Shown here piece after piece: positions 1 to 64,000 of a DNA stretch of 64,000 nt. The notes beneath the pieces are model-generated. The model was not told the origin of the DNA, made no database searches, and worked only from the letters and a program-made list of their open reading frames with translations. The stretch is from Branchiostoma floridae. Taxonomy: Eukaryota; Chordata; Leptocardii; Amphioxiformes; Branchiostomatidae. The stretch spans positions 6,017,216-6,081,215 of the forward strand of contig NC_049982.1 of NCBI RefSeq assembly GCF_000003815.2, given 5' to 3'. The position numbers and the translations under genes are program-made. Each line of letters begins with the position of its first letter. Position 1 is the stretch's first letter.

Positions 1-3000
1 GACTTAGCCTTCCCAGACTTAGGACGCCTGAAAATGCTAGAACTGCTTTTCTTGGCCAAAAGGTTGTGGCTGCTGCGTCGCTGGGCCGCATGTTGGAGAC
101 ACAGAGACGTAGTAGAAGGCCCAATGCCGCCGTAGAGTGAGTTGCGACGTTTTGTGTCCTCCTCTATGATAACTTCCTTGTTAGGGACAACCAGTAACTG
201 GGTAGAACAGGGAGAAAGAAAATCGCTAAATAAAAAACATTCTGTCCATCAATAGGTTTGAAGTAGACGGTAGTAAAGTTACATCATCATGGATATTCTC
301 GTTACCACGAAATCATTGCCAAACCAGTACTCAAACAGCAGGATCGATCAGGTCTTTGTTTATTATGAGCAAAACTTGCATGCAATTTTTGTAGCGCCAT
401 TTTTGAAGGAAAACTCTGATATCCCAGGAAATTCCTGTTTCGCCTGCACTCCCCCCTAGTACTTGCCACATACCTTTTTTCGAGGTAAAAACTAAAAACG
501 TACAAGTCAATCAACTCTAGCAGTTGCTAATATCACCATCACCACTGGAAAATCACTCTTAAAACTAACAATGTGAAAACATTTTTTTAGTACAATAACG
601 AAGAACAATAGGGCATTCGGCGGTCCGACTTAAAGAGAAGGTGCCCCCTATAGCTACCTGTGGTGGGAGCACGCCTTCCTCCATGCTGTCCGTGCTGAAG
701 GTGAGTTTGTGGATGGTGCGCGGGATGATGCAGGGGGCCACAAACTCCTCCGCTGTGTGCGGGCTCAAGGCATGGCCCTGCACCAGGATGACGTCATCCA
801 TGGTTTGGTCGATCTCGAAGGAGCGCCGGTCGACCAGGTTGGTGGGCATGTAACCTGTCTCGAGGCGCAGGCGCACTTTGTCGTGCGTCCAACCCTTACC
901 AGGGGAAAGGATAAATCGTTGTTTGAGTGGTCAGCATTCTCCAGAGATACGAGGTTGCCTCCAGAAACAGTACATGATTTTTGTACATGTATTCGTATAT
1001 TATAACAGCTTTATCATAATAAAATTGTGGAAACATTAATGTACTAGCAAAAGTAGTCAACCAGTAACATGTACACCATGCTTTCAAAGCGCTTGACAAG
1101 CCACGAACAGCCAAAACATCAATTATTACTGAATAAAGATATATCATTACTGATTTTGCGGACACTCAATTTTTTAGCATTTGGATACCCATCTACATAA
1201 GACTATTAAAAGAAACACCGTTGATGACCAGTGCATTACCTGGTAGGCCAGAGTCTTGAGTAGCAGGGGAGTGGAGATACGGATGGCGACCACGCGCCAG
1301 ATCCGCTCCTTCAGGAAGTTAACGGAGAAGAGGTCAAACGCCATGTCCATGTCCTCCGCACTGATGTAGTATGTCTGTGAGCAGAGAGAACGTGTGCAAC
1401 TTAACTGAATGCGTCTATAAGTAATTAGTCCAGTGGCGTACCGAGAATTCACTTCGTGTTGTAATAAGAGTATACGAGGGGCGTGCAATAAGTAATGATC
1501 CTGACCCACTTCCAGTTGTCTGATCTAAATGAAATTTTGTATGTGTAATAATTCATATCTCTATGGGTTATGTTGCAAAAGACAGCTCTGAACTAATTGT
1601 GGTTTCTGATTTACTGGTGTTTGAACTTAGTCAGGTGCGAAATGGACCAGGTGTGAAATGGAACCAGTTGAGTGTCGCGCAGTGATCCGGTTTTTGAATT
1701 TGAAAGGACGCACACCAAAGAAGACTTTTGATGAAATAAATGAAACTTATGGTGATGATGCCCCATCATATGACCTTGTAAAACGCTGGCATCCTGAATT
1801 CAAACGTGGCTGGAAGTCTGTGGAAACAGCTCCCAGACCTGGTCGTCCCTCTTGTGCCATTGATGAGGCATCAGTTGGAGGACCAACCTGGGGTGTCCTA
1901 CAAAATCGGTGTCCAGAGCTGCATCAAACGATGGGAGAAATGCATAACTCTGGGTGATTCCTATGAAGAGAAAGACTAATAACTGTGCCAAGTTTCATTA
2001 ATCTCCTGCTATGGGAAATGGGTCAGGACCATTACTAATTGCACGCCCCTCGTATATGTACATGTTCAGCGTACTGTAGATATGCCTATTAATTCTTGTC
2101 AAAAGTTGTACAATGCCTAATCCAGTCTTAGGCTTGATATACTAAGAATTGTACCCTTTTGCACTGATATGTAAGTCCGGTGAAAGATAAAAGAAATTGC
2201 AGGGATTCGAAGTCTCCCTAGCTACTGTTTGAAGCCATCACAGAACCAAGATATTTAAAATCTTGTCCTCCTTTTGATAGGTTCGGCATAAACCTGAAGC
2301 AACTGGCCCTGTCAGCGTTGTAGCATATATAGAAGCACTTATGTAGTCAGTTCTAAGTACACAAATGACAATTTCTACCTCGGCAGATACGACATCACTA
2401 TGCTATTAGTCCAGTTCATTGGCGTACTTAGCTGGCGTTCACTGTGCTATTGTCACCATCACTATGCTATGACAACTGATTCAGCAAAGGCAAAAGTGGA
2501 AGGTAAATCCATTTAAATAGCTATTTCCGACCAACCGACCTGAATAGACGTCTCACACGACACGCTGGTTGATCGCGGCTGCTTGTTGAGGATGCCCATC
2601 TCCCCGATGATGTTTCCCGACGTCAGGTAGTCCTCGTACACCTCCAGGTCATCGTCCATGCTGTGCTGCGTCTCGTAGTCCGTGTACTTCACTCCCGCAC
2701 CGCGCAGCTGCAACACAACCGCAAGGGGGAAACAGAGCAGGTTTCATAGAATGTAAATAAATATTTCACGTGTTACCGAATTGTTGTAGATGATGATTGA
2801 TCAATAATATAAATGGTCTTTAATACCATGTTCTTGCCCAGATAGGCTAAACGAAGCATTTATACTATCACATCAAGAATTTGTAGTTAAAATTCTGAAA
2901 AATCAGACACTTACCTCAATTGGTCACTATAACCATCGTTACAAAACAGGTAAACACATTTAGTGATGTTGCCGCTAAATCTATCGTGTACATTATCTCA

Positions 3001-6000
3001 GTATCCGGCTGGTCCTTCTGAATCTGGGTCTTAAGAACTGTCCAGTAAAACTATAAAAGGGTTCAACTTGATGTGTAAAGATGATCTCACCTTAACCATA
3101 CCCGAGACGATGAGGAAGAGACCTTGAGGCAGTTCACTTTGTTTGCAAAGAGTTGAACCGAAGTCGTGGAACAGCAGCTTTGCCCGGGCCTAGGAGAAGG
3201 TGCGGCATTTACAAAAACATTAACCGAGATTCCTCTACAACCTTGATGTCTTTAGAATGTTACATCTGATGGACACAATTTGTTGCTGATACACTTTCGC
3301 TTCATAGAATGTGAATTCAGGTAAACACGACTGTAAACTCCTATACGTATAAGTTGAAACTACATATACCAAATTCTATTTATCTAATCACCGTTTAACT
3401 TAAAAGCCTCTAGATTAACCTTAAATTTGTACTTTTATCCGATGACCTCGTTGTACTTCTGAATGCTTTGTCATTCTATAATATTGATCGTAATTCATTG
3501 TCGTCAAAGTCGTCTATCTATCTATTTATCTTTATAGTGAGGGTCAATAACTCCAATTCTATCCCATGGATCGTGGACCTATATACCTTCATGAACTCCG
3601 TGAGTTCGGTGTTTCCTTCCAGCCAGGAGATGTGCCGCAGGAGCTGCTCCGGGTTGGGCGGAGGGATGGAGGGCGGTGCCCGCGCTAGCTGCTTCATCTT
3701 GATCTCGACAACCTGAAATCATCCATTCTTTACCAAAATGCACTAAGATTGGTCTGTCTTTCGTTAAGGAATAATCTTTTGTTTCTGCCTTTGAATCTTT
3801 CATTATCTATCATGCTGAAGACAGTTGCTATATACAAGTACATAGGGATATCTATACAAATGCAATGACCATGCCCAAGACAATCTATTTGTCAAAAACA
3901 TGTCACAAGCTGTTTCAAACGCACTAAACATTTCTGAGATACAGTGTAGCTATGAATGAAGAGGTGTAGGACCTACCATCTCCAGTTTCTTCGCCTCCGT
4001 CTCGTCCAGAAGGCCCCCACCCTGCATCTCCCTGATGGTGTCCCGGGAGTGGTTCAGGACGGCGCGGATGGACTGGCGGGTCTTCACGGACACGGCAATG
4101 CCGGGGTGGTCGCGCTGCAGCAGACCTGGTAGTAGAGGACACAGGGTATCTATGTTTAGCCTCATTCACCGGCCTCTCTGGGGGCATTGGCGGAAGTTCT
4201 TGGTAGAAGGGGGCAGTGGATTTTTAGGTCGATTCGCGGTTTTTAAATGAGAATACGCCTGGAAGGAAATCTAAAATATGCCGCGAAAGCAAAAATGCCG
4301 GAAAGGAATATATGCCGGGAAGCTTGTACTCGCCCCAGCAGGGCCGGTGAAGATGGCTAATTTATGTCCGTGACCGTGTTTTTTGTGTGTGTGTAAGCAT
4401 TCTGGCCTGACATACTTACCTTTCCCTTGTTTTATCAGGAAGTATACTGGCATGTTTCAACAGCAAGGATCACTCAGAACCATCACATTTTCCTGTATTC
4501 TTGGAACAGCACATTTTTTGGATTCATTGTTCATAGAAAGCACTGTCTTTTGAGAAGCCCAGTATTAGGCACTAAGTGAAGTTGTATCCTCGGGGGCGCT
4601 TGTAAACTTTTTTTGTAATAAAGTCTATCTCAAATTTTCTGGACTAACCTAGCTCACGAATGACAGCTCTCCGGCTGATGTCAGACTTCTGTCGCAGGTC
4701 ACGTGCTATGGACCTGTTGTCGATAATGGTCGGGATCAGCTTCATGACCTCCTCCTCACCAACCACGAACCCTTTGCCCACGTCATACCCAAAGCTCAGC
4801 TGCTTGTTGATGAGGTTGTCGATGACGTTGATCATCCGGGGAATCGCTGCCTGTAAGTGAGGAGGATCGTATCCTTATAGTTCTTACGCAATATAGAAGT
4901 TCTTACGCAATATGGAAGTTCTTACGCAATATGGAAGTTCTTACGCAATATGGAAGTTCTTACGCAATATTGATAAGCACTTTGTCTTTCCTGCTAACTG
5001 ACTTTGTTTGGGTCGTACGTTTGTCATGATCAGAGTAAGAATAACAACAGAGATGATCGCATTATTGAGCATTCTACATATCGAAGTTCATAGGCAATTA
5101 AAAGCATTGAGGACTCTTCTTAGTGTTGTTCCAGAGGAGTAAATAGTTTCCTTAGCAACAGTTGAAACACGCCAGTAAATTTCAGGGGTCAGAAAATGAA
5201 CACCCCTGTCACCCACCCCTTTGACTTCTTTGAGACAGGTATTACGCAAGCTATGCTGTTAGTTTGTCGACATTCCCAAAGAGCCCTAGAACCAGAAACT
5301 GATTTTATATAGGATGGACTACGTTTTGTCATTTCCTATGTCTCCTTTGAGAATCTACTTCTAAACTTCTAAGTGTCTGTGACGTAATAGTTTGACCAAC
5401 CTTAGACAGTCTGAGCATCCTCATAGCTCTGAGGAGACGGAATATCTTGGCGATGCGGAAGATGGCGGGGTTGAAGTCCACGTTCCCGAAGATGTTGTCC
5501 AGAACAATGTCGATGATAGACACCGCGATGATGAACAGGTCGAACTGGTTCCAGTGAGAGAAGAAGTAGTGCTTCCGCAGAGCTATGATCTGGAGGAGAC
5601 GTTTGACGGAAATATGAAATATGTTCATCAGCAGTTTACCGCAATCCTGGGGTTAATTCTTCTATTGTCATCGTTATTTCCCCCAAAGACGAATAAAGCC
5701 GCAGGTCTTTTTGAAGGCTTGTGTGAGAGAGGCTACAAAATTTCTGACCAAAAACCGTACATTTGAAAATGGCAGATCCCTGGTTTTCGCTCATGGTGGA
5801 AGGCAACGAGGGGCGACGTTTTTAAAAGCGTATTCACTCTATTCAAAGTGAAGAAGCGTTACGCACCTTTAACACAGCCTCCAAGATGTAGATGACGAAG
5901 AAGACGTAGTTGGTAATTCTTAAGTAGAATTGGTACTCTGGAAACTGCGGATCTGATTCCTGTGGAAGATTGTGTCATTTCTTAAACCAACGACAGCAGG

Positions 6001-9000
6001 CTTAATATAGTAAAACTGACGCAAACAAACTAAACCGAACTATTTCCTCATTTCTTCTCAAACTCGACGATATCAGCGGTGTCTATATACTATACAGTTA
6101 GTGGATGTAGCACGACATTGTTATTATCATCACGAATACTGATGCAATATGACATAGTTTGTTCAATAGTTTGACTACAATTGAATATACGTTTCCATGC
6201 TGTATGAGTCCTTTCTTACTTAAGTTTATCAAGCTAATGTTGATACAGACAGCTTCTAACTGGCATTGATAATTTACACGTTTTAAGAGTTATATCATAG
6301 CAAGAGTGATGTTTGATACCTCTATGGTGAACTCAATGATGATGGGGATGAGGTTGAGGATGATGAGGACGTTGATGGACCATTCAAACGCAGGGTGACC
6401 GACGATGATGAAGACAGTTCGCAGAAACTTATGTTCCGGCATGGGCAGCTGGTCCTTCTGCTTGTCTGTCACCAAATCTTCTAGTTTATTTCTCTGTGGA
6501 TGGATTGAAGATGCCCCAGAGGTAACTTCATCTTAAACGCTTAGCCTACAACTTGAGCCCACAAAAATACATATCAACCTGTTAATATCATAACCTTTAA
6601 AATCCTGTCTGATGCTCGAGGTAAAGGGTCAATATTTCTAGCATGTAATATGGATCAATTGTCACTTCCATCTTTATGCAGCAGACGACATGAACTCTGT
6701 ACAAAGTTTCCCTACTTCCTTGCTGAGTTTCTTGACCTTCTCAAAATGGCTGCACCACAATTCCAATAAAGAACTGCTAGGTATAAGAAGAGCACACTAC
6801 CTTTAGCAAATATTGTAAGGTTTTTAATGCTTAGATTATGTATATTTAGTGCTGTTTATTCTTAAATTATAAAGCTTACTGCAATTCAGCCGAAGTGAGC
6901 TACCCCTGTATGTATTTGTATGTCGCTCAATGACGTAGTAAACCATACATCTATTCCTTCTCCTAGACCTACATGTACCAACATACACCGCCTGCACCGT
7001 TAGACTCACCAGCCTTGGCAGCAGGCCCTTGATTTTCCAGTGCTTCTTTATTTCTTCGATGTCCACAAACTCGCCCACGCTGTCCGCGGCTGACTCCGTG
7101 GCCTGGACCAACACGCGGACTGCCTCCCGGTTCAGCATGCCGTGCTCAAACTGCTTCCAGTAGCTTACCTGGAGTACAGCAGCAATCATCGTGAAGCTGG
7201 CTATCATTGTCAATGTATGTATCACTAAGCAGCGTAACCGTCTGACTCTTTTTCTGATAAAAATAGGTTATAAGTGCAATAACGAATCGATTAAACCCTT
7301 GTCAGTTTTTAATTAGTTATCACTGGTGTATGTTTCTACGAACCCGTGACTTACTGTAACATAGCAGAATCCTCCAAAGAAATTCGCAGTAATTGCAACT
7401 GCCTCTGACTTTCGCTCACACGTTTCTCTACCAGTAGCCAATTAGAGCTTAGGTTAGCTGTTAAGGTTAATACGAGCATTTGAAAATATTACCTTTCTAG
7501 TTGTTTACAGTATTATGTACTTTCCTGTTCAAAGAAACAAACAAACAATCTGTAAAACATAAACATTACCAACCTTCTGAGCCTTGAGTGTACGCAGTCT
7601 CGCCTCCTCCGCCATGTCCTGATACTCCCTCGGTGACGGCTCGTTCGGCACCATGGACTTACAGTCCTGGCACTGACTCATCCTTTGGAACGGGACAAAC
7701 TCCTCCGCGTTCACCTGAGTGTGTAGACATCAGTCTGGTGTGTAAATCTTCAAGAACTGGCTAGTACTGCCATGATATGAGAGTTTGTCGCAGACAAAAC
7801 CTTCCAACTGATCTTCGGAAGCTAAAAATCGGCCATCAACTCTTGAAAAATGGAATTAGAAATGCTCAGTGTACTCCATGAGCAATACAATGACATGGTT
7901 GTACCTACAACAAGAACGTAATTGAGACGTTTCCTGACAAGTTTTTTGGGGCAAAACTATCGAATGCTTACTGAATGAATTTCGCACACTGACCGCGGCC
8001 ATTTGATCAAATGCGATCAACTTTTATAAAATGTCATTGCTTTACTCTTAGCCTCCGACTTATTTGACCACATTGATGTCCCATTTTGACGGTTTGATGT
8101 TAATAAAGAAGAAATGACTTCCCGCTACAAACTGATATATGCTTTTGCTTTGCGAGCAGATGAATTGTGCAAGACAATTGGATAGTACCTGACAATGTCT
8201 TATTCTAGCAAAGCACAGCGAAACTTGGTACTGTAGCTGCCACAGGCAAGTGTCAATAGCAGCTGCGCATTTTGTTGGGAGCGGTTGTTCCAGTATATCC
8301 TGAAACACAGGCACAGACCCATTGTTCACTCTTCGAGCAGAAATGACATCAACATTTGTCGCCCCGTCTTTCTGTCTTGATATGTAACAAATCTTGATGT
8401 CACCTATCTAGAAAAGTTTCAAATGAGTCCATGCCTACGTTTCAAGGAGTCTGTGGGTTTACGAGATATAAGAAGACACCACGACTATTGACACCATGCC
8501 TAGTATGAGTATTGCCTTAACAACTACCGAATAACCAATTTTTTCCAACCGGTGGTTTCATCAAGATTTGCTCCATTTCTTTGACAGGCCAACAAGTTTT
8601 ACATGTATCTCAAGATTATGGAACAAAGGTCATTAGCACTCATCGCGTTATGAATTGCACATGATGGTGAAAAATTTGTGGCCTCGATTCAATCACAAGG
8701 GTATTTTTACGAGTTGTCTTGGATAATAGATGTGTGGATATATATACCATCCATTCATTTAAAGTTGACTGTTAACTGGGCTGATTTATGGGCTCCAACA
8801 CGTCTAAAATGTGTTATACATTCAGCTTTCATATCCATGTTTATTGTGAAAAATATAGGTATCGAAATCAACAGCAATGAAATTACGTACTTCTTCGTCC
8901 TTGGTCTTGTAAGGATCCTGAATCTCACAAGCCTTTTCCACCAGGGTCCACTCGGCGTCGGCCAGGAAGCGGTCCCCCTTCAGCACCTGGAAGGACCTGT

Positions 9001-12000
9001 TCTGGGCGTCCTTCACCCGCCGGACGGCGCTGTACATCGTCATGCGCTTCGGTGCCGAGATGTCGCTCATGCCTGCACAAAAAAAGTTGTTGTGTCATTG
9101 CAAAACACAATCTGATTGTCTATGCCATTCGGGTACGGCGTTTGGAAGACACGTCGGGATTCTGTGACACATGTAAGTTTTGATAGATTTGTGGTCAGAT
9201 CAAGCTTCTTTGATTAGTTGAGGTACCAAGCGACTGCAATTTTCTGCGATGACATATTGCTTGACTAATTTCTTAACGTCGATGAAGGATCTGAGTAATG
9301 TGGTGAATCAGTAACTAGAGCATAGGATAGTGCATGCCATCTGAAGTTTCTAACCGTCTACAAAATTTATCCAGCTGCCCGTGTAAAAATGTTATTGTGT
9401 AAAATGACTTTTTTCATGCCGTAAAATATCAAGTAAAGTGTTACACTTACATCCGGATACAATCATTACGCCGGCTCTGTAAGACGCGTTTTAGGTTCAG
9501 AACTCACCCAGTAACCTCAGCAGCGCCTTGATGGTGGTGGCGTTGATGAACAGGGTCAGGAACACGATGCCGGCGATGTGGATGAGGATTTTGTTGGCCA
9601 CCTGCATCTTCCAGTCTTCAGAGCTTCCCTTCGTCATCTCCTGCTGCATGACGAGCAGCGCCATGGCCAGCCCCACGGCCCCCCGCAGCCCGGACCAGGC
9701 CGTCACCACGCCGTACCGCCACGACAGGCCGTAACCCACCCGCGACGTGGCCGGCGACAGGATGATTATAACTATCAGTCTGGCAGGGAGGCAACAAATA
9801 CAAGCATCAGAATCAGCTGTGTTGTACAACTCTTTATGTCATACGTGGGCCGCGATAACGTTCGATACAGGTGTTCTGGGCCGTGTGATAAAAAGCCGTA
9901 TCACACAGGCTTCGAAGTTTTATCACACAGGCTTCCATCGAATATTTCGAAGAGTCAAAAATTCGAATACCTGATTTTTATTTTGGAACATTGCTGTAGT
10001 GACAGTGTTTGTTCGAGGGCACAAAATTTTCTCAACTTCTGGCGCATTTCGCGTGTTTTCTCAGGTGGGCATGACATAGATAAAATACAACACGGTGTAT
10101 TTCGCATCACCCTCGGTCCCAGCCCTCCCGCGGGTCGGATCACTCTCCGGCCTTTGGGCCATCCAATCCGCGGTCGGGCTGGTACCTGGGCTGATACGGA
10201 ATACACCGTGTTGTATTCTATATTTACTGACAAAATGTGATTCATTTTGTCTCACTGCTTTGAAATTGAAAGTTTGTATTCTATCTAATTTGAATCCAAC
10301 ACAAATACACCTTGAGGTTAAAGATAGACAATAGGCCGTATCTGTACAGTAACTATTCGTACATATTTAGAAATTATACATGACTCTTCCGTTGCGTTTG
10401 AAGGAGCATTTAAACTGTCAGAGGATGTTACAATTTCGACGTACATATAAAATGTCTTCTATGACGCAAACAGTTTGTTGGTCTCCTCAAAGATGACTTC
10501 GACAGAGTACATGTACAGGTAAAAAAAAACAGCCAGCAGTATAGCCCTGTACCTGATGACGTTAATGCCGAAGTACAGAGTGATGATGTAGAACCAGTCG
10601 CCCCCTTCTATCATGTGGATGGACTTCTCCATGATCATCACCCCAACCAGGATGAAGATGACAGTGTTCGCCAGGTACGCCATCATCTCCCAAAACCTGA
10701 ACGGGCAGCAGAACAACACAATTTGCTCCAAATTTATTACCAACACAATGGAAGTAAGAGAGGACAATTTCTCAATATAATTATTCACCTGCTATAACTG
10801 ACATCCCTGCGGATGATTTCAAGACTATTGATCCCAATACTGTGATTACATTTATTAAAGAACTTGAAAAATTCAGCCTTCTTGAGTTTTGATGCCTATG
10901 TAATGTACTGACTGTAATGTAAAGTTTTGCGATGAATGTAAAGTTTTGCGATCGAAAATTTGATAGATTACCTGTGTAGAAAAGACTCTACCTCCGGGCT
11001 GATACTGGTTCTCTCCATGGTCAGTCCCAGGATAACAACTGCTAGTACACCTGACACACCTAACACCTGCACAGGTGAACACACATGCAGGTTGTACACG
11101 GTCATAAGGCACACCCTAGTAATTTCTATAGTACAACTTTTGATGTACTGGTGTATTGCTAGTCTCATAGACTGACTGACTAATTCTATGTGTAGTTACG
11201 TGGTCATCTGTTAGTGCCCAATCGAAAATCTACCATCATAACATTGGTACTTGTACTTGGATAGCATGGCGGGCCACACAGCAAAGGGTTTTTATGGGCC
11301 GACGTACTCTTCAAGTTCATTCAGCGAGTATGTGCAGAGACAGCTGTGTGTCACTTAATATAATAGGTTCAGACGCAGTTTCCAATCAGCATTGTATTAG
11401 AAATTACTTATCGGAAACAAAGATACCATTACTGTTAAAGATTGATAACGTACTTCAAATGCCATACAGGTTTGAAATCATGCCATTTGTAATCAACTAA
11501 CTAGTAACACAATATATTTAATGAGTGCGGTGATGCAAACCCAGCTATTGGTGTATAGATATTGTGTGTATCAACATTTATTTCCACCAACCTCTGCTAC
11601 GTAGAACGTGATGTACGTTGACGCCAGAGTGATGGTGATTTCTGTCAGCGCGTCGTTGAAGATGTTAGCCAGCCAGAAGGACGTCAACTTGGACATGACG
11701 AAACCAAACGCTGGTCCACCGAGCATGACTTTGACAATGAAAATGACAAAGTCCGCAGCTGGGGGGTGAAAATTTAAAAAAAAGGTTTGGACCACATTAT
11801 TAACATTCATTACGAACATACAAAACAATTGAACGGTTGTCTTATTTTTTCAATGTTACTTTTATCCCATATCGGTTGCTTTTAAAAGCAGGGTGCTAGG
11901 AATATCAAGTCGACGGACGGTGATTTCAAACTACAATATGTTGAAAAAAAAAGTTGTAATTTGAAACCTTTGTCCGTCAACTTGATATCAATGAATTGTT

Positions 12001-13842
12001 TTTAAAAGCAATGGATATAGATTACCCCTCAGAAAAAGGTTAAACTAGCGTTACCTCGTTCGTCCATGTTCAAATATCTGCCACCATATCAATCATGTAC
12101 TAACCTGCCCACTCCACTCCTGTCGCCAGGTTGAGAAACATGGTGAAGATGACGATACCGCAGCCGTCGTTCAACAGAGACTCGCCCTCTATCACTGTAC
12201 CCAGCTGCTTAGACGCGCCTGCAATATAGACAGATTCGAATAAGCGAAATAAAGGATAGATCAAGGAGGTTACAGGGAAATATTCACCTTAATAAAGGTT
12301 CTATGGACTATCCGAGGTCCATCGTTATGCAAATATTCAACATCTAAATAGGCGAAACTGAAATAGAAAGCAAAAAATATTGGAAATCGATCACAGCTAC
12401 AACATGCGAGAGAGCTGTACCTGTACCTAGACCTAGTTCCTTCAACAGTGTCACCATAGCTACATGCCTACAACAAGCGGGGTGCTGCAAATGATTACTC
12501 CTTCAAAAGTCTTACTACAACTACAACTTGCCGGCGGGAGGGTTGTACCAGCCCAGTTCCTTCAACAGTGTCACCACAGATACAACAAAGAGGAGAGCTG
12601 TGACTACCTAGTCCCTTCAAAAGTGTCACAACCGCTACAGCAAACGAGAGAGCTGCAAGAGCTGTACCCACTAAGTGTCTAGCTTCAACCTTGCCACCCC
12701 AGCTACAACAAGCAGGAGAAGGCTGTACCAACCTAGTTCCTTCAACAGCGCCACCACAGCTACGGGGTCCGTGGCGCTACAGATGGACCCGAACATCATT
12801 CCCACGTACCAGTTCCAGCCGTAGTTAAACGTGTACATGGACAGGATTCCCGTCAGGAGCGAGGCTAACAGTAGCCCCGGCAGGGCCATGATTAGGATCT
12901 GGGAACAGGGTGACAGCCATGTTAAGTAAGCACTGTAAATGCATAACTTTTTGCGGTGGTTTTAATTTCGCGGTTTTCGCGCTGCCAATTCACCGCGAAA
13001 TTAAACCCCCCTGCGAACATTTTTCCATGGAAATAAGAGACGACAGTGCATAATAGGTGCTACCGCGAACTTAAAACCACCGCGAACAGTCCTTTTTCCC
13101 GCTACCGCGAAATTAAAATTCCCGCGAACTTAAATGCATTTACTGACAGTATTAGATGATATGATATCATGACAGAGATTGAGATTTGATAGAATTTCCG
13201 ATTCTACCTCTAAACCCTCTTGTGTGTCTTTGTGTCTATTGCCATCATAAGCAGACATGAACCCAACAACTGACCTGATATATTGACTTCCAGAACATGT
13301 GCGTGTCCATGGCGAAGGCGGACTCGAAGATGAGCACGGGCAGGAAGACATGGAAGAGCAAGTGCGGGTTCATGTGGACGATGGCGGTGTAGTGTGCGAA
13401 GTCGGGCGAGCGGGCGGACGCCAGGCCCAGCAGGATCCCCAGCACCAGCAGAACTACCGTGTACGGCAAGTCTCCGGGCACGATCTTCAACAGGGTGCGG
13501 ACCAGTGCTGGCAGGAATAGAGTAGAGTTTGGTATAGTGCACCTTTCTCACGAAAACGTAGGTCTAGTTTCTTTCTCATTTGACAAAATTCATCATTGAC
13601 ACAAAGCTATTAAGCAGACACGTTTATCAGCCTGCAGACTAGAACAGGACTTAATTTCTCTACTTACCTCCTAATGCGAAAGAAGCGAATAGAAAGAGTA
13701 TGATGTATGGTTGCTCATGATGTCCACTGTGAGCATGAATATCACCATCCCCGTGGCCGCCGCCGCCGCCGTGAGAGTCTGTGCCGTTGGTGGAGTTGCT
13801 GGCGTTCCCGGCACCCAGCGCTTCCAATAAAGGGAACTCCAT
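1..13842 (-). CDS. SLC9C1: Sperm-type Na+/H+ exchanger (sNHE, SLC9C family), 3' end missing
   Basis: Exons in transcript order: 13842-13668, 13507-13275, 12898-12733, 12218-12105, 11758-11592, 11066-10972, 10696-10553, 9779-9508, 9072-8891, 7714-7574, 7168-7010, 6493-6320, 5959-5867, 5589-5401, 4850-4649, 4125-3977, 3712-3587, 3189-3091, 2707-2540, 1374-1240, 894-658, 197-1. All phases join without a stop, giving about 1,205 residues, close to the usual family length. Residues ~50-470 are a multi-spanning exchanger; GESLLND and SGLRGAVGLAMAL are the CPA1 ion-path motifs. Residues ~617-768 are four membrane segments of a voltage sensor whose S4 has basic residues every third position (seven Arg/Lys). 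Residues ~928-1030 are a cyclic-nucleotide-binding domain with GEMGIL...R in the phosphate cassette. In the known family this is a sperm-flagellum, voltage-gated, cAMP-tuned exchanger that raises pH; that role is inferred here. The N-terminus has a Gly/His-rich stretch. The tail continues left of base 1. Confidence 0.93.
1471..2056 (+). mobile_element. Internally deleted mariner element with transposase remnant
   Basis: TIRs of about 40 bp start TATACGAGGGGCGTGCAATA and are mirrored at 2056-2016; the outermost TA fits the mariner target. Inside, 1658-1870 encodes the N-terminal helix-turn-helix half of a mariner transposase, then after a deletion a frame-shifted piece (CIKRWEKCITLGDSYEEKD, to 1980) matches the transposase C-terminus. 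The catalytic D-D-D/E core is gone. It lies in an sNHE intron. Confidence 0.85.
4879..4971. repeat. 19-bp tandem repeat, five copies
   Basis: Unit AGTTCTTACGCAATATGGA repeats almost perfectly at 19-bp steps in an sNHE intron, just 5' (gene sense) of the exon at 4850-4649. Confidence 0.9.
10083..10220. mobile_element. Small inverted-repeat (MITE-like) element
   Basis: Arms beginning AATACAACACGGTGTATT are mirrored at the far end, with a GC-rich middle. In an sNHE intron. No coding capacity. Confidence 0.65.
11901..11989. repeat. Hairpin with near-palindromic arms
   Basis: ATATCAAGTCGACGGAC... mirrors GTCCGTCAACTTGATATC across a short A-rich loop. TTTAAAAGCA occurs as a direct repeat outside both arms (11881 and 12001), possibly a target duplication. 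Confidence 0.6.
12425..12760. repeat. Tandem copies of the sNHE exon-3 end and its splice donor
   Basis: The true exon ends at 12733 with codons for VVALLKELG followed by the donor. Three further copies of the exon end plus donor-like sequence follow downstream at about 12,610, 12,550 and 12,430, diverged so that they would read VVTLLKGLG and similar. Confidence 0.75.
12931..13145. mobile_element. MITE family A, copy 1
   Basis: About 215 bp with terminal inverted repeats around CACTGTAAATGCAT and inner blocks rich in TTTCGCGG/CCGCGAA. A second member lies at 49861-50080. Confidence 0.75.
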
Positions 13843-14189
13843 TCTTATCTCCTTGTTAAATACCCAAATTCCTATCGTATGCTAACACGCATTTTGCCTT
13901 ACCAAAGAACGGGTAAAGCAACAACAATGACAGACATTTTGGATAGCGGTTTGAACGCGAAGAGAACATCTGTTCCATAGAGCGGCGCAGTTGGTTCGAT
14001 GTTCCAAAATGCCTTGTGACGTCACTACCGGACGTGACGTTCGACGTTCGATTGTTCCACATGCGTAGAATACGTGTTCTTGGTTGTCAATGAAAACAAA
14101 ACTACACAACATAAACAAAGCCGACGGTACTGGTGTGTAAAGCCGCGCTGCGTCCTCTGCCAATGAAATGGCCATGTTTGGTGGTGTAA
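13843..14189. promoter_or_regulatory. Divergent promoter between sNHE and the KASH-like gene
   Basis: Only 347 bp separate the two start codons, which face away from each other, so both 5' UTRs and core promoters must fit here unless an upstream noncoding exon exists. The interval has several CpGs. It holds a full CRE palindrome TGACGTCA at 14017-14024 and a second half-site GTGACGTT just after it (from about 14034). I see no clear TATA box. Shared regulation of the two genes is inferred. Confidence 0.6.
14017..14024. promoter_or_regulatory. CRE (CREB/CREM/ATF) palindrome
   Basis: Exact 8-bp TGACGTCA in the middle of the divergent promoter, followed about 9 bp later by GTGACGTT. CRE sites bound by CREM/CREB are established regulators of many spermatid genes in vertebrates. 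Use here is inferred from the site and from the sperm-type neighbour. Confidence 0.45.
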
Positions 14190-17100
14190 ATGGCGAATTG
14201 CGACGACTCTGACGAGTCGAATCGGTACGAGAACGAGGTCTTGAAAGTTATTCGCGAGGACAATCTGCTTTTTACCGGCCGAGAGTGGACGCCGCTTTCT
14301 GCACTCCTGAGAATTCAGATTGAAAGGATTCGGAGACGGGACTTTGTTGTAAACTACGAGGATCCAGAGAACAAGTCCGAACAATTTGTGGCACCCGTCA
14401 CTGCCACAAAGGAAGAAACACAATCTTCCGGTCAAGCAACCCTTATCGACGAGATATTGTTAGGTCTAAAACGGCAGTTAACGGGGCTGATCATGGAGTT
14501 TGAAGAGGTTGTAGGGAAGTTCCGAGACCGCCAGAGGGCACTTAATGCACAGATGAGGCAGGAGCGAGAGACGAGAAGGGTAAAAGAGGATGAACTGGCG
14601 GCGCAGCTCTCGGACCTGGACCAAAATATTGTGGTAAGTTTACGCAACTTATTCATCTATTTTCCTGACTACATTAATGGGCGTATAAAATCTGTTATAT
14701 GTAAACAGGTGGTCATTGGTCGCTATAAACAGGGCTCTTACAATGCTTGCGTCAATCGGAAAAATTACCCAAGAAACCACTAAATAGTGGTCACATGGGC
14801 CAGGTGGTCCTTATCTAGATGTTGTCACTTGCAAGGATTTGATTGTACATGTACTGGTAACGTCACACTCACAGGTAAAACCGGTCAATGATAAATAAAC
14901 TTCTATCTATACTGGATAATACAAAAGAGAGTACTATCTAAAGATTTAATTTTTCTTTTGTATTTTACAGTTGTACAGATTAGATTGAACAATACTATTC
15001 TCCAATTCCTGGATGAGCAATCTTCACAAACATAGCAACGGTTACTTCACACCGTTGTCCTGACTTTATATGGCCATGTGATTCACCAGAGTTATCATCT
15101 GTCTGGTAGATTCGTTGTCCTGAGTCCTGACCATATTTTGTCCATTCTGCCCAAATGAGATCGAATTCACTTTGTTATGGAATGTTCTCAATATAATCTG
15201 TATCTGTATCTATATAGCCGGTATAACCGCCGTTCGGCGTAACACACCAGCTTCGCTGGCACGCGGCGCGGCAGCAGCTGGTTATATTACACCGAACAAC
15301 CTGTCACACCTTACTTTAGCACATCTATCTGCAAGCGTTCTTTAAAGCTATCCAGAGAAGATGCCCCTACTTGACAATGTCAAAATAATGACAAAAGCAC
15401 AAAGCTGTTTACATTTCTTTCCGCGTGCTCTAAACAATTTGCTACTCTCTGCTCGATAGATAAACTCAACTACATTTTGGGAGGCGATAATCCACACTGT
15501 GTACAAGTAGGCAAACATATCCACGAATGTTTATACCATAGAACCAATAGTGTAAATGACAAGCTAGACCCTATATGTTGATTTATTTATACCTATATAT
15601 ATCCATATATGCGTGTTTTGTTGCTGTTATACATGTAGACCTTACGAAAGTCGCTGTACTTTTGTCGTGTCAATAAAGATTCTCTATATGGCCATGTGAT
15701 TGACCAGAGTTATCATCTGTCTGGTAGATTCGTTGTCCTGAGTCCTGACCATATATGTCCATATGATTGACCAGAGTTCTCCCCTGCCCGGTAGGTTCTG
15801 AAGGACGCCCTGCTGCCGACCCTGAGTCAGGGGGACGCCTCCACCATGTCCCACCTGCAGGACCAGGTCACGCAGGCGCAGCGGTCCGCACGGAGACTGG
15901 TCAGCACGGCGGAACAGGTGGGCTTTTTTTAAGCCTGACTAAAATTGCGCCCCTAGCGGCCGGCCCCACAAGGTGTCATTAACCCCAACCAGTGAGAGAT
16001 TGTGTAAACACATTTTTCTATCTCCATGAAAAGGGGAGATATTGTTTTGGGTGTGTGTCTGTGTTTCTGTCTATCTATGTGTGCATGTGAATACCTGTTT
16101 GTGTTTCCAGATATCTCTGGATGGATTGTATTGATATTTCATAAGTGGATAGGGACTAAGGGGAAGACGAAGATGAGGTCGATTTTGTCCCCTTGATATG
16201 TGGTCTTGATACTGCAGCAGACCGTCCAGTTTTTGCATCTTTTGATCTGGACATGCTATGGTCTTGATATTTTGGTCACAGATAACTTGTGATCCCCATC
16301 ACGTGTATGTTCTCAACCGTAGCACTTGCACTAAGCATTCGGGTAAAATCTTGCTAATTGCAAACAATCTTACAAGTGTTACACAAACACAAGTACATAC
16401 CTGTAACATTACATGCACTAACTGTAACAACGTCAGTGCGTAACATCTCATACTATGTTTAACTTTTGCTCCATTGGAAGTTGTATATTTACCTTTGCCA
16501 GAATGGCTAAGGTTATGTTTTGGGCTTGTGAGTCTGTCTGTGTGTGTGTCTGTGTGTCTGTTAACAGCATAACTCAAGAAGTCTTGGATGGATCCCGATA
16601 ATATTTGGTAGGTGGGTAGGGGTCGGGAAAACGAAGGTCAAGTTCGATAATGGGCCCCCTAGCGGCTTGCTAAGGTACTGCAGCAGAACCTCAATTTTTG
16701 ATATCTCGTGTTCTGGACATGCTGTGATCATGATTTTTGAGTGGTAGATAGCCCTCGAGGCAGAGAGTAAGTGCTGTGAGTTTGGGCCCCCTAGCAGCTT
16801 TTTTGGAACTGCAGGCGCCGGTTTCCTTTCAAACTTTGGATGAGAATAACTCTACAACGTGTTGACGGATCGTCATGATTTTTGGTATGTAGATAGAATG
16901 AGTGATGACTTACATAATGGTATACTAATTATGCAAATCAGCAGCTAATTTGCATAATTAATGAGGAAAAATTATAAATCCACTTCATTCCATGATAGGA
17001 CTTTCAAACTTGTCACATATGTAGCTGGGAAGGAGAGAAATGTCGACAGATATCAATTATGCAAATGATGAGCTCATTTGCATAATTAATGAGAAAATAT

Positions 17101-20033
17101 GAACATGTTGACGGATCATCATGTTTTTTTGTATGTAGGTAGCGTAAGTGAAGACCTACATAATCAGATAACAATTATGCAAATCAACAGCTAATTTGCA
17201 TAATTAACGAGGATATTTTATAAATTCACTACATTCCATGATAGGGCTTTAAAACTTGTCACATATGTAGCTGAGAAAGAGAGAAATGTCAATACATATT
17301 TATCATGCAAATGATGATCTCATTTGCATAATTAATGAGAAAATATTAACGTGTTGACGGATCGTCATGATTTTCGGCATGTAGATAGCCTAAATGAAGA
17401 CTTATATAATGTGATACTTATTATGCAAGTTAACAGCTAATTTGCATAATTGATTAGGAAAAGTTCATAAATCCACTGCATTCCATTATAGTACTTTCAT
17501 CAAAGTTGTCACATATGTAACTGAGAAAGAGGGAAGAGAGTAAGAGGTGTATTTAAAGACTTTGAAAGAGAATAAGTCAAGAATGGATCAAAGGATCATC
17601 ATGATTTTTGGTATGCTGATAGCTTAAGTAATGCTTGATACAATTTGATATCAATTAATTGTAAATTGGGATCTAATTTGCATGATAAATGCCGAAATTT
17701 TATAAACCAACTCCAAGCATTTAATTATAAAGAAAATGAAATGAGTAACGCATTTGTCTACAGACATCATTCTACATAACAAACCTGGTTTATTTGGCAA
17801 AGGTATGTGTTCGTGGAACTCTAGTTTGTTAATAATGTGAACATTGATATGAAATCTGAGATTTGTGATTACCTTTCACAACGTTTTGGTGATTTCTTTT
17901 CAGGCTGCCGAGGCAGGCTTAGAACTCTCGGAGGGCGCCACCTTACGAGAAGGAATAGTAGTGCTTCACAACTCAGTTCAGAAGCTGGGACAGGCACTGA
18001 GCGAGTTTGGGTAGGAGCTGCTAGCTGATTATCTTACGTTCCCTTGTATTGAACTGAAGAGATAAGATAGGGGTACAGAGTACTGCTGAATGTGAAATAG
18101 GTGTTGTTGTTTGCTTTCCCTAACCTATTCAGGTCAGTGACAGCGCAATTAGAGCCAACTGTGTTATTTTCTTTCATTTCATGGAATCATTGACATCGTT
18201 GTAACATAGAAAATAACTTATATAAATGTAAAAATTGTGACTCTTTTCCCAGATCTGTTCTGACCAGTACAGGATACGGGACTCCCAGCCAACCCGTAGC
18301 CAGTCTCCCACCAAGTCTCCCACCAGTCCCGTTTACAGTGGTACAGCCTCTAGCCTGCGATCTGACCGACAAGAGCAGTGAATTCGAAGATGAGCCGAAG
18401 ATATTCCCTGTCCGCTCTCCGCCTCCTCCGCCCACGGGCGACAAGTGGAAGGTCATTCGAGACGGGGAAGATGACTACATCCCGCCGGTACACGGCCCGT
18501 CCGTCGGGTCTCTCGGCACCCTCCACGACTTGGACTACCACGCACGCAACGCCGAGACGGATTCGGAGGTGTCCCAGCAGAAGAGGTACCCCTACGAGTC
18601 CGCCCTCAACAGGTTCTGGGCCAAGTCGCATCCCGGACGTGAGGAAAGTACCGAAACCAGTCTGGAGCGAGCGAGCTCTCCCAGTGGCATGGAGAGTGCC
18701 AGCAAAAGCAGCCAACGCCGATCTCTTGTCGACGTAGAGGCCTGGCTGTCTACTCAGGAATCCGATGCCTGCTATGCAGATATCGGAGATGACCGAAGCT
18801 TTAAAATCACCTCATCGGCTGCCGCTCCCTCTGGCGCCAGTACACAGCATGGCACCTCCACAGCCTCTACACTCGGCACGCTGTCTGACGAAAGTGCGTC
18901 TACGTACGCCAGCGGTCGCAGCGACGTCACCGGCGGTTTCACGCCTCGCAGCACGAAAGATGAGGAGCCTCGTACTGAGACCCCTTACGACGCCTCACGT
19001 AGCGAAAGCACATGGTCTAGCGTCAAAAGAGAACTGTTCTTCACCGCAGTGGAGTCCGACAAAACGGCAGAGGCAAGCACACTTGCCAGTGAGCCTGACG
19101 GAAAAGTACAACTCACAGCCACCCCAAGCCCCGCCAAACAAGATGCTCCATCAGCGTCCAAACAACCACACGAGAAGCATGTCTTAAAGAGAAATTCCCT
19201 GGTCGGCCTGTTCCCCTACACGTCCCTAACCCCGGCGGAAGACCGCGTGCAGGAGAAGGTTCGCCACAGCCACCGCGTTCTGCCCTTCTCTGCGTTTGTT
19301 TCGTCGACGGATCGGGAAAAGTTCTCATCCCCAAACAAGACAGCCGCGCCTCCTGGCGGCCGTATCTTTCCTGCATCACGCATGACAGAGATCAGGAGAG
19401 GTCTTGAGTTCGGAAAACGGGTTGCAGCAAGATCATTACACGGCAAATCCCTCGTACCAGGCACAGGAACCAGCTGGGTTACGCGGCAAGAAAGCGCTGA
19501 AGGAAGAATAAGCTACTACCTGGAACTCGCGAGACCCATGCTAAAGAGGTCAGTTCTTACATTTGTTGGTTTGTTGTACAGTAACTTCTGAATCAACAAA
19601 CTTCATTTCATTTATTCAACCAGGAAAAACGCTCTTAGGCTACTAACGGTTTCTATCTACGTATTTATTTATTTGTAAGATACTGGTCAAAACCCCTATC
19701 TCGACCAGGTTTCGTTCAACGCTTTAACGTCCTGGAGCATGTACTGTTATTTCAGTTGCAATCAGCATTTTCACTCTACTGCTAACATATATACAAAGTG
19801 AACTGCATTTGTTTTTGTATTGGTTACCGAATTAAATTTCATAATAATGTCCACCCTTACCCAGATCGCTGGTGACCTCAGCCACCGTGCTGTCAGTGGG
19901 TCTCCTACTGGCGTTCTTCGCAATGCTATTTCTACCACAAGAGGTCAACCTGGAGCTGAGGTCAACCCTGTCCAGCTACGCCGCTAGTAGTCGCGTGTTC
20001 AAAGTCAAGAACTTTGGTTTGCCACCTACATAG
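14190..20033 (+). CDS. Tail-anchored coiled-coil protein with KASH-like C-terminus
   Basis: Exons 14190-14633, 15795-15917, 17904-18010, 18253-19548, 19865-20033; phases 0, 0, 2, 2 join cleanly into 712 residues. I do not recognise the family. Residues ~1-225 are charged and probably helical/coiled-coil (EEVVGKFRDRQRALNAQMRQ lies inside). Residues ~226-655, mostly from one 1.3-kb exon, are Ser/Thr/Pro-rich and low in complexity. The last exon encodes one hydrophobic span (~659-680) and a 32-residue tail ending ...FGLPPT. KASH proteins of the LINC complex have this layout: cytoplasmic body, one membrane span, about 30 luminal residues, terminal PPPX. Here the third-last Pro of that motif is Leu and the usual luminal Cys is absent, so assignment is tentative. 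The alternative is a generic tail-anchored ER or mitochondrial protein. It is head-to-head with sNHE and convergent with the Amt gene. Confidence 0.78.
15068..15797. repeat. Direct repeats around the exon-2 acceptor of the KASH-like gene
   Basis: About 62 bp (GGCCATGTGATTCACCAGAG... to CCTGAGTCCTGACC) at 15069-15130 recurs at 15689-15750. A third, diverged copy from about 15757 leads into the real acceptor (exon starts 15795). The 0.55 kb between the first two copies ends with GTCAATAAAG and looks like an inserted retroelement or an old duplication. Confidence 0.65.
16850..17660. repeat. Tandem repeat of about 245 bp rich in octamer motifs
   Basis: The marker GTTGACGGATCRTCATG occurs at about 16,860, 17,107 and 17,352, with a diverged copy near 17,590. 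Each unit has inverted pairs ATTATGCAAAT...ATTTGCATAAT. It lies in intron 2 of the KASH-like gene. Confidence 0.8.
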
Positions 20034-20350
20034 GACTATCTAAACTTTGTTTCGATTCCTATCTACTTCCATCTGCTTGTCATCATTTTCTAGTGCGTGA
20101 TAGTAGATCGATTTCTTGATACGAATAATACAGATAAAGTTTTGTTTCCACACTGAATCGAGATATTATTTTGCTGCTGATCGTCAGCACAATATCACGT
20201 GACATTATGCATTACAGGTATTTATATTTACTTGACGGTGGTGTCGACAGGCGACTAGTAGAATATGGAGAGAAGACCACAAACATCAACATGATTACGA
20301 TATTCACGCACTCGTCCTTTTGGTTCTGAGAACCGCCATATTGTCAGCAA

Positions 20351-20356
20351 AATAAA
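20351..20356 (+). terminator. Poly(A) signal of the KASH-like gene
   Basis: AATAAA about 318 bp past the stop codon at 20031-20033, a sensible 3' UTR length. Cleavage shortly after it is inferred. Confidence 0.5.
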
Positions 20357-21466
20357 GTTAGTCAAATTTTGGTGATTACTGTGTGACTGACTATGAATGT
20401 GTGTTTGGGTGTGTGGTGTGTTTATGCCTGCGTGCGTTTCAGTGCGTGTGCATGTGCGCGAGCGCTTGGGTGTGCATGTGTGTGTGTACGTGCGCGTGCG
20501 CGCGCGTTGTGTGAGTGCGCACAGCCAGTTGAGGCAAAGTATAGAGCTATTCATCACCGTGATGCACACACTGTTGTCTCCCCTCAGAGTACCGCAGTCT
20601 AAACGTCAATGTCACAAGTTGGACAATATCCTTTTCCTGCTGCCTAAGTAAATATATATTCGAATTCCACACTTATAAGTTACACACGAATGTACTTCGA
20701 AAAAAACGATCTTTAATACTAGCCGACTGATACCTTATGAAATGACGTTTGGTACACTTATGATGATTACCATATTGCTGTACATACATTTGCTCTTCAG
20801 CGAGATGAGAATACATTTCATCAGTGGTCTAACTAACAGAATACCTTTATACGTTGTCATCAATTTCAGAGGAATATTCTAAGCCTGTACCGAAAGGAAC
20901 TGCCAAATACAGTGTTAGGCATTGAGAATCGGCCCTCGGTTTACTCAACATGCATCGTGTGTTCATCAGATAAATCAGCCAGATGATTGTTCTAAATGGT
21001 CGTTCCTTACTTGTGTAGGTTATCGGCTCGTCAACTTGTGTCGACGATGAAATACACATCCTCTCCGCACACGATTGTCCTGAATGCACAATATTGTGTC
21101 CAATACAATTCCCATTCATACTTGGGAAATATATAGATAAATATTACATAAACGTGATAATAAAGAAAACTATTTTGAAAATCTTAGTTGGCATATGGCC
21201 TCCAGCATAAACTAACACTGGAAACACTACACAAAGTGTTATCTAAACTATACTATATAAAAAGAGAACTTTAAATATCAGTCTATCATCATTCTGGTCA
21301 AATGTCAGAATACTTTAAATGCCATTCTAATTCCTTTACTACCGCTAGTCAAACATGATTGACCTGGATACGATCCTCCTTTGTTCGCTGGTTCTCCATC
21401 GAAAAGTTACGTATACCCAGGCTATACCATTATGACCTTCACGTTACATCCGGTAGATGCGAATGG
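20357..21466. other. Gap between convergent genes
   Basis: Beyond the TG-rich run I see AT-rich sequence without a convincing ORF or RNA gene. It should hold the 3' UTR of the ammonium transporter on the minus strand. Confidence 0.4.
20390..20525. repeat. TG/CG-rich microsatellite region
   Basis: Degenerate alternating purine-pyrimidine run (GTGTG, GCGCGCG) just past the KASH-like gene's poly(A) signal. Confidence 0.8.
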
Positions 21467-24400
21467 CTAGAAGTACGGCTTGTTCACGTAGTAACTGGCG
21501 CTATCACGTGGGTCACGTGATAGCGTCATCTCGCGTGGGTCACGTGATAATGTCATCTCGCGTGGGTCGCGCAGGTCACGTGGTTGCCGTCCAGACATCT
21601 GCATCTGCCGGATGTACGGAACGTCGTCATAGATCGCCGGGACAGCGGTCATGGGGGCTCTCGGCTTCTCGGCTGGAGAAAAATATACAATTGAAAATGT
21701 AAAACATTCGCCTGCTTATAAATCTATTTCTCAACTCAATTCGTGCCTTCGGGATTCGCCAAGACGGTTACAGCGTTTGACGGTCTGTCTGTCTGTGTGC
21801 CTGTCTGTCTGTGTGTCGGTCAGCACAATAGCTTGAGAATGCCCAGGTGGATTGTCTTGATAGGTAGATCGGCGTTGATAAGACCTTGAAATACTAGTAA
21901 TTAGATTTTTGGGTCCCCATTGGCTTGTTACGGTACTGCAGTGTAGCGGTTTTGATATCTCGTTTCCTGACTACATATATTCATCTACATCTGCATGGCC
22001 ATTCCTTTCTGAAATACTCATTGAGTTCTGTATAAGAATGGGTTACTTCTTATGCCGGATATGCCATGTACCACTCAACTATTATCCATCACGTCTTCAT
22101 GTATACATATATGATTTAAAACGATATCGATTCTAGTTCTTGTGACATACGGATCTGAGAGTACTAGTATCTCAGTGACTCTTGCTGCATATCTTCAGAG
22201 AACTCGAAGCAATGGCACCCTTTGGACATTGCACTTAGCTGTACATTTCTTTCCACTTGACTCAATTGTCTTCTTGTCTTACAACAAACGAAAATGTCTT
22301 AATCATTGTCAAAATAAAAGAGAGTAGCAGTGAAAACTCACGAACTGCCAGGTTGCTGGTGGGTACAGAGGCGGTGACGAACCCGTCGTTGTTGACGCCT
22401 GCGTACTTGCTGTTATCGGACCCCAGGCGCCACCCGTGGCCGTACCCGTCCTGTGGGTAGGCCGGCTCGTCGTGCTTCGGGACGTCCAGCCCTGCGGAAC
22501 ATTGCCGATGTGTTAGAACATGTGTTGGAGCATACTGACTTGATATTTGGTCTAACAATGTAAATGCCTAAGTTAATTGAATATTGGTCAATCAGTGACA
22601 ATAAATGATCAAATTTTGTTATATAAGTTAAACAATGAATTTATGATGACATGTACTGGAACTCTTCGATACAATCCAATCAATCATCCTCACAACGGGC
22701 GAGTGCCAAGTGAGCAGAATGTTCCTTTTGCATGATCTCATGCCGAATCATACCAACGACTCTCAAAAACGGTAAGTACATGTGTACTATTTTTTTTTTT
22801 TTGCTTGGGAAAGAATAAGGTAGTCGAACACATACCGTGGACACTATCAGTGGACTAGCCCCTGTAATGATTGCACAAAGTTGTGTGGCCCAAGGGCCAT
22901 TGAAACGAAGGTTGACATCGCCCTATGCATCATCTGTTGCTGGAAGGACTTTTTAGTCCCCCAACCCCTTATAGTGCTAAATTCAGCCTTTCCTCCTCAC
23001 CTTGCATCTCCACCTCTCCGTCCACACGCAGAGCCCCGAAACACTTCATGATGCCGAAGATGACGACAGCGGTGGCGACGCCCCAACCAAAGATGGCCAC
23101 GGCTCCCGCCAGGTTCCAACCCAACAGCTGTGAGAGACCACGGGGTTAAAAAAAAAAGAAGTACAAAATCTTTCAGGTCTGGACAAGGACCGAACAATTT
23201 AAAGGTGCAAACAAAGATACTAATTACGGCATATCTTGGGTCATTTTGCTGCTATACTTCGCTCACTTACGATACATACGTTTATGGCGACCTTGATGCA
23301 TTTTGATATTTGGCAGACATTTTTCTAATGCTTTCAATGTCACGTCGTATTGTATGGACTCCAGTTTTCGACTTGTAGATCTATACGAACGGATTGTCGC
23401 ATTTCTTCTTCACATGCCAAACGCTTCGATTTTTTTCCTTTCTTTTCTGAAACACGTAAACATGCTTACATGCTGGATGTGGTCTGTAAGATTAAGATTT
23501 TTGTTTTTTTTCCTTTGTAAAAACCCTTTTGATAGTCGGTAGAAATCTGTCAAATCTCACCTTAAGATTCATGGTGCTGACCTCCTGGATGATACCATTC
23601 CGTGACAGAATGGGGGCCGCCACCAGACCCCAGAACCCGCCACCGAGATGCACTGGAGTTTTGGAATGAATGGATGGATGGATAGACGGACAGACGGACG
23701 AAGATATGCATGAAAGGATGGACGGATGGATGCAATAATGTTAGGTCATGTTTAATATGTAATCCAAATTACTATGTTCACGAACGTTGAATGGCCTCTT
23801 TCTTTAGTCTTTAGTCTTCCTTGAGTTTTTCTGTGGTCAGTGAATACACTCTACAAAGGAGGGTGTTTAATTACAGTTTACACTTAGTATATTTATTGCA
23901 CATTGAGTTGTGCACTAATAGCTGAGTGACAAGAAATTCCCTGAAGTTAATCGCTTCGTAAATCAGTATTGTTATAAGATGATATTGTAACGATTTCTCA
24001 TCTATTTGATATATTACTTTGCACTCCACCCTACACCCTAAACATTTTTACAGGACAAGTTTTACTACCTGCGATAGTGTCCACGGGATCGTCTATCCTG
24101 AGCGCCTGCAGCAGCCGGCTCCACACACAGTACGTCAGTCCCGCGACTGTCCCGATCACCAGGGCACCCCAGGTGTACACCATGTCACACCCCGCAGCGA
24201 CGGACACCTGTCAATCAAATTAAACACGTCACATCAGTCACCATGGCTCCCCACGTGTATACCACGTCACACCCCGCAGCGACGGACACCTGTCAATCAA
24301 ACCAACTGTCATGAGAGATTGTAACTGTAACTATGATTTCGCCATATGCGTTTGGTGCGTTATCGATTTTTTATTTTAAAAATTCTGAACATGAACAAAC

Positions 24401-27400
24401 ATTTAGGGCATTAACCTTGCACGATGGATACCTATTCACTCTGACTTCTACTCTGTTTTGATACGGTCAAGTTAAAGGTCACTGTATCTGTCTTAGTCCT
24501 TTGTGAAATAGTTGTTCCTTTGTCCGTCTGTACGGGATGTTTCTTCTTGTCTTGTCCTAATATAACATTTGGTGTAAGAATTGTGAAACGGTCACTATCA
24601 TTACGCTACAGTGTTTTACGAACCAATCGGAACACCTATTTCCTGACGGATTCAAGAAATTTCACATTCAAGTCCACTGTTTGACAGCATTCAACATATC
24701 CACTGTGTAGAACGCTGCGCTAGCCTTGTCAGGAAGTACCTTATGATAATTGTGAGAGTAGAGTAACTGACCATGCCGGTGAGAGCTCCGTTAGCGGCGG
24801 ACAGGTAGGTCCAGTTGGGTTTCCCCAGGATGCCGACACGCTTCATCAACATAGCGACAAGTCCTGGAGATGAACAGACGCAGATTAGTTGTTGATAAGG
24901 CATATAGTCGTTTAAACATTACTTATGATATATGATGTAAAGCCTAAATGTAGATCTTTGCTCAGGACATCAGTGGAGCGTTTGGCGTTAGTTCTCCGTG
25001 CCATACAAGACGCGAGGAAAAGATTACAGAAGCCAATCCTGGAAACCAATATGACGGAGTTGACTGACCTGGCAGACATGGCATTCCGATCCGGTAGATT
25101 TCTAGCTAGATGGTGCCCTGTGTGCCCACTTTAAACAGTTATATAGGGCAATGCCATGACGTACCTCCAATGGATGCTGAGATGATCGTGTTGACTGTGA
25201 TAACAGACACAGCCTCCCCGGACCCGGATCGGGAGATGGTGCCCTGTGCGCCCACGTTAAAGGCTCTATGGTTACTAGTATGTTATAAACATAACGTACC
25301 TCCAATGGATGCTGAGATGATCGTGTTGACTGTGATAACAGACACAGCCTCCCCGGACCCGGACCGGGATATGGTGCCCTGTGCGCCCACGTTAAAGGCC
25401 AGCAGTCCCAGGAATATCATGAAGGTTCCAAGTGACACCAGCTGAAGATGACACAATAACAAACTTTTCACTCTTTAGACTATCACCATCAACAATTGAT
25501 TAAGTATTTAATGAAATATTGTATTTATGTTCCATACTCCTTGACACAAGTAGCAAGAGAACATACGTTTGCATGGGGCCCAATTTTCATTTCGCCACAT
25601 TGTTGTGTGTAAACAACGGACCTCAATGGGTTTTAGCAAACGCTTCATTACTCTTTGCCGACAGATGAACAATTTAAATGTTCAATCTGCAAAAACCTGC
25701 AAAGCCGTGCAAACTGTGTTCTTCAGGTCTTGAGGTAGCTTTTTTTGCGTGTTACCAAGCAACAACAAAAAAAAATCAATGAAACAAATGAAAATATCTG
25801 AACTTAAAAAAAATAAATAAATACATTTCTTGGCTTGCATGAACAAATTAACGAAGATAGTAATGGAGACGTCATGACCAACATGCTAGGTGTACAAATA
25901 TTGTTCTTCTTTACCGGGACGTTGTGCTCAGGAATCCTGACAGCCCTCCGGCCCTCAAACCTGCCGATCCTCCGCCCCACCATGATGGCGCCCGCCAGTG
26001 CAATAGCGCCCCCTGTCATGTGAACTACACCGCTTCCAGCAAAGTCCTGGAAGAGAGGCCTGGAGAAGTTCTGGAAAAAAACAGTAAAAACGAAGTTTGA
26101 TGACAGCTTATAATTTGCTCGCCATTGAAATTCAAAATATCAATATGACTTGTCGTACGTTGTTTCATTTTTAATCTTTGTGCATCAAAGTTGGATTTGA
26201 TTTGATATATCTTCCCAACGATCAACTTTAGGTGGCCATGGACCAATTTTTTCTCCAAAGATTTTTGTCTTATTCAAGGTGTAATCGCGATATCATATTT
26301 GAAGTTTCACTATAGTAAGCGGAAAAGAAAGCCGCATATAAAGTAACGGCAGATTTTTTCACCATAAAATGACATAAAGACTGAAGCCCTGTAGCTTCCG
26401 AATCAAGTGCCAAAAGGAAAAGTTAATGTGGCGTCGTGCGTGGCGTAACTGGTACCTGGCCTCGAAACTTCAGTAGATAGTTCAATACTCCCCGTGCCCC
26501 CGACGTCATTTATACGACCATCATCACTTACTTCACCCAGGTGTAACAATGGGTACCAGACTTCGGTCGGGCAGGTAAAATACTACATTTGCCTTCCGTA
26601 GGTACTTGTATGTGGTACCGTGAAACTGTCAAGTTACTAACTCGAGTGCAGTGCCACATTGCCCAGGTCTGTCCCAAAGCAAACAAAACAAATTGAATGT
26701 GCGCCGACGGCCGTGTCTTACCGGGAAGACCAGCCCTTTGTCCCCCGCCCCGGTCCGCAGCCAGCCGGTGGGAGCCCACGCCCAGTGGCTAACCACCGGG
26801 TACAGGAATCCTGGGAAGCACAGAAACAAATCTCAGTACATACAGAGAAAAATGTAACAACTATCTTGGAATATTCATCAAACCTTATTAGAATATCTAA
26901 TAGCTACAGATTCCCCGTATCTAGCTACCAAATCTCTATCATAGAACCCTTTTCAGATATATTTACTGGATAAGCCAAAGAGTAGTAGATAAGCCAAAGA
27001 GTAGTAGCCTGGGTACATCCTGATGTATTTCGCTCCTATGTCGCTTCTGCTATCAGGACGGGAACAGCTCAGAGAAGCGATATATATACATGTACTGTAT
27101 AATGAATGTCAGATCGAACGCCGGGGTGAACTACTTTCCGGATGGTACCCAGGCTAAAGGAGTAGTGGATAAGGCAAAGAGTAGTGGATAAAGCAAAGAG
27201 TAGTGGATAAGGCAAAGAGTAGTTGATAATGGATACAAAGTATGACGACGAAGAAGAGAGTGTTGTCAGGAAACATGACCCTACCAGAGATGAGCATTGC
27301 GTACACCAGACAGGCAGCGAACTCTACCCGCTCGGACAGCGCGCCCGACACGATGGTGACGCAGGTGGCCGCCAGCGTGAACTGGAAGAACCACCTAGCG

Positions 27401-30400
27401 TGCGTCACGTCAACTACAGGCAGGCTGAGGAAGAAGTTGCTGTGCCCGAGGAAGAAGTTGCTCGGGGTCCCGTAGGCGAAGGCGTAGCCGATGCTCCAGT
27501 AGGCGATGCCGGATATAACTGAAATGAATAAGCGCGGACACGCAATATCGTAAAGTCATTCGGCTCTCATTTACAGTTAAGGTAGAATTAAGAGACTTTA
27601 ACGTTCACTCAGTCTCAGTCTAGATTCGACGCTTGCGTGTGACATGCGGCAACTTCAAGTACACCCAATGCATTACACATCTTACAAAGACAGACAAAGT
27701 AAGGCAGTCAAAAACATATTGCAAAATATTTTAGCTCTTTAAAAACATCATGCATAAGAGTAACTTACATAGTTTGTAAGTGTTAAACATATAGTCGTTA
27801 CTGTCTAATCTCAGCAGACTGTGCCACGTTTTCAAAACTACATTTGAACTGTACATATATTTTAGCTAAGTCTATGTCTTTGAAGTAGTCGCTTTTAACG
27901 TTGTGATTGTTGGACCAGGTGCATTTCATGTGAATATCTTCTAACTATGTCACATTTCAGGCCAACTGAGTAAAACAGAATTTGCATCTTAGTGCCATCA
28001 CATTGTTACTGCATTTCATCGACGAATATTTAAATTTCCCGAATAAAAAGTACACGTTACAAACAAATAGACTGAGATGTGGAGGGTTATTGTTGTTACT
28101 CACAGACATTGAGCATGGTCCTGATGAGGATGTTGGTGGTGTTCTTGCTCCGGACGGACCCCGCCTCTCGGAACCCGAACCCCGCCTGCATAACTGGATC
28201 CGGGGAAAGGCTGGCATTAGTACAATCATGAAATGGCTTCAGTTCTAATTTATCAAGGTATTGCATTCAGTCATTACGTATCTTACAAAGAAATACAAAG
28301 TAAGGTGGCCCAGAACGTATTGAAAAATATTTTAGTTCTTTAAAAGAAATGACATCATGAATTATACAAAGATTAAAGTATGTGTAAAAGGGTACTCTGA
28401 TGATATGGTAAAATTCAATCATTACATATAGCAACAATACATGAAACTATGATTTACACCTTAAAAACTCATTGCCCTAAAAAATTGCATCATTTATGTT
28501 ACAAAGTAATCCAAAGTACGCTACGTAGACAGAGGTGTCAAACGGCACGAAAAAAAAGATTGATGAATAAGGGCATGCGGGTTTTCACTGAAAAACAACA
28601 TAATAAAGATGAGTTTAGCCGCCACCATACGGCTGATATGTCTGCCGGCGTCCCGCAGCAGACGATACCATCATATACACCTGTCCGCGGCTGACCTTTG
28701 TGGAACAACAATAGTTACAGGTCACGTGGTGCTGGCACGGTTCCAACCCGGCTAGTTTTGATCACAGATTTATGTGCTTGTCATGGTTGGTTAATGTATC
28801 GTACACTTCGGTGGTACATAGTCGGGTCACCCATTTTTTTTCTATTTCTTTGAAAATCGATCTATTCACTGATATATTTCTTTTGTCACGCCTATCATAT
28901 TACATACTGGTAATATTTGCATCATCAACAATTGTCACTGCAGTGTAATAAGAGTTTTCTTCTTTGGATTCGGGAAAGGTTGAGGGATATACTGTACGTG
29001 TACATTGTACTAGGAACAAACAATAGATCTGTGTGATTATATAACGTAGAAAAACGGCATTCCCCAACAAGATATGAATTGAGGGATTTATCTCAACCTC
29101 TTTGGTGTTAGCACGAGTAATGCCTTCTAAGAGATTTGACGGCAGGTTCGGCCACTACAAATACCTGGCCTAGAGTCCTGCCCTTTGGTGTTCTAGCGCA
29201 AATACGGCTACTACAAACGCCTGGCCTTGAGTCCTGTCCTACGGGGTTCTAACACAGATACGGCTACTCCAAACTCCTGGCCTTGAGTCCTATCCTTCGG
29301 GGTTCTAAGTCTAACACAGATACGGCTACTACTAACACCTTGCACTGAGTCCTGCCCTTTGGTGTTCTAGCGCAAATATGGCTACTACAAACCCCTAGCC
29401 TTGAGTCCTGTCTTTCGTGCTTTTAACGCAGATACGGCTACTACAAACTCCTACCCCTGAGTCCTGTCCTTCGTGGTTCTAACGCAGATACGGCTACTAC
29501 AAACGCCTGGTCTTTAGTCCAGCCCTTTGGGGTTCTAGCCCTGATATCGCGTGTGACCAGTAATGGCAGGTGTCACACTGACTGTACTGTCTGTTACTCA
29601 GGCAGACCCTGTTCAACGGGTCCGCGGGGAGAGGTCGTCCCAATGCACGAAAACAATGCAGCTTGTGTCAACCTGATAGTAGATCTACGTGGGGTGCATT
29701 CTATTTCAAGCCAAATTGTATCGACAATTTGACTGCGTTTTGTAAAGCCTATGATGTTCGTTGTACCTCTGCGAGTGAAATAGCTGTCCTCAAAAGTGAC
29801 TCAATATTTAAACGTCCATAGTACACTCACTGTAATGAAATAGCGTAGCGCAAAATAAGCAGTGTAGGATCTAGTATGAAACATTTACCTGAAATTATGT
29901 TTTGTTTATTTGTAGTCTATCTCAGGCCCAACATTAAATACCTACATACACACATCTAGAAAAAGAACGAGTGGCCACAAGTATTTACAATAACTACATG
30001 AACTTGATGAAGCCAATACTATTGACCACTGAATCTAAAATCCGCTTTTTTCTTGCAAAAGCAATATAAGCAACTGATTCTGGTCAGGGAAAAACAAATT
30101 ATGCAAATACAAGTACTAGATACGAAGTATGTGACTTCCTGTTGCGTCAAAAGCTGGCAACAAAGTTAGGTAAACGACGGATACGTATACCAAAAAGGGT
30201 CATGGTATCAACTTCAACTCATGTAGTTTTACGTCAGTTATAATTATGTCAGATTGTAAGGTTGACCAATCTGACTGAATTTTTTTTTCTAAAACCCAAA
30301 CAATGCCTGCAGCACTAACGTCTGTCAGTAATTATCTGACTCAGAACCAACTAGTGTCCCTTTTAACCCAATCGATTGAAAACTGTCGCTTCTTATTAAG

Positions 30401-30999
30401 ATTCAGTCCAAAACTGGGCTAAAATCCACTAACGTTTCAGGGTTAGGGTGTGGCCGGAAAACTGTGACTGCTGCTTATCCACCGGATTTCATAGTGTCCT
30501 TGAGACTGAAAGTCGCAAATACTTTCCAATCATGTTCTGCTTTCTCCACTTTCACTCGTCTTAAAAAAAGGAGCTAGACACTGCTTGTAAGTACCATCAA
30601 GAAGGCTGACATCTTCAGGGTATTGAAGATGTGTAGTGTTGTGTAGGTAAAACAGAATAGTAAGTCATCTCGATCTACTTCTAAGACCAGTCCAACAGGG
30701 CGTGACACATGGCATGTGTATGTGATATACAATGTACTGTAAAGACCCTAGTAGTCTTCCCTGTGGGATTTCCCTATCTCATGGGTTCATCTTGAGTAAC
30801 ATTAAGGTCACTGACACAAGATTTAAGACGAAATGTAAGTTAAAGTTGGGGTTAGTCTTAGCATTGGATCCCGAGCCTTGGAGGTATAAAACATGTACTT
30901 ACAGAAGACGAACAATCCCGTCACAACCAGGAACAGTTGGTCCGAGTTTTTCTGCAGCACGGCCAGCGCCTCCACCGTCGTAAGATTCCGGTCCGCCAT
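21467..30999 (-). CDS. Ammonium transporter (Amt/MEP family), complete
   Basis: Exons in transcript order: 30999-30903, 28193-28104, 27518-27285, 26810-26722, 26070-25915, 25441-25300, 24863-24772, 24207-24069, 23652-23561, 23127-23001, 22491-22342, 21672-21467. All junction phases agree; 537 residues. It is a plasma-membrane channel-like transporter for NH4+/NH3. Diagnostic pieces: MQAGFGFREAGSVRSKN near the N-terminus, GALSERVEF, DFAGSGVVH with the conserved Asp and first pore His (~187), NVPLVSLGTF, and VDTIAVHLGGGFWG with the second pore His (~348). The sequence is Amt/MEP type, not vertebrate Rh type. The cytoplasmic tail carries tandem DPREMTLSR units and ends NKPYF. Exon edges have been locally duplicated twice (24.2 and 25.2 kb). 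The first intron is 2.7 kb; I see no coding exon in it. Confidence 0.95.
24160..24302. repeat. Duplicated 5' end of an Amt exon with its acceptor
   Basis: About 60-80 bp covering the start of exon 24207-24069 and the acceptor is repeated at 24241-24302, including CCCCGCAGCGACGGACACCT. The copy lies upstream in the transcript and has an intact acceptor AG. Confidence 0.8.
25110..25410. repeat. Duplicated 3' part of an Amt exon with its donor
   Basis: The last ~95 bp of exon 25441-25300 plus donor recur nearly identically at 25160-25262, and a third short remnant sits at about 25110-25136. The second copy lacks the exon's 5' part and has no clear acceptor. Confidence 0.85.
26428..26700 (+). 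mobile_element. tRNA-derived SINE, diverged copy
   Basis: Resembles the 41.6-kb SINE along its length: GTGCCCCCGACGT, GTGTAACAATGGGTACC, GAGTGCAGTGCCACATTG. The tRNA head (box A-like GTGGCGTAACTGG) is more decayed. Confidence 0.65.
26971..27232. repeat. Short tandem repeats around GATAAGGCAAAGAGTAGTG
   Basis: Two copies of a ~20-bp unit at 26971-27010 and about four at 27158-27232, separated by unrelated sequence, in an Amt intron. Confidence 0.75.
28194..30902 (-). other. First intron of the ammonium transporter
   Basis: 2.7 kb between the exons carrying the start codon and MQAGFGF. It contains the minisatellite at 29.14-29.55 kb. I found no further exon, RNA gene or element. Confidence 0.6.
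29140..29550. repeat. Minisatellite of ~60-70 bp units, about six copies
   Basis: Units contain GAGTCCTGYCCTTYGG and GATACGGCTACTACAAACKC. Copies are diverged. It lies in Amt intron 1. Confidence 0.8.
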
Positions 31000-32131
31000 T
31001 TTGGTCCTACCGGTAGTATCTTAGTCTCGCACAGACACAACTTACTATGAGAAGTAGGTGCGGGTGTAGCTCACTCCAGTGCTAGTAACTCCTGTGAAGC
31101 TAACTGCGAGGCGAGGACACGATTTTGTGCACTGATTTACCCCGTGCGTCACCGCCCGAGCCTTTGGGCAAAATGATGCGCCTACCTGTTCGTCTGTCAT
31201 GCAAATCAACGGTTGGATCGATTCACTGGGGGAAGGAGGGTGAACATATCTTTTAAGATTTTCACAGCAATCATTGAGTGTTTCAACAGGCGTTGTGGAA
31301 TGTGTGGCGCAATGGCATACTTTGAGGACTTTACTGTATACTTCATTGTAGCTAGTATACACTGTGTATTTCTATCTGTCAAAATGACTGTTTGCCCGAA
31401 AACGCGACAAAGGTAACCTTGCGTGTTGGACTATCCCACGCACAGGTGTGAATCACGTACCTTGTCCGACAGGTATCTGGATTACGGTAGTTAGGACACA
31501 ATTGGCTTTCTTCAGGGTCGGTGTGCTCCACAATAACAGTTTGGCAACTTAACTTCCGTTATTAGGACAAATGCACCCAATTGACACACCTATATTCAAA
31601 CAGACGGCCTCATTACCTCCGTAAAAATGGAGGTATTGTTTTGGAACTTTTGTGCGTCTGTCTGTTTGCGTCTCTGGATATTTGTGGTAAGCATAACTTT
31701 AGAACATCTGAATCGATTGTGATTATATTTGGTATATGCATATGCTTATGGATTAGGAAAACAAAAGTTAAGGCCTTTTTTAAGCCCTGGTATGTGACCT
31801 TGGTGCTACAGTATGACTTCCGGTTTTGTGTATCTTTTGTTCTAAGCATGCTATGGTCTTGATTTTTGGTGGCAGCTATTGCTTTTGATGTAAGGAAGAA
31901 ATGACAGTATGCCCTCCCCCCCCGTCAGCAGCTTTCTCTAGTTTATGAATCGAACACCCTGCCGATTGCGCCACACGACCCAACCGACCTTAATTAGATA
32001 TCTAAGGTTGTGGGTGGATGGGAGTTTGTGTGCAAACATTAACGTTAATCGGACCTAAAGAAACTAGCACAATAGCAGAATAATATAAAAAAAACACTAA
32101 CACAGAAACATTTTGCATTTTGTCAATTTAA
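31000..32131. other. Gap between Amt and the channel gene
   Basis: Should hold the Amt promoter (just above 31,000) and the end of the channel 3' UTR. 31618-31900 resembles dispersed repeats at 16.0, 16.5 and 21.8 kb (TATTGTTTTGG... GTCTGTCTGT... GGTACTGCAG). No gene seen. Confidence 0.45.
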
Positions 32132-32137
32132 TTTATT
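32132..32137 (-). terminator. Poly(A) signal candidate for the chimeric channel gene
   Basis: TTTATT on the plus strand reads AATAAA on the coding strand, about 515 bp after the stop at 32654. The 3' UTR would be 32.1-32.65 kb, which is AT-rich with no ORF. Confidence 0.4.
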
Positions 32138-32653
32138 ATACATTTATGGCAACTCTACTCTTTAGTCAAGAGTACTGAACAATAATGCATGCAGTCTGCA
32201 TGTGCAGTCAACGGACAGTAAGATATATCATTACTGGTAATTACAGAAAATGCACACAATGCCCACAAAATAGTGGCACGCTTTTTTTCTGTGTTCTATC
32301 GACGACGAACACATCTGCAAGTAGTATTTTTGTGCATTATTAGCCTTTGATTGATCTCTACCTGACTAATATTGATGCAAAATATTTATATACATTAGAA
32401 AACATCTTGCTGAATTAGAAATAACACACTTGTACATAGAATAGCTACTCAGGCTGTTATCAGTATTCCTACCGTGCAGCATTTTTGTTTGGTGAAAATA
32501 AAACAACTCATTCCAAATTGCCATCCACAAAATGACAAGTACATATCCAGAGATGGTAAAATATATTAGGTCTTAAGTTCCCTTTCTGATGTCCTGACAT
32601 AATCTATTTGTGGGAAACTTTGTATAGCACACACGAATGTCAATTGACATTAT

Positions 32654-35600
32654 TTAATTGAAATAGAAATAGAGAAAAAAGGCGGCACAGAAGGTTACGT
32701 AGACCACGGGAAAGACTACCCGGGCCACCCTGTCGATCCTTCCCGTCACAGTCTCCACCTTCTCCTGCATCTCTGCCTCTTCCTTAGGGTCGATGATGGA
32801 CGGGAAGGCGTACGAAGTGAACTCCGGGGGTACCGGCACGGTGACCACGGGGTTGGTGGGATCGCTGTCTCCGTGAAGCCGCGGGCGGCCGATCACCGGC
32901 TTGGCCCTGGGGATGGGTTTGCAGGTCCTGGCGATGTCGTCGGCCTCCTCCTCGGTCCCGTACACGGACCTCCATCCTCCTCCTCCCGCCGTCAGCTCCC
33001 AGCCGACGTGCACCTGGTCGCCGTCGTCGGGGTTGCGGTCGAGCTGCCGCCGTCTCCTGATGTTCATTTCCTCGACAAATTTCGGCAGTGGGATCGACTC
33101 AGGACCCTGGGAGTTGAATGCCTTAGCTTCCTTCTTGGCCTTCTTGTTTGCCTTCTTGTTGGCTTTCTTAAGCTTCTTGTCCTTCTTGTTTCCCTTGCCC
33201 TTTGATGGCGCCGGTTCCTGCTCCTCCTCATCCCTGTCCTCAGGCCTGGGGATGACGATCCACCTCTCGTCCGGCAGGCGGTGCCACATGACGTTCCCCG
33301 GGTTCTTCAGCTTCGGCCTGGGGATCTTGAAGGGCCTGCTGATCCTGTCGAAGGCGCTGACGGCGGGCACGGTCTCGGGACGCTGGTGGCCGAACTGCTC
33401 CTCCAGGCTGCCGGCAGGTCTGGCAGAGAACCCCGGGCGGGGGATCCTGATCGGAGGGTTCTGCTGCCTGTCCAGGACCTTCTGCTCCTCCTGTGTTCAA
33501 CACATAATGGGGGTTGTGTTAACAATTCTGTTGAGGTGACCACCTGTTATACACGAGGATCACCTTCTAAATGTTACCACGATTTAGTGGTCCCTATGGC
33601 ACTTTTACAATTGACACAAGTATGAAGAATCCTGTTCATGGTAACCACCTGTCCACATTGACCAAGTTTGATTTGCCCCCTAACTTTATTTTATTTGGGA
33701 ATTTATTCTACACGTTCCAAGGGACAGGGAAAGCAAAATATGGGAGGTCCGATGTAGTTGTTTGCGGGTTAACATTAGACTTTGAGTCCTGTCCAATCTG
33801 TTTGTACGCGACTGTGTTGTTAGACAGCTTGAATATGTTATAGAAATAAAAAAGAAACATGTTATCACTTAGGAGAGAGAATAGAGAGATGACAACTGAA
33901 AAACTTTTCAATACTATTTATCGATACACGAACTGGTAAAGTCATCTATCGATATCGGAACTGGTGGTTCATCTTTCCTATCCATATGTTTTCACGAGTC
34001 AGACTTAAGCATGGAAGATACATTTTGCGCTACCAATACAATTTTCACGACTACAAGTTCATTTGCTACCTTCTTCAGGAGGTAGCAGTAGATGAAATGG
34101 ACCAGTCCCGTCTCCGCCAGCATCAGTGTGACAACAGCCAGACACCCCTCGAACCAGAAGTCTACAGCTCTTGCCTCTGATATCTGTAAATGACAAATAC
34201 CTTTACTGTAGGTGTCACGGTAGTGCTTTAAACACTTTTAAGCAATAGATAGCTAAAAGTGTAAAGTCATCTTTTTCATCACAAAACCAGGTGTTATTCA
34301 CTTATTTCACTTATAAATTATGTCCAAACAAACTTTGCAGGATATAACCTAGACCATGGGAAAAGCCACAAAAGGAACTAGTTTTCAATAAGCATCCGGT
34401 AAAATCGGATTGAATGTTGGAAAGTAGGTAAAGGCCCCCTCTCACTTGACGTGCGGCACGCTTGCGGCATTGCTGCGTTCGTTCACTGCGGTACTGATTT
34501 GTGATATTCTGCGATTTGTTATAATTCAGATATTACGCAATACGTAAAAGTGTGACATAGAAGATCACAAAATACACAACAATTAAGAAAATTCGTTCTT
34601 TATCTCTGAAATTCGTTGAGCGTCTTCCGAACGCAGCAATGCCGCAAGCGTCCCGCACGTCAAGTGAGAGGGGGCCTTAAGGGCTGACAATTGGTAGAGG
34701 TATTGGCATTCTCTCGAGCCTTCTACCACGTACGTTAATACATTCTGATAAACAACCAGACGAGGTAGCCTCCATAGCAGGCTCTCTGGGGCCTGCTTTG
34801 GCTCATAAGACACTTTTGCTGGCCATTTCTTGTTGTACTGGGTCGCCGGATCTCTGATTGCCGGTCGTAGCTGATTAAGTGGCCAGTAAATCAGCGACGG
34901 CCGGCAATCAGCAGCCCAGTACAAAAAGAAATGGCCAGAAAAAGTGTGTCATGACCAACCAAAGGCCCCAGAGAGCCTGCTATGGAGGTTACAGACGAGC
35001 CATCCTTACCCACGGCATCATTACGACGCTGGTCTGGTGGATCATGGCCAGGTACGGGATGACCCCCAGCGTGAACCTGCCGGTGACGTCAGAGATGCGC
35101 AGCGGCATCCACAGCTGCAGGTATGACGACACGACCAGCGCGGCGGACGGCACGAACACCCGCAGCACGGAGCTGGTCAGCAGGCGGCGCAGATGGACTC
35201 GCACGTCCAGCGTCGTGTAGCCGTTGGAATCTTAAACAAAAAGGTTAAGGCTTAGGTTCCAAATCGAAAACTGCTCGAATTTTCAGCCAATCACACCGGG
35301 TCACCCCTACTCTTCTCGATAAGTGTTTTGGGCTCTTTTACGTCCAGAGGTTTAGCGTTTGAGGTTTAACGCCTAAAGCTAAGCGCACAACCCGCCGTAC
35401 GTGCAAATACGTGCTGTCTACGTGCCAAGGGCAATCTTTTCGGTTCGGTAAGTGGTAAGTACAGCCTCCGTACGAACTCGTAGGGAATCCGACGGATTTT
35501 TTGAGCACGCAGACACGCCGTAGAACTTTGTGCAGACAAAACTTTGTGTGCCATCGGTCTGCGGATTCGCCTCCCGTACGTGCCAGTACGGACGACGCGC

Positions 35601-38600
35601 CTGCCCTGTACAGCCTGAACGTTTTCAGAAATACGTGGCGGACGTGGCCTCCCAAAAGAGGTACGGACAATTTGCACGTACGGCGGGTTGTGCCATTAGC
35701 TTAAAGCTCCCTCATAGACGGGCCTACACTCAAACCCACTTACTCCTTTTCTTACACTCAAACCAGCTAACCTGAGTTATAGTGAGCGCAGTTGTTTAAC
35801 TCCGACTGGCAGGTCCCAACTGTCTTCCGGCACCGTCGGCATTCCTCGCTGGCATCACAGTCGGTGAAATGTCCGAACACACACCTCTCGATATCGTACG
35901 CGCACGTCTTCTTGAAAAATGTGCAACCTGTGATGAATTGATATAATTTATAAGTAGTTATTTAGGTAGATGATAATGCATGTCTGATTTGTGTTTTCTT
36001 CAAAAGTTGAAAAATCACCGAAGCGCAAACGTCTTTCCTCTTACAGATTACTAGACCTAACCACATAGTTGCTTTAAAAGACCGTGTCTTTTTGGTTACC
36101 TGTGGCCACAGTTTTGTGAGAACTGGCGAAAACCAATGCCCGCGCGGATTTCATCCATAAGATCAAGACTAGGGCAAGCAGGCCAGACTGTCGGGGCTTG
36201 GATAATGTATGCATATTATCCAGGCCTCGACAGTCCTTGTAGCTGATTCCACTCAACGACTTTACGTTGAAAGAAAGAAGATTTCAAACAGTCCCTTTTA
36301 GCTATGATCAACTGATATTTAGTCGTGTGGCTTCCGCTGGTTCTGCGTTGGGCTGGTTTAAGGTACTGGGCATAATTATGGGGAGAATTATCATCATGCA
36401 TCCCTCTCCATCATAAAAAATCATATCACCTTCAGTGTTGGACACGAAGGAGTGGAAGGCGGCCCGGATCTCCACTCCGGTCAGCTCGAACTGCGACACG
36501 ACTTCCCGCGCGTCCGTCTTGATCGCCGTCAGCATGACGTCATCCGACGGCAGAAGACGCAGTCTCACTCCACCATCTGTTAGCGCAACAAACAGGCGGT
36601 AACAAACCGAGTTCACAAACTAGACCGGTACTTCCATGAATCGTTCCCGCGGGTAGGTAAATCACTTCGTAAAGTTCATTGCCGACTGTCAGAGACGTAA
36701 AGACAATACTGATTGGTTCTACACATGTACTCATGTAAGCCGCAGCTATACGGCAGTAGGACCTCTCTTAACAATTACGCATACGGTCGTGGAAGGCCGC
36801 GAAGGATGGTAAATCAACACGGGGCTGATATTACTACTTATCATAATGGAAATCCTTTATGACATGAATTTACGTAAACAAACTTAAATACTTGTAAAAC
36901 TTGGTTATAACTTACATCCGCGCAGCTGCACGACGCAGGTCTGGGTGTCGAACGGGTAGTTCCTCAGCGACACCGAACACGACACCTTGAATCTCCGCCT
37001 GGAATAAAATGAAGGTTATTTTGATTAGACATTTGATCATTATTGCGTCTGTTGTAACCCACAGAATATCGTAAGTAGTATAATAGTGTCATTAGATTCT
37101 TACAATGATACTAAATAATAGTCCTATCGCAGGACAAAACAATAGTACATGAGACCATGCTGAATCACTATAGTTGAAGCTAGTTACACATGTCTATATA
37201 ACCCTCTTGAAGTAACAGACGGACTCGAATCATGTAGCAGCCGTCATTCGTATGTATTTTGTACCATATAAGGTAACAAATGTAGGAATATTGTTATCAG
37301 GACTGTACACTTTATCTCTGTTATACATTTTGTCTGACCCTTTCCTCTTTCGTCCTCATTACCTCAACGTAAAACCCGGACTACAGACCGATTTGGGAGC
37401 TTCTCGTGAATAAGCAAATGTTTAAAAAAACAAAACTTACGTCATTCTATAGACGACCATCCCTTCCGGGCTCAGCCATCGCGACGACGCCCCGCCCTCC
37501 ACAGCGGCGGCCCGGCGCACCGTGCTGCCGAACGCGAGCGGCGGCGGCGGGACGAGTCTGTCCGGCACCGGGACCCAGCGGTCCGTCAGGCCGCTCAGCG
37601 TCGAGTTGTACCACGAGAACGCGTACTCGATCGTCACCGACATGTTCTGGGGTTACGTGAAACAGCAGACATAATAAGGTATGGTTATGTATCATTCGTG
37701 GCGTTAAGAACAGCGCTGAGACTCAGTCTTCGACCAGTTTAGTCTCTATTCGTCTATTTTTTTCAGGAACAAACAGGAAGTCCGACCACTTCTCTTGTAA
37801 AATATTTCTTTGCTCCCCCCACCCCCGCGCCACTGAAGGAGTTTAAAAAAAATCCAAATTGGCAATCAGCAGCAATGGTTTTATTTTACCCCGGTTATAG
37901 GGTGAGTTGCCCTGATCTGAAAGTCGACTTTCATTGTGCACTTTTGACTTGAAACAACCGACAGAAGTCCGGCGCGGTTATACTGGCGGACAAGGTGTTT
38001 ACACTATGTGACATAATATCGTTAGGTGCAAAATCATAACAAGCTGCTGAAGCAAAATCCAAGACTAAGATTTTGTTAAATGATACATATCACAACATAC
38101 TATCAAATCTAAAGCTTTACACTCAAATGCCAAATACCGCATGTTCCTCAGAGAGCTGACCAACGTGACGAAGGTAGGCGGATGTAGCGATATCAAATCC
38201 GCCAGCTGGAAATAGAAAGGAATACAAAGTTTTTAAAAATGGTACAACTCCCGATAGGTAGCTAGCGATAGGCACAACACATGTGTATTTCAAACAACGA
38301 CCTAGACGTACAGATCAGAGATCTGTCCTTCTCGCTGCTCTGATAAACAGAAACTCTCCCTCCTATTGTATGAAGGAAAGTTGCCAGAGAATCACGTCAC
38401 CAATTACAGTCAACGTGAATGGCTAGTATTTTTCCCTTCAAATGCGCGAAGGAGAGTATCTGATTGGCTGATAGCTGGCCAGCGCTAACCCAGTGAGAAC
38501 AGGTCGCAGTGCAATTTACGCCGGGCCTGTGCGCCGAGTACGCTCAAAATACACGCTCTCCAAGCAGAGGTGCGGCTCCGATTGTTTTTGAAGTGTTTTA

Positions 38601-41600
38601 GTAGTCGTTTTTGTCTGGCCAGTGGACATGACGAAAACGCTTCAAAAAATAGAAAGCCCAACAAAACGCCTATAACACATCAAAACAGCCGGAACCGCAC
38701 CTCTGCTTGGAGAGTATGAAATATACTAAACACACAAGCAGCGGACCTGGCATGAGAGGATGTTTGGTGGCACATCTAGCTCTATTGAAAACCATGGGTG
38801 GCATACTGTTTTACATTAGCATAGCTGTCCTGGGGGTCAGGGTACTGTCTTGTTACACATATTTTGCCAACAAATGAATACATAGATAACAGTTACTGTA
38901 CTACAAGGTCGACAGATAAGATATGAAAATTTTCAAGCCGAATGTGCAGAATTCTCTTGGTGAAGAGACCTAACGTGTGTGAAACATACCTTTCTTTTGC
39001 CAAAAGGCAGTTACTCAAGCAACTGAATATGATTTTTGAAACAATCAGACGTTTCAGATAGTATCCACTATCTTTCGTCAGTGATGCTGGAAGAAACTGG
39101 TTATTTATGTCCTAGCTATGAATTAAGTATCCTAACCAATTCATAGTTAGGGTATAAAAGACACAGACACTGTCACTAACGACATATAGTAGATACTATC
39201 TGAAACGTCTGACCGATTACAAAATTATATCCAGCTGCTTGAGTAACTGCTTTTAGGCATATCGTATTACCTGGATGTCTAATAATAACCTTCATCGACA
39301 TACCTTTATTTTCCCATGGGTTGCTCCCGTCATACCCCGGCAGAAGGGACTCTACCGGCTGCCGCAGCCTCTCCGCCTCCAGCCAGGTGTGCGTGCCGTT
39401 TGGATCTTCAGTTGGGTTCAGCAACCCCTTCAACGCATTCAGCACTCGATTAGCCTGATATCCAGCCGTAGTATAGCTCCCGAATCTCTTCTGTCCTCTT
39501 CGCAAATACGAAGAGGACAGAAGAGACTCGGGAGCTATAATACGGCTGGATACCAGGCTCTAGATGTAAACGTACGTGACAGGAAATACTGAAAAGAATT
39601 CTGTACACGCAAAAGTAAATGCAATGCTCTTAAGGTGGGTTCACACGTGCATATATACTAAAGTCCGTTTGAGGTCCGTATGGAAGTCTTAGCCTCTACC
39701 ATACTCCACATGCCGTTGGAAAAATAGTAGCAATCGGACAAATATAGACAGATAACATGCCAAACGAGTTAGCTGGCCGAGGATTATGGTTTGCGACCCA
39801 GCTAACTCGTTTGGTATATTATCTGTCTATATTTGTCCCATTTCTACTATTTCCCATTTCTACTACTTTCCAGTGACCTGCGGAGTCTGGTATAGGCTAA
39901 GAATTTCAAACGGACTTGAAAATATATGTACGCACGTGTGAACCCACCTTTACATAGTGATTATAAGCGTACACTACATTCGTTAACATTTTATTATTAC
40001 TAATGTATATGGAATTCGTAATAAACAAAAGTAACCATTCTTATAAACAAAAAGTGATGATTATAACGTTAGTTATGCTTACATCGACGTATTGGAAGTT
40101 CTGGGCTCCTGTAGAAAGATACAAAAATGCTTCAGTTTAAAACATGTCATTTATGCAGTTGTGTGGAAAACCTATTAATTCTGACATATTTGCTTTTCAC
40201 ACTGGAAATTAATAATCAGTCAAACATAACTTATTCACTATTTATTATTTGTTGGTTTGGCTGTTCAGTACGCACAGACAGGGCTGCCCACAAAGAGCTT
40301 TGTTCTGTGTGTAAATAATTGAAAATACAATAAACAAATAAAAAAAAAAAGAGCTAGCCCTGCTGACAGAGACAAGGACAATACAAATGTACTATAAACA
40401 TGTAGCTATGTCCATGACAACTGACCTGTACCAGCTGTACAGTCAGCATCTTCGTAGCACAGCCGACTGTCCCCTGAGTTCCCGGGGCAGTGGTCATTCC
40501 CGAAGATGTCCGGTTCGTTCGGACACTCGCGATCCCGCGTCTGTCGGCCCAGTCCGCAACCAACGCTGCACTCGGACCAGGGGCCCCAATCCGACCAAGG
40601 CTGTATCTCTGTGGAACACAATCAGAACAAACGCGATTCACTTAAGTTACCATACCATATCTATTATGTACAGCTTTGGTTTGGTTTGGTTTGGGTTGGC
40701 TTGGTTAGATTCGGATTTCGATCCCATCCGTGACTGATATGTCTTCCTCGACTCCGGAAAAATGGTGTAAATCAGCGTATGGCTGATGCGAGACGGAGGT
40801 TCCCCAGGCCTCCATCCGGGTGATTTAAAGTCAATCACCAACTCAAGGCGCTAGGCAGAAGGATTTGCACCATCGCAACAGCTGGTTATATTTACTTCAT
40901 CGCTACACCACTTAAAAGGTGAAAGACCCTAACAACGAGATACTATCCATGTCATAAAAAAAACCTGATGAACGGAAACTATATGAGATCAGAATACAAG
41001 TAGGCTTGTAACACCGATGAAAACAAATGAATATGTATAAAATTAATGTTTAAAGTAGTGAAGGAAAGAAAAGTAGAATTATGAAGCCATAATGGTAGGA
41101 AAACCAACGTGTCCAGTTAGAGAAAGTAAGATGATGAAACAATGACTTGCCTGTGCAATTACGTCCATCGGCGTCCAGGTAATGCCCATCGTCACAGGAA
41201 CAGATGTAACTGCCCCATGTGTTGTGGCATTGATGGTCGCACTCATCGATGGACCTCTCACATTCGTTCACGTCTTGATGATAGATATAAGAAAAAGAAT
41301 ACGTTTTATTCACTCAATTGCAACTCATACCAACATCGGCAATCCCAAAGAACACGATATGACCAGACTATTTTTAGAAACCCGTCTTGGTCAAAGGTCC
41401 CAATTGCTCCTGTGCCCGTCAGAGATGAAGCCCTAGCCTCTATACCAGGCTCTGTGGATCGCTGGTCAAATACTACTACTACTACTGCTACTACTAATAG
41501 AATTTGGACAAATAGAGGGAATAGCATGCTTGGGGAGTCGGCCGGACAGAGGAGTCACCCGTGAGTCATGTACTGACTCCTCTGGTCGGCCGACGACCCT

Positions 41601-44600
41601 TGCATAGCTTCCAATACTAAATGGGCGGCGTCGGGCGTGGCATGACTGGTAGAGCGTTCGGCTCAGAATCTATAGGTCCTGAGTTCGATCCCCGCCGTGC
41701 CCCCGACGTTGTGCCCTTCCTCACTTAACCTAGCTAGGTGTAAAAATGGGTACCTGACTTTGGTCGAGTATGCAAAAGACTACCTTTACCTTCTGTCTGT
41801 ACCATGTATGTGGCACTGGTAATATAAGTTACAAAAACTTGAGTGCAGTGCCACATTGTCTGTCCAAAAAGCAAATAGACAAAAAAATACTACATTGCCC
41901 CGGCCGGGCCCCAAAACCACAAATTTGTCCCGGTGGACTGACGGATACCAGGGGTTACGTCGTTTATTTGTTTCCTGGCCCCGGGTTCATTCTAAGTCCG
42001 ACTTAACTTCAACCCGGTTCCCTGTCAGGCCAAAAGATATCCAAGGAGCTGCAAGGTGTCCCACAGGACCACGTAGGGGTCACGCCCGAAAGTGCCAAAA
42101 AACTAGTACGTGAACTGCCTTACTTACCATTGCATCCTTTGGAATCGCCTTTCAAGCTGTATCCTTCCAGACACGAACAGTCATGGCTCCCAAACGTGTT
42201 GTGGCAGGTCTGGTTGCACCCACCGTTATCAGTGGCACATTCGTCCACATCTGTAACAAACAGATGTTTTGTTGATCAAGAAAAAGTGGGATATACAACA
42301 TTTTTAAACTATACACATGTTTGTGTTTGATTGATGCTCAATTATCAATGTGCTGAATGAGTGAGTTAACGAGTGGAAATAAGTGAGTGAATAAATCACA
42401 TTTACAGTGAATTAATGAGTGAGAAAATGAGAGTGAAGGAGTGAATAAATTAATAATTGAAGGTGTGAATAAGTGAGTGATCTTGTGTGAATAAATGAAT
42501 GAATGAATGAATGAATGAATGAATGAATGAATGAATGAATGGGCGATTGAGAGAGAGGAAACGAGTGAATGGATGAGGGAATGTATGAGTAAGCGAGTAC
42601 AATATATGCGTGGGTGAATACGTGAGTAGTGAATGAGTGAATGAATGAGTGGGTGAATGAGTGAATGAGAGATGTTCGCATGCCTGAGATAGTTATCACT
42701 GTACTTTGTTCACCTTCACACACAAGATCCTCTCCCGTCCAGTCGCCCTGTGGACTGCAGGTCCTGTTGACATCTCCGGAAGCTGCCCGGAACCCCGGGG
42801 CACACTCATAGGAACAGAGGCTAGCTTGGCAGTTGCAGTCAGGACCGACAGTGTGTTCTGGTCTTGGGAGGTCTCCACAATCGCGCTGGAGTATGTCTGA
42901 GTGGATAACAGAAACATGACTATCATCCTGTTGTTGTTGTTGCACATTTTGGTTACTTCTATTCACTAACTGTACATGGGTTACGTCAATGAGGTTTAGA
43001 CATCCAAGAAATAAGAAACGCCAAATAGAAATTACTCACAAGCAACTGGATATGATTTGGGAAATGGTCGGACGTTTCAGATAACATCCGCTATTTTTCG
43101 CCTGTGACACAGAAGAGATCTAGTTTTAGAGCGAGTTTATATCTTAATTATGAATTGATATGCAAAGGATATGAATTTTAGTATTCCAATAGGACAAGAG
43201 TAGCTTCCTATTGGACTTCTAAAAAGTGCCTTCATCTCCTTTGCATATCAATTCATAGTTGTGATATAAACCCGCTCTAAAACTAGATCTCTTCAGTGTT
43301 TTTTTATCTATGCTGTGACCACACCTCTTCTTTAGCAGCTGTGCTGACATTTACAATGCATCACGCTGGCGAATATCGGTGAGGTGGGCATTAACTATTC
43401 GTTTAAAGTTCTTCAAGTTTCTGATATTTACAATGTCCTTTGGTAGACAGTTCCATAGCTTAACTGTGGCTGGGAGAAAAGTGTCACTGACGAAAGATAA
43501 CGGATGCTATCTATAATGTCTGAACGCTTTCAAAATGATATCCAGTTGCTTGAGTAATCGCTTTTTGGTGTACATGGGCAACTTTTATGTTTGTGCCCTA
43601 TCAACTTGATACTGTATTACCTTGTACTTTTATATATAATACAGATGTTGTTCCCCACTGTACTTCGGTTGAAGTCACTGACGACGTGAACAAAGTCTGT
43701 CTGTTGCTCAAGATCAATATTTCACTCATGATAGCTAATGTTTGGGAACAGGAGTAAACATGACCACACTGAAGAAAAACAAGCCTTGTGACCATACCTG
43801 TTTCACAGATAAAGCCATGTTGATCACTACATGTTGTATCCCTCCACTCATTTTGATCGTCCCGATTAGCCATGCGGATGCAGTCTTCGTTTTGGTTGCT
43901 GGTTGGTCCTGCAGATCCCCAGTTGGTGAAACTTCCCCCCAGTGGCTCTTCATCGTCCCACACGAAGCTCCCCTCCTCCGCCTCATCGTTCAGTCCGATC
44001 CATGTGTCCATGTCGGGGTTGACGCAGTTCCGCAGTTCCACCAGGAAGTTGCTGGTTTCCCGGTCTTTGGGGAGAGCCAGGCGAGAGTGGCGGCATGCGC
44101 ACCGGGCTTTGGCTTCTGCGTATGACTCCTCCGCTTCGAAAACTCGGAAACATTTGGAGCCGTGCCTTCGCCAGGCAGGACCGCATTTGATACCGGCCGC
44201 TGTGTGGGAAGAGGTACGTATTGAATAGATATGGAAAGATGACAAATCAAGAAAACAATACTCAGTAACTGTATTTATCTTACGACTTCAATATTAAAGA
44301 TATTAAATCGTTTTATAATACTAATGTGAGACACTGTGTTTAATGTCATAAAATATGAGTTCATAATTAGGGTATTCCAGCAGTTTCCTCAGTTTTACTG
44401 ACGAAAGGTGGTGCATGCTACCTGAAACTTCTGACTGATGTTTTGACTTGATCTTCAGGTGTTTTGACTCAATCTTGAGATGTTTTAGAAAAATCTTAAG
44501 ATACTCCGCAAAAGTCTCAAGACATTTTGAAAGTTTTTTGTGAAAATTTCCCGTGTCTAGAGATTATAATGTATGACTCTAAACAGACTGGCTTTTGACA

Positions 44601-47303
44601 TAGAAAATGACGAGTGTTTCGCCTGCTGCTTAATCAATAGACAAACGGCTAATTCAGTGTGGTTAAACAGTATTTCTGCTGCCCTGCTAATCTGAAAGGA
44701 GATTCCACGGTGACATAAGATAGTACAAAAGCTAGTAAAGGAGTGTAGCTGGCCTCGGATTGTTCACTGATGGCTAATGGACATTCCGAGGCCGGCTACA
44801 CTCTATAACACTATTTCTCATAGATTGAACCAGTCAGCAAAAGTGACATAGGGATTAGTCTTAAGGTTTTTTAATAGAATTCTTTATCATTGCTATAAGC
44901 AACTGGGTAGATATCAGTCTTGATGTTCTGTACATGGTCCATGGTCCATGGTCCCCGACCCTCCTGATGAGGATAAGACTAGGTGAGGTCAGGTGTTCTG
45001 TGCAGTGTTAGTCTAGAACTTGCCGTGCATTGCACCCGTTACAATTGTTGCGCAATTAAGATTCATTGATTAGATTGATTGACTACATTGTGGACAACAC
45101 CACCCCTAGGTCGGCTATACCCCTTTGCTAGCCTTTGATACTATGCCACCGTAGGATCTGCTTGGAGATTACTGCCCTATACCTACCATTTGAACACCGG
45201 AGTATTTCCATTCGCATACAGATATACCCTTGCCAATCCAAAGGACGGAACCGTACGTAGCGCGCTGTTACAGGTTCACTAAGCAGATGTTGAACAGTGC
45301 AGTGTCTATCACTGTTGCCCTCAATCTTTGTGATGAGAAAGAAACTCGTGTATATGATGATGGTTAACCAAAAACCAAAGTCTTCAATAAGATGTTGAGA
45401 CGGTAAATAGAGCGTTGACAAAAAAAGTTACAGCGCAAAGTTATTAAACCAACAAAAGAACAATCAATCTATAATGCATGACATATCAGACATAAATGAT
45501 AAAGTGGCCATTATAAGCGCCTATAACACACAAAAGAAATAAACAATTCTCTAGTTAATGTTGAAATGATGTACATAAGCGACCTTTTCTTCTCCTTGTT
45601 CAGAGTACGTGTTCCATGTAATGCCATCAGAGCTAAAGTCTAGCTTATACTGTTTGACCCACTGGTCGGCATCAGCTCTCCCTTGCGTAATGACACCCGC
45701 TACCTTGGTGTCTGTGCCCAGGTCAACCTGGATGGGACGATAAATAAGTATCAAACTGGACATTTTGTGAAATAATTTTGCACCAAAACAAAAGTTAACA
45801 ATTGCATAGGCACCGTAATTGAAGCTTACGGCTTTTTTTGCCACCTCAAAAATGTCTATTTAGAACTTTAAAAGAATTTGATGCTGGCAGTTTATACTGG
45901 GATAGGCATCAGCTGATTAACATAACACTGTTAGGATATCTACTTAAAAAACGGGAAAACCTACTATAAAGGATATGGATATGTCATTTTGCAAGTCACA
46001 ACGGAACCGGCCATGTCCATGTAGGTTTCATTGGTGTGTGTGCACGTGCATTCTTCGTCAGAGTTGATACGGCTACAGTGTAGACGATATACTAGTAATC
46101 AATTCAGTCACATTTACGAGCTCGACTGAGTTGACGAAATTGTCCCACTAAGATTTACCATTTCTCCAATCTACTGCTTAGCTTTCTGTTACATTTCACC
46201 TGGGCGGGATATACCTAATCTCCAAGCAGATACTACGGTAGCATAAGATAGTATCAAAAGTTGGCAGAGGAGTGAAGCCGGCTTAGGAAAATGCACACCT
46301 CTTGGCTGACTACACTCCTTGGCCAGTTTGGTACTATCTTATGCCATCGTAGGATCTGCTTCGAAATCAGGACAGTATACCCCTGAAGTGGGCTCTGTCA
46401 AGTAATGCACAGAAATAGAAATCTTACCTTAAGCCACTGATCAGCATTATTTTTTTGAGCAGCACACCAAGCTCCACCGCCCCTGGTGATGGCCTCCTTC
46501 TGAGAGTTTAAGATTGCTTTATCCGTAGAGCAGCAATGATGAGTAGGAGATGCAGTTATCTCAACTTCACCATTTCCCGCGACCATCGGCTCCATGTCGT
46601 TGCATGTATCTGCAACAGAAAAGCAGATAACGTTACATGTATCCCACTATCAGTAAGCTAGCCAATGCATGTATTTGTTTCGTACACGCAGTTATAAAGT
46701 TATCATTACTCTGATGCCACGTTATGTAATAAGTCCAAATGAGAGAAAAATATAGATTCACATCAATCATCATCCTGATCTAAAAACCATTTTCTGTAGT
46801 GTTGATCAGGGAACGAATGTTACAGTGTCCAAACGGTGTTATCAGGCGTTCTTGTGCCTAGACTAAATGTTCACATTTACTGTCTAAAAATATCGAAATT
46901 GGTTTTCATAAAACAGCATTGTTATATAGCTAGTGCATAAATAATAATAACGTGAAATCACATCAGAATTTCTAGAAATTAAAAACATATCTACAACCGT
47001 TTAAAAAATGGCATAATCTTAGTTAAACATACGGCATAATCTTAGTTAAACATACTTGAAAAGGTGAAAACTTCAATGTGCCGGAAAACTTCCAAAGAAG
47101 TCGGTTTTTACATGGCCTTTACATTCATGTAAGTTTAACCGATGTCTATATGACCTACATTATGACCTCACCATTTGCAGTTTCATAACACTAATACCAT
47201 TTCACGCTAACAAATGAGATCACACACCGTTCGAAACAGGCGGGAAAACGCAGAGAAGACAGACGAGAAGGCAGCAGACGACAGTCCGCCGGCGCCAGCT
47301 CAT
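32654..47303 (-). CDS. Chimeric Cys-loop ligand-gated channel with discoidin-lectin-sushi-EGF-TSP1 ectodomain
   Basis: Exons in transcript order: 47303-47228, 46609-46428, 45727-45584, 45325-45187, 44199-43798, 42896-42714, 42250-42128, 41273-41151, 40608-40432, 40108-40083, 39454-39304, 38205-38138, 37646-37441, 36998-36916, 36576-36430, 35927-35772, 35230-35010, 34183-34070, 33490-32654. Every junction keeps frame; about 1,185 residues. Order: signal peptide ~1-25, F5/8C ~27-180, C-type lectin ~181-314, sushi ~315-375, EGF ~376-416, EGF ~417-457, TSP1 ~458-516, Cys-loop receptor LBD ~526-815, M1 ~817-838, M2 ~843-864, M3 ~875-900, long basic M3-M4 loop, M4 ~1160-1183, stop. The Cys-loop is canonical, C-x13-C with YPFDTQTC. 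It should be a plasma-membrane pentameric channel with a large adhesive head; ligand unknown. Two adjacent genes remain possible, but no stop, second signal peptide or start separates the halves. Confidence 0.83.
34433..34679. mobile_element. MITE with ~50-bp TIRs
   Basis: AAGGCCCCCTCTCACTTGAC... is mirrored almost perfectly at the right end (one mismatch in 51 bp). Lies between the M3 and M1-M2 exons of the channel gene. Confidence 0.85.
34768..34992. mobile_element. MITE abutting the M1-M2 exon donor
   Basis: TIRs GGTAGCCTCCATAGCAGGCT / mirrored at 34960-34992. The right end is about 18 bp from the end of exon 35230-35010. Confidence 0.8.
35376..35703. mobile_element. MITE with CACAACCCGCCGTACGTGCA ends
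   Basis: Terminal inverted repeats of about 28 bp, GC-rich interior, no ORF of its own. Between the loop-C and M1-M2 exons. Confidence 0.8.
38553..38716. mobile_element. MITE with CTCTCCAAGCAGAGGTGCGG ends
   Basis: About 160 bp; the 5' end is mirrored by CCGCACCTCTGCTTGGAGAG at the 3' end. Between LBD exons. Confidence 0.8.
38998..39256. mobile_element. Inverted-repeat element family B
   Basis: Ends AAAAGGCAGTTACTCAAGCA and mirrored TGCTTGAGTAACTGCTTTT; inner arms carry GACGTTTCAGATAGTATCC. Related sequence occurs at 43.03-43.57 kb, 53.16-53.22 kb and 63.2-63.35 kb. Confidence 0.8.
39452..39563. mobile_element. Near-perfect hairpin element at the LBD exon acceptor
   Basis: Arms of ~50 bp (AGCCTGATATCCAGCCGTAG ... 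mirrored ... CGGCTGGATACCAGGCT). Its left end overlaps the acceptor of exon 39454-39304. A larger relative lies at 54654-55022. Confidence 0.8.
39632..39952. mobile_element. MITE with AAGGTGGGTTCACACGTG ends
   Basis: TIRs at both ends and an inner palindrome around CAAACGAGTTAGCTGG. Between the linker and first LBD exon. Confidence 0.8.
41533..41598. repeat. Hairpin GAGTCGGCCGGACAGAGGAG
   Basis: Arms of ~25 bp around a short loop, just left of the SINE at 41633. Confidence 0.65.
41633..41900 (+). mobile_element. tRNA-derived SINE
   Basis: The first 70 bp (41633-41702) still form an acceptor-like stem (GGGCGTG with CGTGCCC), with box A-like TGGCATGACTGG and box B GTTCGATCC, followed by a tRNA-unrelated body shared with the 26.4-kb copy. 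Between the two EGF exons. Confidence 0.8.
42360..42690. repeat. GAAT microsatellite and flanking degenerate repeats
   Basis: Perfect (ATGA)n around 42490-42540 within a wider GAGTGAATGAG-rich tract, in the intron between sushi and EGF exons. The long minus-strand ORF across it is a repeat artefact. Confidence 0.9.
43029..43568. mobile_element. Family B element with nested palindrome
   Basis: Outer arms (ACTCACAAGCAACTGGATAT ... ATATCCAGTTGCTTGAGTAA) enclose an inner inverted repeat at ~43110-43300 (GAGATCTAGTTTTAGAGC mirrored). Between lectin and sushi exons. Confidence 0.7.
44697..45171. mobile_element. Family C inverted-repeat element near the discoidin exon donor
   Basis: Left end GGAGATTCCACGGTGACATA, right end ...GGATCTGCTTGGAGATT; inner hairpin at ~44740-44812. 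The right end is 16 bp from the last discoidin exon (ends 45187). Confidence 0.65.
46218..46371. mobile_element. Family C inverted-repeat element, short copy
   Basis: AATCTCCAAGCAGATACTAC... is mirrored by ...CGTAGGATCTGCTTCGAAAT, 150 bp overall, between discoidin exons. Confidence 0.75.
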
Positions 47304-48373
47304 CTTGGAAGTTCTAACCAAGGCGCCGAGACCGAGAAAGCGCTACAACCCAACCCAAGCTCGTATGTTTCTCTTCACACGCTCTGAACAAAATTTCATT
47401 TGTGATGAACGGATGAGGATAGATATTTCAGACGTAGGCAATTTTTCTACCCCCTAACAATTAGCATAATTAGCGTCGCTACTTAGGCCCGGGAGAGGCG
47501 TGGCCGCACGACACAGCAATTTGGCACACAAAGGAAACTATTTCATCAAGTAGAAGGTTGGTAAGAATAAGACTGCAACTAAATTATTCATGCGACAACA
47601 ATGTGATGCACAAATATGCTTTATTAAAAACTTGGCCAGGTATTAGCCTGAACCCCCCTGGCATGCGACTTACATGTAGCCGTTGTTACTTTCTTGCCGC
47701 CAACACTACAAGTGTTAATCTTTGTTTGTTCTGTGTTTGTTTGTCTGTTTGTTTGATAAAATGATCACGAAGTAAAAAGTAATGTTGCTGTTGACGTTAG
47801 TACCCGAAATAGGTTGATAAGAATTAAGATAATCACTAACTGTTGTTGTTGCGTAGGGGTTAGCGGTAGATTACTCAATACAGTAGAAGCCAGTTAATAG
47901 CACAACGGATAAACGCACACTTCTGTTAACTGCACAGAATCCCCAAATTCCAAACCGGTGCGGTCCAACTAGATAGCTTTGCATTATTGCACAATCCGGA
48001 TAATTGCACGAAATTTACTGGCAAATAGGCTGTGCAATTAAGCGGCTTCTACTGTATAAGCAAAGGGTAGTGAGGAATTGTGGTTTAGTGGAGTTAGTGG
48101 GCATTGTAGCCTATCACATGTCCCGTTCTCTGTCCGTACTCTTCACTCTTGTAAAATTATTTCCTTTGCCACCCACAGCTGAAATAGGTGGACAAGGAAC
48201 TTCAAAAACCTTTCTCATGCCCCTATTCCTAATTTCCTTGCGACATGTGGTTGGTGGGGAGTGTGAACAGAGAACGGGGCATATGATAGAAAAAATAAGA
48301 TTACACTATGCAGCTAACAATCAGTCATACACGTAGACAAGAACTACACGAATTTTTAACAATGTACATGTAC
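47304..48373. other. Gap upstream of the channel gene
   Basis: Should hold the channel's promoter and 5' UTR just above 47303. Contains the pogo-type MITE. No ORF I would support. Confidence 0.4.
47881..48054. mobile_element. pogo/Tigger-type MITE
   Basis: CAGTAGAAGCC ends in inverted orientation, flanked by TA on both sides, with TTGCACAATCCGGATAATTG inside. Such CAGT-ended TA-flanked elements are typical of the pogo group. Confidence 0.8.
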
Positions 48374-50896
48374 TTTTATTGCTTGATGTACAAATGTATT
48401 TATCAACCCTCTATATAATTGGATGTCAAAGAGAAGATTACAAGTGATAACTGAGTGAACAATAGTCGTATCAATTAACAACTTTTAAAGATTTAAACAT
48501 AGAAACCTATATATCAACTTATCTAAGTTACACGTATAGTTACAATCAATGATGACAATATAACATTATGTAACAAATATGATTTAAAGTCATCTGTGGC
48601 TGTATGTTAACTAAAATCTAAAACAATATACATACTCTGAAATACATTATGATGCAAGTTCAAACAAAATAGCAGCAGTTTATAAGCAATAATGGGAAAC
48701 AAAGTGGATGCAGGGCTAGCAAAAAATCATACATGACATTGTACAGTGCTTAGTTCCTATTGATGTGGTATCTGTAAGTACATAATGTTACAGAAAAGAA
48801 TCATCCCCATACCCAAGTACAAAAAGAAAAGAAAACTGAATTGAGTCAGTTGTTGCCTTTCTGTGAAAAGAGATTATCATTGCAACCCCTGTGTACATAA
48901 ATGTTTATTAAGTAGCATGCACATTTCAAATAATGGCCCAAAATAGACCTGTTGGTCATGCTGAAATTAGGAGGATTAGGAAACTGTATAGCTTCAATGC
49001 TTTGTACTTTGCACAATTGTTGTGCAAGAAAGTTATCAGTATGGCATCATAGAATACAGTAATGGAAGCAGATGTTAATGAACATTTTATAGTCTCTATG
49101 GCTATGAGATTAAGACTAGCTACATTTTACATTGTATGTTGCTAGAGGGATAACAATTTGCCAGGGGAGTTAAGCCACCATATAGTTGATAATTACAACT
49201 GGTTCAAACTACTAAACTTTGAACTATCAATCATTTAAAGTTTCTAACTTAAGCACATGGAACAAAGCAATTTTGTATACAGGTGCGTGGGGGTCATATG
49301 CTGAGATAATGGTAGAGAAAACACTGTATATCTATTAATTGATACAAAGTTTCAAAAAGTAGCTGCACAGTTTACCTTCAAAATTGCATTTCCACATTTA
49401 AATCCAGAAGTTGATGCATTTTATACTATGTACAATAATGCACACAACACATTTCTTGTTATAGAGTAAGCATAATAAATTTTGTATTTTTTACCACTCC
49501 CTCCTTTATATTGTAGTGAAAAAGTCAAATATAAACCATCTCCTGCTTAGCGCTAGACATTGATAAGTACGGACATTATAAATGAGACAAAGTATCCTGT
49601 CATATATAGATATTTCCAAGTCACATGTAAATACCATCGTATCACAACAATGACTGATAAATGTAACATGCTGTGTAATGTTACATCATATTTTTTAACG
49701 TTTGATCAAAACAAAACGATCTTATGTACATCCAGACATAATGTCACGATGTAAGAGCGACCAAAAAGTTGAGGTAATTTTTTTGCGTTTTTTGTGTTGA
49801 GCGAAAGTATCAAAACTTCATCTTCATGCTCATCATGCATGTGATACTGTAGTTTTGGGATTACTGTGAATGCATTGAAGTTCGCGGGGATTTAATTTCG
49901 TGGAAGCGGGAAAAGGACTTTTTGCGGTAGGTTTTAAGTTCGCAGTAGCACCATGCACTGTAGTCTCTTACTGCCATGGAAAAATGTTCGCGGTGGTTTT
50001 AAGTTCGCGGTGAAGTGGCCTCCGCGAAAACCGCGAACATTAAACCACCGTGAAAGTTTCTGCATTAAATTTTACAGTATTACCATGCAAAACCATGACG
50101 CAGCACAAATGTTATTCTTTGATGCATGTCTGCTCCCATTCCATAACAATGAAAGACTTTACCCTACAGTGGTTCATTAAAGCCCTCCATTAATGAAATT
50201 GCCTACCATGCAATACTTAGTAATAATGCAATAAGATGTCATGTTCTTTTGATATGTACTTCATAGTGGTAGTATGATAGAGTCCTACTAACATTGTAAG
50301 GTTGATACGTTTGATTATCAAATGGTCAATGGAATAGTCTGGAAGAAGAGGTACATTAAGATAAGGTACAAAATTATTATCACTATGACAGTACCCTAAA
50401 TTGTCACAAAGCAGTTTGTACTAATAACAAACATTGCAATGTAACTTTTGAAATATAACTTTACAGCTTTTGATAAGACTCCACTTTCCTATCTTCCTAC
50501 CTTGTACTTATATATTACCATACCTCATTTCAGATATAACACATGCAAACCTATACATGTCCTTCAAAAAACAACCTTACATTAACCTCTGTACAACAAA
50601 GCATTCCTATCACAGTATACAGGCAGTATACATGTAACTATGTACATCATTAGCTTATAATGGCTACATGTACACTTAATTGAAGGTCGCCTAATTCTAG
50701 CATCTCTATACAGCCCTACCGTTGGCATAAAAAATCCTAAATTGGAAAGACAAGAGATATCTCTGATGTAGATGAATAGACTAGTCTTACGAGTAATATT
50801 TCATTTTCTAGTCACGATATCCCCATTTAGACGTGGAATGATCCGAAGCTGAGTGAAATCAGGGCAGTACCACTGCAGTTTGGGGGTGTCCAGGCT
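48374..50896 (-). other. Probable 3' UTR of the doublecortin gene
   Basis: About 2.5 kb of AT-rich sequence after the stop at 50897, with no credible ORF on either strand. A TTTATT at about 48374 reads AATAAA on the coding strand. The region contains one inverted-repeat element (49861-50080). The UTR could end earlier at another signal. Confidence 0.4.
49861..50080. mobile_element. MITE family A, copy 2
   Basis: Same ends and CCGCGAA/TTCGCGG blocks as 12931-13145, in the opposite internal order. Lies in the likely 3' UTR of the doublecortin gene. Confidence 0.75.
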
Positions 50897-53800
50897 TTAC
50901 CTCCTCTTGCCAGCAGAAGGAGGGAGTGGGGGTCTCCTCTTGCTGCCTCCCTCGCCCGGAGCCGGAAGGGCCAGGATAGGGGGACCGTACGGGTCAACCT
51001 GGGATTAAAAGAAAGGATGACAACACTGTTAAGAGAGCCTCATAGTACTTTATTTTGTCCAGTAAAGCATATGTAATCTCAATGAGGCCTGCAGGTTGAT
51101 TTGAGCTTCTAATGAATAGACTACAGTTCCCAAACAAACTACAGCTCCCAAAGGATCTAATTATGACATTATGTGTCATGCGTCACAAATTATGGTTTGT
51201 GCTGGATAGAATGATTGTTGTATACTCAGTCTGGTGGAACTAATGTCATCTTCTAAAAAGCACCTTTCAATTTAAAATGCATTAACAGTGCTGGCTATTT
51301 CTAATCAGCAATATTACCAGGTGTCATGTCATGCCAGAGTGGTTAATGTGAAAAAGAACCATTTGAAAAAAGCTTTTGAATAATACAATGTGCTAGAGGG
51401 TCTCTTGAGGTGAAACTCAGTGCTTTAGAATATTGTAGTCTAACAACATACAGCTTATACCTTTGTAGACTGTTTACAATGGTCAATGGAAGAGAGAAGA
51501 TAAATATTAGATTTAGTAACAGACATTTACTGTATACAAGTAATTTACAGATTTCATATTACGTTTGTCACTCAATAGTGAACTCAACTTCATAGTGTCA
51601 CCAGATGGATGAACTGAACTGAACTGTCACTCAATATATTATTAAGCAACTACCATCAAAGTTAAAGACTAATAAACTACAAATGTTACACAGAGTAAGG
51701 GCAAGAGCTTAAAATCAAGATTTGAGAGCAAGCAATACAACCGCTTTAAACCTCCAACCTGACAATCAACTTGGGGAGGTGTAATGGAGGTTTAAACCAA
51801 AATCGAAATGACATTGCCCAACACTATACAAATGCTAAGTTCACATGAAGATGATGAGTCTCATGAAAAAAAAAAGAAGAAAGAAAAGTAAGATACTAAA
51901 TATCATTATTCTACTGGCAAACATTAAATGCAGAGAAAGCCTTACTGACCTCTACTTTAGGGTTAGAGCGAGGAGTGACCATCAGCACATCGGTCGCCTC
52001 CATCCCCTCCTGTTTCCTGGCTCGTGACCACGCAGCCTTCACCTCAACCTTCCGTCTCGAGGCTGGGGGAGGGGGATGATGAGAATTTTAATATCATAGT
52101 CATGGCAGCTAATATTTCCATGATCCATAAAAACATTTCAGAAAAAGTTACACTTTGGAATTCAAGAGAATGCATGCCGATTCAACAAGTTGGCACTTAA
52201 CTTGACAATGTGTGTGTATATTGGCTCAAATTTTGTGTTGAAGACTCAAAGTCTGATAATTAAAAGACACTCAAATGTGTAGGATGAATGGGTCAAGATC
52301 ATAAAATCAGGAAATCCTACATGACAGTATTCATGTATGTTTTGGCACTATTGCTTTGGTATTCTTCAGATGGGAGAAACTCAAAGAGCTGTTTTGTACT
52401 AATGCACCAGTGACTTGAAGGTTATGTAACCTCCTTGCTGTAAGTTGCAGTAATAAAGCTGAGGTTCTAAAGATCAATACTAGACAGCATGTACCTTTGT
52501 TGTTCATGTAACCCTCTCCACTGGACACACATAACAGCTGATCCCTCTCCACATCATCCCACGATTGCACCTACAGAATATACAAAAATATGATACACAG
52601 TTTAATGCCAAAATTCATAAACAAACAAACAAAGGATTACATGATTGTATCTCAGAGGGAAAAGATCCTGCTTTAGAAATATGTATGGTGTCAGGACATT
52701 ACTGTAAAATGTGGATATAAATATGGAACAAATCTTGAGTTGCAAGCTATTTTGATTCTTCATTCATGAAGACAATTGTTTAAAGTATACAATTATGTCA
52801 ACATTGAGATTTACTAATATGGAGCTCCATCAGAAATCCTATTGAACATGAACATTCAAGTATCCAGATGTTCAGGACATTCTTGTGAAGTCTTCAAGAA
52901 CAATGTAGTTTTAGTGTGTCAAGAATGTTGAAGTTATGGGCAATTTTACTCTTTTGGCATCAAAACCCACCTTTTGTCCATCAGCAGTGTACAGTGTCCG
53001 TGCTGCTCTCTGCAGACTCAGACGAATTGTGCAGGATTCAAGCAGCTGGAGGAACACAACATCAGCAAACAATTATTTTTGTTCTCTTTTTCCTTCAAAT
53101 TTTTTCAGTGATGTGTTATTATTATTATAATAAGTGGTTTGGCATCTATTATTCATGGTGCATTAACTGCTTTTTGGCATGTCTTATTACCTGGATGTCT
53201 AACCTTCATTGACTCAAGCTGATTATCTCTCCATTATTCCTCATTACCCTTACCTGTGGTAGGTTGGCTCCCCAGGCATACACAGCCTTGTCCGCTGACT
53301 CTCCATTGGGGTACACCAGCACACGTTTCTGTAGGGACAGAAACTGTTCATTGACTGGGAAAATTGATAGCATGGTTCTGAAATTTACATTTCAAAGTGT
53401 TTTCCTTTATGTACAACAGTATGCAATAGGATGTTTATTACTTGCACAAACCGGGGCAATGATAAAACAAAAAACTCAAGATGCTTGATACAATGAGCAG
53501 CAGCTACTGTCAAGGACACAAAAATAGAGCACGTACGAAAAGGAGTTTATCATACATTTGTAAGTCAAAGTTTGACACACCAACTTTTCCATATTGTATA
53601 TTAAATTCACCAGCTTAACCAGTAGGTATATCAAGCTACCTTTGAGTCAGTAAATATGTTCTTCTTAGCTACAACCTTAAAGACAGTATTCGCCAATCTA
53701 AACAGAGTATTCATAACTTACAATACTAAATATCTTATTGAGTTTGTAGTATTACACGTTGTACATTTACTGCTACATGTACATGTACTGACCGTGGTTG

Positions 53801-56800
53801 GCTGCTCGTAGAGTTTCCTGTTGGTCCTGACGGTGCGAGGGCCCACCCCTGCCTTCTTACGCTCCACCTTCTGAACTGCCTTCACTTCAGACAGGTGGGT
53901 CTGGGGGAGAAGCGATGCATGATTTCCTGATAAATATACTTGAATTTGTCTTTGCTATACTCAATATTTTCTGTATAATACATACAGACTCAGAGAACTT
54001 GTACAGCAATGACAAACTATCTGATTATGATGCTACAATCTTTTGTACCATAGACCAGAATTCCTGTTACAGTTATTATAATTACATCATAGACCTGACA
54101 CGACATGGTGTTTCCAGGCTGCTAATTATGTAATTTGATCAGTACTTAAATACTTCATATTAGCTATAGAAGTTGACATTTTCTGTATTACTTACAATCA
54201 TTATGGTACAGTGTAGCTAAGCAGTACTACATAATATTTTGATGAGTTAAAGCATATTAAAGTTCCAGGCCCAAAACTGGACATGCTCTCTTTGTCCATG
54301 ATTTGTAATATTTCACAGTTCACACCCTTCCCCTATTCATCCCAATTTGACTCCAACTGACCTCCAGTTTCTCCACAGCCTCCTCCCTGGTGACCTCGTC
54401 CCGTGTGGGCTCCATCCACCCCCCCTCCAGCATCACTGGGTTCCTGCTGCTGGTGGTGGGGACAAACCTGGGGTGGGACAGGCCCTTGTACCGCCGACCT
54501 GGGGCAGGAAACAAACATAAACATTTACGCACGAACCTGGGGTGGGACCACATCATCTGGCAGTCCACAGGGACATTTGTGGTTTTCTGACCTGACCAGG
54601 GCCACGCCCCCTACTGGCACTGGTGCAAATGTGATCAAAGCATAAGTTGTGTAGCCTGGTATCTAGCCATATCATATAGATCCCAAGTCTCTTCTGTCCT
54701 CTTTGCATAATAGCTCCTCTTCTGTCTTCTCTGCATTATAGCTCTCAGGACTCTTCTGTCCTCTCTGCATTATAGCTCCTGAGTCTCTTTGGTCTTCTCT
54801 GCATTATGGCTCTCGAGTCTCTTCTGTTGACAGTTCTCTCTGCAATATAGCTCCCCAGTCTCTTCTGTCCCCTCTGCAAACGCCAATTTTTCCCAAAGAG
54901 CTATTTGCAGAGAGAAGAGACTTGGGAGTTTTAATGCAGAGAGGTCACAGAAGAGACTCAGGATCTATAATGCAGAGAGGACAGAAGAGACTTGGAGCTA
55001 TAATATGTCTGGATCCTAGGCTATAAGTCGTGGCTTACCCTGCATCTGGTGCAGAATGTGTTTACAGTTGTAAGTAGTGACTTACCCTGCATCTGGTGCA
55101 GAATGTGTTTACAGTTGTAAGTAAGTGACTTACCCTGCATCTGGTGCAGAATGTGTTTACAGTTGTAAGTCGTGGCTTACCCTGCATCTGGTGCAGAATG
55201 TGTTTACAGTTGTAAGTAGTGACTTACCCTGCATCTGGTGCAGAATGTGTTTACAGTTGTAAGTAAGTGACTTACCCTGCATCTGGTGCAGAATGTGTTT
55301 ACAGTTGTAAGTAGTGACTTACCCTGCATCTGGTGCAGAATGTGTTTACAGTTGTGAGTAGTGACTTACCCTGCATCTGGTGCAGAATGTGTTTACAGTT
55401 GTGAGTAGTGACTTACCCTGCATCTGGTGCAGAATGTGTTTACAGTTGTAAGTAAGTGACTTACCCTGCATCTGGTGCAGAATGTGTTTACAGTTGTAAG
55501 TGGTGACTTACCCTGCATCTGGTGCAGAATGTGTTTACAGTTATCTGCAGCTCCTTCAGCACACTCTCCCGCTCCTCACGATGGACCTGGTCCAGCGCTC
55601 GCTGACTCGCTACAACTGCACGGGAGGGGACTCCATGTTAGAGTTAGTCTAGGTCACTTTGGACAAGATACTTGTCATAATGAACAATTTCACACAACAA
55701 AGTTTGCTACTTTGGGAGCTTTCAAGATTCACTCTTTCAAGATTCAGTCTCTTTTCAACCAGTATAGATCTCATCTTGGAGTTCTCTGAGCATGTAACTG
55801 ATTGTCTTGACACTGATCATTATTTCCCGCCACTTATACTGTGTGCATTGTGTTTTGTATTTCTTGTATCTAATAATATGTATCATGTTGAGTTGTCGAT
55901 GTAACACTAGTTAATCTTTAGGGTTAAAAAAACCCAAAGGGTTTCAAATTGAATATACAAAATGTACTTAGAATATTGCAGCTAGAGATCATCATTGTCT
56001 GTGGACTTAACATCCCTAGATGCCCTGTTTCAAAAATAAGGAATAAAGGTTTAAGGTGATGCATTGTTACAGATTTGAATGAATGAAACAAACGGAAAAG
56101 AAACATGTCTGTTTTAACATCCGGACTGATGAAGGGTTCGCCACAGGAGACCCAGACGGGGATGGGGTGCCGAATCAGCTCCTGGATGTAACACGTTAAT
56201 AGTGCCTATGCTCTGTATCATGTTAGTTGTTCTATAGTAACTTTAATGTACAGGTTTGAATTGAACCAAACAAAATGTTACCATCCGGACTGATGAAGGG
56301 TTCCCCACAGGACACCCAGACGGGAATGGGGTGGCAAATCAGCTCCTGGACGTAACACGTTAATAGTATCTATGCTCTGTATCATGTTAGTTGTTCAGTA
56401 TGTTAAGTTGTTGATGTACAGGTTTGAATTATGTTACCATCGGGACTGATGAAGGGTTCCCCGCAGGACACCCAGACGGGGATGGGGTGGCGAATCAGCT
56501 CCTGGATGTTCACGTCCACGCTGCTGTGTCGCTGTCGGGTCCCGCTGTCGCTTCCCCGTCGCTCGCGGTCGCCCACCTGCGCAGAGGACGGCCTGTCCCT
56601 GAGAGTCGATCTTGTGGTGTTTTCTGTCATAACAAAAAGATATATTAGAATGATATTATACATATAGAATACAACATATTTTGTATCATCCAAGGTACCA
56701 GTCTGAGGGTTGGAACTGAGTGTGTTGCATTCATTTATGTCATACCCACCTGAGAAAAAACAATTATGTTTCGATGCAAAATGCGCCAGAAGTTGAGAAA

Positions 56801-59800
56801 ATTTGGTGTCCTCAAACAAAAATTGTTACAACAGCAATTCCAATGTCTGAATTAGTTATTGGAGTTTTTGATCGCGCTGCACTTGATCGGCGTATACAGA
56901 GTACTTTCGAAATATTCTATGGCAGCCTGTGTGATGAAGATTGGAAACCTGCGTGATGCTGCTTTTTATCACCCACTGACACCCAGTCCTGACCACCTGT
57001 ATTGAACGTTATCGTGACCCAGGTATGACATAAAGTATATCATGAGTTTCCAGAGCAGTTCAAAGCTGGCTGTATGAAATTTTGCTGTGCTGTACAATAT
57101 GAGGCCACCAAGGACGTGCATTGTAGAAACATTATACATTGTGTACATTGCTACTTAGAGGTACGTTGTGTATATTCATTTTCATTTATCTAAATTACTC
57201 ATGACAGCTTTGCACACTCAGTGGATTAGTTCGGTGGTTATACAAAAATGTAGCAAATGACCAGGCGTCATGACACCATATACACCTCAGGTCGGGTCAA
57301 CAACCCTTAATAAATTGATCACAGCATGATGATACATGTATTGTAAAATTACCCTGTATGTCCATTCTCTTGAAGCTGTCAGCCATGTTGTCATCCTCTG
57401 TCTTCCTCCCACCTCCATCTAACTCATCCTCATCTGTGGACGACACAACAATCAACATCAGACCTCAAACAATGGAACCTCATCTCACAAAATAATACAC
57501 TTAGCACTACTGAGTCTGCAACAGCTAGTACTACTCACTGACTGCACAAACCACATCAATCTTACCTCGAAAACTTAGATTATATGTCTCTTTGACAAAG
57601 AAGAAGTTCCTATTCAGACATATAATCTAAGTTTGCATCAAAAACAGTGATGCAAAAAAATGCAACAATTGAAAGCAAAATCGAAGCAGCTGTGGTTTTC
57701 ATTTGGTGGTAAATTACTGTCCATAGATATGTAGCGTAAGGCCCACAGTGACTGTCTAAGAAATGTGAATTATATCACCAACACTTTTCTCATGAACATA
57801 TGAATTATGATCTTAATTTTCAGATAGAAAAGAGCAATGCAAACTCCATGAAGCTTTGGTGACGATAAATCGGACAGATAAACACCTGATTTGAAGGTGA
57901 AGTGCCACTCCCCGTCACATCCATGACCGGTGGAATAACCCACATATCTCACAAGCAGGGGGTTTGGATCGGTCCACTGTACGATGGGGTCCGCCTCCCC
58001 GTCCCTCCGCACTTCAATCGTCCCATTCCCGTCATAACTGATCCAGAACTTGTGGTACTCCGTCGCGGACAGGATGTCTGGAGTCCTCTGCGTGATCCTG
58101 ATGTCTGGCAGGCCCTCATGTTTGAACTGGCGGATGGCAGACATCCTGTTCATCATGGTCCCGATCACGATCTCGTACATCCCGTCCTCATTTGCGTTGC
58201 TCTCCGACAGGGCAATGTGGGCGTCGCTCGCGGCCTTGACCTCGAAGCTGAAGGTGAAGCTGGATTCGGGAAGTTCGAAGCCGTCCCAGCAGTAGTCGAA
58301 GTCGTCGTTGGTGTAGCGGTAGGTGAACTCAGGCTCTATGGGCAGAAAATGATCTTAAATGAATTAAAAAATGTCTATTTTGACACCAAACAATATCACA
58401 GTTTTTAATTTTTTCCAAATAATTTTATCAATTGAAATTGCTTGTCATAAAGAGGAACATTGATTAGCAAAGCAGCCATCTGATGTAATTCTTTTACATG
58501 TAGAAGAATAATTACAAACAAAACTACATAAACAAAAGGCAATGTTTTTTCTTGACAAAGAAGTAAGATTCAAATATCTGTTACGTTTCTTCTGAATTAA
58601 TTTGTTATTTTTAAGGATTAATGAGTCCTGAATCAGTAGGGTGAGGAATCTACTCTACTTTACTTCACATACCTCCTCAATGGGTTAAATAGTCCTGTTT
58701 TTAAAAAACATACAAATCAAAAAGAGTACTTGCTTTGTCTCAAATACTAACTAGAAAGCCTCTTCGAACATGCAAATTGAACTTACCATCAGGCTGTTCC
58801 ATTGTGTCTCCTCCCCCCTCCTCCTTCCTGTTCTCCTCCTGAGTCATCTCTCTCTGGTCCTTCTCATCATGGAGATAGGCCTGAACCTAGGGGGGCATGG
58901 GAACAAGGATCTATTATACCAATGTAAGGCTATTTCATTTCAAAAGTCGGAAGGGGGATGTACTGGTGCCTTTTCCTTATCACCCTGTGCATGGTGCTGA
59001 AAGAAGGGCTGCTGTACAAAATACCGTGTTTCTCATCATGGAGATAGGCCTGAACCTAGGGGGACATGAGAACAAGGATCTATTATACCGATGTAAGGGA
59101 CTATTTTATTCCAAAAGACAGGAGGGGTGTTCTGGTGCCTGTTCCTTATCACCATGTGCATGGTGCTGAAACTAGGGCTGTTGTAAAATTTGTTAAAATA
59201 ATATTTAACTAATATAACCAAGGGAACTTTGGTATTAGGTGTGTTTGTTGACAACTGATCACAGACCAAGCTACAAAAAGTCTCACTGATATGCAACCAC
59301 TGGAATGAAGGGAAAAAATTGAAGACTCTGGCAGTGGGGGGAAGGGGCACGTCTCCAACTAACAGTTGACAAGGATACAAGATCAGAGCATTTTACAGTG
59401 GTAAAACAGCTAAATTTTCAACGACAAGTACACAACTTTTAAGTTCGAGACCTTACAATTATGATGTAATAATTATGACAAGCAAGAAAAGTTGACACCC
59501 TGGTAACAGCATCCACCACAACAACAGTATGTGCAAGCACTTTTACCGGTAACCCTCGTGGGACAGACAACGACAGACAATAAACCAGACAGTGAGTGAG
59601 ATACAATATTAAGACCATGTGTATCAAGACTATAATGTGCCCTTATTTCCTCAGATCACACAGACTTACTGCCTCAACATTAGACTCTCCTGACTCCCCA
59701 TTTGTAGTTACTTGCTGTTCCTCTTTGATCTGTAATATTTAGTCATACATCAGCACACAAAAAATGATACTTCAGAAAAGCTACATCCTTTGTACTTTTC

Positions 59801-62800
59801 AGGGTAGAATAACTAATGCTGTTAAACTTGCAAGATCACAACAATTGTATCTCCATGCACGGTCTTGAACGACATACAAATTATTCTAGGAACAACCTAT
59901 GCAACCTGCAGGCCGATTTGAGCTTCTTGTGAATAAATAAAGGTTCAAACAAACAAAAAAAACAAAATTATGGCCATTATTGAAAAAATCTGCCTTTTCA
60001 TTAAAAAAATTGTCATGTACTTTGCAAAATGAGTTTTGCAGCAGACCAGGGAAACAAGTGCTTTTAAAAAAGCTGGCATTTTGCCAATGTTTGCGTGTGT
60101 GAACGTTTTTTTCTAGTTATTAGAATGTCATATAAATAGAACAAAGTAACTAAACCTGATATTGTCGCATGGAGAGATTCACATATGTGCCTGAACTGCA
60201 GCAGATCTAGACGCCACCTGTTAAAATTTGCGTGAACTGCAGCAAATTTCACTACACATTGCCTGTTTTTGAGTGAGCTCTGTTGCGGGGCATTTTTAAG
60301 TTTTTTTTTTTAATTTTTATTTCTATTCGGCAAAAAAATGAAGCGGCGAATCCGTTAACCAAAGAAATAAATTGGTGTGGCCAAATGGATGTAAAAATTA
60401 GTATTTTAATGGATGTAAAAAAGAAAAAAAAAAGTTGAAAAAAATCTACCTCCCCGGATTCGAACCGGGTGCATTGGTTTAGAATGCGTAAACTTTACCA
60501 CTGCGCTAGTGCGAACATGTTGAAGAAATGCCTGTTTTAACAGGTATATAAATGTTTGGCATGGATTGAACAGGTCCGTTCATCTCAACATCACAACGGC
60601 GACTACACTGGCCAGAAGGCATTTTGCGACTGCAAGTCGCAAAATGCAAAAAGAACGGTATTAGAAATCATTCTTTCAGTTATACATGTAAGCTAGACGT
60701 CACATTTCTTGGCTAAAAGTCTTCATCTTCAAGTTTTTATAATGTATGCCTCTTTTTTGTCTTTTGGCGTCTCTTCTTGATATATACGAATTGTTTGACA
60801 TGACGGCAAATCATATCCAGCTAGTATAGTGATTCACTAATCGCTATTTGGCATTTCTTACTATGAATGGCTTTGATGTATACGAGATCATAATACGATA
60901 CTGTAGGAAAATGCCCACCTGTTCCTCATAGTCGCTGACAGCCCAGTCGATGAGCTCCTTCATGTCCAGCACCAGGTTCCCGTCCGCCGTGTAGATCCGC
61001 CGGGCGGCGCTCGCCAGGTTCAGCCGGTGAGTCGCCTGCTCTAGTAGCTGTGGAAAACGACAGGACTTCAAGGTGAATATCATGATCATGGAAAGTTTAT
61101 TATGCAAGTTCATGCCCGGAGGCTAATTGCAAGTTCATGGAAGGAACATAGGGAACATCTATGTGACAAAGGACAGTGTTAAATATTATGATGTAAAAAG
61201 AGACAACTCGAATACTAAGTGTTGGCTATTTCTAAATATTTTTCACAAAACAGGTTTGATGTACATGTTTCTTGTAAATTTTCTCATCCATTGATTTTGT
61301 CTATAATCAACCTGGCGTGAACTGTAGATATCTGCATTGCCACTATTCATCAGACTATGATGCCTGCAAATGATTGATTGATTGATAATCCCAAATTCTA
61401 ACTTGTCTAACTTCTATCTTCAGACAGCACACCTAGGACTTTTGACCTGCTCCATTTTGACTCCTAACTAGTCCAGTTAAAAAGACTTTAAGGTTTCAAC
61501 AGACACATACAGACATAGAGTCTCCAAAGTTCAATGCTCTTGGGAATTTCGCATTAGGAATTTAGGTGATTAACATTTGAGAGTTGTGAACTCAGACAAT
61601 CTAGTAACCGTTCATGTACAGGTCCCCATTTTAGTACTGACCAAAAGATAATAGAGAGAGTCCAGCATAGGGCAACAAGACTGGTTCCCTCGCTGAAAGG
61701 GATGCCGTATAGTTCCAGACTCAGGAAGTTAAAACTACCAACACTCAAGTACAGAAGAGAAAGGGGCGATATGATTCAGCTCTATAAGATCATGACCAAG
61801 AAAGAGCGAATCGATCCCGAGAGCTTCTTGGAGTTAGCAAACCTCGACAAAACAAGAGGTCACTGCTTCAAGATTAAAGTGCCACTAGCCAGATCTAATG
61901 TGCGACGCCAGTCGTTCTCCGCAAGGACAGTTCGATTGTGGAATTCTCTGCCAGAGGAAGTGGTAACAGCAAACAGTGTGAACACGTTTAAAACAATGCT
62001 GGACAAGTTCTGGGAGCATAAGAGATACAAGGAATGAAGATCTAGAGGTTGTGCCAACAGGCGGGAGCCTTACTACAACGAAGTATCCTCAAGGTATCCT
62101 CAAGGTATGTATGAGTATGGTCTCATTGCCTTTAAGCAATGTAAGAACAAACCAACCAACCCTTACCCCGTATACACTAGATCCCACCAGCACCGTCCCG
62201 TCAGCAAACCAGCCCTCCCCATTCTTGAAGGCCAGGACGCGCAGTGATTGGACCATCTGGACAGCGGAGATCTGACGCTGGATGGTTCGGACGCTGCGCT
62301 CTTTCCGCAGCTGCTCTAGCTGCTCCTCCCAAGTCTCCAGCGCTTTCTCAGCTTCGTAAGTGGACAGGTCAACCTGAGGGAATGGAACAAATCTTAAATT
62401 CAACAAACTTAGCATATTGCATTGCACTGCTGACACAGATGTTCAAGCTGCTCCTGCCAAGTCTCTAATGCCTTTTCAGCTTCGTATGTGGACAGGTCAA
62501 CCTGAGGGGATGAAACAAACCTTCAATTCAACAAACTTAGCATATTGCATTGCACTCCTGACACTGATATTCTAGCTGCTCCTCCCAAGTCTCCAGCGCC
62601 TTCCTGGCTTCGTAAGTGGACAGGTCCACCTGGGGGATGGAACAAACCCTCAATTCAACACATTGCACTGCTGATACAGATGTTCTAGCTGCTCCTCCCA
62701 AGTCTCCAGCGACTTCTCGGCTTCGTATGTGGACAGGTCAACCTGAGGTGATGAAACAAAATCTTTCATTCAACAAACTTAGCATATTCCATTGCACTGC

Positions 62801-64000
62801 TGACACAGATGTTCTAGCTGCTCTTCCCAAGTCTCTAATGCCTTTTCAGCTTCGTATGTGGACAGGTCAACCTGAGGAGATGAAACAAATCTTTAATTCA
62901 ACAAACTTAGCATATTGCATTGCACTCCTGACACTGATATTCTAGCTGCTCCTCCCAAGTCTCCAGCGCCTTCTCGGCTTCCTAAGTGGACAGGTCCACC
63001 TGGGGGATGGAACAAACCTTCAATTCAACAAACTTAGCATATTGCATTGCACTGCTGATACAGATGTTCTAGCTGCTCCTCCCAAGTCTCCAGCGCCTTC
63101 TCGGCTTCCTAAGTGGACAGGTCAACCAGGGGGGAATGGAACAAATTGTAGACTCAAGAAACATCTATATATCTAACTTCAGAATGTTCAAATCAGGTGA
63201 TGTATTATTTACGTATCTCAATCATTCTGGATGTCTAACCTTCATAAACGTCTCAATCATTCTCAACTCAAAAGTTGCTCCAGTTTTGTACAGGGTCAGA
63301 CATTTCAGATAACATCTGCTGTCTTTTGTCAGTAATGCTATATCCAACAAGTATATTATCAAAACTGTACATCTCACATGTTAAACCTAGATTTCTAACC
63401 TCTATTGACATATATCTCTGTCAATAATTACACAAAACCCCATATTTTATCTGATTCAGTGAATGTTTTCAGCTTACTTTTGACATCCAATTTTACTCAA
63501 CAATAAAAAATGCTCTTAGACTCAAGACATACCTTTCCGTTTAGACAGTGGAAGCAGCCACCAAACTTCTGTCCTTTTTGTTTTACTGCAGTGGGAAGAT
63601 AAGAAAAACAACACTTACACACTTTCTTACTCTATAAGTGCACAATATTGCCATTGAAAAGAGAAACGGAAAATCTTTTTTCAAAGCTCAGCTTGAGAGA
63701 CGTTCAGTCTAATTGTAAACTTCATAAAATCTATAATGTTTTGAGGTACTTAAAGTCTACATTGTCCTTTAAAGACAACAAACTGATAAATGATCTAAGT
63801 ATCAAAGAAAGGCTGATATTATACCAAACTGTGATCACTAACATTTGGCTTAAACCAGTGACGTTTCCATTGTGTAATCTATAGGGTCAGCGTGATTCAT
63901 TACACATAGACATTAGTACACATTTTGCTTACTTGTAGTTCCCATGGCACAGGAAAATGGAATGCTAACGTTGAGCTTGGTCAGGCGGAAGTTTCCGCGC
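50897..64000 (-). CDS. Doublecortin-domain protein (DCDC1-like), 5' end missing
   Basis: Exons in transcript order: 64000-63933 (partial), 63586-63533, 62373-62167, 61047-60919, 59729-59670, 58886-58787, 58335-57886, 57433-57353, 56623-56438, 55615-55512, 54498-54362, 53900-53793, 53328-53254, 53045-52971, 52570-52495, 52062-51950, 50998-50897. One doublecortin-type domain spans 62373-60919 (SLRVLAFKNGEGWF, then LLEQATHRL and IYTADG), a second spans 53328-52495 (RVLVYPNGESADKAV, LLESCTIRLSL, LYTADGQKV). Doublecortin domains bind microtubules. Exon 58335-57886 is a farnesoic-acid O-methyltransferase-like domain (MYEIVIG..NR) of unknown role. The C-terminus is basic and Pro-rich. Two junctions (63533/62373 and 55512/54498) do not hold phase, so a small exon is probably missed at each. 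DCDC1 kinship is judged from domain type only. Confidence 0.75.
54654..55022. mobile_element. Inverted element with repeated CTCTTCTGTCCTCTCTGCAT units
   Basis: Ends AGCCTGGTATCTAGCC / mirrored GGATCCTAGGCT; left half has several ~50-bp direct units, right half their complement. Relative of the hairpin at 39452-39563. Confidence 0.7.
55025..55545. repeat. Eleven tandem copies of a splice-donor segment (~48 bp)
   Basis: CCCTGCATCTGGTGCAGAAT plus flank recurs 11 times; the rightmost is the true 3' end of exon 55615-55512. Each copy keeps the donor GTAAGT on the minus strand. Confidence 0.9.
56110..56510. repeat. Three copies of an exon 3' part with donor
   Basis: The end of exon 56623-56438 (codons for IRHPIPVWVSCGEPFISPD) recurs at about 56285-56355 and 56115-56190 in the downstream intron. 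Confidence 0.85.
57566..57632. repeat. Hairpin CTTAGATTATATGTC
   Basis: Short arms mirrored around TTTGACAAAGAAGAAG in an intron of the doublecortin gene. Confidence 0.6.
57886..58335 (-). other. Farnesoic-acid methyltransferase-like (Methyltransf_FA) exon
   Basis: A single 450-bp phase 1-1 exon encoding about 150 residues with an aromatic start (EFTYRYTNDDFDYCW), DAHIALS, then MYEIVIGTMMNR and FWISYDGNGTIEVRR, the pattern of the Methyltransf_FA domain. Despite the name, most members look non-enzymatic and occur as accessory beta domains. Being symmetric and self-contained, it looks like a shuffled module inside the doublecortin gene. Confidence 0.7.
58863..59190. repeat. Duplicated exon 5' part with acceptor
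   Basis: About 150 bp including the start of exon 58886-58787 and its acceptor is repeated, with ATGGAGATAGGCCTGAACCT at both ~58869 and ~59039. Confidence 0.85.
60448..60520 (-). other. tRNA-like sequence, probably a pseudogene or SINE head
   Basis: On the minus strand there is a box A-like AGCGCAGTGGTAAAG, a 5-bp anticodon stem GCATT/AATGC with a 7-nt loop, and a T-arm CCCGG-TTCGAAT-CCGGG. The acceptor stem does not pair and the variable region is too short, so I do not call a working tRNA. Confidence 0.4.
61570..62040 (+). pseudogene. 5'-truncated non-LTR retrotransposon (LINE) end
   Basis: From ~61638 an open frame reads DQKIIERVQHRATRLVPSL, RRERGDMIQLYKIMT and WNSLPEEVVTANSVNTFK to a stop at 62035-62037, the C-terminal end of LINE reverse transcriptases. 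The catalytic core is missing. It sits opposite to the host gene in an intron. Confidence 0.85.
62345..63135. repeat. Seven copies of an exon 5' part with acceptor (~110-130 bp)
   Basis: GCTTCGTAAGTGGACAGGTC recurs at about 62351, 62481, 62609, 62719, 62852, 62980 and 63107. The first is the start of the real exon 62373-62167; the others lie upstream in the transcript. Two copies have an in-frame stop (CTTAGG for CTTACG). Confidence 0.9.

Follow-up and report, generated by a model that had tools for sequence, protein, structure and literature searches.

A lancelet gene predicted to join a head of adhesion modules to a Cys-loop receptor channel

A stretch of DNA from the lancelet Branchiostoma floridae, a marine relative of vertebrates, very probably carries a single gene in which a head of adhesion modules is fused to a Cys-loop receptor, as judged from genomic DNA and predicted proteins. 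This stretch, hereafter referred to as the window, covers 64,000 nucleotides of contig NC_049982.1. The best overall explanation, to which we assign a probability of about 60%, is a recognition-coupled pentameric channel with an adhesive head: One gene would encode a subunit of a pentameric ligand-gated channel (pLGIC) of the glycine/GABA-A type that carries shuffled adhesion modules on its outer end. The case for the fusion rests on the raw DNA, on two haplotypes, on a conserved micro-exon, and on the presence of TSP1 before the channel at many loci. The fusion appears to be more than chance, because the same order recurs in the second haplotype and because related heads occur at other loci and in other lancelets.

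An exon-by-exon rebuild from the DNA yielded one continuous frame of 19 minus-strand exons, running from 47303 to 32654 with no stop (Table 1). The first-pass annotation had read these exons as lying on one strand in a single frame, which was borne out by the rebuild, the open frame, and the splice sites: Donors were GT at 17 of 18 junctions and GC at one (EGF2), and acceptors were AG at all 18. The modules follow one another as signal peptide, discoidin (three exons), C-type lectin, sushi, EGF, EGF, TSP1, a 26-base micro-exon, and the Cys-loop receptor (nine exons), with ~490 residues of adhesion modules before the channel. All exons from the lectin to TSP1 are of phase 1-1, the phase that is typical of shuffled modules. 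Active shuffling of such exons in lancelets is described in the available part of PMC4284660. One boundary had to be replaced: Exon 11, which was first given a start at 39454, most likely starts at 39427 on sequence grounds, because P0001, a predicted B. belcheri-type relative, joins YVD straight to GLLNP, because the second haplotype reads ttgcag up to this same point and GGG after it, and because 39454 adjoins a 51-base palindrome. The predicted product measures 1178 amino acids with the corrected exon 11, versus 1187 amino acids with exon 11 as first given. Intron 10 (window 39452-39950) is largely palindromic, with MITE-like repeats, one of which adjoins the splice site at 39454.

Table 1. 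Exons of the predicted gene, in transcript order, with positions in the window.
Feature	Position	Strand	Basis or remark
Exon 1, start codon and signal peptide	47228..47303	-	25/25 residues same in second haplotype
Discoidin (F5/8 type C) exon 1	46428..46609	-	rebuilt frame and Pfam
Discoidin exon 2	45584..45727	-	rebuilt frame and Pfam
Discoidin exon 3	45187..45325	-	rebuilt frame and Pfam
C-type lectin exon, phase 1-1	43798..44199	-	rebuilt frame and Pfam
Sushi exon, phase 1-1	42714..42896	-	rebuilt frame and Pfam scan of exon alone
EGF 1 exon, phase 1-1	42128..42250	-	rebuilt frame and Pfam
EGF 2 exon, phase 1-1, GC donor	41151..41273	-	rebuilt frame and Pfam
TSP1 exon, phase 1-1	40426..40608	-	rebuilt frame and Pfam
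Linker micro-exon, 26 bases, GAQNFQYVD, phase 1-0, head-channel joint	40083..40108	-	frame, second haplotype, P0001/P0002
Exon 11, N-terminal part of LBD	39304..39427	-	start corrected from 39454
LBD exon 12	38138..38205	-	rebuilt frame
LBD exon 13	37441..37646	-	rebuilt frame and Pfam
LBD exon 14, holds Cys-loop	36916..36998	-	rebuilt frame and motif reading
LBD exon 15	36430..36576	-	RefSeq fragment P0014 begins within
Exon 16, phase 1-1, eight-cysteine insert in loop C	35772..35927	-	alignments; no Pfam match
Exon 17, last LBD strand, M1 and M2	35010..35230	-	frame and alignment
Exon 18, M3	34070..34183	-	frame and alignment
Exon 19, intracellular loop, M4 and stop codon	32654..33490	-	frame and Pfam

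A Pfam search of the joined protein, a check that had been proposed along with the initial reading, named all modules except the sushi: F5_F8_type_C (E 8.7e-31), Lectin_C (E 3.3e-19, with the Lectin_C fold signature present), two copies of EGF_CA, TSP_1 (E 5.1e-12), and Neur_chan_LBD (E 9.4e-11; 42 bits vs a cut-off of 26). The sushi was absent from the listing for the whole joined protein and passed when its exon was scanned singly (30.3 bits vs a cut-off of 20.7). Together with the second haplotype and the relatives described below, Pfam upholds the claim that six modules precede the Cys-loop receptor. Sugar-binding C-type lectins carry EPN or QPD plus the calcium/sugar motif WND. Sugar binding by the predicted lectin of this gene is doubtful, because GPT and WRD stand at the positions where EPN/QPD and WND would be expected. 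The lectins of three relatives (P0006, P0008, and P0009) do carry the sugar motif, with EPN in two and QPD in one.

At the joint between head and channel, the frame is stop-free from TSP1 to the LBD, the splice sites of the micro-exon are kept in both haplotypes, and its peptide has counterparts in B. belcheri-type models, namely GPIDFQYVD (P0001) and GPMDFQYVD (P0002). These observations argue against two genes run together by an annotation artefact, in which a secreted discoidin-lectin-sushi-EGF-TSP1 protein would precede an independent channel gene, a reading that we consider quite improbable. In its favor are headless fragments that are annotated in two species: The RefSeq model P0014 comprises exons 15-19 only (477 amino acids, 100% identical to the C-terminal part of the gene and without the Cys-loop) and starts at an internal Met of exon 15, and both B. 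lanceolatum models lack a head (P0124, LBD, 206 amino acids; P0122, M1-M4, 527 amino acids). We read these as truncated models, because none of them amounts to a whole receptor, although they point to thin transcript support; no obvious signal peptide was seen in these fragments. Likewise, the DNA between TSP1 and the LBD offered no convincing separate signal peptide in either haplotype: Each contains one hydrophobic 20-amino acid open reading frame before the LBD, located in a palindromic stretch, for which no donor passed the filter. Introns 9 and 10 contain one poly(A)-signal hexamer apiece (of 10 across all introns), which would fit two genes, and annotation fusions are known in lancelets, where even those common to two species can be shared annotation errors, according to the available portions of PMC4967905 and PMC6071037. 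Against this stand several independent models that join head and channel, as well as the TSP1 that lies ahead of the channel at most of the other loci examined (see below).

The second haplotype is represented by C275, an unplaced scaffold of 33,369 bases that matches the window over the gene and ~11.5 kb upstream (blastn pieces of 150 bits or less dropped) and of which the first 20,000 bases were examined. C275 may be an allele or a recent duplicate. It contains, with their order unchanged, the exons from signal peptide to TSP1, the micro-exon, and LBD exons 1-3, after which the contig ends. Matches to LBD4 and LBD5 on C275 were rejected as spurious, since the contig ends, and were kept out of every group. 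Exon by exon, identity was complete for the signal peptide (25/25 residues) and otherwise 54.7, 79.2, and 84.4% (discoidin), 79.9% (lectin), 78.7% (sushi), 92.5 and 82.9% (EGFs), 96.7% (TSP1), 88.9% (micro-exon, 8/9 residues), and 97.6, 100, and 97.1% (LBD). Splice sites could be found on C275; the exon edges used follow the protein alignment, and several are off by at least 1 base.

Between the haplotypes, dN/dS (alignment columns with gaps or stops dropped) was 0.56 (0.38-0.80) from discoidin to sushi and 0.21 (0.06-0.64) from TSP1 to LBD3, with overlapping confidence ranges, and LBD1-3 differed by three nonsynonymous changes. Positive selection on the head was considered and rejected, as dN/dS was below 1 in every group. 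The comparison suggests that the outer head changes faster than the inner part, and we claim nothing beyond faster change. The dS of the outer head was also higher (0.24 vs 0.06 in the inner part), pointing to haplotypes of old age or to gene conversion. Per 300-base bin, nucleotide divergence ranged from 0.12 to 0.48 across 44.1-47.1 kb and from 0.007 to 0.082 over 47.4-53.4 kb (at least 85 aligned bases in each bin), and it was also raised from sushi to TSP1 (0.10-0.25). A second block of high divergence (0.10-0.44; L027 and L029, C275) lies outside the gene at window 53400-56100. Given these further divergent blocks, at 53.4-56.1 kb and from sushi to TSP1, the outer head is not alone in showing a divergence peak.

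The channel part had 65 matches in the B. floridae genome, grouped on C4 near 11.0 Mb, on C2, on C9, and elsewhere, with loci on C5, C6, C17, C19, and C2:10.8 Mb outside the sample that we examined. Stretches of C4 (120 kb), C2 (30 kb), and C9 (20 kb) made up this sample; by our reading they hold ten further channel loci, of which the C4 cluster accounts for seven, C2 for two, and C9 for one (overlapping weaker tblastn pieces dropped before counting, from 818 raw pieces). A TSP1 exon was found ahead of the channel on the same strand at 8 of the 10 loci, i.e., all seven of the C4 cluster and the one on C9, and at seven of the eight, TSP1 and channel are separated by a homologue of exon 11; the two C2 loci displayed no TSP1 in the stretch examined. 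The heads, assigned by mapping through the Pfam domain coordinates of relatives, include PAN-EGF-FAMeT-TSP1, SUEL-EGF-FAMeT-TSP1, kringle-FAMeT-TSP1, EGF-EGF-FAMeT-TSP1, EGF-EGF-TSP1, sushi-TSP1, TSP1 alone, and, on C9, lectin-TSP1. These loci are paralogues and not independent events. One C4-cluster gene, the P0007 locus, has an in-frame stop in the exon homologous to exon 11; its RefSeq model leaves out TSP1 as well as the exon with the stop, but still links a signal-like start and two EGFs to the channel. The loci of ordinary receptors (L001-L008) span ~3.4 kb each, a length that makes them unsuitable as a control for heads.

Within the window, a FAMeT exon (Methyltransf_FA, PF12248; E 6e-35) lies upstream of the gene at 57773-58354 on the minus strand, and this domain type is also found in heads of the related channels. 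The nearest recognized downstream gene is marked by an ammonium transporter exon (PF00909, E 6.3e-13) at 27157-27555 on the minus strand, and a 465-codon open frame with no Pfam match occupies 18194-19588 on the plus strand.

Profile searches placed proteins of B. belcheri, hybrids, and B. lanceolatum in one family. Their architectures, which are taken from predicted models and may contain errors, read by Pfam as SUEL-lectin-sushi-channel (P0003), WSC-EGF-EGF-channel (P0004, with a signal peptide that resembles the one of this gene), lectin-EGF-TSP1-channel (P0008 and P0009), PAN-EGF-FAMeT-TSP1-channel (P0015), and SUEL-FAMeT-TSP1-channel (P0016), and P0006 and P0012 have two LBDs per model. 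The SUEL-lectin-sushi, WSC-EGF-EGF, lectin-EGF-TSP1, and PAN-EGF-FAMeT-TSP1 heads come from B. belcheri. Against P0001, the channel ends of P0002-P0005 show 95.7-97.1% identity, although the modelled heads differ; among P0006, P0008, and P0009, the channels are 97.0-97.4% and the lectins 86.5-87.9% identical. The C-terminal part of P0011 (B. belcheri) runs into a transposase piece (Transposase_1, E 1.2e-09), probably an annotation error. Fibrillins and fibulins dominated the search with alignment A2, which includes EGF modules (best 120 of 474 matches), and the 15 channel-domain proteins among the matches listed were all from Branchiostoma. With the channel-only alignment A3, at least 13 matches were obtained among 7992 scored candidates, all from Branchiostoma or hybrids. 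Another family search missed relatives that the A2 search recovered. Because scoring in that search and in the A3 search covered a limited number of candidates, and because the former missed relatives, a distant head-fused channel may exist in another animal.

That the gene ends in a complete Cys-loop receptor with M1-M4, as was also proposed at the outset, found support in Pfam, hydropathy, and alignment to glycine receptors. Exon 14 contains a Cys-loop with 13 residues between the cysteines. Neur_chan_memb scored just below its cut-off in the joined protein (E 6.3e-06; 27.1 bits vs 28.1), with M4 alone as the best stretch. Hydropathy flagged M1, M3, and M4 and left M2 unflagged, and M1-M3 were placed by alignment to glycine receptors, with the M1 proline and M4 kept. 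In the aligned M2 (numbering from general knowledge), Arg 0', Leu 3', Gly 4', Leu 9', and Gln 14' are kept, while the lead-in has TGR in place of PAR, two additional residues ahead, and no Glu at -1'. Channels of the anionic (glycine/GABA-A) branch carry a PAR motif before M2 and no Glu at -1'. The retention of Arg 0' and Leu 9' and the absence of Glu -1' suggest an anion-type channel, yet PAR is replaced by TGR. The nearest solved relatives by sequence search were glycine and GABA-A receptors. They were also nearest in a PDB fold search with a low-confidence AlphaFold model of P0123, a relative of this gene's protein, at low TM-scores (0.29-0.33 by query, best 50 rows). That model, built with 18 sequences, had a mean pLDDT of 47.9 (block means of ~57 to 78 over most of the LBD ahead of the insert) and served solely for strand order and this fold search; a model of P0001 with 6 sequences (mean pLDDT 37.2) was discarded.

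Could the fused protein be made without forming a working channel, for instance as a decoy or as an adhesion protein whose channel has degenerated, or could the gene be decaying? The unusual M2 and the fragmentary annotation would fit such a fate. The kept M2 residues, the retained Cys-loop, M1 proline, and M4, a frame that is open through 19 exons, and haplotypes that differ by three nonsynonymous changes in LBD1-3 all oppose it, and we give this option very little weight.

Alignments, with strand order taken from the P0123 model, indicate that exon 16 adds an eight-cysteine module between strands 9 and 10, i.e., in loop C, which is the flap over the agonist site. The insert had no match in Pfam. 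Five C4-cluster genes and one C2 gene share its cysteine pattern, which model P0005 and part of P0006 lack. The WxPD of loop A in glycine receptors is not kept in the alignment (loop names from general knowledge).

In the recognition-coupled channel that we favor, five subunits would assemble and hold five heads above the membrane on EGF-TSP1 stalks, where the outer discoidin, lectin, and sushi would bind glycans, lipids, or proteins on the surface of the matrix, another cell, or a microbe. Binding would then be relayed via TSP1 and the short linker to the LBD, with or without a small agonist, and the LBD signal would alter an anion-type conductance. The heads would have been exchanged and diversified and the channel left near-constant, as expected if heads set the specificity and the channel is a common output. 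The head may act as a tether or in recognition that gates a current, as was proposed at the outset; both roles fit the larger variation of outer modules than of the channel between relatives and haplotypes, as well as the EPN or QPD in lectins of close relatives. As to whether the head is coupled to gating rather than anchoring alone, we consider the question evenly balanced. The chief rival is anchoring without gating: The head would merely hold a conventional transmitter-gated channel at the matrix or at a partner cell, with a small agonist gating it at the usual site. We regard this as a serious possibility, if the less probable one. The complete LBD with its Cys-loop is consistent with it, and EGF and TSP1 stalks are frequent in adhesion proteins; the eight-cysteine insert in the loop C flap and the lost loop A motif count against it, although a small agonist would still be possible with both. 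More tentatively, and in our view rather unlikely, recognition-gated channels of this kind could form a lancelet family whose lectin/discoidin heads, shuffled by exon and diverged between haplotypes, detect microbial, foreign, or partner surfaces and gate an anion current directly. If true, this would amount to a pattern- or self-recognition receptor with an electrical output and a shared glycine receptor-like core.

Among open-access papers, searched by titles and the starts of abstracts and with subscription papers outside the scope, none described a head-fused channel family. The main text of PMC4795631, a pLGIC inventory that takes in B. floridae, contains none of the terms fusion, additional domain, N-terminal domain, and EGF. 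A lancelet-only Neur_chan_memb architecture, 269420_PRF0, is named in one clause of PMC4967905 (2016) and possibly belongs to the same family; its partner domains are absent from the main text, and no analysis is given. Lectin C-type domains are over-represented among dispensable lancelet genes in the available part of PMC12373286, which fits a variable head; neither "ion channel" nor "ligand-gated" occurs in its main text.

Compared with glycine and GABA-A receptors, which are the best sequence and fold matches, the predicted protein shares the LBD, Cys-loop, and M1-M4, whereas those receptors lack both head modules and an eight-cysteine insert in loop C and have PAR instead of TGR before M2. 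Adhesion G-protein-coupled receptors likewise combine an outer part built of adhesive modules with a signalling core in the membrane, but this core is unrelated and the likeness is an analogy from general knowledge. Another comparison is with DeCLIC and other prokaryotic pLGICs with N-terminal domains, whose pentameric channels also bear something additional at the outer end, as described in the available part of PMC9897478 (see also PMC12664993). DeCLIC is bacterial with two beta-rich domains, in contrast to the animal discoidin, lectin, sushi, EGF, and TSP1 named by Pfam here, and its outer domain influences gating (PMC9897478, available part). According to the same portion of that paper (2022), an N-terminal domain present in several prokaryotic pLGICs is unseen in any eukaryotic homologue. 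Should chordates have a family of such channels whose large adhesion heads are interchangeable, animals would have rebuilt a receptor class that is described there as bearing extra N-terminal domains in prokaryotes only. The rebuilt receptors may read surfaces and not only transmitters, could connect lancelet immunity or cell adhesion with membrane excitability, and would make it possible to test, in a natural system, how a binding event far above the membrane is passed on to the gate.
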